DNA of 64,000 nucleotides from Lutimonas zeaxanthinifaciens (GTDB taxonomy: Bacteria > Bacteroidota > Bacteroidia > Flavobacteriales > Flavobacteriaceae), in assembly GCF_030503675.1 (NCBI RefSeq), contig NZ_CP129964.1:2418001-2482000 (forward strand). Direction: 5' to 3'. Below are positions 1 to 64,000 of this stretch, one piece after another; position 1 is the first letter of the stretch; every line of letters begins with the position of its first letter. The notes beneath the pieces are model-generated. The model saw nothing but the letters and a program-made list of their open reading frames with translations, did no database searches and was not told the DNA's origin. Both the position numbers and the translations under genes were made by a program.

Positions 1-175
1 AGATACTTACGCCGATATCCTTATAGTGAATGGCAATCCCTTGAAGGATCTGTCGGTGATTGGTGCAAATCCTAAATGGTTTGATGCCGAATACCGCCCC
101 AATGGCGTTGAAACTATCAAGGTAATTATGAAGGATGGAAAAATTTATAAAAACACCCTTGATAGAACAAATTGA
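1..175 (+). CDS. Amidohydrolase family protein, C-terminal end (partial)
   Basis: The frame is open from the first base and stops at 173-175, giving 58 residues. It contains DILIVNGNPLKDLSVIG and ends IKVIMKDGKIYKN. This is the typical end of metal-dependent amidohydrolases (imidazolonepropionase/prolidase-like), where the last strands of the composite beta-sandwich read ADLVVLDGNPLxDI...V..V...G. The catalytic part lies outside the window, so the substrate cannot be named. Confidence 0.75.
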   Translation, partial: DTYADILIVNGNPLKDLSVIGANPKWFDAEYRPNGVETIKVIMKDGKIYKNTLDRTN

Positions 176-336
176 TGGACAGTCATACAAGGCAGGGAGT
201 ATGAAAATTAGAATAAATATTATTGATTTAGAGGATGGGAGAATACAAATTCTAGAGATAATAGATGACTAAGCTTGGAAACGGTGCATTTTTATGAAAA
301 GGCTATCATCTAATTAATATTTTGAAAGTAACTACA

Positions 337-1620
337 ATGAAGAATTTTGTCTTGACTGGTGTTTGTTTGTTAATAATATATACCGCCTATGGGCAGTCAG
401 AGAGGGATTCTACCGGAACTTACAATAACAATGAAGGTTTTGGAGGACCAAAAACGGTAGGAGCGCAATTGCAAATTGACAATCAACCTAAGTTTGATTA
501 CCGCTTTCCAATAAAAGTGACCAAGCCCTGGTATGATTTCAAATCAAATTTTTCTAATGATACTGGAATCGAGTTTGGGATCAATTATACCAGTCTGTTT
601 ATTGCCTCAACTGAAACTATTTCAGACGAAAACACAAATAATGCAAGTAGCGGGGTCTTTGACTTTCAAGCGGGATGGACCATGATCAATCGCAAGAAGG
701 GAAAAAATACGGGAAAGATCTTTGTAAAAATTAATGATCGTCACAGCTATAAAGGATCAGGCAGTACTCCTCCCATGTTTCATGGTTTGAATGAATCGGG
801 ATATTACGGTCTGCCTGCAACGGGCTATAGAGACTACAGCATTCGGATGCTCGAATTGAACTACCAGCAGGCACTTCTGGATAATCATCTGCATTTTGTT
901 GTCGGCAAGGTTGATGTGACCAATTACTTCAATTTTCATGGTTTGATTGTACCTTGGCAGCACTTTATAGGCTATGGGGCCTCAGTTAGTGGATCCGTCA
1001 ATTGGCCGGATCAGGGATTGGGAGGTATTGTGAGCATTCGGCCCACAGATAAACTTTATATCATGGGTGGCCTAGCCGATGTACGTGGAGATGTCTTCCG
1101 GGATGGGGAATTTTTGAATTTCGGAGATCAATTTCAAGATGGCAATTTTTGGAAGGCCGTTGAAGTAGGATATGTCCCCTCTTTCGGTGAAAGATATTTT
1201 AAAAAAATATCCATCATGTACTGGAACAGCGACGCCTACACCAATATCAATGGAATTGATGTCGCTTCCGGCCAGGGTATAGCGGTTAGCGCACATTGGT
1301 TCTTTGCGGAACGTTTCATTCCATTTGCTCGCTTTGGCATCTCAAATGGGAACGGCGAGAATGCTTTTTACAAGGCGGATGTGCAAATTGGTCATGGTTA
1401 TCGGTTCCTTAACTATGATATTCTTGGAATCAGTCTCAGTTGGAACCAACCCAATATCCCGGACGTTAAAGACCAAATCACCGCTGAATTGTTCTATCGT
1501 TTCAACATGACTGCACATTTTGAATTGACCCCAAGCATGCAGTTCATATCAAACCCCACCTTCAATCCGGACAACAATAGTCTGTTCTATTTCGGAATGC
1601 GAGGAAGAATCACCCTATAA
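337..1620 (+). CDS. OprB-like carbohydrate-selective porin
   Basis: This is probably an outer-membrane beta-barrel of the carbohydrate-selective porin (OprB) type, for passive uptake of small sugars or other solutes. The ATG at 337 is preferred over the upstream in-frame TTG at 322 because it begins a clean signal peptide (MKNFVLTGVCLLIIYTAYGQ). The mature part of about 408 residues has alternating aromatic/polar strands, a HFVVGKVDVTNYF segment and a C-terminal aromatic strand ending FGMRGRITL, as OprB-family barrels do. It is followed after 8 bp by a small membrane protein gene and then another porin, so the three may be one operon. The OprB assignment is from general pattern; the substrate is unknown. 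Confidence 0.65.
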   Translation: MKNFVLTGVCLLIIYTAYGQSERDSTGTYNNNEGFGGPKTVGAQLQIDNQPKFDYRFPIKVTKPWYDFKSNFSNDTGIEFGINYTSLFIASTETISDENTNNASSGVFDFQAGWTMINRKKGKNTGKIFVKINDRHSYKGSGSTPPMFHGLNESGYYGLPATGYRDYSIRMLELNYQQALLDNHLHFVVGKVDVTNYFNFHGLIVPWQHFIGYGASVSGSVNWPDQGLGGIVSIRPTDKLYIMGGLADVRGDVFRDGEFLNFGDQFQDGNFWKAVEVGYVPSFGERYFKKISIMYWNSDAYTNINGIDVASGQGIAVSAHWFFAERFIPFARFGISNGNGENAFYKADVQIGHGYRFLNYDILGISLSWNQPNIPDVKDQITAELFYRFNMTAHFELTPSMQFISNPTFNPDNNSLFYFGMRGRITL

Positions 1621-1628
1621 AAGTAGCC

Positions 1629-2129
1629 ATGGCAAACGAAAGCAAATATGAAAAATATGTCCATAGGGTAGATGGACAACTATACGAGTCCTTTGTCATT
1701 AAGGATGATGACGGAAAGAAAATACAACAGATCGACATTCCATTGAAAGTTGAGTTGAAAATTCAAGATTTGCTCGAAATTCTTGTCGGTGCAAGTATAC
1801 TTGCCGTTCCTGTTGCCTTTACTGAAGAAGTTTGGAACATGGGAAATGACCTGGGATGGTTCAACATCATTTTGTTGAATTTCGTGTCCTTGATTTTTAT
1901 GGGAAGTTTCATGTATTTCAAGGGCTATCGGAATCGACTGGAAATGTATCGAAATGAATACCTAAAACGCCTTTTCTCAACCTTTTTCCTGTCCGTTTTA
2001 ATCGTTGCAATTCTTCTTACGATTGTCGGAAAATGCCCATGGATTACTGATCCAGATCTGGCATTGAAACGCATCCTGATCGGATCATTTCCAGCTTCAA
2101 TGAGTGCCACTGTAACAGATAGTTTTTGA
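1629..2129 (+). CDS. Small integral membrane protein, DUF2391/TIGR02587-like
   Basis: This 166-residue protein begins with a soluble stretch of about 45 residues rich in charged residues. At least three hydrophobic segments follow (about 48-65, 77-96 and 115-134). The motif EILVGASILAVPVAFTEEVWNMG resembles the core of the TIGR02587/DUF2391 family of putative membrane proteins, whose function is not known. It sits between two porin genes, 8 bp after the first and with the second porin's ATG 48 bp further on, so a joint transcript is likely. Whether it works with the porins cannot be told from sequence. Confidence 0.6.
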   Translation: MANESKYEKYVHRVDGQLYESFVIKDDDGKKIQQIDIPLKVELKIQDLLEILVGASILAVPVAFTEEVWNMGNDLGWFNIILLNFVSLIFMGSFMYFKGYRNRLEMYRNEYLKRLFSTFFLSVLIVAILLTIVGKCPWITDPDLALKRILIGSFPASMSATVTDSF

Positions 2130-2177
2130 AATGTGCCTGAAATTTCATCAATTTTTAAACCTATAACCCAATTCATC

Positions 2178-3371
2178 ATGAAACGAATTTTGATAAGCGC
2201 AATTTGTCTTTCTTTAAGTCTTTTCTCTTACAGTCAGGCGGATGAAAAAGAAGAGCCAACAACCACCTTCAAGTTCGGTGGATATGTCAAAGCCGATTTT
2301 CTAAACTCGTGGTACAACAATGGAGACGTTGGAGATACCAGTCCTTTGAAGGACATTCATTTCCCGGCGCAGATTCCCGTTGGCCCCGAGGATCAAAACT
2401 TCAATTTAGACTTTCATGTCAAAGAATCCAGATTTAATTTTGACGTAAAATCAAAACTCCTGGGTAAAGACATTCATGGATTTGTTGAAGTCGATTTTTT
2501 GCTTTCGGCCCAGGGCAATGAGCGGGTGAGTAATTCGTTCTCTCCAAGGCTACGTCATTTCTATTTCGAGTGGGGAAATCTTCTTATCGGACAGACCTGG
2601 TCAACTTTTATGATCGTCGTGGTACCTGATGATCTGGACTTTGCGGGTGCAGCGGAGGGTTTGGTATTTAACCGTCAGCCTCAAATTCGATATACGCATA
2701 AAAGCTGGCAGTTCTCTATCGAAAATCCTGAGACGACTTTGATGGATTTCCAGGATCCGACGGTGGTTGAGACCGAAAAAGAAATAATTCCAGACGTCGT
2801 TGTTCGAAAGAACTTTACTTTGGAACATGGTTTTATTGGAGTCTCCTTGTTAAATCGTGTATTAAGCGGAAAAACAGCAGATGGAAATGATGTCAAGTCT
2901 CAATACGCGTTTGGCTTGTCGGGAGGTGGAAAGATTATGGTGGGCGACCGAGGCTCAGACATTCGCTTCATGGCAACTTACGGATCGGGGCTGGGTCGCT
3001 ATACTGCGCTTGGTTTCACAGCAGGAGGTGTTTTGGATGAGAACGAGAATATCAACGGAATTGGTTCTTTGAATGGATACTTCGCTTACAATCATTATTG
3101 GAAACCCGAGAAATGGTCTTCCAGTTTTAATGTATCCGCTTTTCAAGCCTTTAATGATATGGATTTTGTGAGTGAAGAAGCCAATGATCGAGCTTACAGC
3201 GCATCGGCAAATTTAAAATTCACTCCCTCGAAGGTCGTTATGTTTGGTGTGGAATTCATGCACGGGTACAGAGAACTGGCCAACAATATTGATGGTAGTT
3301 TCCAGAGGATCCAATTTTCGGCAAAATACAGTTTCGGTTACAACAACACAGTAACTAACGAGAAGCGTTGA
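2178..3371 (+). CDS. DcaP-like trimeric outer-membrane porin
   Basis: The ATG at 2178 is chosen because it opens a signal peptide (MKRILISAICLSLSLFSYSQ); an upstream in-frame GTG at 2133 would add 15 residues ahead of it. The mature protein starts with a charged segment and then FKFGGYVKADFLNSWY, the usual first barrel strand of DcaP-like porins. Further family-like features are ESRFNFDVKS, FVEVDFL, LRHFYFEWGNLLIGQTWSTF and a final strand IQFSAKYSFGYNN. DcaP porins are trimeric channels that favour negatively charged small molecules such as dicarboxylates; the substrate here is unknown. A short echo of its last strands follows the stop codon (3385-3426). Confidence 0.7.
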   Translation: MKRILISAICLSLSLFSYSQADEKEEPTTTFKFGGYVKADFLNSWYNNGDVGDTSPLKDIHFPAQIPVGPEDQNFNLDFHVKESRFNFDVKSKLLGKDIHGFVEVDFLLSAQGNERVSNSFSPRLRHFYFEWGNLLIGQTWSTFMIVVVPDDLDFAGAAEGLVFNRQPQIRYTHKSWQFSIENPETTLMDFQDPTVVETEKEIIPDVVVRKNFTLEHGFIGVSLLNRVLSGKTADGNDVKSQYAFGLSGGGKIMVGDRGSDIRFMATYGSGLGRYTALGFTAGGVLDENENINGIGSLNGYFAYNHYWKPEKWSSSFNVSAFQAFNDMDFVSEEANDRAYSASANLKFTPSKVVMFGVEFMHGYRELANNIDGSFQRIQFSAKYSFGYNNTVTNEKR

Positions 3372-3384
3372 CCTTAGAACTTTT

Positions 3385-3426
3385 ATGTTGTTCGGTGTGG
3401 AATTTATCCACAAGTATCGGGAAGTA
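3385..3426 (+). pseudogene. Echo of the porin 3' end (remnant of a duplicated porin)
   Basis: Just after the DcaP-like porin stop codon, a short plus-strand stretch reads MLFGVEFIHKYREV. This closely copies the porin's own MFGVEFMHGYREL segment, encoded near 3240-3280: 9 of 12 residues match, and the DNA is similar as well. Similarity ends at about 3426 and the reading frame then runs into unrelated sequence. The simplest reading is a leftover of a second, tandem porin copy or of a recombination event. It is unlikely to be expressed as a protein. Confidence 0.5.
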
Positions 3427-3427
3427 A

Positions 3428-3643
3428 TTAGAGCTCATCTGAAACAAAACAACTTCTTCCCTCCCGGCATCCCGAAGTTGATACCAATCCATTGTCCGGG
3501 CCAACCCCTCCGGCAGAATTAATACACCAACAAATTGTATTGGCATCATCTAATAAGAGCCAGGGTTGTTCGCCTCCCTCCATCATACCGTATGGATTTC
3601 TGGCACGAAGGAATTTACATATTGCATTCTTTTTTGATTCCAT
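3428..3643 (-). CDS. Small cysteine-rich conserved-looking protein
   Basis: This 71-residue ORF starts 11 bp downstream of the stop codon of the FAD-subunit gene, on the same strand, so it would be the last gene of the aldehyde oxidoreductase operon. It has no signal peptide. The body is well ordered: NPYGMMEGGEQPW, then DDANTICWC, GPDN and finally GCREGRSCF, giving five cysteines in a short protein. The regular Cys/Gly/Trp content argues against a chance ORF. I do not recognise the family. Metal or cofactor handling for the neighbouring oxidoreductase is a guess from position only. Confidence 0.5.
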   Translation of the reverse strand: MESKKNAICKFLRARNPYGMMEGGEQPWLLLDDANTICWCINSAGGVGPDNGLVSTSGCREGRSCFVSDEL

Positions 3644-3654
3644 GGATTCTTTTT

Positions 3655-4671
3655 CTAGGATAATTCTAAAATTGCTTGTTTAATAATAGATTTAAATAAA
3701 GGTACTTTGTAAGCATTCTTGGATAAGGGACGTGCCACACTCATAGCTGCCTCAGCAGCTTTTTCAGCATTTGACTCATTTATGCTCACTTTCTGCATAA
3801 CCTCCTGTGCCTGCCTGGAACGATAAGGAGTAGGTGCCGCAGCTCCCAAGACAATACTTGCCTCTTTACAATTCCCCCCGGAAACTTCCATGACCACCGC
3901 AACGTCACCTAGAGACCAATCATAAGATTCCCTTGCCACATGTTTTACATAAGCACTTTTTGTGTTCTTTGAGGGTGGAGGAAGAATGATATTGGTTATA
4001 ATTTCCTTTGCCGTTAATACCGTTTCCATGGAGATATCCTGGGCTGCGGAAACAAAAAAGTCATCCATAGCAATGGTTCTTTTCTTTCCATCTGCTCCTA
4101 CAATTACAACACTGGCATTAAAGGCCATAAGCGCCGTTGCCACTGATGAAGCATGAATGCTAACACAAGAACCATTATCGATAATGGCATGATTCTCGTT
4201 TTCTCCGTTTACAGAATGTCTTGCAAAACAACGATCACCCGCCTTTCTAAAACACTGATGTTCAACAGATCTGAAGTACCAGCAGCGATTGCGCTGTGCT
4301 AGATTCCCTCCTAAAGTGGACATGTTCCTTAGCTGTGGTGTTGCTGCGTGATTCACTGCCTGATGCACAGCTAAATAATTTTCTTTGATCTCATTATTCG
4401 AGGCGATCTCGGCCAAAGTTACATTGGCTCCTATGGTCATTCCATCCTTTCGATCAAAACTTATCTTATCAAGTCCGGGTATATTTCGGATATTGACGAT
4501 CTTTTCCGGTTTTAAAATTCCTTCTTTAACCCAGTCAAAAACATCTACTCCTCCTGATTTAAAAACGGCAGCTCCGTTTGAAGACGCATACAATTGTTCA
4601 GAAACAGTGGAATTCACATGTTCTAATGCATCCTCAAGTGACTTAGCTTCATACCAACTAAATTTATTCAT
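3655..4671 (-). CDS. Aldehyde oxidoreductase FAD-binding subunit with extra Fe-S loop (PaoB-like)
   Basis: This is the FAD-binding middle subunit of a xanthine-oxidase-family enzyme; it passes electrons from the 2Fe-2S subunit to the final acceptor. Its 338 residues match the usual length. An N-terminal FAD-binding half includes TIGANVTLAEIA and the flavin loop ATPQLRNMSTLGGNLAQRNRC; the C-terminal CO-dehydrogenase-flavoprotein domain follows. Cysteines at 130, 140, 148 and 169 lie in the insert after the flavin loop. E. coli PaoB (YagS) carries a 4Fe-4S cluster in an insert at this place, so this protein probably does too. It is transcribed after the molybdopterin subunit, 40 bp downstream. 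Confidence 0.85.
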   Translation of the reverse strand: MNKFSWYEAKSLEDALEHVNSTVSEQLYASSNGAAVFKSGGVDVFDWVKEGILKPEKIVNIRNIPGLDKISFDRKDGMTIGANVTLAEIASNNEIKENYLAVHQAVNHAATPQLRNMSTLGGNLAQRNRCWYFRSVEHQCFRKAGDRCFARHSVNGENENHAIIDNGSCVSIHASSVATALMAFNASVVIVGADGKKRTIAMDDFFVSAAQDISMETVLTAKEIITNIILPPPSKNTKSAYVKHVARESYDWSLGDVAVVMEVSGGNCKEASIVLGAAAPTPYRSRQAQEVMQKVSINESNAEKAAEAAMSVARPLSKNAYKVPLFKSIIKQAILELS

Positions 4672-4711
4672 GTCATAATTTTTTTGAGACTATTGATCAA
4701 CTCGTCTCATT

Positions 4712-7054
4712 CTATACTTTATTTAATGCTGTCAAAATACTTGCCGGGGTTATTGGTATTTCATAAATGCGTACCCCTATGGCATTATACACTGCATTGG
4801 CAATTGCCGCTGCTGTGGCAATATTAGCAGGTTCACCAATACCATAGGCATCGGTAGAAGACCTGGCATTGTACTCCTCAACTATTAGGGTGTCAATCTG
4901 TGGGATTTCCATTGAAAAGGGTGTCTTATACTGATCCACATTCGCATTCATCATATGGCCGGTACTGTTATCCATTACTCTGTTTTCATATAGAGCATAT
5001 GAAACCCCCTGAATGACTCCTCCGTTTATTTGACTCTCCAACTGGCCAATATTCAAAGGTCTACCACAACTATGAGCCGCAACTATACGATCGACCTTGA
5101 CAAAACCCGTATCCGTGTTAACACTTACTTCTGCAAATTGCACCGAACCCAAATCTCCGTAGGCAAGGCCCCAGGGTTGTTGAAATCCTCCATAGTCATC
5201 AGAACGACTCTCAACTTTTGATATTTGACTCGTTCGCATTAAGCCGGTAGCTTCTTTAAAAGACATTTTCTGGCTCGCATCTTTATCATTAAAAACTTCT
5301 CCATTTTTCATGCTTAAATTTGATGAATCTGTTTCCCATTTTTTAGCCACCAACTTTAAGAGTTCTTTTTTTGCTTCAAAAGCAGCATTTCTCGCTGGAG
5401 GAGTAATTGACCCGGTAACAACACTTCCTCCGGAACCTGGTCCTACAGGAAAAAATGTATCCCCGATATTTACAGTAACCTGCTCAACTTCAAGTCCTAA
5501 TTCCTCGGCGACTACCTGGGCCAATACCGTCTTGGTTCCGGTTCCGATGTCCTGAACACTGGATCTGATCTCAACGCCACCTCCCCTGTGAACTTTAACC
5601 TCTACAGAAGAGTCCAAAGTCACAAACCTGGGCCATGTTGATTGTCCTACACCGAGTCCTTTTTTAATAACTCCTTCTCCAGAACCTGGCGCTTTTCTTC
5701 TTGACCAATCAAAAAGTTTCGCCCCTCTTTCACGTTCGACTTTCCTGACTTCACTTTTATCGATTATATCTCTGTAAGCCAACGGATCGACATCTAATTT
5801 CTCCGCTAATTCATCAATGGCCTGTTCCAGGCCGAAGGCACCCTGTACATTTCCCGGCGCCCGCCATGCGGCTCCCGGACCTGCATTAGTCAATACATCA
5901 TATTGCTCCGTTGCAAAATTCGGGCAGGCGTATAAAATCTGGGCAATCCGCCCCACTCCTGCGCCAAGTCCTACCCCGGCGGTACCATGTGAACGCTGCT
6001 GTATAGCTGTAAGCGTTCCGTCTTTTTTTGCTCCGATCTTAAGAAATTGTACCGAATTAGGTCGATTACCCTCAGCAATATGTTCTTCCTGTCTGTCCAG
6101 CATTAACCATACCGGTCTTCCCGTCTTTTTTGCAAGATTAGCTGCCATAGGCCCAAAACTTCCCGCGCTGTGTTTGGCTCCAAAACCGCCTCCCATAAAT
6201 TCACAGATTACCCTGACCTTACTTTTAGGGAGGCCAAAAATACTGGCCATTTCGTTCCTTACTGCGGCTGTGTTTTGAGTCGATGCATACACGGTCATCA
6301 TGTCTGGCCTCCAGTCGACCACTACCCCGTGGGTTTCCAATGGCATGTGCGTATGAACCTGGGTTCGATAGGTATTCTCCACGATGACATCTGCGTCTTG
6401 AAAACCTACTTCCAAATCACCTCTGGGGCCTCCAAAAAAGCTACTTGTAGATGGGCCTCTCACATTACCTTCACCCTTACTGCCATCATGCGTTTCGCCC
6501 ACGTCTCCACCATCTTCCTGCTGCTTAATAGGTTGTTTAAACACAATGGGGGCGTCTTTTAACATCGCCGAACCCAAGTCAATCACAAAGGGTTTTTCTT
6601 CGTATTTCACAGTAATCAAAGCCAAAGCATCCTTAGCAATGGCAAGGCTTTCCGCCGCAATACCACCTATGGGCTGTCCAACGTACTTGACCATTGGATA
6701 TTTTCCATTCTCATTCTCTTCTCCATCTTTCTCCTCGTTCTGTATCAGGTGAATCGCATGAACGCCTTTCAGCTGTTTGGCTTTGCTAATATCAATCGAT
6801 GAAATCACTGCATGGGGAACCGTTGATCGCAACATTTTTGCGTAGAGCATACCCGGCAATTTCAAATCAGAAGTGTATTTGGCTTTTCCGGTTACTTTAT
6901 CCAGCGCATCAATTCTCTTAACTCTTTTACCGATAAGGTTTAAATCTTTATTTACAGGCCAGGCTGGTGGCTCATTCACAGGTATATCTCTTTCTATTTC
7001 GCTTAAATTATGCCCAGGAATACCGTATGGTAATTTTTCTTTTCTTGTATCCAT
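4712..7054 (-). CDS. Aldehyde oxidoreductase molybdopterin-binding subunit (PaoC-like)
   Basis: This is the catalytic large subunit (780 residues) of a xanthine-oxidase-family molybdenum hydroxylase. The N-terminal a/b hammerhead domain (RVKRIDALDKVTGKAKYTSD) is followed by the molybdopterin domains with the cofactor loop FMGGGFGAKH, a GPGAAWRAPGNVQG segment, QDIGTGTKT, and near the C-terminus AYGIGEPANI, which holds the catalytic glutamate that attacks the substrate together with Mo-OH. There is no signal peptide. Family knowledge says such subunits leave the cell by hitch-hiking on the Tat signal of the small subunit, encoded 1 bp upstream. Aromatic or aliphatic aldehydes are likely substrates by analogy with E. 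coli PaoABC, but the specificity is not shown. Confidence 0.85.
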   Translation of the reverse strand: MDTRKEKLPYGIPGHNLSEIERDIPVNEPPAWPVNKDLNLIGKRVKRIDALDKVTGKAKYTSDLKLPGMLYAKMLRSTVPHAVISSIDISKAKQLKGVHAIHLIQNEEKDGEENENGKYPMVKYVGQPIGGIAAESLAIAKDALALITVKYEEKPFVIDLGSAMLKDAPIVFKQPIKQQEDGGDVGETHDGSKGEGNVRGPSTSSFFGGPRGDLEVGFQDADVIVENTYRTQVHTHMPLETHGVVVDWRPDMMTVYASTQNTAAVRNEMASIFGLPKSKVRVICEFMGGGFGAKHSAGSFGPMAANLAKKTGRPVWLMLDRQEEHIAEGNRPNSVQFLKIGAKKDGTLTAIQQRSHGTAGVGLGAGVGRIAQILYACPNFATEQYDVLTNAGPGAAWRAPGNVQGAFGLEQAIDELAEKLDVDPLAYRDIIDKSEVRKVERERGAKLFDWSRRKAPGSGEGVIKKGLGVGQSTWPRFVTLDSSVEVKVHRGGGVEIRSSVQDIGTGTKTVLAQVVAEELGLEVEQVTVNIGDTFFPVGPGSGGSVVTGSITPPARNAAFEAKKELLKLVAKKWETDSSNLSMKNGEVFNDKDASQKMSFKEATGLMRTSQISKVESRSDDYGGFQQPWGLAYGDLGSVQFAEVSVNTDTGFVKVDRIVAAHSCGRPLNIGQLESQINGGVIQGVSYALYENRVMDNSTGHMMNANVDQYKTPFSMEIPQIDTLIVEEYNARSSTDAYGIGEPANIATAAAIANAVYNAIGVRIYEIPITPASILTALNKV

Positions 7055-7055
7055 A

Positions 7056-7691
7056 TTAACTAGATTTTTTGGCTGCGTCTAAAGTTGCTTTAAATACATG
7101 GGGATGGGTCCCACATCGGCAAAGGTTACCTCTTGTGGCACGTTTCACGTCTTCGAGAGAAGGGTCTGGATTGTTGTCAAGAAGATGCGCACATGACATG
7201 ACCATGCCTGGCGTGCAGTAACCACATTGGGATGCATCATGCTCAATAAAAGCCTCCTGAACAGGATGTAGTTTCCCGTTTTGTGCTATTCCTTCAATAG
7301 TTGTGATTTCTTTATCAACAACATCAAACACAGACATCATACAGGAATTTACAGGTTTATCATCTACATATACAGTACAAGCAGAACAAGAACCTCTGTC
7401 ACAGACTACTTTTGTTCCTGTCAGGTCCAAATGATCCCTTAAGGCAGAAGCAAGGGTTGTTCTGGGTTCAACGCTGAGTGTCTGAACCGAGCCATTTACT
7501 TTCAATTGAATAAGAGTCGCTCCTGGACCGTATTCTTTACCTTCTGAATATCCTTCCTCGTATTCAAAAGCAAAGGCATTGGTGGTTAATAAAACACTTC
7601 CGGCGGTAGACAAACCTGCTCCTCTAATAAAGCTCCTTCTGCTAAAACCCTTTTTTGAACCGGGATTCGCATCTTGTTTTTTATCTTCCAT
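7056..7691 (-). CDS. Aldehyde oxidoreductase 2Fe-2S subunit with Tat signal (PaoA-like)
   Basis: This is the small electron-transfer subunit with two 2Fe-2S clusters (211 residues). The N-terminus carries a twin-arginine signal (SRRSFIRGAG followed by a hydrophobic run), so the folded complex is exported to the periplasm. The plant-type ferredoxin domain shows CDRGSCSACTVYV and then a Cys (NSC); the second, helical domain shows CGYCTPGMVMS and GNLCRCG. It heads the operon small-large-FAD-subunit plus a small Cys-rich ORF. E. coli paoA (YagT) also has the Tat signal on this subunit. The 180 bp upstream must hold its promoter, but I could not pick out a convincing one. Confidence 0.85.
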   Translation of the reverse strand: MEDKKQDANPGSKKGFSRRSFIRGAGLSTAGSVLLTTNAFAFEYEEGYSEGKEYGPGATLIQLKVNGSVQTLSVEPRTTLASALRDHLDLTGTKVVCDRGSCSACTVYVDDKPVNSCMMSVFDVVDKEITTIEGIAQNGKLHPVQEAFIEHDASQCGYCTPGMVMSCAHLLDNNPDPSLEDVKRATRGNLCRCGTHPHVFKATLDAAKKSS

Positions 7692-7870
7692 AAATATAAA
7701 ATATGGGGTTGTATACTAATTTGATTTTATAGAAGCAGGAAGTTACGATTTTATTCAATAAATAACTAAAAGAGTTTTCAACTTTAACGAATTTTAGATT
7801 ACTCCTTTCTCATATGACGTAAGAAGAAAACTATGCCATAAACTGAAATTCACCGCCCCAAATCATCTCT

Positions 7871-8800
7871 CTAAAGACTTTCGATTAATAAAGAAACTTG
7901 AGTGTCCTTTTTGAGATTTACATGATGATTTGAAAAAATGATCTGATCCTTAATTTTAAGTTCAATCATCCAGTGTGTTCCCTGATAATAAGAATTCATC
8001 ACCTGTGCCCTGAGGTCTGAACTTTGAACAATTTTAATCTGTTGAGGGTAAAGAAGTCTTTTGACCCCTCCAAGAATTAATTCATTGACCTCATCAAATA
8101 AGGAGGCTACATAAACACTCTGCCGATCCTTATACAGTTCTTTTGGAACTCCAAATGAAATATTCTGCCCATTCTTAATGACCATCATCTGATCCGCAAA
8201 GGCCAGGGCATCCTCACTATCATGGGTGGCAACAATACATGTTATATTCTTTTCTTTAAGAAAATTAAACAGCAATCTTCTCAGGGAATTCTTCTTAAAA
8301 TTATCGATCTGGCCAAATGGTTCATCGAGCAATAACAGTTCGGGCTCTTTGGCCAATGCTCTTGCAATGGCAACCCGTTGCTTTTGACCTCCACTCAAAT
8401 ATTTTACCTTTTCTCTGGCGAATTGGGTCATTTCTATTACCTCTAGCAATTCATCAGTTCTTTTCTTGCTTTCCTCCGGATAGAATCGTGACAGGAACTT
8501 GGAAATATTTTCTTCAACGGTCAAATAAGGCATCAGATCAAAATCCTGAGCTACATACTTGGCAAAATCCATTCCGGGAATTAGATGATATGCCGGCCCT
8601 AGAATAGGTTTTTCATCCCAGGTAATTGATCCCTCATCGAGATCATATAATCCGTATATGACTTTTAACAACGTAGATTTGCCGCAACCACTCTCTCCCA
8701 TGACACAAAGGTGATCTCCTTTTTCTAATTGGAAGCTGATACCTTTTAACAAAGGTTTCTCCTTGTCATACGAAAAGCTTATGTCTTGTAGCTGTAACAC
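7871..8800 (-). CDS. ABC transporter ATP-binding protein (orphan)
   Basis: This 309-residue protein is an ABC ATPase with all motifs intact: Walker A GESGCGKST, Q-loop region, signature LSGGQKQR, Walker B LLLLDEPF and H-loop THD. The ATPase domain ends near residue 220. A C-terminal extension of about 90 residues looks like a small beta-rich regulatory domain (TOBE-like). Arrangement and length resemble importers of the spermidine/putrescine or iron/thiamine type. No permease or binding-protein gene is near, so its partners lie elsewhere and the substrate is unknown. It sits between two molybdenum hydroxylase operons; a role in molybdate uptake is possible but not supported by any motif. Confidence 0.8.
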   Translation of the reverse strand: MLQLQDISFSYDKEKPLLKGISFQLEKGDHLCVMGESGCGKSTLLKVIYGLYDLDEGSITWDEKPILGPAYHLIPGMDFAKYVAQDFDLMPYLTVEENISKFLSRFYPEESKKRTDELLEVIEMTQFAREKVKYLSGGQKQRVAIARALAKEPELLLLDEPFGQIDNFKKNSLRRLLFNFLKEKNITCIVATHDSEDALAFADQMMVIKNGQNISFGVPKELYKDRQSVYVASLFDEVNELILGGVKRLLYPQQIKIVQSSDLRAQVMNSYYQGTHWMIELKIKDQIIFSNHHVNLKKDTQVSLLIESL

Positions 8801-8848
8801 AGTGCAAAAGTAAATTTAAAAAACAAAAAACATGAAAAAGTATTTGAT

Positions 8849-9067
8849 CTATTTTGGTATTTTCCCCAAGATGATCACATGGGGTAATGTTATAGCTGCA
8901 AGCAAGGCAAAAAACAGCTGGTTAAATAACTGAGGGTCATGCCTGTCAAAACTGCAAGCAATATGATCCCTAAACTGAAATAAACCCTCTATTTTTAGCC
9001 TGTTAAGAACTCTTTTTTTACTATGACCCAATTTTATCAATTTTTTGCTAAATTTAGGGTTCTTCAT
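8849..9067 (-). pseudogene. Possible remnant of a Brp/Blh-like carotenoid dioxygenase 3' end
   Basis: A minus-strand ORF of 72 codons ends with LFFALLAAITLPHVIIL. This resembles the last transmembrane helix of Brp/Blh beta-carotene dioxygenases, which usually ends in a TLPHM-like motif. In another frame just before it, ILLAVLTGMTLSYLTS reads like the preceding helix, which would suggest a frameshifted relic. The first half of the ORF is basic and unlike that family. No rhodopsin gene is nearby. The alternative is a small unrelated membrane protein or chance ORF. The rest of 8801-9135 should hold the divergent promoters of the ABC gene and the 2Fe-2S gene. Confidence 0.25.
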
Positions 9068-9135
9068 AATACAAGGATACATTTTCCTTATGAGGCATAA
9101 TTTAAACTTGTTAAACTAATTTTATCAATTAGATC

Positions 9136-9600
9136 ATGGCACAATACACACTTAACGTCAACGGAAAAACCCGACAGGTAGATGTAGATCCAACCACGCC
9201 CATTTTATGGGTACTGAGAGATCATTTGGATCTTGTGGGAACAAAATACGGTTGTGGAGTGGCCCAATGTGGTACCTGCACCATTCATTTAGGAGGAGTT
9301 GCGGTTCGTTCCTGTCAATTACCAGTATCTTCCATTGGAAATCAGGAAATAACAACCATTGAAGGATTGTCAGAAAATGGTGACCATCCCGTTCAAAAAG
9401 CATGGCTGGAACATGACGTGTATCAATGCGGCTATTGTCAGTCAGGTCAAATCATGTCTGCAAGCGCATTTTTAAAAAATAATCCGAACCCTTCCGATGA
9501 GGAGATTGACGCTGTAATGGACGGAAACATTTGCAGATGCGGAACCTATACAAGAATTAAAAGCGCCATAAAATCTGCAGCTGGGATGAAAAGTTCCTGA
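9136..9600 (+). CDS. 2Fe-2S subunit of a molybdenum hydroxylase (IorA-like)
   Basis: This 154-residue subunit carries two 2Fe-2S clusters: the ferredoxin-like domain has [12 protein letters not shown] followed by SC, and the helical domain has [11 protein letters not shown] and GNICRCG. It has no signal peptide of its own. The next gene (60 bp on, same strand) encodes the molybdopterin subunit with a Tat-like N-terminus, so the pair should be exported together. The two-subunit arrangement without a FAD subunit is that of isoquinoline 1-oxidoreductase-like enzymes, which deliver electrons to cytochromes or quinones. The real substrate is not known. Confidence 0.85.
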
Positions 9601-9659
9601 TCAGATGAATTCAGAATATCATCATAAAACATTACTTGAATAAACCAACATAAACTATC

Positions 9660-11876
9660 ATGACAATCGTAAAAACAACATTCGGCAGAAGATCATTCTT
9701 GAAAAGTTCAGCACTGGCAGGTGGAGGAATGATGCTTGGTTTCAGCTGGTTTGCGTCCTGTAAACCAACTCCTGAACAGATTGTTAATATGCCCAAGGAA
9801 TGGTTCAATATCAATGCCTACCTTAAAATTGGTGAAAACGGTTTGGTTACCATCATGTCACCAAATCCAGAGATTGGGCAAAATGTAAAAACCTCAATGC
9901 CGATGCTCGTAGCGGAAGAATTGGACGTGGATTGGAAAAACGTTATCGTGGAACAAGCCCCCTTAGACACCGATCTCTTTACGCGGCAACTTGCCGGTGG
10001 TAGTCAGAGTATCAGACAAGGCTGGGAATCACTGCGCATGGCAGGTGCATCCGCAAGACGTATGCTGCAGGAGGCAGCTGCGGAGGCCTGGCAGGTTTCC
10101 GCGGATGAAATAACAGTCGAAAACGGCGTATTGTCGCATGAGCAAAGTGGTAAGTCTGCAGGCTTTGGTGAAATGGCCTCAGCAGCGGCTGAAATTCCTG
10201 TCCCGGAAGAGGTCCGCTTAAAAGACCTTAAGGACTACAAGATCATCGGAACTTCAAGGAAAAATGTGGATGGAAAGAAAATTGTCACAGGCGAGCCTTT
10301 ATATGGTCTGGATTATAAGAAAGACGGTATGCTCATTGCCATGATCGCACATCCTCCTGCTTTTGGTATGAAACTAAAATCTTTCGATGCCAGTCAGGCA
10401 AAGGCTATGCCGGGAATCAAAGATGTAATTCCGGTAAAGACCTATAAAGATGATTACAAATTGCAATGGTCAGACACCAGCACTTATCCTGACCTGGTAG
10501 CCGTGGTTGGCAATTCAACCTGGGAGGTCATGCAGGCCAAAAAATCCTTACGACTGGAGTGGGAATCAATAGGAGAAAATGACAATATTCCAAGTGCCCT
10601 GGAAAACACAAGTGGACACAAGGCTTTGATGAATGAAATGCAGTTAAAAAAAGCGGAAGTAAGAAGAAAGGACGGTAATCCTGAATCTGCTTTTAAAAAT
10701 GCAGCCAAAATTATTGAAAGAACTTATAGTTGCCCGTTCCTGGCTCATAACACCATGGAACCTATGAATTTCTTTGCGGATGTGAGACCGGATATGGCAG
10801 AACTGGCTGGACCAATTCAGACACCCGAGTTTATGGAAAAAACTGTGGCTGCAAGACTTGATCTGCCACTTGAAAAAGTAGATATTCATATGACGCGTAT
10901 GGGTGGTGGATTCGGAAGGCGTCTTTACGGCCATTTTTTGGTTGAAGCAGCTGTCATTTCTCAAAAAATGAAGGCTCCAGTAAAACTGATTTACTCGAGA
11001 GAAGACGACATGTCTTATGGTATTTATCGTCCGGCTTACCTCGCCACATACAGAGCTGCACTGGACGCAAATAATAATCTGACGGCTTTTCATGTAAAAG
11101 CCGGTGGTATACCTGAGAGCCCTCTTTTTGCTGATCGTTTTCCAGCAGGGGCCATTGATAATTATATGGCAGAATCCTGGGCCGCTAAATCGAATATCAG
11201 CGTAGGGGCATTCAGAGCTCCAAGGTCCAATTTTATTGCTGGTGCGGAACAATCATTCTTGGATGAATTAGCTGAAGAAATGGGTAAGGACCCAATTGAT
11301 TTTCGTTTAGAATTACTTGAAAAAGCAAAAATATCTCCGGTGGGAGAACGAAATGATTATGAAGCCGAACGATATGCCGGGGTTTTAAAACTCGTTAAGG
11401 AAAAATCAAACTGGGGCTCAGAACAGGATGGCGTGCACAGAGGAGTATCTGCTTATTTCTGTCACAACAGTTATGTGGCCCAGGTACTTGATATGGTGGT
11501 TAAGAATGGTGCTCCTGTTGTGGAAAAAGTGCACTGTGCCATAGACTGTGGGATCGTGGTTAACCCGGATGCTGCAATTAACTTATCCGAGGGTGGCATT
11601 GTGGACGGAATCGGTCATGCCATGTACAGCGAAGTTACTTTTAAAGAAGGTGTACCCGAACAAAATAATTTTGACAAATACAGATTGATCAGACACAGTG
11701 AAGCTCCCAAATCCATCGAAGTTCATTTTGTAGAAAATGAAATCGACCCAACAGGTCTGGGTGAACCTCCCTTCCCTCCTATTATGGGAGCCGTAGCCAA
11801 TGCCTTATACAAAGCTACAGGGAAAAGATTCTATGACCAGCCATTTATGGGTAGTAATTCCAGCGTGCTGGGCTAG
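9660..11876 (+). CDS. Molybdopterin-binding subunit of an IorB-like oxidoreductase
   Basis: This 738-residue catalytic subunit has a twin-arginine leader (GRRSFLKSSALAGGG) whose hydrophobic run leads into WFASCKPT, so it may be a Tat-exported lipoprotein. The molybdopterin domains are organised as in isoquinoline 1-oxidoreductase beta subunits: RQLAGGSQSIRQGW early, the cofactor loop RMGGGFGRRLYG in the middle, GAFRAPRSNF, and the catalytic Glu in PTGLGEPPFPP near the end. Together with the upstream 2Fe-2S protein it forms the second molybdenum hydroxylase of the window. Possible substrates are N-heterocycles or aldehydes. Confidence 0.85.
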   Translation: MTIVKTTFGRRSFLKSSALAGGGMMLGFSWFASCKPTPEQIVNMPKEWFNINAYLKIGENGLVTIMSPNPEIGQNVKTSMPMLVAEELDVDWKNVIVEQAPLDTDLFTRQLAGGSQSIRQGWESLRMAGASARRMLQEAAAEAWQVSADEITVENGVLSHEQSGKSAGFGEMASAAAEIPVPEEVRLKDLKDYKIIGTSRKNVDGKKIVTGEPLYGLDYKKDGMLIAMIAHPPAFGMKLKSFDASQAKAMPGIKDVIPVKTYKDDYKLQWSDTSTYPDLVAVVGNSTWEVMQAKKSLRLEWESIGENDNIPSALENTSGHKALMNEMQLKKAEVRRKDGNPESAFKNAAKIIERTYSCPFLAHNTMEPMNFFADVRPDMAELAGPIQTPEFMEKTVAARLDLPLEKVDIHMTRMGGGFGRRLYGHFLVEAAVISQKMKAPVKLIYSREDDMSYGIYRPAYLATYRAALDANNNLTAFHVKAGGIPESPLFADRFPAGAIDNYMAESWAAKSNISVGAFRAPRSNFIAGAEQSFLDELAEEMGKDPIDFRLELLEKAKISPVGERNDYEAERYAGVLKLVKEKSNWGSEQDGVHRGVSAYFCHNSYVAQVLDMVVKNGAPVVEKVHCAIDCGIVVNPDAAINLSEGGIVDGIGHAMYSEVTFKEGVPEQNNFDKYRLIRHSEAPKSIEVHFVENEIDPTGLGEPPFPPIMGAVANALYKATGKRFYDQPFMGSNSSVLG

Positions 11877-12030
11877 CATCGACAGTTTAAATCAAATTAA
11901 AAATATTCTTTAAAATTCTAACAATCAGAGGATAATATTTTTTTCGTATTTTAGTGACAAGCAGAAGAACTACACTAACCAAATTTTGTTCTGCTTCTCA
12001 CTTATGATACAACCCCTTAATCTCAGTACT

Positions 12031-15000
12031 ATGAGCAAAAAATTGTTCATGGTTTTACTCTTTGTATTTTTTCTTTCAAATGTCGCAATAGTCTCTCAGG
12101 AACAGATTGGGCGACCATTGATCACGAATTATAGCTATAAGGACTACAATAGTGGGCCCATAAACTGGTGGGCACTAGAGGACAGTGACGGAGTCATGTA
12201 TTTTGCAAACAACAACGGTGTCCTTCAGTATGACGGTGTCAATTGGCTGGAAATAGATGGTACCGGTGGAGCAAGGTGTTTGGTACAAGACGAAAATGAA
12301 GTTATCTATGTTGGTCGTGAAGGTGATTTCGGCTATTTGGAAAGACTATTCAATGGAGATTTAAAATATGTTTCTTTTAAAGATAAAATCCCTGAGGAAT
12401 TCAAAGAATTTCAAACGGTATGGGAGGTTGATTTGTATAAGGGTCGTATCATTTTTAGGACCAATACAAGATTGTATTGCTGGGATGGTGAGACAATCAA
12501 AGTTATCGAATCAGAAGACGATTATCACGTCGGAAAAATTGTTCATGACACCTATTATTTAAGAATCTGGAACCGGGGGCTTTGTTATTTAACAGAAGAA
12601 GACACCTTTGAACTTGTTCCGGGGGGTGAACGCTTCGCAGACGAGCGCATTTATCTTATGCTTCCCTATGATGATGAAAAAATGCTGGTTGGAACAAGAA
12701 CCCAAGGATTTTTCATTTATGATGGAGAGAACTTTGTTCCTTTTAAAACAGAAATTGATGATCTAATAGGTTCCAGTCTTTATCTACCCGGAACCGCTTT
12801 AGAAAATGGAAACTTCCTGATAAACACCTTCTCCAACGGAGCCTACCTGATAGATAATCAGGGAAAATTGATTCAAAAATATACTACAGAAAACGGTCTG
12901 CAAGACGGTTCAGTTGGTTACACCTATCTGGATTCTCGGAATGTAATGTGGTTGATGCTTTTTAATGGTATTTCAAGTATTGATCTAAATACTTCCACTA
13001 CGCTTATCGATTCTAATATGGGTTTACCATCTAATATTGTGCACAGAATTTATAAGCATCAAGGTATACTCTATTTAGGAACGAACAATGGTATTTATTA
13101 CATAAAAGATGGGGAAAATAAAGTGAAATATCTTGAGGGAACGATGGGACAGTCACGAGCCTTTGACGAATATAACAACAGACTCTATGCAGGAACAGGA
13201 GATTTAGGCCTTATCGAAATAGAAGGTGAAAAATGGAGTTACGTAAAAAGAAGTATAAATTATGATTTCAGAGTTAATGGGATCCAGTTTTCCAAAAAAG
13301 ATCCAAAAAGACTTTATGTTGTTCATAATCAAGGATTTGCCAGTATGTATTTCAATGAAAATAAAAATCAACTGGAACTTGAAAGTAACACCGATGAATT
13401 AAATATCCGCACATTCAGGGATATAGATGAAGATGTTGACGGCAACATTTGGTTTGAGGGAGAGGAAGAAGACGAGATTCGACGTTTAAAACCTACAATT
13501 GTAGATGGAAAGATGGACCTGTCAAATCTTAATTTTGAGGTCTTTAATGAAGACAATGGAGTTCCCTCTGATGGCCTCGGCTTTTGGAAACACGATGATG
13601 AAATTCATTTTTTCAATGGCCGAAATGACAGTACTTTCATGTACCTTTTTAATGAAGAAACTTTAAAATTTGAGGAGACTGAATTTTACTATATGGAGCT
13701 GGATACCATTGATGGTGATGGATTTCTAAAACCATGGAAGGATCAAGACGGAAAGATATGGTTCAGGGTAAATGGGCAAATTGTGATTAGTGAAAAAGGT
13801 GAAGATGGTGAATACATAATGAATTCCAGTGCTTTTCAGGAATTCAGAAATATAAACCTGTGGGGAATTGTACCTGAAGAACCAAAGCCTGATGGAACCC
13901 GTGTAGTTTGGTTAAACAGTCCGGATGGAGTTTTCAGGTATCAGGGCAAGCTTGAGAAATCAAGTATTCCTGACTTTAAGACCTTAATTAGAAGCGTAAA
14001 AATGACGGGGGACTCTCTCCTGTTCGCAGGAGGAATGGATTTGGAGAAAAAAATTCAGATTCCCTTCGAAAAAAACAATGTGAATATAGGATTTGCTGCT
14101 CCCCTCTTTATCTCTCAAAGTGAAATTCAATACAAGACTTTACTCGAGGGGCTTGACTCGGAATGGTCGGAATGGAGTAAGCAAACCTCAAGAGAATATA
14201 TAAATCTCCCTCCCGGGAAATATGCTTTTAAGGTTAAATCAAAAAACCAGTTCGGAAGTGAAACTGAAGAAGCCATTCTTGATTTCAATATTATCCCTCC
14301 CTGGTACAAAACCTGGTGGGCCTATATTCTTTACGGAATAGGATTCCTTCTACTGGTATACACCATTGTAAGATCTCGGACCAGAATACTGGTGAATCAG
14401 CGGAAAGCCTTAGAAAATAAAGTAGAAGAGAGAACGGCTGAGGTCAATCAGCGCCTGGAGGAACTGGCCACTGTAAATGACGTGAGCCAGGCCCTTACCC
14501 AAAAGCTTGAACTAGGTGAACTGATCAAAATGGTAGGTGAACAGATGAAAAATTTGTTTAAATCAGATATCACCTATCTGGCCATTCTTGACAAAGACAA
14601 AAAGATGATCAATTTCCCGTATCAGGATGGAGATTCCATGCCACCTATGAAATATGGAGAAGGACTTACTTCCAGCATTATCAAAACAGGTGAGTCATTA
14701 CTTATCAATCAGGATAAGGATATTTCAGCCACTTATGACAAAATTGGTGTGGCGCGAACCGGAAAAAATGTGATGTCCTACTTGGGAGTACCCATTCCTG
14801 TTGAAGATATTATTATTGGGGTTTTAAGTGTTCAGAGCACAAAACAGGCCAGCCGTTTTACTCAGGAAGACGAAAGATTATTAAGTACCATCGCGATTAA
14901 TGTGGGTGTAGCCTTGCACAATGCTGAGTTATACGAAGAAGCAAAAGAGGCCAAGGCTAAGGCGGAGGATGCCAATGAGGCCAAATCGGCTTTCTTGTCT

Positions 15001-16395
15001 ACGGTAAGTCACGAATTAAGAACCCCTCTTACCTCGGTTCTGGGTTTTGCAAAAATTATTCGAAAAAGGCTGGAAGACAAGATTTTTCCCTCTGTGAATG
15101 TGGAGGACCAGAAGATCAAGAGAACCATGAAACAGGTAAGTGAAAACCTGAATGTTGTGGTTTCCGAAGGTGAACGATTAACGAATTTAATTAATGATGT
15201 GCTGGATCTGGCAAAAATAGAATCCGGACGTATGGAATGGCATTTACGCCCAGTCTTCTTACAGGATGTCATCAGCAGAGCCATCGCCAGTACATCGGCT
15301 TTATTCGAAGAAAAGAACTTAAAACTAAAAACCAATATTAGTCCGGACCTTCCTATCGTAAGCGCCGATGAAGACAAACTTATACAAGTAGTCATCAACC
15401 TGCTATCCAATGCGGTTAAATTTACAGACAAAGGGAAAGTGAGTATTGAAGCCTATTTGGATAATGGCCAGATCATGGTGGAAGTTCAGGACACGGGAAT
15501 CGGAATTGCGGAAGAGGACAAACACAAAATCTTTGAACGTTTCCGTCAGGCCGGAGATACCTTGACCGATAAACCCAAAGGTACCGGGCTCGGTTTACCT
15601 ATATGCAGGGAGATCATTGAACATCATGGAGGTATTATCTGGATGAAAAGTGAGCACGGGGTTGGTAGTTCATTCTTCTTCACCATTCCTACCATGGGAG
15701 AATCAGGTGCGGAACAACCCATTCAGCTTGACAGAATATTGAATAGTCTTAAAAAGCAAATCAAACATTCTTCTCTTACGGATGTCAAAAATGTTCCTAC
15801 CATCTTGGTTGTAGATGACGATACCCCTATACGATCCTTATTAAGACAGGAATTGGGCGATGCAGGCTATCAGGTCAAAGAAGCTGCAAATGGTAAGGCT
15901 GCTCTGGATATGGTACGGTTATCAAAACCAGACCTCATCATTCTGGACGTGATGATGCCGGAAATCAATGGGTTTGATGTGGCTGCCGTACTTAAAAATG
16001 ATCCGGCCACCATGGATATTCCGATCATTATTTTATCCATCGTACAAGACAAAGAACGAGGACTTAAAATTGGTGTCGACAGGTACCTTACCAAACCCAT
16101 CAATACGGAACAGCTTTTCCATGAAGTAGATGAACTGCTCGAACAGGGTGTTTCCAAGAAAAAAGTACTCGTAGTGGATGAAGATGCAACAGCAGTGAAA
16201 ACACTTTCAGAGGTACTAAGCGCCAGAGGCTATAAGGTCATGGAAAGTGATCCGAATAAATTAATTGAAACGGCAACTGAATCCAAGCCTGATATTATCA
16301 TGCTTAACTCTGTGTTCGATGCCAATCAGGAAATGATCAAGGATCTGAAAAAACAAAAAGGGATGGAAAACACTATGTTTTTCATTTATGAATAA
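12031..16395 (+). CDS. Hybrid sensor histidine kinase: beta-propeller sensor, GAF, two receiver domains
   Basis: The ATG at 12031 is chosen because it opens a signal peptide (MSKKLFMVLLFVFFLSNVAI); in-frame starts at 11986 (TTG) and 12004 would only add residues ahead of it. The order is: two-component-regulator beta-propeller repeats (to about 690), a Y_Y_Y domain, one transmembrane helix near 770, a coiled coil, GAF (about 820-970), HisKA with H994 in SHELRTPL, HATPase with NLLSNAVKF, DTGIGI and GTGLGL, a receiver with phospho-acceptor D1306, and a second receiver that is short and has Asn (N1426) at the acceptor site. There is no DNA-binding domain, so output probably goes to the receiver and cyclase encoded directly downstream. 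Confidence 0.9.
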   Translation: MSKKLFMVLLFVFFLSNVAIVSQEQIGRPLITNYSYKDYNSGPINWWALEDSDGVMYFANNNGVLQYDGVNWLEIDGTGGARCLVQDENEVIYVGREGDFGYLERLFNGDLKYVSFKDKIPEEFKEFQTVWEVDLYKGRIIFRTNTRLYCWDGETIKVIESEDDYHVGKIVHDTYYLRIWNRGLCYLTEEDTFELVPGGERFADERIYLMLPYDDEKMLVGTRTQGFFIYDGENFVPFKTEIDDLIGSSLYLPGTALENGNFLINTFSNGAYLIDNQGKLIQKYTTENGLQDGSVGYTYLDSRNVMWLMLFNGISSIDLNTSTTLIDSNMGLPSNIVHRIYKHQGILYLGTNNGIYYIKDGENKVKYLEGTMGQSRAFDEYNNRLYAGTGDLGLIEIEGEKWSYVKRSINYDFRVNGIQFSKKDPKRLYVVHNQGFASMYFNENKNQLELESNTDELNIRTFRDIDEDVDGNIWFEGEEEDEIRRLKPTIVDGKMDLSNLNFEVFNEDNGVPSDGLGFWKHDDEIHFFNGRNDSTFMYLFNEETLKFEETEFYYMELDTIDGDGFLKPWKDQDGKIWFRVNGQIVISEKGEDGEYIMNSSAFQEFRNINLWGIVPEEPKPDGTRVVWLNSPDGVFRYQGKLEKSSIPDFKTLIRSVKMTGDSLLFAGGMDLEKKIQIPFEKNNVNIGFAAPLFISQSEIQYKTLLEGLDSEWSEWSKQTSREYINLPPGKYAFKVKSKNQFGSETEEAILDFNIIPPWYKTWWAYILYGIGFLLLVYTIVRSRTRILVNQRKALENKVEERTAEVNQRLEELATVNDVSQALTQKLELGELIKMVGEQMKNLFKSDITYLAILDKDKKMINFPYQDGDSMPPMKYGEGLTSSIIKTGESLLINQDKDISATYDKIGVARTGKNVMSYLGVPIPVEDIIIGVLSVQSTKQASRFTQEDERLLSTIAINVGVALHNAELYEEAKEAKAKAEDANEAKSAFLSTVSHELRTPLTSVLGFAKIIRKRLEDKIFPSVNVEDQKIKRTMKQVSENLNVVVSEGERLTNLINDVLDLAKIESGRMEWHLRPVFLQDVISRAIASTSALFEEKNLKLKTNISPDLPIVSADEDKLIQVVINLLSNAVKFTDKGKVSIEAYLDNGQIMVEVQDTGIGIAEEDKHKIFERFRQAGDTLTDKPKGTGLGLPICREIIEHHGGIIWMKSEHGVGSSFFFTIPTMGESGAEQPIQLDRILNSLKKQIKHSSLTDVKNVPTILVVDDDTPIRSLLRQELGDAGYQVKEAANGKAALDMVRLSKPDLIILDVMMPEINGFDVAAVLKNDPATMDIPIIILSIVQDKERGLKIGVDRYLTKPINTEQLFHEVDELLEQGVSKKKVLVVDEDATAVKTLSEVLSARGYKVMESDPNKLIETATESKPDIIMLNSVFDANQEMIKDLKKQKGMENTMFFIYE

Positions 16396-16420
16396 AAACC
16401 AATCTAACCGAAAAAAATAA

Positions 16421-16798
16421 ATGGAACAGAAATTATTAATTGTTGATGACGAATCTCATATCAGAATGCTGATTGAACAAACACTTGAAGATCTTGAAGA
16501 CGAAGGGGTAGAACTATTGTTTGCTGAAAATGGTGAACAGGCCCTGGAGTTGATCCAGAAAGAGGAACCTAATCTGGTCTTCCTAGATGTGATGATGCCA
16601 AAAATGAATGGTATGGAGGTCTGCTACAAGGTTAAAAAAGAACTGAACCTTGCACATGTATATATTATACTGCTTACAGCAAAAGGACAAGAAGTCGACC
16701 GGCAGAAAGGGCTCGAAATGGGAGCTGACCGGTATATGACAAAGCCTTTTGACCCTGATGAAATGTTGTCTGTTGCTGAAGAAGTACTCAATCGATAA
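16421..16798 (+). CDS. Single-domain response regulator (CheY-like)
   Basis: This 125-residue protein is a bare receiver domain. It shows the acidic pair in LLIVDDESH, the phospho-acceptor D56 in FLDVMMP, the Thr of LLTAKG and the Lys of MTKPFDP. No output domain is attached. It starts 25 bp after the hybrid kinase and ends 1 bp before the cyclase, so it is almost certainly phosphorylated by that kinase and passes the signal to the cyclase or another partner. Partner choice is inferred from position. Confidence 0.9.
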   Translation: MEQKLLIVDDESHIRMLIEQTLEDLEDEGVELLFAENGEQALELIQKEEPNLVFLDVMMPKMNGMEVCYKVKKELNLAHVYIILLTAKGQEVDRQKGLEMGADRYMTKPFDPDEMLSVAEEVLNR

Positions 16799-16799
16799 A

Positions 16800-18497
16800 A
16801 TGACGAGCCCTGAGAAAAAAATAAGGAATAAAACCAGAGCGCTGAAGCATCTGTTAAAAGATGAAAAAATCAGAGAGCTTCTGGTCTCTCTTTCGGAGGA
16901 ATTGAGCCTTGAATTCACCCTTGCAGATCAAAAAGGATCAATCCTATGGGGCAAAAATGTTAATCTCTCAGACAAGTCTGAACTGATCCATAAAAACATT
17001 CATTTTGCTACACTTCATTCCGATAAAAGCTCGGGAAAGATCATAGCTGATCTCATTATTTCCCTGGTCAACAAGGAGCTTGAAAAGAAGAATATTGGGA
17101 ACGAGGTTTTGGGGCTTTACCGGGAAATAAATATGATCTATGACTTTAGTGAAAAGCTTTCTGAAATCATTGAGGAAAAATCCATTGCTGAAATGGCATT
17201 GACAGAAGCCTCCCAGATACTCGATACCACGCATGGTTTATTCCTGCTGCACAATCCGGAAACAGATAGCGTTGATATCCTTTCATCATTTGGAAAGGAT
17301 CCAAATAGAGAGAAAAACATTCAGGAACAAAATCACAGACTAAAAGATCTTATAAAAAAAGGAACCTCATCCATTGTAAGCAAAGACATCATCCAGACAA
17401 ACCCGGCTCTAAAGTATTTACAGGCCATGATGTATGCTCCTCTTAAAGTTAAAAACAAAACCCTGGGCATGGTCATTTTGGGCCATGATCAGGAAAAAGA
17501 ATACAGGGCTGCCGACCTGAAATTATTAACTACCATTGCTTCTCAGTCAGCAGTCGCCATTGAAAGCGCTCACTTGTATCAAAAAGGATTAAAAGAAGCA
17601 AAAGAAAGAGAGGATGCTATTAAAAGAATCCACAACGTGAGTCAAAAATTTGTCCCCACAGAATTTATCAAATCATTGGGGAAGAACAGATTGACAGAAG
17701 TCACATTGGGAGACCTGACGGAAAAGGAAGTAACTGTGATGTTTGTCGATATCAGAGAATTTACAAGTATTTCGGAGAATTTAAGCCCAAAAGATAACTT
17801 TTTGTTTATCAATGCATTTAACAAACGAATGGGGCCGATCATTCGTAAAAATAACGGATTCATCATGCAATATCTCGGTGATGGTTTTATGGCGCTGTTT
17901 CCCAATGGATCTCAGGATGCGCTGCGAGCTTCTGTTGAAATGCATAAATCACTGGAAGACTACAATAAGATCAGAAAACAGAAGGACAGGGCGCCGGTTA
18001 AAGTTGGTATTGGAATGCAGAATGGTAACCTAATCATGGGAATTACTGGGGACGTGGAAAGACTTGATGCAGCTATTATTTCAGACACGGTAAATACCGC
18101 TTCGAGAATTGAAGGGTTATCAAAGCACTTTTCAACCTCGATACTGATGACAGAAAAGTGTTTGAAGAATTTGTCAAACCCTGAAGAATTCGTGTTTCGC
18201 TACCTTGGACCCGTACAGGTCATAGGAAAACAAAAACCGATAAAATTATACGAATGCATTAACGGTGACCAGAACTCTTTGTTTGAGCATAAATCGAAAA
18301 CCCTGAAAACTTTCGACGAAGGCATGAAACTCTATTTTAACAGGGAATTTGCAATGGCTGCCGTTACCTTCCAAAAGGTTTTTAAACAAAACAAAAAAGA
18401 TCTCACGGCAAAATTATTTCTTAATAGGGCTGCACATCTCATTACCGAGGAAATAGATGAAGACTGGAAGGGAGTTCAGTCTATGACTAAGAAATAA
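16800..18497 (+). CDS. GAF-domain class III adenylate/guanylate cyclase
   Basis: The ATG at 16800 comes 1 bp after the receiver gene's stop codon; an upstream in-frame ATG at 16749 would overlap that gene and is less likely. The protein (565 residues) has an N-terminal region, a GAF domain (about 110-270), a coiled coil, and a class III cyclase domain (about 295-470). The metal-binding aspartates are D317 (MFVDIREFT) and D361 (YLGDGF). The transition-state residues are N432 and R436 (VNTASR), and D429 sits at the base-selecting position, which favours ATP. A helical tail of about 90 residues follows. It is soluble, so the membrane kinase, receiver and cyclase likely form one pathway making cyclic nucleotide. 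Confidence 0.85.
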   Translation: MTSPEKKIRNKTRALKHLLKDEKIRELLVSLSEELSLEFTLADQKGSILWGKNVNLSDKSELIHKNIHFATLHSDKSSGKIIADLIISLVNKELEKKNIGNEVLGLYREINMIYDFSEKLSEIIEEKSIAEMALTEASQILDTTHGLFLLHNPETDSVDILSSFGKDPNREKNIQEQNHRLKDLIKKGTSSIVSKDIIQTNPALKYLQAMMYAPLKVKNKTLGMVILGHDQEKEYRAADLKLLTTIASQSAVAIESAHLYQKGLKEAKEREDAIKRIHNVSQKFVPTEFIKSLGKNRLTEVTLGDLTEKEVTVMFVDIREFTSISENLSPKDNFLFINAFNKRMGPIIRKNNGFIMQYLGDGFMALFPNGSQDALRASVEMHKSLEDYNKIRKQKDRAPVKVGIGMQNGNLIMGITGDVERLDAAIISDTVNTASRIEGLSKHFSTSILMTEKCLKNLSNPEEFVFRYLGPVQVIGKQKPIKLYECINGDQNSLFEHKSKTLKTFDEGMKLYFNREFAMAAVTFQKVFKQNKKDLTAKLFLNRAAHLITEEIDEDWKGVQSMTKK

Positions 18498-18598
18498 CAT
18501 TTTCTGCATTCAAACTGTAACAATTGCAGGAAATTGGAATCTATATGTATGAACCCGGTCAATAGTTTGCCGGTGTAATTCATTTAAAAATTAACCTT

Positions 18599-19351
18599 AT
18601 GAAAACATTAGCCACTAAACTTTTTGTACTTCTTTTTTTACTTGGAGCGACGCCTTTGATCCTGGGTCAGCAAAAAACCTTTGATGTAGATTCCTTCGAT
18701 GAAGTCATCATCAGCCCTCATATTGAAGTTGTTTTTGAAAAGTCGGACAGAGAATCTGTAGTCATTGAAGATATTGATGTTTCTATGGATAAACTCAATG
18801 TTGAAGTTAAAGGAGGTACCCTGCACATTTATCTTGATGATGCCAAGGTATACACCAAATCTGAAAAAATAAAAAATGACGACTATAAAAGTAAACAAGC
18901 GATTTATCAGGGAACCAAGGTAACTGCCACAGTTTATTATAAGGAATTGGTTGAATTATCCCTTCGTGGTGAAGAAAAGCATCAAGTCATCAGTCCAGTG
19001 GAAACCTCCAAACTTGTTCTTAAAATCTATGGAGAAGGCGAGGTATATCTCAAGGAGGTAGATGTAAATGAATTAAACACTACGATGTATGGAGAGGCCT
19101 ATCTGGAAATAAAAGAGGGAAATGCTAATAGGCAAAAGGTTATCTCGTATGGAGAGGGTGAAGTTAATACCTTTGGAGTGCAGAATGCCACGGCCAAAGT
19201 AACTGCTTATGGCGAAGGCAAGGTCAAACTAAAGGTGTCAGACGAATTAAAAGTTACGGCATATGGAGAGGCTTCCATTCATTACAAAGGAAGTCCAATG
19301 GTAAACAGAGGACTGGTTCTTGGTGAGGCTACGATCCATCAAATCAATTAG
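18599..19351 (+). CDS. Exported DUF2807 (head GIN domain) protein
   Basis: This 250-residue protein has a signal peptide (MKTLATKLFVLLFLLGATPLILG), so it goes to the periplasm or beyond. The first half contains FDEVIISPHIEVVFEKSD, typical of the start of DUF2807 / head-GIN proteins. The second half has five YGE(G/A) motifs at regular spacing of about 20 residues, which suggests a beta-helix or stacked-strand fold with one turn per repeat. The family is common in Bacteroidota and has no known biochemical role. It lies 100 bp after the cyclase gene on the same strand; a link to that pathway is possible but unproven. Confidence 0.75.
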   Translation: MKTLATKLFVLLFLLGATPLILGQQKTFDVDSFDEVIISPHIEVVFEKSDRESVVIEDIDVSMDKLNVEVKGGTLHIYLDDAKVYTKSEKIKNDDYKSKQAIYQGTKVTATVYYKELVELSLRGEEKHQVISPVETSKLVLKIYGEGEVYLKEVDVNELNTTMYGEAYLEIKEGNANRQKVISYGEGEVNTFGVQNATAKVTAYGEGKVKLKVSDELKVTAYGEASIHYKGSPMVNRGLVLGEATIHQIN

Positions 19352-19370
19352 ACACCCTGATTTTGATTTT

Positions 19371-19593
19371 TTTATAAATCTTATCCGAGGTATTCCGATA
19401 TAAATAGAATAGTCATCTGGCTGGATGATCCAATCTGAAATTGATTCATCATAGTAAGCCAGGTCCTTCACGGAAATTTCTAAATTTAATACGGAATGTT
19501 CTTTTAGGTTTATGCCTTACTTTTTGAAAGGCCTTTATTTCTTCGACTGCTAATAAGACTTGACATCCTTTTCTTCTAAGATTAGTAGTAACT
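19371..19593 (-). pseudogene. Decayed 3' end of a GH3 beta-glucosidase gene
   Basis: Read on the minus strand, two frames together give the C-terminal fibronectin-III-like domain of GH3 beta-glucosidases. One frame reads VTTNLRRKG then EEIKAFQKVRHKPKR, matching the family's VTNTGKRAG and VKELKGFQKVxLKPGE. The other frame, after a shift, reads DLAYYDESISDWII then PDDYSIYIG, matching DLSFYDExxxxWVVEPGxFxIxVG. Stops and the frameshift rule out a working gene, and nothing of the catalytic domain is visible. It sits at the edge of the beta-glucan region, so a GH3 gene was probably once part of it. The remaining bases to 19890 hold only the inverted repeat and AraC promoter described separately. 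Confidence 0.6.
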
Positions 19594-19620
19594 AAAATGT
19601 ATTGATTTTGCGCTCAACCT

Positions 19621-19640
19621 CGATCAATTGTGATTGATCG
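19621..19640. repeat. Perfect 8-bp inverted repeat
   Basis: CGATCAAT and ATTGATCG are separated by TGTG. The arms are perfect. It lies between the GH3 remnant and the AraC gene, about 250 bp upstream of the AraC start. No run of T follows directly on either strand, so a protein-binding site is more likely than a terminator. Its role is unknown. Confidence 0.4.
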
Positions 19641-19833
19641 TATTTTATCACATCTGCATCCAAAGAATCCGACTTATGTGAATGGACATTTTTCGATTCC
19701 GGTATAGCTATGATAAATTTGAAAATACAAAAAACTCATAATAAATTACTTACTGAATTTATAAGGTTCAAAATTTATCTATAATTCTAAATTTAAAAAA
19801 ATTACGATATATTTGAGGCCTGCAAGAAACATT

Positions 19834-19863
19834 TATATTATTTTGTCAATTCTTGATCAATTC
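19834..19863 (+). promoter_or_regulatory. Candidate regulator site upstream of the AraC gene
   Basis: Two direct copies of TCAATTC (19846-19852 and 19857-19863) are 11 bp apart, one helical turn, as is usual for AraC-type sites. The stretch just before reads TATTATTTTGTCA, nearly identical to TACTATTTTGTCA upstream of the GPH transporter/GH94 genes (24951-24963). Both are candidates for binding by the AraC regulator itself. This is inference from repeats and position. Confidence 0.35.
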
Positions 19864-19890
19864 CTGACCATTGAACAATAGATATGATCC

Positions 19891-20763
19891 ATGAGGAATA
19901 GCGTACACAGAGAAATAACTCAACTGAGCCCGGAAGATAGTTTTTTAGTCTATGAGAGAGTAAAAGATGACTTTGACTTTCCCATTCATTTTCACCCCGA
20001 ATACGAACTGAATTTCATTTACAAAGGTAAAGGGGTTCGAAGGATCATTGGTGATCACACCAGTGTTATTGACGATATGGAACTCGTTCTTGTAGGGCCA
20101 AATCTCGTTCACGGCTGGGAATTGAATCAATGCACCTGTAAGGAAATTTATGAGATCACTGTTCACATTCAACAAGACCTCCTCAATGATAAAATGCTTT
20201 CAAGGCGGATTTTTAAAAGTATCAGGGATATGTTCAACAGATCCAAACATGGCATCCTGTTTTCTCAGGAAACCACCGCTGAGATCATGCCCCGTCTGAT
20301 GGTCCTCTCTAAATTACACGGCATTCAGTATTTTCTGGAATTCATTTCAATCCTGAATGATCTTGCCCTGTCAGAAGATCAATCCCTTTTGTCAACCCAA
20401 TTTTCAGAGATGAATGATTTTCAGAACAGTGAAAGGATCAAAAAAGTTTATGAATACATTCAGGAAAATTATCATCGAAAAATTGGACTGAATGAGATTT
20501 CACAGCTGGTAAATATGAGTCCCGTCTCTTTTAACAGGTTCATTAAAAAAAGGACAGGTAAAACTTTTATAAACTATGTGAACGATACGAGAATCAGCTA
20601 TGCCAGCCGTTGGCTTATAGAATCAGAAAAAAGTATAGGGGAAATCAGTTTCCAGTGCGGTTTTAACAATATTGCCAATTTTAATAGAATCTTTAAGAAG
20701 TCCAAAGACTGTACTCCGAGTGAATTTAGAAAGGAATTCGTAGGTATGCAAAGAGTTTTATAA
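19891..20763 (+). CDS. AraC-family transcriptional regulator with cupin sensor domain
   Basis: This 290-residue cytoplasmic regulator has an N-terminal cupin-like sugar-sensing domain (FPIHFHPEYELNFIYKGKGVR with the typical His pair, then LVGPNLVHGW) and a C-terminal double helix-turn-helix (about 185-285: IGLNEISQLVNMSPVSFNRFIKKRTG and IGEISFQCGFNNIANFNRIFKK). Layout and length are normal for the family. It is convergent with the GH94/GPH transporter unit, shares a terminator with it, and has an upstream motif also present before that unit. It probably controls the GH94/transporter genes in response to a glucose-containing sugar. Confidence 0.85.
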   Translation: MRNSVHREITQLSPEDSFLVYERVKDDFDFPIHFHPEYELNFIYKGKGVRRIIGDHTSVIDDMELVLVGPNLVHGWELNQCTCKEIYEITVHIQQDLLNDKMLSRRIFKSIRDMFNRSKHGILFSQETTAEIMPRLMVLSKLHGIQYFLEFISILNDLALSEDQSLLSTQFSEMNDFQNSERIKKVYEYIQENYHRKIGLNEISQLVNMSPVSFNRFIKKRTGKTFINYVNDTRISYASRWLIESEKSIGEISFQCGFNNIANFNRIFKKSKDCTPSEFRKEFVGMQRVL

Positions 20764-20765
20764 GA

Positions 20766-20797
20766 AAACTCCCAGTGGCCAGGACCATTGGGAGTTT
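20766..20797. terminator. Bidirectional terminator between AraC and GH94 genes
   Basis: AAACTCCCA (20766-20774) pairs with TGGGAGTTT (20789-20797), with an inner TGG/CCA pairing that lengthens the stem. The gene pair is convergent and only 57 bp apart, so the hairpin probably ends transcripts from both sides. Confidence 0.8.
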
Positions 20798-20820
20798 CTT
20801 TCAGTAAAAACAAAAGCCCT

Positions 20821-23256
20821 TTATCCCATTATTATTTCGACTTTATGGTTCTTACCTTTCTCAAGTAGTGGAATTATAGTTGAGTTTAACTTTTCTCCAT
20901 TAACAAGAATTTCTTTTACTCCTTTACTTACGTGATCAGGATTCTTAATTTCTAAATTATAAGTGGCTCCACGGAATTTTCTTTGCATTTTGAAGCCGTC
21001 CCACTTTTTAGGTATACAAGGATCTACTATCAAACCGTCATAATCAGGTCTGACTCCGAGAATATACTGTGTGATTGCATAAAAGTTCCAGGAAGCAGTC
21101 CCTGACAACCATGAATTTTTGGCCTCACCGGGTTTAAAGGCTTCTTTTCCAGCAATCATCTGACAGTACACATAAGGTTCAACCTTGTGCAATTCAGAAA
21201 TATCCTCCAAAAAAGCCGGTGCAATTTTCTTATAGTAATCATAGGCATTGTCTCCACGGCCAATCATCGTTTCTCCAATCATGATCCATGGGTTGTTATG
21301 GCAAAAGATTCCTCCATTTTCCTTATATCCGGCGGGATAAGTGGAAATTTCTCCGTATTCAATATGATATTTAGTAAAGGCAGGGTAGTTCAGTACGACT
21401 CCATATTCACAGTCCAGATGTTCTTTGACCGAATCCAATGCTTTGGTTACCATACCCTCATCCTTTCCGATCTCCGCCATGGTGCACCAGCCCTGAGATT
21501 CGACAAAGATCTTTCCTTCCTCGTTTTCATTGGTTCCAATCTTTTTACCATAATAATCATATGCTCTAAGGTACCAGTCACCATCCCAACCATGTTCCTT
21601 AACTGCTTTTATCATGTCATTTACATGCCCTTCGGCTTTATCCGCCTCTTCATTTTTTCCAATATACCTGCACAATTCAACATATTCTTTACCATAGACA
21701 ACAAATAGTCCTGCAATCATCAATGACTCTGCCGTATCTCCTTTCTTATTTCCCGTGGTTTGAAATGATTCGTTAGGGTCACTTGAAAAACAATTCAGGT
21801 TCAGGCAATCATTCCAATCTGCTCTCCCGATCAACGGCAGTTTATGAGGACCTAAATTATTGACCACATGATAAAATGAGGCAGTCAAATGATCAAAATG
21901 GGGTTTGGCCCTTGAAGCATCATTATCAAACGGAACCATCTCATCCAACAGAGTAAAATCCCCTGTTTCTTTGATATAAGCCGTCGTGGAAAGGATCAAC
22001 CATAGTGGATCATCGTTAAAGTCACCTCCGATCGCGGAATTTCCTTTTTTTGTCAGGGGTTGATACTGATGATAACATGAACCATCCTCAAACTGAGTAG
22101 AGGCAATGTCAAATATTCTTTCGCGGGCTCTTTCCGGTATCTGGTGTACAAATCCGATCAGGTCCTGATTAGAATCCCTGAATCCCATTCCACGCCCTAT
22201 TCCAGATTCAAAAAATGAAGCCGAACGTGACATGTTAAAGGTCACCATACACTGGTACTGGTTCCAAATGTTCACCATTCTATCCAGCCTGTCATCCCCT
22301 GACTCGATCGAAATGGTATTTAACAGATCATCCCAATAGGATCGAAGTTCATCATAAGCCTTATCCACTTTGGCAACCGTATCGAATTCTTTGATCATTT
22401 CCTTCGCTGGCTCCTTGTTGATTACAGACTTGGATTCCCATTTATCTTCTTCAGAAACCTCTACATAACCCAACATAAAGACAAAATCTCTTTGTTCACC
22501 AGGTTGTAATTCAATTTCCAGGTAATGCGAAGCTATCGGAGACCAGCCATGAGCAACAGAATTTCCTGGAGCTCCTTCTTTAACGGCATCAGGATCATCA
22601 AACCCGTTGTAAAGTCCTACAAAGGTCTCTCGATCTGTATCAAATCCCTGAATTTCATTATTGACAGAATAAAAAGCGTAATGATTTCTCCTTTCTTTAA
22701 ACTCTGTCTTATGGTAAATCACACTATCTTCGATTTCAACCTCGCCGGTATTGAAATTTCGCTGAAAATTAGTCATGTCATCTTCCGCATTCCACAGGCA
22801 CCATTCTATAAAGGAAAACAGTTTTAATTTTTTTACTTCCGGGCTTTCATTTTTGATACTGAACTTTTGAATTTCGCCCCAAAATCCAAGAGGAATGAAT
22901 TGCAGAACCTCAGCCGTTACCCCATTTTTACTCCCTTTAAACTTGGTATAGCTCATACCGTGTCGGCACTCGTAATGATCCAGCTCCGTTTTTACGGGCT
23001 TCCAGCCCGGTGACCAAACAGTGTCTCCGTCCTTGATATAAAAATACTTTCCTCCATCATCAACAGGAACATTGTTGTATCTGTATCTTGTCAATCTCCT
23101 GAATTTTGCATCCTTGTAAAAGGTATAACCTCCACCTGTATTTGAAGTCAGTGAGAAAAAATCTTCATTACCAAGGTAATTAATCCAAGGATAGGGAGTC
23201 TTGGGATTGGTGATCACATATTCCCTGTTCGCATCGTCAAAATGACCGTATTTCAT
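20821..23256 (-). CDS. GH94 cellobiose phosphorylase-like enzyme
   Basis: This 811-residue cytoplasmic enzyme splits a beta-linked disaccharide with phosphate to give alpha-glucose-1-phosphate and glucose. The start [18 protein letters not shown] and the stretch [16 protein letters not shown] are very close to what I recall of Cellulomonas gilvus cellobiose phosphorylase. The region [11 protein letters not shown] holds D480 and D483; one is the general acid by family analogy. The length is the family's normal one. It follows the GPH transporter by 22 bp, so disaccharide import and phosphorolysis are coupled. Cellobiose (beta-1,4) is the best guess, pointing to mixed-linkage glucan or cello-oligosaccharides; laminaribiose cannot be excluded. 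Confidence 0.85.
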
Positions 23257-23278
23257 CGTGTAACTATTTATTGTATTT

Positions 23279-24892
23279 CTAAATGTGACTTTCCTGAAGT
23301 CTTCGATTATTTAATTCTGTGGTTACCTCATCAATTTTCTTTTGGTTTAATGGGTAAATCAACATAAACGCTGCTGCTATAACTGTAATCACGGCAGGAA
23401 TCCAGCTCATTAACATAATTATCCCGGGAATTGCTCCTTCAATTGAGCTTGCATTTTGCCCGTCATAAGCAAATGCTCCAAGAACAAATCCTATGATCGC
23501 ACCTGCTATTCCCCCACCAAATTTTGTAGCAAAAGATCCCGCTGAATATATGAGCCCTGTTGCTCTTCGTCCATTCTTAAACTCTGAATAATCGGCAGCA
23601 TCCCCCAGCATCACAAAAAACAGGGTTGGGAAGATGGCTGAGGCAAACTCGGAGATCACTCCTATAGCAAACACAGCTTCAACATCCGTAGGCCCGAGGA
23701 AAAAGAACAAGGAATTTACACCCCCTGAAAAAAGCAAGGCTCCTATGAAAAGGTTTCTTTTACCAAACCTTTTGCCTAATGGTGCAGTCGCCATGGCACC
23801 TGCAACGGAAGCCAGCATAAGTGCCACAAGAAATGAGGCTGCCAGTAACTGGTTGTTCAAATAATGGGTAAAATAAATGATTACGATACCTTGTTTGATC
23901 GAATTATACACGTTGAACAACAAACCAATTACAAGCAGAACCAACCATGGCTTATTGGTTACCAGGTCTTTCAAATCTCTTTTTAGATTGTTCTTTTGAG
24001 ATTTTGGGGGTTGAATTCTTTCTTTGGTCGTATAAAAAGTGATAAACATAAATAGGCTTAAAAAGAAAGCCATGATGTACATTGAATTGCTATAGCCTCT
24101 TTTTTGATCGATAAGTGAAATGCTATCCTCAACAATATTCGATTCACCGGTTACGATAAATGTATATTCTTTTTCAGCTTCCATTTCGAAGCTTTTAGCA
24201 TGTGTTGGCTCACTATCTTTGGCCTTCATTTCAGGGCTTTCCCATACAAAATCGGCAATACCGTTTTCAGTTTTAATATTTACACTGGCTACATCTGATG
24301 GCGCCGACACCGTTACCTTAAATTTCTCTTCCTCCAACTGATCAATCGCAATTTCAGGATTTACATTACCAAAGTAGGCTACCAAAAACAGCAAGGCACC
24401 CTGCACCAGCATCCCGCCTCCAAACGCACCCACCATTCGGTAGGAACCAAGGCTTGTTCGCTCCTTATCATCTCCCGTCATAACCGCCATTAAGGCACCG
24501 TATGGAATATTATTTGCCGTATAAATTAAAGTGAAAAATATATAGGTGATATATGCATATACTATTTTACCAGAATCTCCCAATTCAGGAGAAGTAAACA
24601 ACAAGGAAAGTATGACACCCAAAGGAACAGCCGTCCATAAAATCCATGGTCTGAATTTACCGTATTTTGATTTGGTCCGGTCACCAATTACTCCCATTAA
24701 AACATCGCTGATACCATCACTAAAGCGAGCCACCAACATTAATACCCCTACCGTAACAGGGCTAAGACCAAATACGTCCGTGTAAAAAATAAATAGAAAA
24801 GTAGCTACTCCCCTCCAGGCTATATTCGCTGCACCATCACCCAGGGCATAACCGAGCTTTTCCCTGATGGATAACTTATTAGATTCTGACAT
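23279..24892 (-). CDS. GPH-family MFS sugar transporter with a periplasmic insert
   Basis: This 537-residue inner-membrane symporter belongs to the glycoside-pentoside-hexuronide family: N-terminal [14 protein letters not shown], then [27 protein letters not shown], the hallmark loop. Family members usually have about 450-480 residues. The extra length is a soluble stretch of about 90 residues (about 178-266) between helices 5 and 6, on the periplasmic side by family topology. It has beta-strand and acidic character ([31 protein letters not shown]) like an Ig-type fold. It is co-transcribed with the GH94 gene and most likely imports cellobiose or a similar beta-glucoside. Confidence 0.85.
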
Positions 24893-24918
24893 GTTAATGG
24901 GTCTTAATATTTGCGTTT

Positions 24919-24963
24919 CAAAATTACATATCTCCTGACAAATCTATTGATACTATTTTGTCA
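24919..24963 (-). promoter_or_regulatory. Promoter and inverted repeat of the GPH transporter/GH94 unit
   Basis: On the minus strand, TAATTTTG (24926-24919) fits the Bacteroidota -7 box TAnnTTTG. Upstream of it is TGACAAA-N14-TTTGTCA (24936-24963), a perfect 7-bp inverted repeat where an activator would bind. Part of the element recurs before the AraC gene. The binding protein is inferred. Confidence 0.45.
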
Positions 24964-25001
24964 TTAACGGATGCTTTTATTGAAAAATTAAAGATTTTGA
25001 A

Positions 25002-25913
25002 TTATTCCTTGAAGGATTCGACCTCTTTTCTCGAAGGTATTGAACTTTGAGCTCCTAATCGGGCCACACTCATGGCAGCAGCCTGATTTGAAAAGCGTAT
25101 AGCTTCTCTCCAGCTTCTTCCTTCTGACAAAGCCACAGCAAGTGCGCCATTGAAAGTGTCCCCCGCTGCAGTAGTATCAACCACATCTGTCTTGAAGGCT
25201 GGAATAAGGAACTCTTCATCGGCGTTTTTAAAAAAAGCCCCCCTTTCTCCAAGGGTAATAATAACACTCTTAACCCCCTTGTCCAGAAAAATCTGTGCCG
25301 CTGATGATGCTGATTCTGTATCTGATACTTTTTTGCCTAAAAGTAGTTCTGTTTCAGATTCATTTGGTGTAATTACATCAATGAAGTTATACAAATCATC
25401 ATTAAGTTCAGCAGCGGGTGCAGGATTCAGTATAACTCTTTTATTCAACTCCTGAGATTTTCTTATTGCGTAATCGATCGTTTCAAGAGGAACCTCCAAT
25501 TGAACCAAAACGATATCGACCATTTCCATAACCGGTATGATTCGCTCTACATCTTTTTTGGAAAGCATGTTGTTCGCCCCCGGTGCTACCACAATTGAAT
25601 TTTCCCCTTTTTCGTTTATGATTATTGAAGCTACTCCGGTGGGATGATCTCTGTCCATGGAGATATATAGTGTATCAATACCCTCATTTTTATAATCCTG
25701 AATGGCTTTTCGTCCAAAATCATCCTGACCCAGGCAAGCAAGAAAGATAACCTCTGCTCCCAAACGCTTCGCTGCAACCGCCTGATTTGCACCCTTGCCT
25801 CCGGCAAACGTATTAAATACACCTCCAATAACTGTTTCTCCAGGTACCGGAAACTGAGAAGTTTTGATAACCAGATCTGTATTGGAACTTCCAATTACAA
25901 GTATTTTCTTCAT
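25002..25913 (-). CDS. rbsK: Ribokinase (PfkB family)
   Basis: This 303-residue cytoplasmic kinase is of normal ribokinase length. It shows the N-terminal VIGSSNTDLVIK, the sugar-binding GGKGANQAVAAKRLGAEV, NPAPAAEL, TPNESE and the C-terminal active-site motif DTTAAGDTFNGALA with the catalytic Asp. The reaction is probably ribose plus ATP to ribose-5-phosphate. It is the last gene of a three-gene set with a GRP-type transporter (6 bp upstream) and an MFS sugar porter. Its place inside a beta-glucan region is odd; a related sugar is possible, since PfkB kinases vary in substrate. Confidence 0.85.
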   Translation of the reverse strand: MKKILVIGSSNTDLVIKTSQFPVPGETVIGGVFNTFAGGKGANQAVAAKRLGAEVIFLACLGQDDFGRKAIQDYKNEGIDTLYISMDRDHPTGVASIIINEKGENSIVVAPGANNMLSKKDVERIIPVMEMVDIVLVQLEVPLETIDYAIRKSQELNKRVILNPAPAAELNDDLYNFIDVITPNESETELLLGKKVSDTESASSAAQIFLDKGVKSVIITLGERGAFFKNADEEFLIPAFKTDVVDTTAAGDTFNGALAVALSEGRSWREAIRFSNQAAAMSVARLGAQSSIPSRKEVESFKE

Positions 25914-25919
25914 AATAAC

Positions 25920-26924
25920 TTATTTTAACCTGGCATAGATTATCGCGACTAGGCCCACAATGAAAAATACGAACATCCAATTGATCATTCTTTGTGTTTT
26001 TCCATCTGCATTCTTAAATTCCTTCCAGACAAAAACTCCCCAGATTGCCGCTACCATGGTTGCACCCTGGCCCAAGCCATAAGAGATTGCAAACCCTGCC
26101 TGTTCTGAGGCTATAAGACTAAAGGACATTCCAATAGCCCAAATAATACCGCCAAGCCAGCCTATACTGTGTAACTTTAAATTCCCATTCAAAAAATACT
26201 CTTTGTACTTAACCGGCTTTCCTGAAAACGGTTTAGCCATTACGTATGAATTCCAAAGAAAATTGGAAATATAAATCCCAAGGGCAAATACGAAAAACGC
26301 TCCGTAAGCGGTAAACTTACCCCTTTCGGGGCTTAAATTATCGGTTACCATTGAATCCGCGACAAATCTAAAAAAGAATCCCATCAAAACACCGGCTGAA
26401 AGAGATAGAACTATTCCCTTTCGAGAAATCTTACTATCGCCTTTAGAGATATTTTTATAAGCTTTAGCATCCATTAATATGGCAACAACTACCATAAAAA
26501 CACCTGCAAACAGAAACAATGGGTCTCCTACGGGGTACTTAATATAATTCACAATAACACCAATAACCAGAGCCAGACCAATTCCTATTGGAAAAGCCAC
26601 TGCCATTCCGGCGATATCGATAGCCGCAACCAGTAAAATGTTGGCAATATTAAAAATGACTCCTCCTATAAAAGCAGACACGAAAGAGGAGAAATCGGCC
26701 TGAAGAAGATCATCTACAAAAGGACGTCCGTCTTCTCCCATGCTTCCCATTGTCAAACCTAAAACCAGTGAACACAACAGAATCCCTATAACGTAATCCC
26801 AGTAAAAGAGTTGAAACGGCCAGGATTTTGATGCAAGCTTCTGTGTATTTGCCCAAGAACCCCAGCACAGCATTGTTATGATAAGCAATACTACCGCCGT
26901 AGTGAACGATTCTATAATGACCAT
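25920..26924 (-). CDS. GRP/RbsU-like sugar transporter (DMT superfamily)
   Basis: This 334-residue protein has about ten hydrophobic helices and the features of the glucose/ribose porter family: an N-terminal TMLCWGSWANTQKLA, DYVIGILL, a FPIGIGLALVIGVIVNY helix and GLGQGATMVAAIWGVFVWKEF near the end. It should be an inner-membrane secondary transporter. It precedes the ribokinase by 6 bp, so ribose or a similar monosaccharide is the likely substrate. Confidence 0.8.
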   Translation of the reverse strand: MVIIESFTTAVVLLIITMLCWGSWANTQKLASKSWPFQLFYWDYVIGILLCSLVLGLTMGSMGEDGRPFVDDLLQADFSSFVSAFIGGVIFNIANILLVAAIDIAGMAVAFPIGIGLALVIGVIVNYIKYPVGDPLFLFAGVFMVVVAILMDAKAYKNISKGDSKISRKGIVLSLSAGVLMGFFFRFVADSMVTDNLSPERGKFTAYGAFFVFALGIYISNFLWNSYVMAKPFSGKPVKYKEYFLNGNLKLHSIGWLGGIIWAIGMSFSLIASEQAGFAISYGLGQGATMVAAIWGVFVWKEFKNADGKTQRMINWMFVFFIVGLVAIIYARLK

Positions 26925-26969
26925 AGAATAACCTTTATTAAGAATTAAGCTCGTATAAAATACGCTCTT

Positions 26970-28427
26970 TTAGCTTTTACCCTTATTAAATATGGCTTCC
27001 ATTTCTTCCAGGGTCTTACCTTTTGTTTCGGGAATCCATTTCCATGTAAAGAATATAATGAATATGATAAAGGCTGAAAATATAAAGTAGGGCAAGGAAT
27101 TATTCCAGGTACCACCATCCATAATAAGCTTATTGGCATCACTCTCAACCACAATAGGGAAGGTCTGAGAAACGAAGTAATTTGCCAGCCATTGAGCGGC
27201 CACGGCGATAGCCATTGCCGTACTTCTTATACTGTTTGGGAAAATTTCAGATAACAATACCCAAACAATCGGTCCCATGGACATGGCAAAAGAACCTATA
27301 AACAACAATATACCCACCAGGCAAATAATACCTTCCGCACTGGATATGGTAGGTAAACCGGCTGAATTAACTTGTGAATAATCACTCATATAAAGCGTGA
27401 AGCCCATAATTAAAAAGCCCACTAGCATTCCAACCCCACCAATGATCAAAAGTGGTTTTCTTCCAAGTTTATCCACTGTGAACATTGCGATGAACGTAAA
27501 CAGTAAGTTCACTGTTGCCAGAAGAATTTGCTGCAATAAGATATCTTCCTTTCCAAAACCAAGAGCCTGTTCAAAAATATCAGCTCCGTAATAAAGTACC
27601 GCATTAATACCTGTAAACTGTTGTAATATGGATAGAACTGTCCCGATAATTACAATAGGGAACAATGATTTTTTGAAAATTGAAACTTTTTCAACTGATC
27701 CTTCTTTATCAATCGATTCCTTTATCTCAATAAATTCTCTATCTGCAGTTTCCTGTCCATGAATAGCTACCAAAACATTTTTGGCCTCTTCTTCCTTACC
27801 TTTAATCATTAACCACCTTGGACTTTTAGGAACCATAAAAAGTAAGAACAGAAATGCCAGAGCCGGAACAAGTTCTGACCAGAACATATACCTCCATCCG
27901 TAATCAATATTTTGTTGTTCTGATAATCCGTTCCCTATGAAATAGGTTACAAGGAATACAACGAAAAATCCAATCACTACTGCCATCTGATAATAAGTCA
28001 CCAGCGTTCCCCTGTTTTCGGCAGGTGATATTTCCGCAATGTACATCGGCGCATTCATAGAAGCCATCCCTATTGCGATACCTCCAAGGATCCTAAAGAA
28101 GACCATTAACGTCATTGATTCAGGCAACATTTCAGGCAAACCCGAACCCCATGCCGAAATTGCAAAAAATATAGCGGCTATAATCAACGACTTTTTTCTT
28201 CCGATTGCTTTACTGATTATTCCTGCTGATGCAGCTCCTAACAAAGCTCCCAACAAAGCGCTACTTACAATAAATCCCTTCAACCAGCCCGTTAATTCAA
28301 AATATTTAGAAAAATAAAATTGAGTTCCATTAATTACTCCTGTATCATAACCAAAAAGCAATCCCCCGAGGGTAATTACAATGGTTACAAAATAAATATT
28401 GATTCTTTTTGTGCTAGTTTGTCCCAT
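26970..28427 (-). CDS. MFS sugar porter (SP/XylE-like)
   Basis: This 485-residue inner-membrane transporter has twelve predicted helices and classic sugar-porter signatures: GGLLFGYDTGVINGTQ in helix 1, KAIGRKKS after helix 2, VPKSPRWLMIKG after helix 6, QQFTGINAVLYY in helix 7, DKLGRKP and the end PETKGKTLEEME. It likely carries glucose, xylose or ribose with protons. It is first in the unit that continues with the GRP transporter and ribokinase (45 bp later). TATCTTGC lies about 40 bp before its start as a weak -7 candidate. Confidence 0.9.
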   Translation of the reverse strand: MGQTSTKRINIYFVTIVITLGGLLFGYDTGVINGTQFYFSKYFELTGWLKGFIVSSALLGALLGAASAGIISKAIGRKKSLIIAAIFFAISAWGSGLPEMLPESMTLMVFFRILGGIAIGMASMNAPMYIAEISPAENRGTLVTYYQMAVVIGFFVVFLVTYFIGNGLSEQQNIDYGWRYMFWSELVPALAFLFLLFMVPKSPRWLMIKGKEEEAKNVLVAIHGQETADREFIEIKESIDKEGSVEKVSIFKKSLFPIVIIGTVLSILQQFTGINAVLYYGADIFEQALGFGKEDILLQQILLATVNLLFTFIAMFTVDKLGRKPLLIIGGVGMLVGFLIMGFTLYMSDYSQVNSAGLPTISSAEGIICLVGILLFIGSFAMSMGPIVWVLLSEIFPNSIRSTAMAIAVAAQWLANYFVSQTFPIVVESDANKLIMDGGTWNNSLPYFIFSAFIIFIIFFTWKWIPETKGKTLEEMEAIFNKGKS

Positions 28428-28547
28428 AATTTTGAAGTGATTTTAAAAAATTTGCTCAGCAAGATAGAAGTTATTTTTGATTAATAATAGTACTTGATAA
28501 GTTTTTGAAGTTTCTTTGGTGCATCTATTCATGAGCTTTCCGACTTC

Positions 28548-30053
28548 TTACATTGCGCTATAAGCGGCATCAAGCCAGTCCATTCTTTCCTTGTACCATG
28601 CTTTTAAATGAGCAACTTCTGCCTGATGTGAATCATAGACCACTGGATTTGGCCATACATATCTTCCGAAAAGATCCCATTTCTCATCATTTTCATACTG
28701 AGACCATTTCAACTGTGTGGCGTAAAAATCCATTTTATCGAGAATAAAATTTTGATTTTCCCTGTAATACTGAAATCTTGACTTCACTTTCTCCACAAAT
28801 ACAGGATCTTCAAAAAGCCGAGCATACCAGTCATGATCTTTCACCCAAAAACCTGTTGGATGCTCACATTCAGAATAGTCAACATTCCCAAAGGCGAGGT
28901 CAAAATCCCAGAGTGGGCCCATTTTTATCTTTTCACCTGGAATTACATTGAGAAAAATACTTGAAAAACTCCTTGAATCCTGATTCTTTACAATCTCACT
29001 GATGAGATACCAGTCAATAAAACTATCCATATCGATATACTTGACATATCCGGATTCTGGGTCTGCAAACCCAGGCCCCATCAAAACATCCTCAAATTCA
29101 TTGATCAAATCTCTGGCATAATTATAGGTGTCACTATTGTACTCCGTTTCCGGTTCCTTTATGTTGATCAAAAATCTATCGGTTCTAAAATAAACATCAT
29201 CTGGATCCAGCCTTTCCAACTGATCAATTTCCAGCAAATATCCTGTATCTCCAAGAACTACGCGATGATCACTTTCTTCAACTTTTTGAGCAATATTGTA
29301 GGTACCATTATAAACCCCGTTTATGACCACTTCGGCAAATACACTTTCCGGGGTATAATCCAAATCGCTCAAATACCCCATTTCAAAGGCAATTGTGTTT
29401 CGAATTAGCGTTTTATCGGAAAATTCAGCAAGGAAAACCCATTTTTTATCCTCAGGCATCCCCAGCATTTCAGTCTTTTCAGGAAACTTCATTTGAAAGG
29501 GTTTTTTGGGATGCATCCAGGTTGAATTCCCACGACCACGTATCTTCATGGAAGCAGAAGAGAAATCCGAAAAATAACGTCCCCCATCTATGGAAATCGT
29601 ACCTTCAAAATAATCTTCTTTGGAATTGATCTCCTGATTATTATCAGTCTCTATATAAATGATTGGCAAGCCTGTGAAATAGGTCATATCAACCTCGTAC
29701 TGACCTGATTTCCCATCCTTTGTGGAAACCGTATAGTATTGAATTTCAGTAAAGTCGTTGATGCTTTCGCCACTTACCTGGTTCGCATTGTTAACTTTGA
29801 CCTCTTCCCCTGTATGATCAAAGCTGGCAACCATCTTCTCAACATTAACGCCAAGTGGAAGCCGTCCTTGAATCAAGTCATTTTCAATGGTAGCGTATCT
29901 ATCCTTATCCAGGTTCGGGTTATTTGATTTTAAAAAAGAGAATCGGGTTATTTCAGTGCCTTGGACCTCCGGTTCAATACCGGAAGAATCATCACTACAG
30001 GAATTCAGGGCCATTATGGCAACAGTCAAAAATAAAGACCAGTACTTTTTCAT
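28548..30053 (-). CDS. CotH-kinase-like lipoprotein
   Basis: This 501-residue protein has a lipoprotein signal (MKKYWSLFLTVAIMALNSC) followed by SDDSSG, which looks like a flavobacterial surface-export signal. An N-terminal beta-rich domain (about 35-140) precedes a CotH domain: SMKIRGRGNSTWMHPKKPFQMKF, WVFLAEFSDKTLIRN, and WDFDLAFGN, which holds the Asp pair seen in CotH active sites. CotH proteins are atypical protein kinases known from spore coats; bacterial relatives on the cell surface have unknown targets. It has its own promoter and lies between the sugar porter and the GH16/GH17 cluster. A role in glucan use is inferred from position only. Confidence 0.8.
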   Translation of the reverse strand: MKKYWSLFLTVAIMALNSCSDDSSGIEPEVQGTEITRFSFLKSNNPNLDKDRYATIENDLIQGRLPLGVNVEKMVASFDHTGEEVKVNNANQVSGESINDFTEIQYYTVSTKDGKSGQYEVDMTYFTGLPIIYIETDNNQEINSKEDYFEGTISIDGGRYFSDFSSASMKIRGRGNSTWMHPKKPFQMKFPEKTEMLGMPEDKKWVFLAEFSDKTLIRNTIAFEMGYLSDLDYTPESVFAEVVINGVYNGTYNIAQKVEESDHRVVLGDTGYLLEIDQLERLDPDDVYFRTDRFLINIKEPETEYNSDTYNYARDLINEFEDVLMGPGFADPESGYVKYIDMDSFIDWYLISEIVKNQDSRSFSSIFLNVIPGEKIKMGPLWDFDLAFGNVDYSECEHPTGFWVKDHDWYARLFEDPVFVEKVKSRFQYYRENQNFILDKMDFYATQLKWSQYENDEKWDLFGRYVWPNPVVYDSHQAEVAHLKAWYKERMDWLDAAYSAM

Positions 30054-30137
30054 AACAATACTTTTTATTTGATATATGTGACTAATGTTTTGTCTGTAAT
30101 CGAAATCGAATTTCTATCTCGAAAAATCCAAACCTTC

Positions 30138-30180
30138 CAAAAATAGAAAGTTTTTTTGATTTCAATTCTGACAATTGTCA
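30138..30180 (-). promoter_or_regulatory. Promoter with palindrome before the CotH gene
   Basis: On the minus strand TTG (30165-30163), 17 bp, then TATTTTTG (30145-30138) fit the Bacteroidota promoter pattern TTG / TAnnTTTG. Directly upstream is the perfect palindrome TGACAATTGTCA (30169-30180). Its TGACAA half-site matches the inverted repeat before the GPH transporter (24936-24963), suggesting a shared regulator. Confidence 0.5.
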
Positions 30181-30203
30181 TTTGAATTTAACCTCTAAAA
30201 AAA

Positions 30204-30968
30204 CTACTGATATACTTTAATGTAGTCTATGACGAAATCCTGAGGAAAAATAGCATCATCCACTTCCGGGCCTCCGAAATTTCCGCCTACAGCTAAATTG
30301 AGAATAATGTAAAATGGTTTGTTAAAAGGCCAGATCTTCGGATCCTTTGATTGAGGAGAAAAGGTGTAAAATGATTTTCCGTCTATCAAAAAATCTATAC
30401 TTTCCTCCGTCCAGTTTATCGCATAGGTGTGAAATCCTTCTTCGATACCTTCGACAATATCCTTTCTTGTATTCAGAGTAATACCATGACTATCCCGGGT
30501 ATGAAGTGAGGTGAAGATGTATTCCGGTTCCTTTCCAACATATTCCAGGATGTCAATTTCTCCACAATCAGGCCATCCGACCAGGTCTATATTTGCACCC
30601 AACATCCAAAACGCTGGCCACAAACCAACTCCCAGAGGTAACTTTGCTCTCACCTCTATTTTCCCATATTTAAATTCCTTCTTACCTTTTGTTGTGATTT
30701 TGGTTGAGGTGTAAGTTTCTCCCTCCTTTCTTGCAGAAATAAAAAGAAGCCCGTCTTTGACCAGGTGATTCTTTTTGGTATAAATCTGTCTTTCATTGTT
30801 TCCCCATCCGCATAAATGAGGGCAACCGTCCCCGGTTTCAAAATTCCAGGAAGTCATATCAAGATCATTTCCTTTAAAATCTTCTTCCCAGACTAGTTTT
30901 CTTTCCTGTGAATACAAAGAAGTACAGATGAATAGAAATAAAAAATTAAAAAAGAACTTCGATCTCAT
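30204..30968 (-). CDS. GH16 endo-beta-1,3-glucanase (laminarinase), single domain
   Basis: This 254-residue exported enzyme has signal peptide MRSKFFFNFLFLFICTSLYSQ without a lipobox, so it is periplasmic or secreted. The whole mature part is one GH16 beta-jelly-roll. The active-site run GEIDILEYVG places the nucleophile at E137, the helper Asp at D139 and the acid/base at E142; the extra residue in the run is typical of laminarinases. It is the last gene of the glucanase operon, 28 bp after a GH17 gene. It should cut internal beta-1,3 bonds of laminarin-type glucan. Confidence 0.9.
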   Translation of the reverse strand: MRSKFFFNFLFLFICTSLYSQERKLVWEEDFKGNDLDMTSWNFETGDGCPHLCGWGNNERQIYTKKNHLVKDGLLFISARKEGETYTSTKITTKGKKEFKYGKIEVRAKLPLGVGLWPAFWMLGANIDLVGWPDCGEIDILEYVGKEPEYIFTSLHTRDSHGITLNTRKDIVEGIEEGFHTYAINWTEESIDFLIDGKSFYTFSPQSKDPKIWPFNKPFYIILNLAVGGNFGGPEVDDAIFPQDFVIDYIKVYQ

Positions 30969-30996
30969 GGGTTCATTATTTTATTTAAATTATAGA

Positions 30997-31926
30997 TCAG
31001 GAACCGAAATACTCCTGCATTACTTTTTTGGGCCTCCTGTCTTCAGTAAATAGGCCCCAATGCTTTTCGGGTTCAAGCGCATCATCAGAACCTTTCCAGG
31101 ATTCGTCAAAGGCCTCAAACACAAATGTTAGAACATTTTCTTTTTCACTCCATTCCACAAGGTCGTTATAATAAATCCTTTGAAAATCCTCATTTACGTT
31201 ACTCGGATAAATTCCTTTTCCGTTTGAAAAAGTAGTCCATCCTGCTTCTGTAATAACAACCGGCTTATGAGGATAGGCATTGGCCACGGAAAGGTAATTA
31301 CTCACTGTGTAATCCATCGCTTCATGAATTCTTTTGTATTCCCAGACGGGATAGGTATGGATCGAAATAAAATCAACTTCCTCTGCCAGGTCTTTCATTT
31401 TATCCAACCAGGGAAGGTAGTTTTCACAAAAAGTAACGGGTTGTTTTGCCTCCTTCTTTATCATTCTCACATAGTTTATTACACTTTCTACGGGAACATA
31501 ATGATCTGTCCAGTCAACACAAGCTTCGTTTCCGGCAGATAAAGAAAATACAATATCGGGATACTCATTGGCCAATCGTATCAATTTCTTTATGATTTCT
31601 TTATTTATCTTTTTGTTTTCCTCTAATTTATCTTCAGGGTACGTACCTCCCCAGGGGCAACCATAATTATTGGCTTCTGCCACAATATAGGCACCGAGCA
31701 TTACCTTAAAGTCAAATTTCTCCTTTCGAATCACCTCCAACACCATTTCGGAGTGTACATCGCAGTCATACAATCTGAGATATTTCCAGTTTTTCTGAAG
31801 TATCAAAAGATCCTCTTTGATTTGATCATAACTGGGGCTGCTTCCTCCAGGCCATTGTCCTTTTCTATATCCTGAATAACAGATAGCATTTCCTGCCTCT
31901 ATGTTCAGCGCCTGTGTATAATTCAT
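30997..31926 (-). CDS. GH17 beta-1,3-glucanase, cytoplasmic
   Basis: This 309-residue TIM-barrel enzyme has no signal peptide, so it acts in the cytoplasm. Catalytic residues are the acid/base E134 (SAGNEA) and nucleophile E227 (VITEAGW), as in GH17 beta-1,3-glucanases. It differs clearly from the neighbouring GH17 pair: it contains AICYSGYRKGQWPGGSSPSY at the start and is closer to the GH17 lipoprotein encoded at 37808-39094. It likely trims imported beta-1,3-gluco-oligosaccharides, or transfers glucosyl units between them. Confidence 0.85.
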   Translation of the reverse strand: MNYTQALNIEAGNAICYSGYRKGQWPGGSSPSYDQIKEDLLILQKNWKYLRLYDCDVHSEMVLEVIRKEKFDFKVMLGAYIVAEANNYGCPWGGTYPEDKLEENKKINKEIIKKLIRLANEYPDIVFSLSAGNEACVDWTDHYVPVESVINYVRMIKKEAKQPVTFCENYLPWLDKMKDLAEEVDFISIHTYPVWEYKRIHEAMDYTVSNYLSVANAYPHKPVVITEAGWTTFSNGKGIYPSNVNEDFQRIYYNDLVEWSEKENVLTFVFEAFDESWKGSDDALEPEKHWGLFTEDRRPKKVMQEYFGS

Positions 31927-31966
31927 GAATTGAGTTTAGTTAATATTGTAAGAGGGTAAGAATCGT

Positions 31967-32854
31967 TTAAAACTTTTTTAGTTTTTCGTCCTTATCCCAG
32001 ATTCCCCAATAGGCTCCAACATCACCCTCTGCTCCCACTTTCCAAGACTCGTCAAATGACGAAAAGTAGAATATCTCTATGTTGTCGGCTGCCGACCATT
32101 GCTGTGTATTGATAAAATACTTCACCGCATTGTGAAAAGAAGGATGTGATCCTTCGAAACTGGCTCCCATAGTTGGCCAGCCTGTTTCCGATATAATTAC
32201 TTTTTTACCATTGGCCGCTCTCACCGCCTGGTTGTACATTTCCTTCATATAAACCAATGAGTATTCCAAAGGGCACCCTTCCCAAAACGGATAACAATTA
32301 GCTAATATAACATCACATGCCTCTGTAATTTTTGGCCTGTTTGAGAATTCATAATAGGCATCTACATATCCCATAGGTATTTCCGGTAAGGCCTCTTTGA
32401 CCTCATACATAAAGGCAAGTAATTCTTCTTCTGAAAGATCCTTTCTGTACATCACTTCATTACCTACCGCTGCGATATCCACATAGCCCTGTTTTCCGAG
32501 CTCAATTAATTTGGCGATTTCCTTTTTATTAATCTCAGGATCGTCCCCCAACCATGCACCTACCATGGTCTTTAATCCAAATTCTCTAGCGATTACGGGA
32601 ATGGCCTCATTTCCATCTGTACATGAAAAAGATCGAATCCATTTTGTGTAAGGCGCAATGATTTTCATTCTTCTTCTTATCTGCTCCTCGGTTATCTGAT
32701 CTCCCGGCTCCTGACCCTCTTCATAAGGGCTAAAACACAGGCCATGCATTCCATCCTTTAAAAGTCTTTTGAATAAATTCTGTAATCCTTTACTCGTTTT
32801 ATCTTCGTAATCAATTCCTGTTAAGGACCTTAATTTTCCCGCTCGTACTGACAT
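31967..32854 (-). CDS. GH17 beta-1,3-glucanase, cytoplasmic, paralogue of the fused domain
   Basis: This 295-residue enzyme has no signal peptide. Catalytic residues are E133 (AVGNEVM) and E223 (IISETGW). The protein is strongly similar along its whole length to the C-terminal domain of the MFS-GH17 fusion encoded directly upstream, sharing for example GLCFSPY-EGQ, APYTKW-RSFSCT-GNE and CYPFWEGC. Even its first residues (GKLRSL) match the fusion's linker (GKLISL). Only 2 bp separate the two genes, so this is a tandem duplicate. It would act on imported laminari-oligosaccharides in the cytoplasm. Confidence 0.85.
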   Translation of the reverse strand: MSVRAGKLRSLTGIDYEDKTSKGLQNLFKRLLKDGMHGLCFSPYEEGQEPGDQITEEQIRRRMKIIAPYTKWIRSFSCTDGNEAIPVIAREFGLKTMVGAWLGDDPEINKKEIAKLIELGKQGYVDIAAVGNEVMYRKDLSEEELLAFMYEVKEALPEIPMGYVDAYYEFSNRPKITEACDVILANCYPFWEGCPLEYSLVYMKEMYNQAVRAANGKKVIISETGWPTMGASFEGSHPSFHNAVKYFINTQQWSAADNIEIFYFSSFDESWKVGAEGDVGAYWGIWDKDEKLKKF

Positions 32855-32856
32855 TT

Positions 32857-35202
32857 TTAAATATTTTTTAGTTTTTCATTTTTATCCCATATTCCCCAAC
32901 GCTGACCCACATCACCTTCATGATGAACCTTCCATGATTCATCGAAAGAAGAGAAATAATATAATTCTATTCCTTCCTTATTAGCCCAACTCTGAACATT
33001 TATAAAGTACTTTATCGCATTATCTTGAGAAGCTACAGCATCACCCGTTGTACTTCCCTCACTTGGCCAACCCGTTTCAGAAATGATCACCGGTTTACCT
33101 TTGGAAACTTTCTTAACCGCCTTGTACATCTCCTGTAAATATTGCGTCGATTGATCTATATGACATCCTTCCCAAAATGGATAACAATTCACAAGAATTA
33201 CATCACAGGCGTCAACGAGGTCCTGATTCTGCACAAACTGATAATAAGCATCCACATATCCAACAGGTATATCCGGCAGGGCTTCTTTGACCAATTTGAT
33301 ATAATCAATTATATCCTCAGTTCTTAACTCACCTCTTAACAATACTTCGTTACCAACTACGGCCATGTCGACATTTCCGTTTCTTGCCTGTTCGATCAAG
33401 GCCTGAATTTCCAGATCATTTTCCTTCTTGTTATCTTCGATCCAGGCTCCAGCCATAGTTTTCAACCCTTTTTCACGAGCCGCTACAGGAATGAATTCGT
33501 TTCCTTCAGTACAGGAAAATGAGCGCACCCATTTTGTATAAGGCGCTATAACCTCCATTCGATGACGAATTTGGTTTTCAGACAAGATATCACCAATATC
33601 CTGTCCTTCTGCATAAGGACTGAAACATAATCCATGCAATCCTTTTTTTAAGGAACCTAAATACAGTTTCTTTATTTCTGAACTTGATTTTCCAGAAAAA
33701 TCAATATCTGTTCCGGCGCTGCCTTTCAAATCCTTTGATACCAAAGAAATTAGTTTCCCACCTTGATATTTTGCATCCAGGTCCGGGTTTATGTCCGATT
33801 TGCGACGATCGAGTTCCTCACGAATTTCATTGGCACGATCTTCTGTTACATCATAACTCTTCATAATGAGCATTGCAAAGATGGTTCCTACCGCCGGAAA
33901 AAAGCAAAAGAAAGCATGTAATCCATCAACAGCCCCTTGCTGGTCAGTAGTTGCTAAATCTGGATTGAAGCCTACAACACCAATGATAATACCACTCAAT
34001 GCTCCGGCAATCGCAAAACCGACCTTAACCATCCACCAATAAATGGCACCAAAAATACCTTCTCGTCTTTTTCCTGAATTCAATTCGTCAATATCAATTA
34101 CATCGGCTGTCATTGACATCATTATCGTAAATAAACTCCCAATTCCAAAAGAGAAAAAGGGCAAGGCGAAAAGATATAACCAGGGTTTTCCAGGTACAAA
34201 AAGAAAATACATCATGGTGTAGCCTATGAGGGAAATCCCCTGTGACCACATAAATGCCCTTATCTTTCCCATTTTTTTGGACATCCTGGTAACCGCCGGA
34301 ATGACGATAAAGGTTGTCCCCAATGCCCCGATACAGCCAAACAAGGCAACCCAGATTCCAGTGGCAGCAGCATCACCATTAAACAATTTATAGACTATTA
34401 CAAAATAAGTGAGGGCAGCTACGGTATTAAATGCATTAAAAATCAAAAACGTTGCACCGCATATCTTTCTAAACTCTGCTATTTTAAAAGCATCTACAAA
34501 GCTTTGCAGGATTTTCAAAAGACTTCCCCCTATGTTAGAGGTATTCAGCGGCTCATAATTCTCATCGAGGGTGGACTTACTCTTAATAAATATAGCCGGG
34601 ATCATCGCGGCAATTGCACAAGGTACGGCAACCCATGCAGCCAATTCACGAATCGCAACCTCTTGAGATGTGAACCAGTCCGGATCATCCATGATTACCC
34701 AAAACCATGGAGCGATGACCCATGCCCATTGACCGATCCATTGCGCAACAGCCATGATATTTGTTCTTTCGTGAAAGTCATTACTCATTTCATAGCCCAT
34801 AGCGACATAGGGTACACTAAAAAAGGTTAGCCCTAAATAAAAAACAACGGACCATAAAAAGAAATACCAAAAATTATATTGCAAAGCATTATCTGAATAG
34901 ATCTGCCACATCACTGTAAATGCCACGCCCATTAAAACTGCTCCAATAAAAACATAGGGTTTACGTCTTCCGTATTTGGATTTAGTATTATCAGAAATGA
35001 AACCCATGATGGGATCAGTAATGGCATCAAAAATTCTGGGGAAAAAATAAACAAGAGACCACATCCATCCACTAAATCCAAAAGATTGGACCAAAGAGAC
35101 CATAAATATTCCAAGAATAGCAGGAAACATTTGATTGGCAAACATCCCAACTCCAAAGGCCAATTTTTGACCGAAGGGAACCTTATTTGTAATAGCAGAC
35201 AT
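32857..35202 (-). CDS. Fusion of a GPH-type MFS transporter with a GH17 glucanase
   Basis: This single 781-residue ORF contains two whole proteins. Residues 1 to about 450 are a 12-helix GPH/MFS transporter with the family loop FDAITDPIMGFISDNTKSKYGRRKP. A linker of about 40 residues leads to a complete GH17 domain (about 500-781) with acid/base E619 (VVGNEVLL) and nucleophile E709 (IISETGW). GPH proteins have both ends in the cytoplasm, so the GH17 domain should sit at the inner mouth of the transporter and cut oligosaccharides as they enter. No frameshift is visible at the junction. It lies in the glucanase operon, 35 bp after a GH30 gene. Confidence 0.9.
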   Translation of the reverse strand: MSAITNKVPFGQKLAFGVGMFANQMFPAILGIFMVSLVQSFGFSGWMWSLVYFFPRIFDAITDPIMGFISDNTKSKYGRRKPYVFIGAVLMGVAFTVMWQIYSDNALQYNFWYFFLWSVVFYLGLTFFSVPYVAMGYEMSNDFHERTNIMAVAQWIGQWAWVIAPWFWVIMDDPDWFTSQEVAIRELAAWVAVPCAIAAMIPAIFIKSKSTLDENYEPLNTSNIGGSLLKILQSFVDAFKIAEFRKICGATFLIFNAFNTVAALTYFVIVYKLFNGDAAATGIWVALFGCIGALGTTFIVIPAVTRMSKKMGKIRAFMWSQGISLIGYTMMYFLFVPGKPWLYLFALPFFSFGIGSLFTIMMSMTADVIDIDELNSGKRREGIFGAIYWWMVKVGFAIAGALSGIIIGVVGFNPDLATTDQQGAVDGLHAFFCFFPAVGTIFAMLIMKSYDVTEDRANEIREELDRRKSDINPDLDAKYQGGKLISLVSKDLKGSAGTDIDFSGKSSSEIKKLYLGSLKKGLHGLCFSPYAEGQDIGDILSENQIRHRMEVIAPYTKWVRSFSCTEGNEFIPVAAREKGLKTMAGAWIEDNKKENDLEIQALIEQARNGNVDMAVVGNEVLLRGELRTEDIIDYIKLVKEALPDIPVGYVDAYYQFVQNQDLVDACDVILVNCYPFWEGCHIDQSTQYLQEMYKAVKKVSKGKPVIISETGWPSEGSTTGDAVASQDNAIKYFINVQSWANKEGIELYYFSSFDESWKVHHEGDVGQRWGIWDKNEKLKNI

Positions 35203-35237
35203 AAAATTTGGTTTTTAATTAATAATCTTCTTGAATA

Positions 35238-36737
35238 TTACTCCTGTAAATTTGCGACTAATATTGTTTGAATTGCTTGTTTATCAATATTGATTGTCTT
35301 TATTTTTCCATGCATGGACAAGTTAAAGCTCTTTGATTGATCGTCTTCATTGAAAACAATTACAGCAATCGAGCCATCTTCATTTTGAGCAGCCGTAACC
35401 ATCAGTGAACTATCAGAATTCTCAAACCCAATTCGAGTGGCTCCGGGCCTGATAAATTTGCTGAAGTGACTTAAGGTGTAATAGAGTGGGGTCAAATACA
35501 CTTCATCCTTTTCTGGATCTACAATCACAGGTGCAATACACCAGTTTTTAAACCAGTTAGGCCCACCTTTTTTGTCAAGTACCATATTCCAGTCAACCCA
35601 ACCGTCTACCCAGTTATTCAAACAGCCGATAATATCTCTTGCATATCGATTAACCGGCGCATATTTTGGATGCAAATGCTTGTCCTTTTCAGGGGCCCAG
35701 TCCCACCCCCAGTCTGTCGCATTTTTTTCAAAATACCATTTATCATCTTTCCACACTGGAACTTCAGCATCCACACAGGCTTCAGATTGGATCAGTAGCT
35801 TATCCGGTGCCTTCTCATGGGCATACTGCAACTCCTCGGGAAATACTTCAAAAGTACTTGCATACCAATGTATGGCAGTTCCGTCAAAATATTTTGAGCT
35901 CTCTTCATTCTTGTATTGAGAATCAACCCATTCCTTTAAGTGCTCTCTGTTTTGATCGTAACCTAATATTTTGAGATTTCCCTTACCATCTGCCTCTAAT
36001 TTTGGACCTAAATGATGCACAACAAAGTTGGTCATTTCATCGGGTGAAAAATGCATGCTTTCCCAGTTATTCCCATTTCCCAGAGGTTCGTTTTCCACCG
36101 TGAAACCCCAAATATCAATACCCTCTTGTTTATAAGCATCAACGTATTTAGAGAAGAATAATGCCCAGGTATCATAATATTTAGGTAATAATTTCCCACC
36201 AACCCAATTCTTGTTGTCTTTCATCCAAGGTGGCGCTGTCCATGGGGAAGCAAAGATCTTGAAACCATCTTCAGAGGTCTCCATCGCGTCTTTAATAAAG
36301 GGAATAAGATCATCTTTGTCTTCTTCTATTGAAAAATGTTTAAGATCTCTATCGTCTTCAATGGGGGCATAAGAGTAATTACCCAATGAAAAATCGCAAG
36401 AATTCATATGTGTTCTTGTCAGAGAATAGTTAGCTCCATCTTTACCAAAATACGCATCGATTATTTTCTTCCGATTCTCTTTCCCCATTTTATTCAATAA
36501 ATAAGCCGAAGATTCAGTAAATGCACCGCCAAACCCGGTAATCTTCTGATAAGTTAATTCAGGATCAATTTTTACAGTTTCTGTCCCTATTGTTTCCGGA
36601 AAATCAGTTACTCTTGAAAGTTTTTTTCCTGCAATGGAAGTTTCATAAACCACCACCTCAAGCCCCTTATCATTCGATTCGCATCCCGTTGCCATGGCTA
36701 AAACTAAAATCAAAATCAAATAATTACTCTGTTTCAT
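35238..36737 (-). CDS. GH30 beta-glucanase/glucosidase lipoprotein
   Basis: This 499-residue lipoprotein has signal MKQSNYLILILVLAMATGC; no acidic export signal follows the Cys, so it probably faces the periplasm. It has the GH30 fold: an N-terminal strand, the TIM barrel starting at ITGFGGAFTESSAYLL, and a C-terminal beta-domain. Catalytic residues are acid/base E217 (TVENEP) and nucleophile E319 (IQSEAC). GH30 members near laminarin genes remove beta-1,6-linked glucose side chains or cut beta-1,6-glucan. It is a distant paralogue of the GH30 at 44182-45663. Confidence 0.9.
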   Translation of the reverse strand: MKQSNYLILILVLAMATGCESNDKGLEVVVYETSIAGKKLSRVTDFPETIGTETVKIDPELTYQKITGFGGAFTESSAYLLNKMGKENRKKIIDAYFGKDGANYSLTRTHMNSCDFSLGNYSYAPIEDDRDLKHFSIEEDKDDLIPFIKDAMETSEDGFKIFASPWTAPPWMKDNKNWVGGKLLPKYYDTWALFFSKYVDAYKQEGIDIWGFTVENEPLGNGNNWESMHFSPDEMTNFVVHHLGPKLEADGKGNLKILGYDQNREHLKEWVDSQYKNEESSKYFDGTAIHWYASTFEVFPEELQYAHEKAPDKLLIQSEACVDAEVPVWKDDKWYFEKNATDWGWDWAPEKDKHLHPKYAPVNRYARDIIGCLNNWVDGWVDWNMVLDKKGGPNWFKNWCIAPVIVDPEKDEVYLTPLYYTLSHFSKFIRPGATRIGFENSDSSLMVTAAQNEDGSIAVIVFNEDDQSKSFNLSMHGKIKTINIDKQAIQTILVANLQE

Positions 36738-36790
36738 AAAATATTCTTGTCTTTAACACTAACATGCCAATGCGGAACTGCTTAATTAGA

Positions 36791-37807
36791 TTACTCGTTA
36801 TATTTTTGTTTTACAATTTCAAAAGTTTCTTTTTTGTTTCTGTCGATATCAACAATTCCCCAAAATTCTTCATTTGGTGTTCCGTCATAAGGTACACCCG
36901 TACTGTTTGGTGCCCATCCACCTATATCTTGTGAATCGTTGTTACCTGCTTTCCACCACCCATCTGTAAAGGAAAACAAGGTTACTCCCGAACCTACATC
37001 CATATGGTTAAAAATACTTTCTAGAATTTTAGAGTTTGCACCGGCCTGTGCCTTTTCATTCACTCCCTTGTTATAACCATTCTTTGAAATCGTCATATAG
37101 CTATCACCTCCGGCTTCAGACAAATACATGGGTTTACTACTTATCTTTTCCCATTGAGCAAATATTTCGTTGGGATTATCCCATCGGTAAACATTCATAC
37201 CCCAAACATCAATGTTCGGACAGGAAGAAAGGGCCAGATCATCTGGTAATTCCCCGTGAGCTGTTGCCACAGGATGATTAGGATCAGTTCTATGGATCAA
37301 TTCAGCGGCGTTATTCATTGCTGTGTACCAGTTTTTCAAATCGCCTTCAAACCATTCGGGATGATAATTGTATTCGTTACCCAGTTCCCATAATAAAATG
37401 GCCTTATGCGATTTATACTTATTCACATATTCAATAAAAGATCCGGAAAGAATGTCAAAATTTCCATCCTGATTGTAACCAAATCCGATAATTACTTTTA
37501 TCCCTGCATCATCAAAAGCATTTAAAACTTCAATGTCATCAATCGGCGCGTAAACCCTAATCGTATTGATCCCGGCTTCTTTCATTAAGTTCAAATCCTG
37601 GGTTAAATTCCCAAAATCTCTTTGATCGCTTCCTTTTGGAACAGGGTGATAACAAATTCCTTTGATAATATACGGAACACTGTTGACCATGATCTTTCGT
37701 CCAGATACCGTTACTTCCTGTAACTCTTCAGGGGTTTTATATGAAACTATTGCCCCTGCAATTCCAATTACAGTCAAGAACAATACAAATAGAATATTTT
37801 TTTTCAT
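36791..37807 (-). CDS. Clan GH-A glycoside hydrolase (GH2/GH5/GH72-like barrel)
   Basis: This 338-residue exported TIM-barrel enzyme has an N-terminal signal or membrane anchor (KKNILFVLFLTVIGIAGAIV). After a short lead it shows IKGICYHPVP and AGINTIRVYAP, as in GH2 barrels and in GH72 glucanosyltransferases. The likely acid/base is E145 (ELGNEYNYH) and the nucleophile E231 (YLSEAGG). It lacks the beta-sandwich domains of true GH2 enzymes, so the family cannot be fixed by eye. Its start codon follows the stop codon of the GH17 lipoprotein gene with no gap. A glucan hydrolase or transglycosylase role is inferred. Confidence 0.65.
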   Translation of the reverse strand: MKKNILFVLFLTVIGIAGAIVSYKTPEELQEVTVSGRKIMVNSVPYIIKGICYHPVPKGSDQRDFGNLTQDLNLMKEAGINTIRVYAPIDDIEVLNAFDDAGIKVIIGFGYNQDGNFDILSGSFIEYVNKYKSHKAILLWELGNEYNYHPEWFEGDLKNWYTAMNNAAELIHRTDPNHPVATAHGELPDDLALSSCPNIDVWGMNVYRWDNPNEIFAQWEKISSKPMYLSEAGGDSYMTISKNGYNKGVNEKAQAGANSKILESIFNHMDVGSGVTLFSFTDGWWKAGNNDSQDIGGWAPNSTGVPYDGTPNEEFWGIVDIDRNKKETFEIVKQKYNE

Positions 37808-39094
37808 TTATTCGGTTGTTGGTGGTACTGAAACCGTTTTCATTAAAGCTTCCATATCTCCCTCAAAGGACTTGGTTATCGGGTTCCCTCCTCTGGAAAG
37901 ACCCTCAAAGGTACCATTGTCTACATAGTTCCAGATGGCATACTTAGCGATCCCGTCAACGGTCATCAAGCCAAAATGATTTTCTGAACCCATAGGATTT
38001 TTTGAATCTTTCCAAGGCTCATTAAAAGCCTCAAAATAGAAGCAAGATATACCTTCCTTGTTCGTCCAGTCTCTCATAAGCTGATAGTACCTTCCTTCTT
38101 TATATTCATCTGTTGCTCTTGATCCTTCGTCACCATAAAAACCATCTGATACCGTTGCCCATCCGGTTTCTCCAATATGAATAGGTTTATTTACCCCAAT
38201 GCTTTTCATGTACCCGGCAACGCTGTCATACTGCTTCTTTGCAAAATCCCTGGCGCGAAGCATCGCTGCATCAATTTTTTCAATTTCCGTTAATTTCTCA
38301 TCGTCTTCAATGATCCAGAATTCAGGATTATAATGCGTGTTGTGATAAGGATAGGTATGCATGGACACATAGTCTACAGCATGATATAATTTTTCAAGGT
38401 CCTCTGTATGGTATTCAGCTCCGCCTCCACCCCAGGAAGAAAAGTCGTCAGAACTGGTAATCCACATGTCTTTAGGAAGCTCACCCGATTTTTTAAGGTC
38501 CTGTAAATAATTAACCCATTTTAAAATAACAGAAGGCTGAACAAAATAAGTTGCTGCCCAATGTACCATGGCCTCATTTCCAACTGCCATTACGTTGACA
38601 ATATCGGGATATTTATTGGCCAATCTTACAGCTTCTTCCACCTGTGGCTTATTGGCTTCACTTTCAACAGTATGATCTGGTTCCTGGTCCGTCCATGCAT
38701 TTTTACAATCGATCCAAATCCCTAACATGACGTACATCTCAAAATTCTCATCTTCCTCTTTTAACTCAGTGATCGCCTGAAGTAAATTGGCGGCTTGTGG
38801 TAAATGCACTTTATAGGTCCGAACAATTCCGATTCCCATTGATGATAATATTTTCATATCTTCCTTAAGTTCATCGATTGTTGGTTCAATATCATGATCA
38901 GGGTATCGATATCCTCCGTAAGACATAGCGAGATACTTCGGATTTCCCAGTATATCGGCTGCTGTAAGCTCTTTTGATGTCGTCATTTGATTTTCATTAT
39001 TCTCTGATTGTTCTTCTTTTTTCGAATTTTTTCCGCATGACACTACCATCAAAATGACCAGTAATGTAACTAAACTTTTCAAATAGTTTTTCAT
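37808..39094 (-). CDS. GH17 glucanase lipoprotein
   Basis: This 428-residue lipoprotein (MKNYLKSLVTLLVILMVVSC) has a charged linker (KNSKKEEQSENNEN) followed by a GH17 barrel. Acid/base is E174 (AVGNEAM) and nucleophile E309 (IGETGW). The Cys is followed by basic residues, not the acidic export signal, so it is probably periplasmic. It is longer than the cytoplasmic GH17 proteins because of extra loops in the barrel and a C-terminal extension. It starts 8 bp after the GH149 gene. Likely role: cutting imported beta-1,3-gluco-oligosaccharides in the periplasm. Confidence 0.85.
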   Translation of the reverse strand: MKNYLKSLVTLLVILMVVSCGKNSKKEEQSENNENQMTTSKELTAADILGNPKYLAMSYGGYRYPDHDIEPTIDELKEDMKILSSMGIGIVRTYKVHLPQAANLLQAITELKEEDENFEMYVMLGIWIDCKNAWTDQEPDHTVESEANKPQVEEAVRLANKYPDIVNVMAVGNEAMVHWAATYFVQPSVILKWVNYLQDLKKSGELPKDMWITSSDDFSSWGGGGAEYHTEDLEKLYHAVDYVSMHTYPYHNTHYNPEFWIIEDDEKLTEIEKIDAAMLRARDFAKKQYDSVAGYMKSIGVNKPIHIGETGWATVSDGFYGDEGSRATDEYKEGRYYQLMRDWTNKEGISCFYFEAFNEPWKDSKNPMGSENHFGLMTVDGIAKYAIWNYVDNGTFEGLSRGGNPITKSFEGDMEALMKTVSVPPTTE

Positions 39095-39102
39095 GATGTA
39101 TT

Positions 39103-42100
39103 CTATTTTTTAATGGAAACTATAATCTGATGAATCTCTCCGGTTCTTTGAAATAGTTTTTTACTCGTATCCACATCCAGTTTCAACTCAGAGGATTCAA
39201 CTGTCTCCCCAGAATTAAATATCAATTGCAGACCTTCTCCGCTATCTAACTTGTAGGTCACAGGTATTTGACAATAGGTAAAACAAAGGGAGTCTTTATC
39301 CACCTCGATTTCCTTTAACTCTTTGTCAATAGAAACATAACTAAAGGTTTTCGGATTTTGTAAAAACTCTTCCTTTCTCAACAGGTGAGGTTCAAAGTAA
39401 ATTTCTCCCTGTTTGACAAATACACCCAATTCTCCAAAACGACTTAAAATATCCTCCTTGACCTGTCCGGTCATTCCTGGCTGTTGAGCACCTTTGGTTG
39501 CAGGCGTATGCGAATATGGATCCGTAGGAAAGGCTCCGTAAAGTTCCGGTGATTTATGGACTCCAATACCCTCACTTGCCTCATAATAGTGTTCGAGCAG
39601 CTTCCCAATGGTAACGTCATCAAGTCCTTCTTCAATGGCGGCAAGACAGGTTTCCTGAATACTAAGAACCAGCTTGGAAACCATATGCCAGTATATTGAA
39701 CCTAAGCCTTCATAACCAAAGAAAGTTCCTGATCTTCCGGTAAAGGATTTATGATCAAAAATATCTTCAAAGATATCAAGAAGTAATTGAGTGTCTTTTT
39801 CAACCATAACATCATATGCTTCAGGTAATTCTGACAATGCCTTTTTCAAACTATCCGCATTATTGAAGGTCCCGTTAAAATGGCATACTCCATTAACATC
39901 TTTTTCAATCACCTGTTTATTGTCATCGGCCAATAGTTTAGTTAATAATGCCGACTGTTGGACTCTCTCACTGTCAATATTGTTTTTTACGTCAAAGCGA
40001 GGTAAGTCCTTATCAGGATATAGAATGTAACTGTACTGGTCCTCTCTAAATAAGGCACTGGCTTTTAAGGCATCCAAAAGTTCGAGTGAATCTTTTCCTG
40101 AGATGTATCCCGAACTTAAAACTGCTACTTGTCCCTCTAACATTTCAGGCAGATAAGAAATAGAAACCTCTTCATCGTTTTCAACAGTCATTAGATTATA
40201 GGCATGATAAAGCCTGTCGCTTCTCTTGTTTGCCTCAATTGAATGCTCCAGATATTTTTTTGAGATCTCAAGAAAACTCAAGAGATCCTTTTTAGAAATT
40301 GCACCCTTGTCACTTGAAAATCCGTTTTCGTAAATCCCAAGTCGATAATCACTACCTGCACTGCCCAATCCATCTAAAACAGTTTTTCGCTCTCTGTCAG
40401 ATACTTTCCCGGCAAGAATTCCTTTGTTCTCAATGAATGTTGCATGTACTTTATTAAAAAACTCTGCAAGTTCAATGGATACTTCATTATCTCCGTCAGC
40501 AACTTTTTCTACAATTCCTTCAAAGAAATTCAGAAATCGCCTCAAATAATACAAGGTCACCATGGATACACCGTTCCCAACAAGCGCATTATTGGCATCA
40601 TTCCATTCAGGTCGCTGGGTATTCATCCATATACCTCCTTCGGGAATAAAATTGGATAATTTAGCCAAAACGGTTGCCAGTAATTTTTCAATGAGATTTA
40701 CTTTGTAAATGAAGAAATTCTTATCTCTCAACAAGGCTCCGTCTGCTCCTAATTCAATTCTTTTCTGCGCGATTCTTTGATCTGATTCATGATCAAAATC
40801 AATGGTATCCTTTGGGTTTTTTAAAATATCCTCGTAACTCTTTATTCTGTAGGGTACATTGGCATAAACGAAAAAATCCTTTTGAAAGTAACTGCCCAGC
40901 TGATCTGGGTAATGATCTTCGATGAACTCTAAGAACTTCAGTAAATAGATGATCTGATGATCGCCCCAATATCCAATATAAGACCAAGGATCATCCGGCT
41001 CAATCGTCTCCCAGTCGAATCCGTCTTTTGTAACACGGTAAGGATTGTAACCATCAAAAGTTGTAGCGTTTAAAAATTTATGGATCATACTCTCGATAAA
41101 CTCAGGATAGGAATGGGCAAGCGCTTCCCAGTTTTGAAAGATATCCCTCCAGTTCCCCTCGTAATCCAGTATTTTGGAACCATCCAGTTCACTTGTAGTA
41201 TTGATCGAAAATCTGTTCCAGGGCCTGCTTGGATCACCGTGTCGTCTACTGAATTTTAAGGGCATATACTCTGTTGCAAGCCTTTTGAAATTTTTATCTT
41301 CGTCATTTTGAGCCAGCCCCTTTAAATGACTTAAGGTGAATTTATCGGGTAGATTGGCGAGAAGTGTTTCCTTTTTCTTGAATACTTTTTTATTGGCTAT
41401 TTCCAGATATTTGATAAAATCCCACTTTTCAATCTGGTAGCCATCATCAAAGATACCACCACGCATAATATTGAATAGTGTATTGGCAAAGTGCCTTGTG
41501 TTCATCAATTTATCGGCCGTTAGCTGTAAGGCGTCAGAAGCCGCATTCAACTCAAGTAAATTTTTCGAACCCAGCTCAATATCTTCCTGAACCACTGACT
41601 CAAGATCCTGGCCTGATTTTAGCATCTGAGCAATATCGCTCACGTCAACCATGGATTGATTTACATTGGCCACCAGCATCCAGTTCTTCTCGGAATCAGG
41701 CTCAATATCCAGATTCTGACATACCAGATAGGCTCCCTTTTCAGCTTTAATATCGACTTCCTGAGTAACCTGTTTGCCTCTTCTAAAATTGTCTACCTGC
41801 AAGGACGAAAGCAGGTAGGTTGGATCCTCTGTTCCCACCGACCAAACCGTAGTGGCCTTTAAAGCTTCACTTGGTTCAGCCTTATCCACAATAATGGCAC
41901 TAAGGGCATAAATACCAATACCTGTATCAGCCTCCAGTTCACATTTTTTATAGGCATCGACCAAATTACTTCGGCTGTTCTGCAATCCTTCATTTACGCC
42001 ATAAGGCAAAATATTTTGAATACCATCCAGAATCGTGGTTTCAACCGAAGATGAGGAATTATTGATCAAACTCGATTTTCTGACAAAACCAAATCGATTA

Positions 42101-42561
42101 CTTGAGTTCCACTGGTATCTGAATGTAAGTCCGAGATCTTCATTGATTTCTTCAAAAAGGACTTTGTTTCCGTAACTGTTCTTGTACAGATTACGGTGAA
42201 CTTTATAAATTCCAGAGAATCGATCAGAAAATGGCTCCCACAGATAGGTCTTCCCTCCTTTATGTACCTGTAATAAGGTTTTGCTTCCCGTAATATCCGC
42301 AGACTCTGTAATTTTATCATCTGTGTAATAAGGAAATAATGAAGATTCACTATCCTTTCTTCCTGCAGAAAGCCCTCCATTGCTGGAAATGAACATCCAG
42401 TGATTTGAATCACTTACAATACTCATAAAAAATGGCCTCATGGCATCGCTGTTCTTTATTTTATAGTAATTCTCATTTTCAAATGAAATTAACTTACCTG
42501 TAATTTCCTTCGAATCAAATGATGATTCTGTCTGTCCTAAAAAAATCTGATTCTTACTCAT
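39103..42561 (-). CDS. GH149 beta-1,3-glucan phosphorylase
   Basis: This large cytoplasmic enzyme (about 1,150 residues) has the size and style of GH149 phosphorylases, which release glucose-1-phosphate from beta-1,3-gluco-oligosaccharides. The N-terminal beta-sandwich resembles GH94 enzymes (SSNGGLSAGRK, TYLWEPFSD). The catalytic helical barrel has RPEWNDANNALVGNG, with D655 as the candidate general acid, and CHFNGTFNNAD plus HKSPELYGAFPTDPYSH further on. The start at 42561 is favoured over 42588 because AGGAAAA precedes it by a few bases; the other start would add nine residues. There is no signal peptide. It is placed between the sugar porter and the GH17 lipoprotein gene. Confidence 0.8.
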   Translation of the reverse strand: MSKNQIFLGQTESSFDSKEITGKLISFENENYYKIKNSDAMRPFFMSIVSDSNHWMFISSNGGLSAGRKDSESSLFPYYTDDKITESADITGSKTLLQVHKGGKTYLWEPFSDRFSGIYKVHRNLYKNSYGNKVLFEEINEDLGLTFRYQWNSSNRFGFVRKSSLINNSSSSVETTILDGIQNILPYGVNEGLQNSRSNLVDAYKKCELEADTGIGIYALSAIIVDKAEPSEALKATTVWSVGTEDPTYLLSSLQVDNFRRGKQVTQEVDIKAEKGAYLVCQNLDIEPDSEKNWMLVANVNQSMVDVSDIAQMLKSGQDLESVVQEDIELGSKNLLELNAASDALQLTADKLMNTRHFANTLFNIMRGGIFDDGYQIEKWDFIKYLEIANKKVFKKKETLLANLPDKFTLSHLKGLAQNDEDKNFKRLATEYMPLKFSRRHGDPSRPWNRFSINTTSELDGSKILDYEGNWRDIFQNWEALAHSYPEFIESMIHKFLNATTFDGYNPYRVTKDGFDWETIEPDDPWSYIGYWGDHQIIYLLKFLEFIEDHYPDQLGSYFQKDFFVYANVPYRIKSYEDILKNPKDTIDFDHESDQRIAQKRIELGADGALLRDKNFFIYKVNLIEKLLATVLAKLSNFIPEGGIWMNTQRPEWNDANNALVGNGVSMVTLYYLRRFLNFFEGIVEKVADGDNEVSIELAEFFNKVHATFIENKGILAGKVSDRERKTVLDGLGSAGSDYRLGIYENGFSSDKGAISKKDLLSFLEISKKYLEHSIEANKRSDRLYHAYNLMTVENDEEVSISYLPEMLEGQVAVLSSGYISGKDSLELLDALKASALFREDQYSYILYPDKDLPRFDVKNNIDSERVQQSALLTKLLADDNKQVIEKDVNGVCHFNGTFNNADSLKKALSELPEAYDVMVEKDTQLLLDIFEDIFDHKSFTGRSGTFFGYEGLGSIYWHMVSKLVLSIQETCLAAIEEGLDDVTIGKLLEHYYEASEGIGVHKSPELYGAFPTDPYSHTPATKGAQQPGMTGQVKEDILSRFGELGVFVKQGEIYFEPHLLRKEEFLQNPKTFSYVSIDKELKEIEVDKDSLCFTYCQIPVTYKLDSGEGLQLIFNSGETVESSELKLDVDTSKKLFQRTGEIHQIIVSIKK

Positions 42562-42630
42562 TTTTCCTGTTTTTTGCAGTACAAACATCGCTGTACTTAT
42601 ATCGTTCGGGTTTGTTAATTATAAATTCTT

Positions 42631-44142
42631 TCAATTAATCAATAACTCTTCTACTTCTTCTAAACTTTTTCCTTTGGTCTCGATAACAAATTTCATCACA
42701 AAGAGTAACGAAAGAGCCGCCATAATCGCATAGATAGCGAAGGTCCAGGTAGGTCCCAGATTGGTCAATTCCCATGGGAAAAACTGGGTTACCGTGTAAC
42801 TTACCAAAGAATTAAAGAATCCTACTACCGAAATTGCAATTCCTTTGATATGACCCGGGAAAATCTCTGACAACAGGGTCCACATAACCGGGCCTAAAGA
42901 AATAGCAAATGCTGCAACATATAGCAGGATTGCTATCAACACCAAGGTTGCATTAATGCTGATAAATCCTTTAACCTCATTTCTTTTGAAACTAAACAGC
43001 TGGTCTTGATTTAGCACAGGAGAAACAGCTGCAAAGATTTCTTTTTGAGAATTGTAGGTATTACCTGATAATTCACTCATCGCTGTTCTCATATCTTCGT
43101 TTTGGATTGTTGACAAGGTCTCTTCATTGATATCATAAGTGGCGTTATTAAAAGCCATTGTGGCCATCGATAGGGCCACTGTCATCGCCCCTGTACCAAT
43201 GATCAGGAGTGGTTTTCTACCTAACTTGTCAATTAATCTAATAGCCACCAAAGTGAAAACCAGATTCGTCAGTCCCACGACAATGGCCTGCAGAAAAGAA
43301 CTGTCCGTGCTCCCTCCTGCCTGTTCAAAAATGGTAGGTGCATAATAAAAGATCGCGTTTATACCGGTTATCTGTTGAAAAAAAGCAATTCCAAAAGCTA
43401 TGGTCATAATAGTTGCCATCCGGCTGCTGAACAATTCTCTGAGTGTCCCGGCTTTTTCTTTTTTGGCAACCCCTCTTTGAATTTCATCGACGGTTATATC
43501 TGCATACTCCTTCCCACCAATCTTTATCAATATTTTTCTGGCCACCTCCACAAGGTTCAATTTCTGGATCAGCCATCTCGGACTTCTTGGAACGGCAAAA
43601 AGAGCCACAAAATAAAGGAATGCCGGAACTACCTCAACTCCCAGCATCCACCTCCAGCTCTCACCATCCAGGTCCTTAAGAAAATAATTCGAAAAATAGG
43701 CTACTGAAATACCGATTACAATATTTAACTGATTCAATGAAACAAGACTTCCTCTAAGTTTTGGTGGAGCTATCTCCGCGATGTAAATTGGAGCAATCAG
43801 GATGGCACCGCCAATACCAATCCCTCCAATAATTCTAGCCGTTACAAAAGCAACATAGGTGGTTGCCAGGGCAGACCACAAGGCTGAAATGGTAAAGAGC
43901 ATCGCGGTTACGAGCAATACCTTCTTCCTTCCGAATTTATCGCTCATTGGCCCGGCGACTATGTTTCCGGCCATCGCTCCAAAAATCACACAGCCCACTG
44001 AAAATCCAAGTTCCCAGTCTGACATTTCAAAATAGGTTCTTATTCCACTTACTGCTCCAGAAATTACAGCACTATCAAATCCAAGTAGAAAGCCACCGAG
44101 TGCGACGATGAAACTTACAAAAAGCGTATAGGATTTATTCAT
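42631..44142 (-). CDS. MFS sugar porter with an extra periplasmic loop
   Basis: This 503-residue inner-membrane transporter has the sugar-porter signatures GGFLLGFDSAVISGA, DKFGRKK, VPRSPRWLIQKLN, QQITGINAIFYY, DKLGRKP and IETKGKSLEEVEE. Between helices 9 and 10 (about residues 332-391) it carries a soluble insert of some 60 residues, outside the membrane by family topology. Its paralogue at 26970-28427 has a shorter loop there. It is second in the operon, between the GH30 gene and the GH149 gene, and likely imports glucose or small beta-glucosides freed in the periplasm. Confidence 0.85.
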   Translation of the reverse strand: MNKSYTLFVSFIVALGGFLLGFDSAVISGAVSGIRTYFEMSDWELGFSVGCVIFGAMAGNIVAGPMSDKFGRKKVLLVTAMLFTISALWSALATTYVAFVTARIIGGIGIGGAILIAPIYIAEIAPPKLRGSLVSLNQLNIVIGISVAYFSNYFLKDLDGESWRWMLGVEVVPAFLYFVALFAVPRSPRWLIQKLNLVEVARKILIKIGGKEYADITVDEIQRGVAKKEKAGTLRELFSSRMATIMTIAFGIAFFQQITGINAIFYYAPTIFEQAGGSTDSSFLQAIVVGLTNLVFTLVAIRLIDKLGRKPLLIIGTGAMTVALSMATMAFNNATYDINEETLSTIQNEDMRTAMSELSGNTYNSQKEIFAAVSPVLNQDQLFSFKRNEVKGFISINATLVLIAILLYVAAFAISLGPVMWTLLSEIFPGHIKGIAISVVGFFNSLVSYTVTQFFPWELTNLGPTWTFAIYAIMAALSLLFVMKFVIETKGKSLEEVEELLIN

Positions 44143-44181
44143 AAATGATAGGTTTGGTTCATTGATTCATTGTATTTTAAA

Positions 44182-45663
44182 CTATTTTAGAATGATGCTC
44201 TGAATGGCATGTGGAGGCATGCTAAGTTCTGCTGTTTTATTGTCAACACTTAGCATGTAATTTAACTCCTCATCACCTGTGTTCATTGCTACAACTACGA
44301 GGCTCCCATCCTTATTCAAAAAGGAAGTTGCACTCAAATGATTTGCGGTTGTGCCCGTTGAGATTCTTCTTGCTCCAGGCCTGATAAATTTCGAAAAATG
44401 CCCAATATAATAGTATGATCTGGTAAACATGAGCTTTCCTGTTTTGGTATTACCATGAACAGGTGCAAAACACAAATTTTGAACATGATTCGGCCCCCCG
44501 GTTTCATCCAGTAAAATATTCCAGTCTGTCCAGGCGACAGTTCCATTATTAAAATCGTTTATCATGGCTTTACCATACCTTTCTGCAAGGGTTGGATCGT
44601 CTTTCTCAAGTCTTTCGATATTATATCCTTCGTTGCATCCTTCTGTGAAGATAAGTTTTTTATCCGGATATGCTTCATTAACCCCGGCTACGTTCTTAAA
44701 CATAGGAGTCCCATCCTTCCAGTCCTCATACCAGTGAAACCCGGTTCCCCAAACATATTTATTAGCTTCCTGATCGCTGAGAATCACATTGGCTCTTTCA
44801 AAAAGCAAATCTCGATTGTGATCCCAAACGATTACTTTCTTATCTCCCATTCCTGATTTTTCAAGCGTCGGGCCCAAAAAATTCTTCAAAAAATCTCTCT
44901 CCTCTTCCGCCGTATAAATGCATGACTCCCATCTTTGTGTTGCCATGGGCTCATTTTGAATGCTCAAGCCCCAAATTGGAACTCCTTCTTTTTCATAAGC
45001 CTCTATAAATTTCACGTAATAATTGGCCCAAGATTGATAGTATTCAGGTTTTAATTTACCTCCTTGTAGCATATTTCCGTTGGTCTTCATAAAGGCAGGA
45101 GGGCTCCAGGGACTTGCATACATCAGTAATTCTCCACCGGCAGCTTCAATGGCTTTTTTCGTAAATGGCAATCTGAATTGACGGTCGTGATCAATGCTGA
45201 AGGTTTTTAAATCTGCATCCCCTTCTTCAACATAGGTATAGCTACCTGATGAAAAATCACAACTATGAATAATCGTTCTTCCTAAAGAATATCCAATTCC
45301 TTTGTCAATACTGTAATAAGCCTCCATAAAAAGATCCTGTTGATCTTTGTCCAGCTTGTAAAAAGTTTCTGCTGAAGCATCAGTCAATGCAGCTCCAATA
45401 CCTACGAACGTTTGATGTAATCGATCTGTATTCACCAAAATCGAGGCTTCCGTTTCAAGAGGTTGTTTAAACTTCTCAAATTTAACTTCTCCTGTTTCAT
45501 TCAACTTGAAGTCAGTACCGTGGGCCGTTGTGTAAACTTTTGTATCTGAATAGCTCTTTACTCCTGAATTGCTCAATTCATCGTTACCGGAAAATCCAGT
45601 TATCAAAGAGCCCAGGATCACAGAACAGATTACAAGAATCAACAGTGTTTTCTTATTTATCAT
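44182..45663 (-). CDS. GH30 beta-glucanase/glucosidase
   Basis: This 493-residue exported enzyme begins with signal MINKKTLLILVICSVILGSL; no lipobox Cys is placed for lipidation. The GH30 barrel starts at FVGIGAALTDASAETFYKL; acid/base E238 (IQNEPM) and nucleophile E341 (IFTEGC) are clear, and a C-terminal beta-domain follows. It resembles bacterial GH30 exo-beta-1,6-glucosidases of laminarin systems. It is the first gene of the long glucanase operon (GH30, porter, GH149, GH17, GH-A, GH30, MFS-GH17, GH17, GH17, GH16), with a terminator of the previous unit about 85 bp upstream. Confidence 0.9.
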   Translation of the reverse strand: MINKKTLLILVICSVILGSLITGFSGNDELSNSGVKSYSDTKVYTTAHGTDFKLNETGEVKFEKFKQPLETEASILVNTDRLHQTFVGIGAALTDASAETFYKLDKDQQDLFMEAYYSIDKGIGYSLGRTIIHSCDFSSGSYTYVEEGDADLKTFSIDHDRQFRLPFTKKAIEAAGGELLMYASPWSPPAFMKTNGNMLQGGKLKPEYYQSWANYYVKFIEAYEKEGVPIWGLSIQNEPMATQRWESCIYTAEEERDFLKNFLGPTLEKSGMGDKKVIVWDHNRDLLFERANVILSDQEANKYVWGTGFHWYEDWKDGTPMFKNVAGVNEAYPDKKLIFTEGCNEGYNIERLEKDDPTLAERYGKAMINDFNNGTVAWTDWNILLDETGGPNHVQNLCFAPVHGNTKTGKLMFTRSYYYIGHFSKFIRPGARRISTGTTANHLSATSFLNKDGSLVVVAMNTGDEELNYMLSVDNKTAELSMPPHAIQSIILK

Positions 45664-45704
45664 GTTTTATGTTATTTAAAATTCCTGTAAAAATAGCATA
45701 AACA

Positions 45705-45717
45705 GTTAAGTCTTAAC
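45705..45717. promoter_or_regulatory. 6-1-6 palindrome in the glucanase operon promoter
   Basis: GTTAAG-T-CTTAAC is a perfect palindrome about 42 bp upstream of the first GH30 gene, inside the short stretch that must hold the operon's promoter. The same 6-1-6 spacing, with other bases, occurs before susC (55222-55234). A regulator-binding site is a reasonable guess. Confidence 0.35.
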
Positions 45718-45745
45718 AATCTTTATTCGACAATAATTGATAAAA

Positions 45746-45776
45746 AAAAACGCAAGTCCCCATCACTTGCGTTTTT
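45746..45776 (-). terminator. Rho-independent terminator of the SusCD operon
   Basis: AAAAACGCAAGT (45746-45757) pairs with ACTTGCGTTTTT (45765-45776) around a 7-base loop. On the minus strand the stem is followed by a run of nine T, so it ends the susC-susD-PKD-GH16 transcript 15 bp after the GH16 stop. It separates that operon from the glucanase operon. Confidence 0.9.
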
Positions 45777-45790
45777 GCTTAATAACTAAA

Positions 45791-47425
45791 TTACTGATAT
45801 ACTCTTACATAATCAATCTCCATTGTAGATTCAGTAAAATTTGGATCAATGGCTCCTCCTAAATTCCCTCCCATGGCTACATTCAGTATCAAAAACTGAG
45901 GTGCATCAAAAGGCCAGGTGCTATCATTCTGCTCCGCCGGTTTGTAGGTATAGAATCTTTGATCATCAATAAGAAAACTAATTTGTTCTTCTGACCAAAT
46001 CACTGAATAAACATGAAACTCAGTCGTTTCATTCTCGATTGTTGTTGATTTTACATTTACAGTGGCTCCTGAACTGGAAGGGGTATGGATCGCACTCTGG
46101 ACGTATCCCGGTTTATTCCCTACATATTCCATAATATCCATTTCACCACATTTTGGCCACCCAACTGTGGTTATGCTCGAGCCCAGCATCCAGATTGCAG
46201 GCCAGGTACCACCGCCACCTGCTACTTTTGCTTTGACATCAACTCTTCCATAGGTGAAATCAAATTTATCCTGCGTCTTAAGCCTTGCTGAGGTATATCC
46301 TTTTCCTGAAAAATTCTCTTTTCTGGCGGTAATTTTCAAGACTCCGTCGGCAACGATAACATTTTCAGGACGGTCTGTATAGTACTGCTCTTCAAAGTTA
46401 CCCCAACCATTGCTTCCGGTTCCGATATCATAGTTCCAATTGGCATCTGCAGGAGCCCCGTCCGTATCAAACTCATCCTGCCAGACCAAGTCTGTAAATT
46501 CCGGATCAGGTGAAGCCGTTTTCTCTGAAGTGAAAATATGGTACCAAGCCAGGCCATTTCTTTTTTGTATTACCCTGACTTTCATTTCAGTATCCGTGAT
46601 AGACATAATTTCATATGAACTTGAATTTAAGTAATAACTCATGAAGCCTCCGTTGGTGAATTCCATATTTATTCCTGTCGATGGATTTACGCCTGAATCT
46701 GTTGGGCTAAAAAGAACGTCCTTGTTTCCTGATGTATCGTAGGGATAACATGCATCATATCCCGGGCCTGGTTCTCCTATCGCATCCTGGATCTCATCCG
46801 TATGGAAGAAGGTATTCCCCTGGTTTTCTAATGTATATCCAAAGGTACCATCACCATTATCAGTAAATGTAAGAACATCTTCATAAAGGCAAAGTCCTTC
46901 TTTTTCATTCGGAGCTGCAGCATAATATGTCGGGTCCGAAACTACTTCTCCAGCATCATTCAACTGAGGTCCTACGCCAAGGTGACCCGAAACATCCTGT
47001 TTCCAGTACCATTCTTTAGAACCATTGTTCGTAAGCGCCTTAATAATCTCAGAAGGCACTTCAAAATCAACAAAAACGGTAATTTCCTCGGTTATACTCG
47101 AAGACACCCCTCCTGCTCCGAAGGCCACTATTTTGACCAGATAGTCGTTTGTTCCGGTTTTTTTATAAAAATTTGAGGCCTTTCCATCAGAAGATACAAA
47201 AGGATCTTCGGATGGACTATTCCCAAAATAGAAATGATAGTTTAATGCATCCGTGGCACTCGCCTGAAAGTTCACCAATCCGGATCCGTCCGATTGAATT
47301 TCCACCGAAACCCCCAGATTGCTGGGAACATATAATGTTCCCAGTTCGGGTACTTCTTCCTGACAACTCCAAACAATGGTGCCGAAAAAAAGAAATGCAG
47401 CAAATAAATAAAGTATATTTTTCAT
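45791..47425 (-). CDS. GH16 laminarinase lipoprotein with PKD-like and unknown middle domain
   Basis: This 544-residue lipoprotein has signal MKNILYLFAAFLFFGTIVWSC followed by QEE, which suggests surface display. A PKD-like domain (about 40-125) comes first. A middle domain of about 190 residues (about 127-320) follows, starting EIIKALTNNGSKEWYWK and containing HLGVGP. The C-terminal GH16 domain (about 325-544) has GEMDIMEYVG with E428 as nucleophile and E433 as acid/base. It is the last gene of the SusCD operon. It most likely makes the first cuts in laminarin at the cell surface. The protein at 58239-59867 has the same architecture. Confidence 0.9.
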   Translation of the reverse strand: MKNILYLFAAFLFFGTIVWSCQEEVPELGTLYVPSNLGVSVEIQSDGSGLVNFQASATDALNYHFYFGNSPSEDPFVSSDGKASNFYKKTGTNDYLVKIVAFGAGGVSSSITEEITVFVDFEVPSEIIKALTNNGSKEWYWKQDVSGHLGVGPQLNDAGEVVSDPTYYAAAPNEKEGLCLYEDVLTFTDNGDGTFGYTLENQGNTFFHTDEIQDAIGEPGPGYDACYPYDTSGNKDVLFSPTDSGVNPSTGINMEFTNGGFMSYYLNSSSYEIMSITDTEMKVRVIQKRNGLAWYHIFTSEKTASPDPEFTDLVWQDEFDTDGAPADANWNYDIGTGSNGWGNFEEQYYTDRPENVIVADGVLKITARKENFSGKGYTSARLKTQDKFDFTYGRVDVKAKVAGGGGTWPAIWMLGSSITTVGWPKCGEMDIMEYVGNKPGYVQSAIHTPSSSGATVNVKSTTIENETTEFHVYSVIWSEEQISFLIDDQRFYTYKPAEQNDSTWPFDAPQFLILNVAMGGNLGGAIDPNFTESTMEIDYVRVYQ

Positions 47426-47436
47426 TTTATGTGTTT

Positions 47437-50400
47437 TTATTCTTGAATTATATCATCCATATAAAATGTCCCTGCTGTGTTTCCTGGTCCATCTACAAAT
47501 AATACCAAGGAGGCATATTGTCCGGTTGGAACAAAGGGTTCACCTGCTCCTTGTGATCCATCTATATAACTTTTAATGGCATCTGACGCAAAATCAAAAC
47601 TGATCGTTTCCCATCCAGTTCCTCCATGATTTGCGACAACCTCGTTCTGTCTTTCACCATTTACACCACCCTCAAATTTCAGTAACAGCGGCGTTGCAAC
47701 ATTTGACCAGAATTTGATCGTAATCGTCTTATTCGATCCACTGAAATCAACTGCTGTTTCAAGATTGAAAAGTCCTCCTTCCCATGGTCCACCTGAATTC
47801 GTGATGGCTCCAACTTTGGAAACTGTTGGATTTGCTCCTGAAGGATCAGGGTTATCAACCACCTCGTAGGATGCTCCGTTGAAAGTTCCAAACTCATAGG
47901 TTACTGTTGGATCATCAAAACTTATTGGCAACTCAAGTTTGCCCGCGGCACCACCTGAATCTTTTCCATAGAAATAAAGATTGTCAATGTAAATCGTTCC
48001 TCCGTTATCGGGTTGTACGTCAAACTTGAACTGGAAAATATCATTGACGGCTAAGCCCTGATCCGTGAATTCAGATAAAGGAATGTCGATACTGTTCCAT
48101 TGATTTGGACTCAAACTCAAGGCAACGCTCTTTTCTCCTGATCCTGCGCTGATCAGGAAGAAAGGAACTGATGTATAATCATCTGACCAAACGTCAATAT
48201 GGACTGTCTGATAAACCGATGCGTCAACGTTTTCACCAAGGCTGATTCCTTGATAATTCATATTTGAGTATTTAATGGCGGCATCCCCCATTAAATCAAC
48301 CTGCTCATACGTGGTAGACTGCCCCCAGTTAGGGAAAAAGTCTGTTCCGGCAACATCGGTGTAGGCATCACTAAAGACAGATGTTACATCTGATGCATCC
48401 TGACCCGGTGTTGGAGCTGCCATTGTTGGCCCGCTTGGAGAACTACCTCCTGACTTATAAAAGTAAATATTGTCAATATAGATAGCTCCTCCTGTATCAG
48501 GCTGAACATCAAACTTGAACTGGAAAATATCATTTACTGACAATCCCTGATCTGTGAATTCTGAAAGGGGAATATCGATACTGTTCCATTGATTTGGGCT
48601 CAGGTTTAATGCTACACTCTTTTCTCCGGATCCTGCACTGATCAGGAAGAAAGGGACAGATGTGTAATCATTCGACCATACATCAATGTGAATGGTTTCA
48701 TAAACCGTTGCATCCACCTGGCTTCCCAAAGAAATCCCCTGATAGTTCAGGTTTGCGTATTTAATAGCTTTGTTTCCGTTGAAATCAACTTCCTCAAATG
48801 TAGACGTCTGTCCCCAGTTCGGATAAAAATCTGTACCTGCAACATCGGTGTAGGAATCACTGTAAACAGATGTTACATTGGCTTCGTCTTCGGTTGGAGC
48901 CGGCGCCGCTTCCGTTGGCTCCTGTGGTGCAGGACCAGATCCACCACCTTCTACTTGCACTAAGTTATCAAAATAATAAACCGCATCATCACAGGTATTG
49001 TCCCTGTCAAAGTATACGATGATACTTTTGAAAGTTTTATCTGTGTGTTCTGAGAAATCAAAGGTCAATTCTTCCCATTCCCCAACTTTGGTCATTTCCT
49101 GATTGATGGCCACTAAAGGATCAGTATTTGGGAATGGCTCAAATTCAAGCTGCAAGGTAACCGTAGTTGTTTTGGCCTCACCGTATACCATCAACTTAAA
49201 GACTTTATTTGGAGAAGTGGTCAGATCAATGGCATTAGCCAATCCTTTACCAACTCCTGACCAGGTTTCACATCCTGCTGTTTTCACATATTGCTGCACA
49301 TTACAACTTTCATTGATGCCTGTTGGATTTGGATTGTCAACTATTTCTGAAGCAATGTTTCCAAATGGCTCAAATGTATGATCGAAATCTTTTGTTTTAA
49401 ATGTCCAGTTGATATCTCCATTGGCAGGATCAATATTTTCATCCATTTCCGCTACGCAGTTTAAATCAAGAGCTTCTTGTTCAATATCATCCAGATAGAA
49501 GGTTCCTGCCGTTTGTCCTGGCCCGTCCACAAAAATTACAATGGTATTATACTGCCCTGTCGGAACAAATGGTTCTCCTGCTCCTTGTGTTCCATCGATA
49601 TAACTCTTGATGGCATCAGTTGCAAAATTAAAACTCAAGGTTTCCCATCCGGTACCGCCATGGGTAGCGGTAACTTCGGTCTGTCTTGCGTCATCCACCC
49701 CGTCTTCAAATTTTAACAATACGGGTAGTTCGACTTCGGACCAAAATTTCATCATGATGGTTTTATTGTCTCCGCTAAAATCAACCGGAGTTCCCAAAGT
49801 AGCAGCAATGCCTTCCCAGTTTACACCCGAATTTGTAATCGCACCAACTTTGGAAGCTGTATCATTAGCACCTGACTCATCCGGGTTATCAACAACTTCG
49901 AACGTAGTACCATTAAATGTTCCGAAAGCATAATTGACTGTTGGGTCATCGAATGTTATAGGTAATTCCATCGCACCTTCGGCATCACCAATGGTGATTT
50001 CTTCAGAATATTCCAAAGTTTCAGATCCTGCACCAACGGCAACGACTCTGATTGTATAATCCCCGGCCTCAGCATAAATGTGTTCTGCTACATCATCCGG
50101 CATTAAAGGAGTTGGCTCCTCGTCTTCAACATCGCCCCAATAAACATCGAACATCGTTGCGTTATCAGCTTTCGCACTTACTTTAACCAGTTTTGGATTT
50201 GGGTCACTCTGATCAATGGTCACCTCTAAATTTTCAGGTGCACTGAAAGAGATCGTTATAACCTGGGTAAACTCACTGGTAAGGGCCGTTGACCCCACAC
50301 CTACTACACGTACCTGATACTCACCTTCTCCATAAACGTGTTCCAATGATCCTCCCGGGGTAACTACCTCGGGTTCTTCATCCTCCACATCACCAAAATA

Positions 50401-50598
50401 CACATTGAAGGATTGAGCTCCTTCTCCTGAGGGAGTCACTACCACAGTTCCTGAATCGTCTTGAGCGATATCAAAAACAGCTGTTACTTTTGTTGGAGCA
50501 GATATTTCCTGAAAAGCATAGGAAACCTCATTCTTTTCACAAGCAACAAAGGTCGCTCCAAAAATAATTAATACTAAAATTGCCTTTAAATATTTCAT
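47437..50598 (-). CDS. Surface glycan-binding-like lipoprotein with PKD and repeated CBM-like domains
   Basis: This 1,053-residue lipoprotein (lipobox ending at C20) has no catalytic domain. It holds two PKD-like repeats (about 33-118 and 119-206), each with the phrase YFGDVEDEEP or YWGDVEDEEP. Five beta-sandwich modules follow in the order A-B-C-C-A: A copies (about 210-374 and 888-1053) contain GGTGWET and SYIDG-QGAGEPFVPTGQY; C copies (about 560-885) contain ISLG, VPFFLISAGSGEKSVAL and PNQWNSIDIPLSEFTDQGL. These resemble carbohydrate-binding modules. Directly after susD in the operon, it is probably the outer-membrane glucan-binding protein (SGBP-B-like). Confidence 0.75.
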   Translation of the reverse strand: MKYLKAILVLIIFGATFVACEKNEVSYAFQEISAPTKVTAVFDIAQDDSGTVVVTPSGEGAQSFNVYFGDVEDEEPEVVTPGGSLEHVYGEGEYQVRVVGVGSTALTSEFTQVITISFSAPENLEVTIDQSDPNPKLVKVSAKADNATMFDVYWGDVEDEEPTPLMPDDVAEHIYAEAGDYTIRVVAVGAGSETLEYSEEITIGDAEGAMELPITFDDPTVNYAFGTFNGTTFEVVDNPDESGANDTASKVGAITNSGVNWEGIAATLGTPVDFSGDNKTIMMKFWSEVELPVLLKFEDGVDDARQTEVTATHGGTGWETLSFNFATDAIKSYIDGTQGAGEPFVPTGQYNTIVIFVDGPGQTAGTFYLDDIEQEALDLNCVAEMDENIDPANGDINWTFKTKDFDHTFEPFGNIASEIVDNPNPTGINESCNVQQYVKTAGCETWSGVGKGLANAIDLTTSPNKVFKLMVYGEAKTTTVTLQLEFEPFPNTDPLVAINQEMTKVGEWEELTFDFSEHTDKTFKSIIVYFDRDNTCDDAVYYFDNLVQVEGGGSGPAPQEPTEAAPAPTEDEANVTSVYSDSYTDVAGTDFYPNWGQTSTFEEVDFNGNKAIKYANLNYQGISLGSQVDATVYETIHIDVWSNDYTSVPFFLISAGSGEKSVALNLSPNQWNSIDIPLSEFTDQGLSVNDIFQFKFDVQPDTGGAIYIDNIYFYKSGGSSPSGPTMAAPTPGQDASDVTSVFSDAYTDVAGTDFFPNWGQSTTYEQVDLMGDAAIKYSNMNYQGISLGENVDASVYQTVHIDVWSDDYTSVPFFLISAGSGEKSVALSLSPNQWNSIDIPLSEFTDQGLAVNDIFQFKFDVQPDNGGTIYIDNLYFYGKDSGGAAGKLELPISFDDPTVTYEFGTFNGASYEVVDNPDPSGANPTVSKVGAITNSGGPWEGGLFNLETAVDFSGSNKTITIKFWSNVATPLLLKFEGGVNGERQNEVVANHGGTGWETISFDFASDAIKSYIDGSQGAGEPFVPTGQYASLVLFVDGPGNTAGTFYMDDIIQE

Positions 50599-50617
50599 CT
50601 TTATACTATTTAATTTT

Positions 50618-52087
50618 TTAATATCCTGGATTTTGTGCCCAGCGATTTCCTGCTAATTCTATTTCTATGGACGGAATTGGGAAAAGTTCATGTTTTCCGC
50701 TAACAAAACCGCTTATTTCCTGAGAGGCCCTTCCGGTTCTAACGAGGTCAAAAAAGTGATGTCCCTCTCCCAGTAATTCTAATCTTCTTTCGTTGTAAAT
50801 TACCTCGGTTAATTCTGACCCGTTAGCGTTGGTCTCTTCCAACCCGGCTCTTGTCCTAACCCTGTTCAGGTACCTTAATGCAACTGCATCGCCAAGCCCT
50901 CCTCTGTTGTAAGCTTCTGCGGCCATCAGTAAAACATCAGCAAATCTGATGGATCTGTAATTATTAGGGTTTGTAAGGTTCGCATCTCCCGTATTGAGGT
51001 CACCCTGACGGGCAATATATTTACGATTGTAATATCCCGTATGCTCGTATCCTTTGGCAAAAGTTGCCCCTGTTTCTGCGGCCCAGGCTTCGATGTCCAA
51101 AATCGCTACATCCTTTCTGATATCTTCATCTGTGTAAAAATCAACAGCCTTTTGTGTAGGGACATTAAAGCTAAATCCTGAATCAAATTTAGGACCACTG
51201 TAATTTCTGATACCGTTAAAACCTACGGCTACATTTCCTTCACTACATTGCAAACAACCAAAGCCTGCTCCTTCCTTGTCAGTATACTGGACTTCGAACA
51301 CGGACTCAATATTGTTTTCTCCTTCCTGTTCGAATATACTTTCGTAATCCGTTACCAGATCGTAAGGACCTGCAATCACAAGCTCAAATGCATTTGCAGC
51401 TTCAGTCCATTTTTCCTGGTACAAATAAGCTTTCCCCAATAAGGCCTGTGCTGCGCCTTTTGTAGCTCTGCCGGTTTCAGCTTCTTCCCATGAAACAGGT
51501 AAATTCTCGGAAGCATAGATCAGGTCTTGTTCTATCTGGGCATATACCTCAGCTTTAGGTGTTCTTTCCAATTCAAACTGGTCACCAAACTGAATTCTTT
51601 TATCTACCGACAAGGGAACGTCTCCAAACCACTTTACCAATTCAAAGTAGTAGTAGGCTCTTAAGAACCTGGCCTGGGCCAAAACAATATTCTTTCCCTG
51701 GAAATCAGTTTTATCCTGAAACTCCATGATGTAATTCGCTCTGTTTGTTCCGGCATACATCCAGCTCCAGATGTCTCTTAGCTGTTGATTGACAGGTGTA
51801 TGAATCATATCATCAATTTCCTGGATTCCAATCACATCTGTGGCACTTTCACCACCAGCCAGCGTATTGTCTGAAGCAATTTCACCAAGCATCACATTAA
51901 TGTAAGAGGCCTGTAATAAATCATAGGCACCAATCAGGGCATCCTGATAATCACCTTCGCTGTTAAAAAAGTCTTCCGAGTTCTGATCAGGAGATTCAAC
52001 ATCTACAAAATCATCACTACATGAAGAAACCATCAAATAGATGAATAACAACAGTATGGGTTTTATTCTTAGTTTTTTCATCATCAT
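50618..52087 (-). CDS. susD: SusD/RagB-family glycan-binding lipoprotein
   Basis: This 489-residue lipoprotein has signal ending VSSC followed by SDDFVD, an acidic export signal typical of surface lipoproteins in Flavobacteria. It has the SusD helical (TPR-like) fold: QLRDIWSWMYAGTNRANYIM, ARFLRAYYYFELVKWFGDVPL, and the C-terminal RFADVLLMAAEAYNRGG and YNERRLELLGEGHHFFDLVRTG. It forms the lid over the SusC transporter. Its ATG shares one base with the susC stop codon (TAATG), so the two are translationally coupled. Confidence 0.95.
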   Translation of the reverse strand: MMMKKLRIKPILLLFIYLMVSSCSDDFVDVESPDQNSEDFFNSEGDYQDALIGAYDLLQASYINVMLGEIASDNTLAGGESATDVIGIQEIDDMIHTPVNQQLRDIWSWMYAGTNRANYIMEFQDKTDFQGKNIVLAQARFLRAYYYFELVKWFGDVPLSVDKRIQFGDQFELERTPKAEVYAQIEQDLIYASENLPVSWEEAETGRATKGAAQALLGKAYLYQEKWTEAANAFELVIAGPYDLVTDYESIFEQEGENNIESVFEVQYTDKEGAGFGCLQCSEGNVAVGFNGIRNYSGPKFDSGFSFNVPTQKAVDFYTDEDIRKDVAILDIEAWAAETGATFAKGYEHTGYYNRKYIARQGDLNTGDANLTNPNNYRSIRFADVLLMAAEAYNRGGLGDAVALRYLNRVRTRAGLEETNANGSELTEVIYNERRLELLGEGHHFFDLVRTGRASQEISGFVSGKHELFPIPSIEIELAGNRWAQNPGY

Positions 52088-55000
52088 TAAAATTTAAGAT
52101 TTAGACCGAGCATATAGACTCTTGGTATTGGATAAAATCCTTGATCGATACCACCGCCAATGGGCTCTCCTGTTGAAGCGGCCGGGTCATAACCGGTGTA
52201 TTTTGTAAAGGTATAGGCGTTATTTACAGAGGCGTAAATCCTGAACTTATCAACATTTTTCCATTCATCTGAATTGAACGTATATCCTAGTTGAAGGTTC
52301 TGTATTCTTAAATAAGAACCGTCTTCAACATAAAAGTCAGAGAATAACCCATTTGAATTGGCTCCTGTAGTTACTCTTGGAAAGGAATCTGTGCTTCCTT
52401 CACCTGTCCATCGATTCAGGAAGTAAGAACTTCGGTTCGTCAAGGGCTGGTTACGCTCATAGTTACGGACAATTTCGTTACCTAGCGAGGCGAAGAAATA
52501 AGCTCCGAAATCCCAGTTTCTGTAATTCATTCCCAAATTCAGTCCCATGGTCCATGGTGCAATCGGGTCTCCAATATAGACTCGGTCATCTTCGTTGATT
52601 ACGCCATCGGCTGCATCCGGAATACCATCATCATTAGTATCCACTGTAAGCTGATCAACATAACGCAAATCTCCTGGTGCGGCGTTTGCCTGGTCGGCAT
52701 GAGCATCAACTTCTGCCTGATTCTGGAATAACCCGTCCGTTTTTAATCCGTAAAAATATCCTATGGGTTGTCCAACTTCCATTCTTGCCGGTGGATCCTG
52801 GCCAACACCAAAGGAACCTCCTGTTACAAAACCATTCTCTTCTGCAACTGACAATACATTATTTTGAAGATAGGTAACATTATAACTAATGTTCCACCTA
52901 AAATCATCTGAAACATCGTCACTGTATGTTACAGCAAATTCAAAACCTTTGTTTTCAACAGAACCTGCATTCACAATTGGAGGCCTTGAACCCGGTGCAG
53001 AAGCACCAAGCATACCCGAAACCTGAGGCACCAGCAAAAGATCATCCGTTCTCTTGTTGAAATAATCCATGGTTACATCAAATTTGTTGTCAAGAAATTT
53101 AAAATCGACACCTATATCAAAGGTTTTTTGCTTTTCCCATCGTATTTCCGGATTCGCCAAAGCACCTTCGGCTTTTCCAAATATCAGCTCATCATTTAAA
53201 ACGTAGGTACCTTCTCCATTAAGCAAGGAAACATATCCATAATCAGGAATTCGGTCATTACCAACAATACCATAACTGACTCTTAGTTTCAAGAAATTCA
53301 TCCAGGATGTGTTTTCCATAAAAGATTCATCTGATACTACCCAACCCGTAGAAATGGAAGGGAAATATCCCACTCTGTTTTCAGGACCAAATCTCGTTGA
53401 TGCATCCCTTCTCAAAACAACTGATACTAAATATTTTCCCTTATAGTCGTATTGTGCTCTGGTAAAATAAGACAGTAACCTTGTGTCGAAGGTATCACCT
53501 CCATTTCGGTAGTTATCTTCCACATCGGATGCGTTTTCAATACTTGCATTAGCAGGATCATTGTCAGGGATATCATAACCTGTTAAGCCCGATAGTTTCC
53601 CACTTTCCTGACGAACTGACATCCCTAAAAGAGCCGTTAGGTTATGGCTTTCTGCCCAGGAATTCTTATAGGTCAAAAAGGTGTCCCATGTATAGTCTCT
53701 GTAGATGTTGTGGTATTCATTAACAAGGTTTCTTGTTACGTTAAAGACCTTTCCCGATCCGTAGTATACCTCAGGAGAAAAAACCTTTCCCGAAACTTCT
53801 GAGTAATTGAATTGGAATCTAGATTCTGCACTAAAATGTTCAAGAAAACTATAATTCAATCCAATTGCTCCACTTATTTTGTCTACATAGGTTTTATTGT
53901 GCGTATTATCAATTTGTGCCTGTGGGTTAATTACTTCATTTCCGAGTCCTTCAGCCAAGGTGTAATCACCGTTTTCATCGTATACCGGTAAGTTTGGTGC
54001 CATATTCAAGGCATTAAAAAGTACTGACCCCAGCGTATTTTCAAGTAAATTTTTTCGGTTTGTATTGGTATAAATCCAGGAAGTATTCAGTTTGAAATTT
54101 TTAAAGAAGTCAAGATTGTAATTTACCCTTCCCGTAAAACGGCTAAAATTCGCATCACTTCCTCCAACGATACCGTCCTGAGTGAGATATGAAGTTCCTA
54201 CAGATAATTTAGAATCTTCCCAACCTTTATTTACAGCAAAATTTACATTTGCAATGGGTGCTGTTTGAAATATTTCATCCTGCCAGTCCGTTCCTTCTCC
54301 CAATTCTGTGAAATCCAAAAAAGGAGGAGTAGACCCACCAGCTGCAAAGGCTTCATTTACAATTACCCCATATTCTGTAGCGTTTAAAACCGGGATTTTC
54401 CTTGAAGTTTCCTGAACACCTGCATAAGTATCCAGTTCAAATCTTAATGGACTGCTTTTAGCCCCGGATTTTGTGGTTATCAGAATTACACCATTTGCCG
54501 CACGAACCCCGTAAATACCCGCTGTTGCATCCTTTAACACATTCATGCTTTCAATATCGTTCGGGTTAATAACACTTAAATCCTCGATTACGTTTCCGTC
54601 AACAAGGATCAAAGGGTTGTTGTTCCCATTTGTTGTAACACCACGAATTCGAATGTTAGAGGCACTACCGGGAGAACCGGATTGGGCAGTAATACTTACA
54701 CCTGAAACCTGACCCTGTAAAGCCTGCTCTACACGAACCGGATTTAGTTTTTCAATGGTTTCGGATCCCACGACGGAAACGGCACCCGTAATTTCCTTTT
54801 TGGCCTGGGTACCATAACCTATTAACACAACTTCATCTAAAGCTTCTGCATCCTCCTGAAGGGTAATAGTAAGAGGGGCATCATTTTCAATAACCACCTC
54901 ATAATCCTGGAACCCTACGTAAGAAAACACAAGAACTGAAGAGATAGGAACGTCTTCCAGAACAAAATTACCATCAAAATCTGTGGCGGTTCCAGTACTT

Positions 55001-55137
55001 GTTCCTTTAATCAAAATACTAACTCCGGGTAACGGCATATCAGTACCTTCATTAACTGTTCCCTGAACCGTTACGTTCTGGGCAAATCCCACGGCAACGA
55101 TGCAAAAGAATACAAGCGATAAAATTTTTGATTTCAT
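52087..55137 (-). CDS. susC: SusC/RagA-family TonB-dependent oligosaccharide transporter
   Basis: This 1,016-residue outer-membrane transporter has signal MKSKILSLVFFCIVAVGFAQ, then a carboxypeptidase-like beta-sandwich (VTVQGTVNEGTDMPLPGVSI), the TonB-box region with VVLIGYGTQAKKEITGAV, the plug domain (RVEQALQGQVSGVSI, NPLILVDGNVIED) and a 22-strand barrel ending MLGLNLKF. Length is normal for the family. It is first in the operon susC-susD-PKD protein-GH16. With SusD it would import long beta-gluco-oligosaccharides using TonB-derived energy. The 282 bp before it carry candidate regulatory repeats. Confidence 0.95.
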   Translation of the reverse strand: MKSKILSLVFFCIVAVGFAQNVTVQGTVNEGTDMPLPGVSILIKGTSTGTATDFDGNFVLEDVPISSVLVFSYVGFQDYEVVIENDAPLTITLQEDAEALDEVVLIGYGTQAKKEITGAVSVVGSETIEKLNPVRVEQALQGQVSGVSITAQSGSPGSASNIRIRGVTTNGNNNPLILVDGNVIEDLSVINPNDIESMNVLKDATAGIYGVRAANGVILITTKSGAKSSPLRFELDTYAGVQETSRKIPVLNATEYGVIVNEAFAAGGSTPPFLDFTELGEGTDWQDEIFQTAPIANVNFAVNKGWEDSKLSVGTSYLTQDGIVGGSDANFSRFTGRVNYNLDFFKNFKLNTSWIYTNTNRKNLLENTLGSVLFNALNMAPNLPVYDENGDYTLAEGLGNEVINPQAQIDNTHNKTYVDKISGAIGLNYSFLEHFSAESRFQFNYSEVSGKVFSPEVYYGSGKVFNVTRNLVNEYHNIYRDYTWDTFLTYKNSWAESHNLTALLGMSVRQESGKLSGLTGYDIPDNDPANASIENASDVEDNYRNGGDTFDTRLLSYFTRAQYDYKGKYLVSVVLRRDASTRFGPENRVGYFPSISTGWVVSDESFMENTSWMNFLKLRVSYGIVGNDRIPDYGYVSLLNGEGTYVLNDELIFGKAEGALANPEIRWEKQKTFDIGVDFKFLDNKFDVTMDYFNKRTDDLLLVPQVSGMLGASAPGSRPPIVNAGSVENKGFEFAVTYSDDVSDDFRWNISYNVTYLQNNVLSVAEENGFVTGGSFGVGQDPPARMEVGQPIGYFYGLKTDGLFQNQAEVDAHADQANAAPGDLRYVDQLTVDTNDDGIPDAADGVINEDDRVYIGDPIAPWTMGLNLGMNYRNWDFGAYFFASLGNEIVRNYERNQPLTNRSSYFLNRWTGEGSTDSFPRVTTGANSNGLFSDFYVEDGSYLRIQNLQLGYTFNSDEWKNVDKFRIYASVNNAYTFTKYTGYDPAASTGEPIGGGIDQGFYPIPRVYMLGLNLKF

Positions 55138-55221
55138 AAACTAAATTTTGAGACCTAAAATTATATGGCATGACCCTAAACTCAATAAATTCTACCTATA
55201 CAAAAATGATACACATGAATC

Positions 55222-55265
55222 ATCAGTAACTGATAATTTACTATAGTTATTTGGTAAAATAGTAT
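55222..55265 (-). promoter_or_regulatory. Candidate operator region upstream of susC
   Basis: Three small symmetrical elements lie 85-130 bp upstream of susC: ATCAGT-A-ACTGAT (55222-55234), the palindrome ACTATAGT (55240-55247) and ATAGTAT (55259-55265). ACTATA/TATAGT half-sites also occur before the GH16/regulator operon (60067-60087). The LuxR-type regulator encoded next door is the likely binder. The rest of 55138-55419 shows no gene and no -7 box I would trust. Confidence 0.35.
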
Positions 55266-55419
55266 AAGAATAGCTGCAACAAAGCCTAATTTGAATGTTA
55301 ACCAGCAGTTATGAAAAGGTTAAAAAAAAAATCATTGTTCAGGTCTGAAGGGTATATTCCAGTATAATGTTGTGGTAATGTTGAGGTAAAATTGAGATCT
55401 TCTTAACACTTGTAGGGGG

Positions 55420-58230
55420 TTAAATCTCCAGTATATAGTCAATCAGGTTCTCTGAATGATCCATTTTCATTTTTTTTCGAAGACGGTAACGCTTGATTTC
55501 GACACTTCTTACCGAAATATTTAACAGGGGAGCGATTTCCTTGGAGCTTAGGTTCAACCTCAAAAAAGCGCAAAACTTCAGGTCATTCGCAGTTAATTCG
55601 GGATGCTTTTTCTTCATCTTATTTAAGAAATCCTTATCTGCATTGTTAAATGCCTCTTTAAAGAATTCCCAGTCATTGTTATTACTAAGATTCTTGTTGA
55701 TCACCTTGATCACCTCATCACGACTTGATTTATCTTCAAGATGCAGTAAATCCTGTTTAATTCCTTGTAATAATTCGTTTTTATTGATCAAACTCATTGC
55801 TGTTGTAGCCAGCTCCCTATTCTTGCTTTCCAACTCATTCTTTAACTGATCATTTCTCAACTTCATAATCTCCTGCCTACTCTCCATTTTTGAAATCTCC
55901 ATCTCTTTCTTGTTATCCTCAATAAGGCGATTTCTTTGATTCCTGTAATAACGAACAAAAAGCCTGTTGATAATAAACATTACCAGGCCAACAAGTAATA
56001 CATAAAGAATTACGGCAAAATTAGACAAATACCAGGGTTTCTCCACCTCAAAGCTATAACTGATCGTATTAGACGTTAATTTGTTTCCCACCCTACCTCT
56101 TATCTTTAAGTTATAGCTACCAAAAGGCAAATTCTCAAGAGATATATTTGGCTCTCCGTCCCAAGGACTCCAATCATCATATAAACCGATCAATTGATAC
56201 TGATAAGCCACTTCCGTATATTTACCATAGCTCGGAATACTAAAAGAGACACTCAAACTGTTTTCATTAAAACTAAAAACCCCCTCCTCTTGCAGTGGGA
56301 CATCAAATCGCTCTTGATTTTGAATCTTTTTCTGGATTCTGTTCAAATGGATTACATAATTCTCTTTCTGCGGCCGGTCAACATCCAAAAGGGCATATCC
56401 ATTTGAAGTTCCAATAATATAATTCCCTTTGACCGATTTTGATATATTCTCATAACCTGTTAAACCTTGATTTTGACGAAAAAATCTCGGTATGGAAATT
56501 TCAATAATTTCAGGAACACCGTCAAATCTATCCTGAGACAGATAAATAATATTCTGAGAAGAAAAACCCCATAATCGATCCTGGTTCTTTTCAGGAATCA
56601 ACCTCCCATAAACCTTGTCCCACCTGTCATAAAAAAGGCCGGTTAACAGAGAATCCTTTACAAGTTCCCCTTTCTTCAGATTAAAATCGAAAATACCTTC
56701 ATTAGAGGCATACTTTACTTTGTTTTGAAATCGAAACACACTTGAATCATAACCCAATGATTCGATGGAAACCAAACTTTTGACGCTACCCAACCCTTCA
56801 CTCAAGTCAAGGACAAAAAGGCCCTTAAATTCGTGATTCACAACAACTCTGCTACTGTCATAAAAATCAAATGACTTTGAAGAAATATCAAATCCTTCTA
56901 TTTTAGTATTGAAGGTCCAATTATTATTCTTTTTGATAAGTGTACTTAACCCATTGTAATTACCCTGAATTAAAATATTCCGGTTTCCTTCAATACTTTT
57001 AATTTCCCATGTACCGGATTGATCATAAATCTGAGTAGCCTGATTACCGTCTATCAAAAAAGTTCCATTGGTATGTCCGCAAAAGACGGTTCCGTCAATT
57101 TCATTCAAGCTCCAAACCTGACCTGCTGTTCCATCAATCAAATTAAACCCATTGGGCTCATTTATTCCTTTTACGTACAGCCCCTGATTTGTTCCTAAAT
57201 ACAACCATTCATCCTTCTCCAGTGACGCATATACAGAACCGAGTTTTCCTTTGTTGTCCTCAAAAACCTTAAAGGCAGATTCAAGATTAACAACACTTAT
57301 ACCATTATCAAGACCCAACCAAAGATTCTTGTCAAAATCTTCAAAAGCGGATAACACTGTATTATTTCCCAGGCCCTTCTCCTGATTTACCCTTTCGATA
57401 ATTTTCCCCTGGCTATCGAGCCTTATATAACCCTCGGAAACCGTGCCAAGAACAAAACCACCATCCTCAAGTTTTATACTGCAATAGATAAAAGAATTCT
57501 GGCCCAAAGACAGGCTATCAGTTTTCCAGGAACTTATTACATCATCTTCCCATAAATAAAATTCTCCCGATTCAGTAAGAATCAGCAGGCCTTCATCATG
57601 CTCAAATAGCCCTACAATAAAATTTTTTGTGAATAAGGGATCATCCGATTCAAGCACCGCTTGTCCATTTTGAACGGAATACAAGCCACCGCTGCCCTTT
57701 TGAAAATAAATGTTTTTAGATAGATTAAAGATCTTTGCCCTTGGGGTAACGAGCTCAATTACTTTTACCTGTTCATCCTTGGAATTATAGAGATAAATGC
57801 GATTCAGTGACTGAAACAAAATCCATTCGTCTCTAGAGGTAATATTCCAAAAGTGTTCGTCATCTTTGAGATCTATAGATAGTTTCTTGGTTAATGAGTG
57901 ATAGGCAAGACCTCCAAATTCAGTACGTTTCCAATATCCAAACTCCATGTAGCACCCCGAATAGACCAGGCCATCCTTCTCGTGAACACCTCTCACTATG
58001 GTTCCGTTTGGTGAAGGATAAAGTTTCCATACTCCTCCATTGAATTCCAGCAGACCGATATTATTACCAAAAAAAAGGTTTTTGTCAGAAGACTGGGTTA
58101 CGGACCAGTTCTGCCTTCCCGCTTCATAATCTATAATCTGATAATTTTGAACAGGAGGTAATTCCTGAGCACTTAAGTTGAAGCTCACCAGAAGAAAAAG
58201 GAGAACCCATAACTTTAATTTAATTTTCAT
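55420..58230 (-). CDS. Membrane-spanning one-protein regulator: beta-propeller sensor, Y_Y_Y, LuxR-type HTH
   Basis: This 936-residue protein has signal MKIKLKLWVLLFLLVSFNLSAQ, a large periplasmic beta-propeller built of Reg_prop-like repeats, a Y_Y_Y domain (about 640-730, ending YSFEVEKPWYL), one transmembrane helix (about 740-760), a coiled coil, and a C-terminal LuxR-type helix-turn-helix (LTANDLKFCAFLRLNLSSKEI and ISVRSVEIKRYRLRKKM). It has no kinase or receiver domain, so sugar sensing and DNA binding are on one chain. It lies between its own GH16 gene (8 bp upstream) and susC, and is the likely activator of the SusCD operon. Confidence 0.85.
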   Translation of the reverse strand: MKIKLKLWVLLFLLVSFNLSAQELPPVQNYQIIDYEAGRQNWSVTQSSDKNLFFGNNIGLLEFNGGVWKLYPSPNGTIVRGVHEKDGLVYSGCYMEFGYWKRTEFGGLAYHSLTKKLSIDLKDDEHFWNITSRDEWILFQSLNRIYLYNSKDEQVKVIELVTPRAKIFNLSKNIYFQKGSGGLYSVQNGQAVLESDDPLFTKNFIVGLFEHDEGLLILTESGEFYLWEDDVISSWKTDSLSLGQNSFIYCSIKLEDGGFVLGTVSEGYIRLDSQGKIIERVNQEKGLGNNTVLSAFEDFDKNLWLGLDNGISVVNLESAFKVFEDNKGKLGSVYASLEKDEWLYLGTNQGLYVKGINEPNGFNLIDGTAGQVWSLNEIDGTVFCGHTNGTFLIDGNQATQIYDQSGTWEIKSIEGNRNILIQGNYNGLSTLIKKNNNWTFNTKIEGFDISSKSFDFYDSSRVVVNHEFKGLFVLDLSEGLGSVKSLVSIESLGYDSSVFRFQNKVKYASNEGIFDFNLKKGELVKDSLLTGLFYDRWDKVYGRLIPEKNQDRLWGFSSQNIIYLSQDRFDGVPEIIEISIPRFFRQNQGLTGYENISKSVKGNYIIGTSNGYALLDVDRPQKENYVIHLNRIQKKIQNQERFDVPLQEEGVFSFNENSLSVSFSIPSYGKYTEVAYQYQLIGLYDDWSPWDGEPNISLENLPFGSYNLKIRGRVGNKLTSNTISYSFEVEKPWYLSNFAVILYVLLVGLVMFIINRLFVRYYRNQRNRLIEDNKKEMEISKMESRQEIMKLRNDQLKNELESKNRELATTAMSLINKNELLQGIKQDLLHLEDKSSRDEVIKVINKNLSNNNDWEFFKEAFNNADKDFLNKMKKKHPELTANDLKFCAFLRLNLSSKEIAPLLNISVRSVEIKRYRLRKKMKMDHSENLIDYILEI

Positions 58231-58238
58231 GGATCTCC

Positions 58239-59867
58239 CTATTGATATACCCTAACATAATCAATGACCATTTCTGCCTGATCAAAATCTGGATCAATGG
58301 CTCCTCCTAAATTACCTCCCATGGCAATATTGAAAATTAGAAATTGATCTTTATTAAACGGCCAGTTTCTGTTATCTTTTTGGAAAGGGTAATAAGTATA
58401 AAATCGTTCTCCGTCAAGGTAAAACGATATTTGATCTTCAGTCCAGGAGACCGAGTAGAGATGAAATTCATCATTTTCGTTCTCAATAGAAACCTCCTTC
58501 GTATTTTCCGTCGCTCCGGAACTGGAAGGGGAATGCAGGGAACTCCTGATCTTTCCTGGATCATTTCCTACGTATTCCATGATATCTATTTCGCCGCATC
58601 CCGGCCAAATATTCGTTTCATAGTCTGCTCCAAGCATCCATATCGCAGGCCATGTTCCTCCACCGGAAGGCAATTTGGCCCTAACATCAACTCTTCCATA
58701 AGTAAATTCGTATTTATTTTCTGTCTTTAATCTTGCTGAAGTATAGGATTTACCGCCACGACTTTCACGTTTCGCTGTAATATAAAGATTGCCGTCTTCG
58801 ACCCTGACATTGTCCGATCTGTCTGTATACCACTGCTCCTCATTATTACCCCAGCCACAGAGGTCCTCGGATTGAGCGCATCCATCTTCCAAATCATAAT
58901 TCCACTTTGCCTCATCAGGCGCACCGTTGGTGCTGAAATTATCTTCAAAGACCAGGTTATCGAATACAGTTTCTTCGTATTCCTCTTCAGTAGAAAGTAA
59001 AATAAACCACGACAATTCATCCGCCCCGTAAGTTCTCAGCACCATAGCTGTTTCAGTTCTTTGAAGAATGGTATAGGCATGAGTCCCTCCAACGTAAAAC
59101 CCTAAGAACCCAAAATCTGACAAATATAAGGTCTCCCTTCCATCAATAAATCCATAGTTCCAGGTTCCGCTGTAATCATTCAAAGGATAATTCTCATACT
59201 CATCTTCGTCATTCACAGGTTCTGAAGTACTTCCCAGATCATCCTCCAAAGGCCCGGCCTTTCCGTAAACCGTTCCCCCTGTAATATGATCAAATGACTT
59301 ATCCTGATCAAATACAAACTCGTCATCATACATACCCGAAAAATCTTTTTCAAATGACTGAGCCTTGTAATATTCCGGAACGGTTGCACCTTCAGGCCCA
59401 ACCCCAAAATGTCCTGTAACTTCAGCTTGCACACGCCATTTCTGAGAACTGTTATTCGTTAACAATTCCAACAGATCATCAGGTACTTCATATTCCCTTT
59501 TAACCTTTACATCAACATTTTTCGAAGCTTTTGAACCGCCGCTTCCAGTAGCGGTAACTTTAACCGAATAATCCTGAATACCCGGATCATCAAAAGTAAC
59601 AGTCAATTCACCATTAACCATATTTTGAGAATTCCCATCGTATTCAAGTATGTAGGAAGTTGCATTATCAGCGGTTGCATTGAAAGTTACCTTTCCGCTT
59701 CCATCTCCTTCTGGATTTTCTGAGGTTGCTCCCTGTATGTCAAATGTTACATTTAGATTTTTTACAACCACAGCAGGTGGTGTAATTTCTTCACTATCGC
59801 CTCCACAAGAAATCAAAACGAATAAACCAATCAAAACCAACAAAAAATAGCGAATTTTCATAATCAT
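58239..59867 (-). CDS. GH16 laminarinase lipoprotein, paralogue of the operon GH16
   Basis: This 542-residue lipoprotein (ending FVLISC, followed by GGDSEE) is probably displayed at the cell surface. It repeats the design of the GH16 at 45791-47425: a PKD-like domain (about 36-125), a middle domain starting DDLLELLTNNSSQKWR with HFGVGP (about 128-315), and GH16 (about 320-542). In the active site GEIDIMEYVG, E426 is the nucleophile and E431 the acid/base. The GH16 domain has an extra Cys loop (DGCAQSEDLCGWGNNEEQ). An alternative start two codons on (59861) is equally good. It shares a transcript with the regulator. Confidence 0.9.
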   Translation of the reverse strand: MIMKIRYFLLVLIGLFVLISCGGDSEEITPPAVVVKNLNVTFDIQGATSENPEGDGSGKVTFNATADNATSYILEYDGNSQNMVNGELTVTFDDPGIQDYSVKVTATGSGGSKASKNVDVKVKREYEVPDDLLELLTNNSSQKWRVQAEVTGHFGVGPEGATVPEYYKAQSFEKDFSGMYDDEFVFDQDKSFDHITGGTVYGKAGPLEDDLGSTSEPVNDEDEYENYPLNDYSGTWNYGFIDGRETLYLSDFGFLGFYVGGTHAYTILQRTETAMVLRTYGADELSWFILLSTEEEYEETVFDNLVFEDNFSTNGAPDEAKWNYDLEDGCAQSEDLCGWGNNEEQWYTDRSDNVRVEDGNLYITAKRESRGGKSYTSARLKTENKYEFTYGRVDVRAKLPSGGGTWPAIWMLGADYETNIWPGCGEIDIMEYVGNDPGKIRSSLHSPSSSGATENTKEVSIENENDEFHLYSVSWTEDQISFYLDGERFYTYYPFQKDNRNWPFNKDQFLIFNIAMGGNLGGAIDPDFDQAEMVIDYVRVYQ

Positions 59868-60369
59868 AAATTTTTCTGAAAAATAAGAAATCTAAACCAC
59901 TTTTCTTTGGCTTGCTCCAAAATTTTAAATAAAATTAACCTCCAAAAACCTGTCATTCATACAAAATTATATTATTTAATCATAAACTTTATTTAAATAT
60001 ATTTATATATCTGGTTAAAAGCTTTTTAAGTAATTTATTTAAAATTTAAAATTTAGCACTTAAGCTACTATAAGATTTTTCTATAGTTAATAAATTATAA
60101 TTCATAAGTACCTGTTTTATTGATTATTAAATCAATTTATACCCATAATTTCAATTTATTATGAAACTTTTAAAAAATAAAGCTAAAATCCCCTCTGGAA
60201 CCAAAAACTCAACCTCCCTCCTGTACTTGTTCAGATGATTATTTTTTTCTTATTGTATAGATTTTCAGGACATGACCGGATCAAAATTTTTCAATAAAAT
60301 TTTCCGGTAAAAAATTAAAAAACCTTAACTTTAGAACTATAGAAATTTTCAAAAATAATCGTTTTTATC
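59868..60369. other. AT-rich intergenic region between divergent genes
   Basis: This 500-bp stretch separates the divergent GH16/regulator operon and the DUF302 gene. It is very AT-rich (several runs of A/T around 59980-60160) and has no convincing gene; a 25-codon ORF at 60161-60238 (+) is too short to support. It must hold both promoters and contains the inverted repeat at 60067-60087. Confidence 0.7.
60067..60087. promoter_or_regulatory. ACTATA/TATAGT inverted repeat upstream of the GH16/regulator operon
   Basis: ACTATA (60067-60072) and TATAGT (60082-60087) form a 6-bp inverted repeat with a 9-base spacer, about 200 bp upstream of the GH16 start. The nine bases CTATAGTTA occur both here and before susC (55241-55249). 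A shared regulator site is inferred from this match alone. Confidence 0.3.
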
Positions 60370-60759
60370 ATGGAATATTATATCAACAAAACCTTAAATG
60401 ACATTTCATTTGAAGAAGGAATAAATAAAGTGACTGAATCATTGAAAACCCAGGGGTTTGGAATTTTAACGGAAATTGACTTAAAGACAACTTTAAAAAA
60501 CAAGCTTGATGTTGATTTTTACAACTACAAAATTTTAGGCGCATGCAACCCTCCTTTCGCTTATCAGGCACTGCAGTCAGAAGATAAAATTGGCACCATG
60601 CTTCCGTGCAATGTGATTGTTCAGGAAAAAACACCGGGAAAAATTGAGATTTCCGCAGTAGACCCAATGGCCTCCATGCAAGCCGTCGAGAACCCGGAAT
60701 TGGGTGACCTTGCCAAAGAAGTAAAGGATAGATTGCAGAAATGCATTGATGCCCTTTAG
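60370..60759 (+). CDS. DUF302 family protein
   Basis: This 129-residue cytoplasmic protein has the DUF302 pattern: SFEEGINKVTESLKTQGFGILTEIDLKTTLKNKL, then YKILGACNPPFAYQAL and LPCNVIVQE. The two cysteines (GACNPP and LPCNV) are typical of many members. The family folds as a small alpha/beta domain and its role is unknown; links to redox or metal stress are often suggested. Its stop codon overlaps that of the convergent lipoprotein gene by 3 of 4 bases (60756-60759), with no terminator between. Confidence 0.85.
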   Translation: MEYYINKTLNDISFEEGINKVTESLKTQGFGILTEIDLKTTLKNKLDVDFYNYKILGACNPPFAYQALQSEDKIGTMLPCNVIVQEKTPGKIEISAVDPMASMQAVENPELGDLAKEVKDRLQKCIDAL

Positions 60760-61301
60760 TTATTCAGCGGCCCTTCATAACTAAAACTGAACTTTTTAAA
60801 CCCTTGTGAAACCCATTTTCCGCCAAGGTAATCCCAATATCCATAGTTCAGATCAAAATCATCAAGAACGATTCGATATTGTTTTATACCATCGGTTTTA
60901 CCCATATATTGAATTTCCAGCCTGAGGCCATTCTCTCCATTGGTGTACCAGTCCCACTGATCATTCCCATCGGTGGAATGAACAAAGCTCAAATCATATG
61001 TGCCTATATCACCTGTCTTACTGTAAATATAAACCCCTTCCAACTCTGATGCACCGGGAACAGGGCTGAAAATAATCAAATCGTATAAGCCGGGATCATC
61101 CAAAGGTTCCAACAAGCGTATTTGATCAGCAACCCCCTGCTCCCCTGTTGACTCACGATACATCTCTGCCTGGATCAACTTTTGCTTTCCATCTAAAAAG
61201 TACTGACTCTCCAAAGGCTCAACAACATCATCTGATGACGAGCAGGAGGAAATCGTAAAATATGTCAAAATAAGCAACTTCCAATAAATCCTTAAACCCA
61301 T
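60756..61301 (-). CDS. Small lipoprotein of unknown function
   Basis: This 181-residue protein has a lipoprotein signal ending TISSC followed by SSSDD, an acidic patch that suggests export to the cell surface. The rest is beta-rich (for example GLYDLIIFSP, GTYDLSFVHS, LRLEIQYMGK, YRIVLDDFDL) and ends with aromatic strands (WDYLGGKWVSQG, KKFSFSYEG). I do not recognise a family. It is convergent with DUF302 and divergent from the helicase gene. Confidence 0.7.
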   Translation of the reverse strand: MGLRIYWKLLILTYFTISSCSSSDDVVEPLESQYFLDGKQKLIQAEMYRESTGEQGVADQIRLLEPLDDPGLYDLIIFSPVPGASELEGVYIYSKTGDIGTYDLSFVHSTDGNDQWDWYTNGENGLRLEIQYMGKTDGIKQYRIVLDDFDLNYGYWDYLGGKWVSQGFKKFSFSYEGPLNN

Positions 61302-61339
61302 AATTATCTGAATATTAAGAATAAATACAACTCTTTTTA

Positions 61340-61368
61340 TTGTATCTCCGAATGTATAACTAATTTTG
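61340..61368 (+). promoter_or_regulatory. Promoter of the RNA helicase gene
   Basis: TTG (61340-61342), an 18-bp spacer and TAATTTTG (61361-61368) fit the Bacteroidota housekeeping promoter TTG / TAnnTTTG. The predicted start of transcription is only about 10-15 bp before the helicase ATG at 61389, giving a very short leader. Confidence 0.6.
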
Positions 61369-61388
61369 CAAAATAAAAGAATTACCGG

Positions 61389-62729
61389 ATGAAATCATTT
61401 GAGGACCTCAAAATTAGAAAACCACAGCTTAAAGCCTTAAGTGATATGGGTATTTCCTCCCCGACTCCCATCCAGGAAAAATCAATTCCGGCAGTTAACT
61501 CTGGAAATGACATGGTAGGGCTTGCACAAACAGGAACAGGAAAAACCTTGGCCTACCTGCTACCTATATTAACTTCCCTGCCGTACTCTGATCAAACACA
61601 TCCCAGGGTACTTATACTTGTACCAACCCGGGAACTGGTATCTCAGGTAGTTAAAGTTGCCAGAGAACTGACTTCATATCAGAACGTTCGAATAGAAGGT
61701 GTTTACGGAGGAGCAAACATAAACACGCAAAAAGAAATGATTTCTCAGGGGCTGGATGTTCTTATTGCAACTCCGGGAAGACTGTTTGACCTTGCCGTTT
61801 CAGGAGTTTTAAGACTTTCGTCAATCCAAAAACTCATTCTTGACGAAGTGGACGAGATGCTGTTTGAAGGATTCAGGCCTCAACTGCTTAATATTTTCGA
61901 TATTTTACCCAGAAAAAAACAGAGTATCATGTTCTCAGCCACACTTACAGAGGAAGTTGATGAATTGATACAAAACTTCTTTAAAAGTCCAAAAAAAATT
62001 GAAATTGTCCCTGTGGGAACACCACTGGAACGAATCACTCAAAAAGGAATTCCCGTCCCAAACTACAACACAAAAGTCAATTTCTTAAGATTCCTTGTCA
62101 ATCAAGAAGGATTTGACAAAGTTTTGGTATTCACAAAAAATAAAAGAATTGCCGACAGGCTTTATGCCGATCTTCAGGAGGAATTTGAAAATGAAATGGA
62201 TCTTATCCATTCAAACAAATCACAGAATTACAGATTTCAGGCCGTTGAGAAATTTGAAAATGGTACCATAAGATTATTAATTGCGACAGACATTGTTTCG
62301 AGAGGAATGGATATTTTAGGTGTCAGTCACGTGATCAATTTCGACGCCCCTAAGTACCCTGAGCAATACATTCACAGAATCGGGCGCACGGGAAGGGCCC
62401 GCGAAAGTGGTGAAGCTATTTTTATGTTTACTTCTTCAGAAGAGGAAATGCTCCTTGAAATAGAAATCCTGATGCAGACTGAAGTCCCTATTGACAAACT
62501 TCCTTTGGAAGTTGAAATATCCAAAAAATTAATGCCTGAAGAAATTGACAGAAGCTCTGAAAAAGAAATCGGAAGGAATCAAAAAGTCACCCATACCCCT
62601 GGACCCGCCTTTCATGAAAAAAGTGATAAAAACAAGAAGGTAAACCTTGGAGGATCTTATAAAAGGGAAATCAAAAAAAAGTATAAAAAACCTAAAACCC
62701 GCCCTCCAAAAACCAAAGGAAAAAAATAG
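61389..62729 (+). CDS. DEAD-box-type ATP-dependent RNA helicase (DEVD variant)
   Basis: This 446-residue cytoplasmic helicase shows all core motifs in order: Q motif (PTPIQEKSIP), motif I AQTGTGKT, PTRELV, TPGRL, motif II as LDEVDE, SAT, VFTKNK, ATDIVSRGMD and HRIGRTGRA. Motif II reads DEVD instead of DEAD, a mild variant also found in other working helicases. The C-terminal 60 residues are strongly basic (KREIKKKYKKPKTRPPK), good for RNA binding, as in RhlE/CsdA-like proteins. The gene is single with its own promoter, followed by the tandem RNA-like elements. Confidence 0.9.
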   Translation: MKSFEDLKIRKPQLKALSDMGISSPTPIQEKSIPAVNSGNDMVGLAQTGTGKTLAYLLPILTSLPYSDQTHPRVLILVPTRELVSQVVKVARELTSYQNVRIEGVYGGANINTQKEMISQGLDVLIATPGRLFDLAVSGVLRLSSIQKLILDEVDEMLFEGFRPQLLNIFDILPRKKQSIMFSATLTEEVDELIQNFFKSPKKIEIVPVGTPLERITQKGIPVPNYNTKVNFLRFLVNQEGFDKVLVFTKNKRIADRLYADLQEEFENEMDLIHSNKSQNYRFQAVEKFENGTIRLLIATDIVSRGMDILGVSHVINFDAPKYPEQYIHRIGRTGRARESGEAIFMFTSSEEEMLLEIEILMQTEVPIDKLPLEVEISKKLMPEEIDRSSEKEIGRNQKVTHTPGPAFHEKSDKNKKVNLGGSYKREIKKKYKKPKTRPPKTKGKK

Positions 62730-62804
62730 TTTTTCTCCAAATCAGATACAAATACGGTTTTTATTGATTTTTTTTTGACAAAATCACAATATTAGAATTT
62801 AATT

Positions 62805-62898
62805 CACGTTGTATTATCTCATTAGTTTTTATTTTAAAACTAGGGAAAATTGTTATTGTTAAAGAAGAAAACTCTCCTGTAAAAGGGAGAGTTTTTTT
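62805..62898 (+). ncRNA. Tandem RNA-like element, copy A
   Basis: This ~95-bp element is nearly identical to the one at 63006-63103. It begins CACGTTGTATTATCTCATTAG, passes through AAAACTAGGGAAAATTG and TTATTGTTAAAGAAG, and ends in a terminator hairpin with a T-run. It has no ORF. Conservation of sequence outside the hairpin, and of pairing inside it, suggests a small RNA gene. It could also be a simple duplication of a terminator region of the helicase gene. Confidence 0.45.
62869..62898 (+). terminator. Terminator of RNA-like element A
   Basis: AAACTCTCC (62869-62877) pairs with GGAGAGTTT (62886-62894), followed by a run of seven T. It lies 140 bp after the helicase stop and may also end that transcript. 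Confidence 0.85.
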
Positions 62899-63005
62899 AT
62901 TTTTATTTTATGCTAATAAACAATGAGCTCATAAGCCTAACTTCAAGTATTAAATTAAATTATTTTCAATTTATTTTTCCTTTTCAACAATATAAAAAAC
63001 TTAAT

Positions 63006-63103
63006 CACGTTGTATAATCTCATTAGTTTTTTTTTATTTTAAAACTAGGGAAAATTGTTATTGTTAAAGAAGGAAAACTCTCCAATAAATTGGAGAGTTT
63101 TTT
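63006..63103 (+). ncRNA. Tandem RNA-like element, copy B
   Basis: This is the second copy of the element at 62805-62898, starting 201 bp after it. It differs by a T-to-A change near the start (TATAATCTC), four extra T in the central T-run, one extra G before the hairpin, and a changed hairpin top. The stem is kept: the top CTCTCCTG/GGGAGAG of copy A becomes CTCTCCAAT/ATTGGAGAG, so pairing survives base changes. The bases between the copies are AT-rich and not conserved. No protein is encoded. Function unknown. Confidence 0.45.
63075..63103 (+). terminator. Terminator of RNA-like element B
   Basis: AAACTCTCCAAT (63075-63086) pairs with ATTGGAGAGTTT (63089-63100) around a very small loop, and six T follow. 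It faces the phosphatase gene's 3' end 36 bp away and may also stop leftward transcripts. Confidence 0.85.
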
Positions 63104-63138
63104 GATTTAATCCCGTTAAATAATCTTCTTTTCGGATC

Positions 63139-64000
63139 CTATTTTAAGGCTTCTGACAACACCTTTCCAGTGTAAGAATTAGGGAAGGATATCTGGAGTA
63201 AGTTAGACATGGTCGGTGCGATATCAATTATCTCAACACGCTCCCTGCTTCTTCCCTTTTTAATTCCTTTTCCAAAAAATATAATAGGTACATGCGTATC
63301 ATAACTATAACCCGAACCATGGGTAGTTCCTGTCTCCCGAACATAGATCGTAGCAGGATTTGGAACCATAACAATATCGCCTGAAAGCTTTTGATTGTAA
63401 CCGTTTTGCACGTGATGCAGGATCCCTCGGTCAAAATTCGTATTCTGCATTGTTTTCGCAGTCACTACTTTGTTCACACCGGGATAATTAATGATTTCTT
63501 CACAAAGCCTCTCTGCAACCTCGCTGGCACGCAATCCTAATACCGACAACCGGGTTTTATCGAAAAAAATCTGATTATTCGATATATTTTCAACAAGATT
63601 GTTCGCTCCATAAAGCTTATTGGTCAGCTCATCAATATAGGATCTGAATTTAGGATAATCAAAATATCCGGCCGGAATCTTCAATGAACTCAAATAAGCG
63701 GGAACCGGAAGCACAGCATGATCTGCTGTTAAAAACAGGGTGTAATTCTCTTCTCCAATATTCTTATCCAGATAATTCAATAATTCGGCAATATCTTTAT
63801 CTAATCTCAAATACGTGTCTTCAATCTCCTTTGAATCAGGACCGTACATATGCCCAATTAAATCAGGACTTGAAAAGCTGATTGCCAGGAAATCGGTAAA
63901 ATCCCCCTTTCCAAGCTTCTCACCTTTAATAGCGGATTTTGCAAACTCGATCAAAAGCGTATTGCCATAAGGAGACTCTTTCAGCAAATCAAAATTTCCG
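63139..64000 (-). CDS. PafA-like alkaline phosphatase, C-terminal part (partial)
   Basis: The frame is open to the window edge, so the N-terminus lies beyond 64000; a TTG at 63987 is an internal codon, not the start. About 287 residues of the alkaline phosphatase superfamily are seen. SSPDLIGHMYGPDS and TADHAVLPVPAYL supply metal-binding Asp/His residues, and THGSGYSYDTHVPIIFFGKGIKKG supplies the last His. EIIDIAPTMSNLLQI precedes the end. This fits PafA-type secreted phosphatases of Bacteroidota, which release phosphate from many monoesters. The export signal and catalytic Thr are not in view. Confidence 0.85.
   Translation of the reverse strand, partial: GNFDLLKESPYGNTLLIEFAKSAIKGEKLGKGDFTDFLAISFSSPDLIGHMYGPDSKEIEDTYLRLDKDIAELLNYLDKNIGEENYTLFLTADHAVLPVPAYLSSLKIPAGYFDYPKFRSYIDELTNKLYGANNLVENISNNQIFFDKTRLSVLGLRASEVAERLCEEIINYPGVNKVVTAKTMQNTNFDRGILHHVQNGYNQKLSGDIVMVPNPATIYVRETGTTHGSGYSYDTHVPIIFFGKGIKKGRSRERVEIIDIAPTMSNLLQISFPNSYTGKVLSEALK

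Follow-up and report, generated by a model that had tools for sequence, protein, structure and literature searches.

Why should a sugar transporter carry a glycoside hydrolase within the same polypeptide? The question is raised by one gene (32857..35202, minus strand) in a 64,000-nucleotide stretch of the genome of the marine bacterium Lutimonas zeaxanthinifaciens, which was analysed as a whole and is referred to here as the window. The gene is a single uninterrupted ORF with an ATG start, 781 aa long, and encodes a GPH/MelB-type MFS symporter with a C-terminal GH17 domain, as identified from the ORF, Pfam, sequence alignments and an AlphaFold2 model searched with Foldseek. An initial annotation, made from the sequence alone, had proposed that import and cleavage of oligosaccharides are coupled in this molecule. 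Here we consider whether the fusion is real, on which side of the membrane the enzyme lies, how the attached domain relates to other GH17 enzymes and what attachment may achieve.

Architecture and membrane topology of the fusion

The transporter domain comprises residues 1-470 (33793..35202) and the GH17 domain residues 506-781 (32860..33687), separated by a linker of about residues 471-505 (33688..33792); all are on the minus strand. Pfam MFS_2 matches residues 16-454 with 203 bits (cut-off 27), and Glyco_hydro_17 matches residues 688-779 with 54 bits (cut-off 28.2). Wider cover of the barrel is given by a phmmer match of residues 543-764 to RmBgt17A of Rhizomucor miehei (PDB 4wtp, E 4e-36). 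In this alignment both E619 (33346..33348), the acid/base, and E709 (33076..33078), the nucleophile, fall on glutamates, and the site of E709 is alanine in the active-site mutant 4wtr. E619 is Glu in 88 of 88 fusions and E709 in 87, the remaining one being truncated before the site (L146 was left out of the 88-fusion residue counts). Thus, the (beta/alpha)8 barrel and both catalytic glutamates of GH17 are present, as had been claimed.

The Tyr-Trp-Glu triad of GH17 transglycosylases is incomplete. Trp677 and Glu678 (W191 and E192 of MlGH17B) are kept, here as in 87 of the 88 fusions (the other is truncated) and in 125 of 125 standalone GH17 enzymes. Residue 622 (33337..33339), three after E619, is the site of the transglycosylation tyrosine (Y102 of RmBgt17A, Y136 of MlGH17B) and is leucine in the window fusion. 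All three residues are present in the adjoining paralogue (31967-32854), which has the tyrosine. RmBgt17A (PDB 4wtp, 4wtr, 4wts) shares the fold and the catalytic pair with the fused domain; unlike it, RmBgt17A is a separate fungal transglycosylase with the tyrosine.

In the transporter part, D59, D63 and K393 align with the Asp pair and Lys of MelB (PDB 4m64) and are invariant in the 59 aligned fusions; we take their MelB counterparts to be D55, D59 and K377, with the roles that these residues have there. Foldseek placed the modelled domain on MelB with TM-scores of 0.83-0.86 by target (PDB 7l16 and 9old, the latter 0.86). The MelB-like fold and the MFS_2 score bear out assignment to the GPH type, although the NCBIfam gph model TIGR00792, matched over its full length, scores 176 bits, below its cut-off of 231. 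MelB itself carries melibiose and has no fused enzyme. From the aligned sequence, the transporter part is probably a cation-coupled sugar symporter.

The AlphaFold2 model, computed with 59 fusions in the alignment, has a mean pLDDT of 86.6 and a pTM of 0.67, with both domains confident; the enzyme part matches RmBgt17A with a TM-score of 0.86 by target. The linker is of low confidence (pLDDT block means of 49, 73 and 58 over residues 471-500) and is probably a flexible tether, and the stretch from residue 450 to 522 ranges in length only from 68 to 81 aa across the 59 fusions. The relative placing of the two domains appears to be left unfixed by the model. Because the linker is of low confidence and probably flexible, there is no fixed alignment of the enzyme with the transporter exit and no built-in channel. 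The initial placing of the enzyme on the cytoplasmic side at the exit is supported as to the compartment, but not as a fixed position at the exit.

The compartment is indicated by charge. Lys and Arg residues number 26.2 per sequence in loops predicted to be inside, compared to 2.7 in those outside, and the inside count is larger in 59 of 59 fusions (loop bounds were drawn from the model, with the N-terminus assumed inside). In addition, the standalone paralogues are without a signal peptide, as judged from N-terminal hydropathy in 164 ORFs, which come from two of three sets, include some duplicates and differ from the 164 standalone domains of the tree described below. The sole strongly hydrophobic start is that of an ORF that begins further upstream than the conserved MSYR start; the next-highest hydropathy is 1.6, compared to 2.3-3.2 in secreted-type neighbours within the window. 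Together with the MelB fold, the clear reading is that the GH17 domain is cytoplasmic.

Laminarin locus and published relatives

The fusion is one of ten minus-strand genes (30204-45663), spaced 0-53 bases apart, that encode, in order from the 5' end, GH30, a sugar transporter, GH149, GH17A, a GH2_C-like protein, GH30, the fusion, a standalone GH17, a third GH17 and GH16. Further upstream are genes for SusD, a TonB-dependent receptor, two GH16 enzymes and a protein with a weak, sub-cut-off LuxR-type match. With GH17A, GH30, GH149 and SusC/D-like genes, the locus is a laminarin-type PUL. The standalone GH17 (31967..32854), 2 bases from the fusion, matches the fused domain at 57% and, like the third GH17 (30997..31926; 30% to GH17A), has no signal peptide. 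Lipoprotein-like N-termini were identified in the GH30 next to the fusion (35238..36737; Pfam, N-terminal hydropathy), which likely acts in beta-1,6 debranching outside the cytoplasm, and in the GH17A-type laminarinase (37808..39094). The GH149 beta-1,3-oligoglucan phosphorylase (39103..42588; 1632 bits to PDB 6hq6) has no hydrophobic N-terminus. All of these are on the minus strand. Just beyond the laminarin genes, a GH94 phosphorylase gene is paired with the gene of a second GPH transporter, unfused and 537 aa long (20821-24892), and a gene for a CotH-kinase-like protein (28548-30053) adjoins the laminarin genes.

Among 79 related loci, the 60 longer than 20 kb encode GH149 whether the transporter is fused (51 of 51) or unfused (9 of 9), and the same counts apply to a match to GH17A; GH30 was found in 35 of 51 fused and 9 of 9 unfused loci. 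A match to the third GH17 occurs in 59 of the 60, and may be GH17A itself. The initial annotation had tied the fusion to GH149. The phosphorylase is a constant neighbour, but, being as constant beside unfused transporters, it goes with the locus and gives the fusion no special support. In some Muricauda clusters, GH3 is found in place of GH149 (PMC13188888).

The design of a transporter fused to GH17 is not new, as it is already published for a relative, and the initial statement that no characterised example was known to its author has to be withdrawn. In the available passages of Unfried et al. (2018; PMC6246565), FORMB_24740 of Formosa sp. Hel1_33_131 is described as an MFS protein with a C-terminal GH17 (FbGH17B). 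The GH17 was expressed and assayed as an exo-beta-1,3-glucosidase that acts on debranched laminarin only (KM 2.6 mM), is inactive on branched laminarin and takes oligosaccharides to glucose; coupling to uptake of the hydrolysis products was already suggested there. Like the window gene, FORMB_24740 has an N-terminal 12-helix MFS part and lies with GH30 and GH17A in a laminarin PUL. From this description we infer kinship of the window fusion to FbGH17B. Unlike FbGH17B, which has Met at the tyrosine position (PMC11005184), the window fusion has Leu; Met is also found in the fusion of a Formosa MAG (L040), 67% alike to that of the window in both parts.

GH17-MFS fusions were described again in 2023, in further Bacteroidota and in Gammaproteobacteria (SAR92, Luminiphilus, SAR86) (PMC10108472). 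The Variant 1 laminarin PULs of North Sea bloom MAGs resemble the window in having GH17 fused to an MFS gene, and differ from it in being also gammaproteobacterial (PMC10108472). Phrase searches of the literature for further transporter-CAZyme fusions returned none, although one of them overlooked the 2018 paper itself, so this says little.

MlGH17B of Muricauda lutaonensis, a beta-1,3-glucanosyltransglycosylase, is a GH17 of the same kind from a similar locus, where it follows an MFS gene (PMC11005184, PMC13188888); FbGH17B is 53% identical to it (PMC11005184). MlGH17B is a single-domain enzyme with the tyrosine, and by description it matches the standalone enzyme at 31967-32854, not the fused domain. 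In an Allomuricauda MAG (L029, 9992-12358), the transporter is unfused and the standalone GH17 encoded after it has the tyrosine, an arrangement that matches the one published for Muricauda (PMC13188888, PMC11005184). Given this agreement, MlGH17B and FbGH17B probably represent two lineages of paralogues. The two have been compared in print as genes in corresponding positions; a division into two lineages would help explain their different activities.

Spread of the fusion and two lineages of GH17

The fused frame is open in the nearest record, a Lutimonas saemankumensis locus (L009, 99% identical), and in 67 of the 79 other loci kept, which are the best 80 of 262 minus L009, a set that favours full-length matches; the frame of L057 ends early, at 690 aa. 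In 12 of the 79 the transporter is unfused. Since the fusion is conserved in relatives, a sequencing error at the junction, named at the outset as what would overturn it, is ruled out, as is a chimera, and the one-ORF fusion is real. Decay of the fused domain was also rejected: dN/dS is low, 0.02-0.23, among the computable pairs listed (dS is saturated or zero in others), despite identity lower than that of the standalone enzymes. In 173 pairs whose transporters are at least 85% alike, mean identity is 0.73 for the fused domain vs 0.78 for the standalone, and the fused domain is the less identical in 134; some of these pairs involve copies of a single genome, and the pairs are interdependent.

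Of 395 genomes sampled from the phylum, 53 have a match with an E-value no higher than 1e-30, and 15 of these have a fused frame. At 1e-60, matches were found in 24 of 395 genomes of the class sample, 133 of 397 of the family sample and 11 of 22 of the genus sample, and a profile of 40 fused GH17 domains recovered 112 of the 397 family genomes at 1e-100, with at least 27 fused frames. Two candidates per genome were scored in the phylum, class and family samples and up to six in the family profile search, where further copies may be missed; all were scored in the genus sample and in the genomes with unfused transporters discussed below. Record titles of fused loci, several of them MAGs, name Flavobacteriaceae, Weeksellaceae, Cyclobacteriaceae, Flammeovirgaceae, Lewinellaceae, Saprospiraceae, Microscillaceae, Reichenbachiellaceae and Chitinophagaceae; the sampling lies outside the gammaproteobacterial fusions. 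No relative of the fusion was identified in the viral contigs searched, and no record spanning 80% of the query in the plasmids searched. A Vibrio fortis transporter (47%, L223) has a neighbour that matches neither GH17 of the window significantly. Several transporters of 43-46%, with apparent open frames of about 1,025 aa, were considered as other fusions and rejected, as they are ordinary ORFs of about 476 aa in the loci examined (L203 was inspected in detail).

The GH17 domains fall into two lineages. In a tree of 182 rows (178 different, with L009 and eight duplicate or overlapping loci left out), fused and standalone domains split at one branch, 82 versus 100 rows, with an SH-aLRT of 98. 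When loci from the sampled genomes of the phylum, the family and the genus were added, giving 269 different domains (nine loci, alignments below 230 residues and 15 identical domains were left out), the tree has a fused clade of 104, all fused, and another clade of 165, made up of 164 standalone domains and one fused; thinning at 90% identity leaves 95 and 134. The gene of the standalone kind usually adjoins that of the fusion. The split is kept at 97/99 in a mixture-model analysis of 72 selected rows from which column 622 had been removed, with the bootstrap unsettled. A search of the 397 family genomes with the fused-type profile gave fused frames for 19 of its 20 best matches and a frame truncated at a contig end for the remaining one; each of the 20 scores at least 469.9 bits, compared to 461.7 for the best standalone. 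Another eight fused frames have lower scores, within the range of the standalone enzymes, and the profile score thus separates the two kinds only in part.

The one fused member of the other clade (L145, genome G042, ORF 1881-4343) is an 820-aa transporter-GH17 fusion that keeps the tyrosine; with all 8 candidates scored, G042 yielded no further GH17 match at 1e-60. Judged by its place in the tree, this is an independent second fusion event. A direct test covered G042 and 43 genomes whose transporter is unfused, a selection from those of the phylum, family and genus samples, with all candidates scored. Of the 43, 29 have GH17 matches of this kind and 14 have none at 1e-60. Each of the 30 frames placed (29 standalone and the fused one of G042) has Tyr and lies outside the fused clade; of nine second copies, seven were already among the standalones of the 269-domain tree and two (G808, G975) are unplaced. 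A freed domain of the fused type was thus seen neither in the fused clade (0 of 104) nor in the 43 chosen genomes, which suggests that the attached GH17 forms a separate lineage, observed up to now in the attached state only.

The lineages differ at position 622, where, in RmBgt17A, Tyr102Ala abolishes transglycosylation (PMC11005184, citing Qin 2015). The fused clade (n=104) has Leu in 54, Met in 22, His in 18, Phe in 5 and Tyr in 5, and the other clade (n=165) Tyr in 156 and Leu in 9; after thinning at 90%, Tyr remains in 5 of 95 versus 127 of 134. The nine standalone enzymes with Leu are those of L015, L031, L033, L089, L138, L139, L140, L165 and L177, and six of them (L015, L031, L033, L089, L165, L177) adjoin a fused gene. 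Given these nine, the five fused-clade enzymes with Tyr and the Tyr of L145, loss of the tyrosine marks the clade rather than fusion as such, and is no strict rule. As each clade has one ancestry, the loss is essentially one old change, varied since, and not many independent ones. The fused clade, in which the tyrosine is mostly lost, probably consists of specialised hydrolases.

In trees of the transporter, 15 changes of the fused/unfused label, 10 of them forced, occur over 107 rows (again without L009 and the eight loci that were duplicates or overlapped), and 23 changes, 16 of them forced, over 187 rows. The larger tree held a few copies of one gene trimmed differently; a recount on 182 rows thinned at 99% gave 23 changes, at least 18 of them forced by starred branches. 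Unfused transporters reach 91% identity to that of the window, and 89-91% within the genus. In two draft genomes of the same genus (L218, L219), the transporter ends at the junction and is followed by GH16, with the fused domain and two other GH17 genes absent from that place. In nine other unfused loci, a standalone GH17 lies 0-57 bases after the transporter. Many closely similar transporters, some of them from the same genus, lack the domain, which is therefore dispensable. The counts of changes cannot tell gain from loss of the domain; we favour loss, given that the fused domains make up a single clade.

Role in laminarin utilisation

We consider that the fusion is probably the inner-membrane step of laminarin utilisation, in which a symporter with a tethered cytoplasmic hydrolase works beside a soluble transglycosylase and a phosphorylase. 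As to the sugar transported, cation coupling, the roles of the two kinds of GH17 and the order of action, we infer the following. Outside the cytoplasm, the lipoprotein-like GH30 and GH17A would debranch and cut laminarin, as their N-termini and published relatives indicate. The symporter part would bring in debranched laminari-oligosaccharides, probably with a cation, given the conserved residues of the MelB cation site. The C-terminal GH17, on its flexible cytoplasmic linker, would hydrolyse chains as they appear, which the GH17 of FbGH17B does in vitro. The soluble paralogue next door, which keeps the tyrosine, would probably transglycosylate, and GH149 would phosphorolyse the remaining chains. 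Through its tether, the hydrolase most likely reaches incoming chains before the other enzymes, and kinetic coupling of import and cleavage in one molecule is plausible. The further proposal that the enzyme feeds GH149 with chains of the right length is unproven. FbGH17B is reported to take chains to glucose (PMC6246565), and would thus compete with GH149 for them.

It is also conceivable, if rather doubtful, that the tether sets only stoichiometry and position, and that the domain is an ordinary cytosolic glucosidase without kinetic coupling. The low-confidence linker is consistent with this, as is absence of the domain while transporter and locus stay (12 of 79 loci; 23 label changes in 182 rows). 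However, a domain that does not need its tether should sometimes be freed, and none has been seen free, either among the 104 of the fused clade or in the 43 chosen genomes; the top 20 family profile matches, with their 19 fused frames and one contig-end cut, also argue against it. We think it quite unlikely that transglycosylation is the main activity of the fused GH17, or that the domain senses substrate and thereby regulates the transporter: retention of Trp677 and Glu678 in 87 of 88 fusions (the other truncated) and the 53% identity of FbGH17B to the transglycosylase MlGH17B (PMC11005184) would fit, but the tyrosine is missing in 99 of 104 members of the fused clade and FbGH17B takes oligosaccharides to glucose (PMC6246565). 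A periplasmic GH17 that trims oligosaccharides before uptake, which would accord with the coupling of hydrolysis and product uptake in the 2018 paper (PMC6246565), is most improbable given the MelB-like fold, the inner-loop charge bias in 59 of 59 fusions and the paralogues without signal peptides.

The fused-only GH17 clade, its mostly lost tyrosine and the one independent fusion are testable points that do not appear in the passages of the literature consulted. The same is true of the repeated fused/unfused changes, which provide naturally occurring pairs from a single genus. Laminarin makes up a large pool of carbon in the sea, and PULs that carry the fusion are reported to be expressed in bloom bacteria (PMC10108472). 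We suggest, very tentatively, that the hydrolase lineage may be obligately tethered, its value being to intercept chains at the transporter exit before the soluble transglycosylase makes beta-1,6-kinked products that resist the phosphorylase. If so, the tether would set the kinetic order among three enzymes with one common substrate, and the domain would for this reason be lost, rather than freed, when the transporter goes alone.
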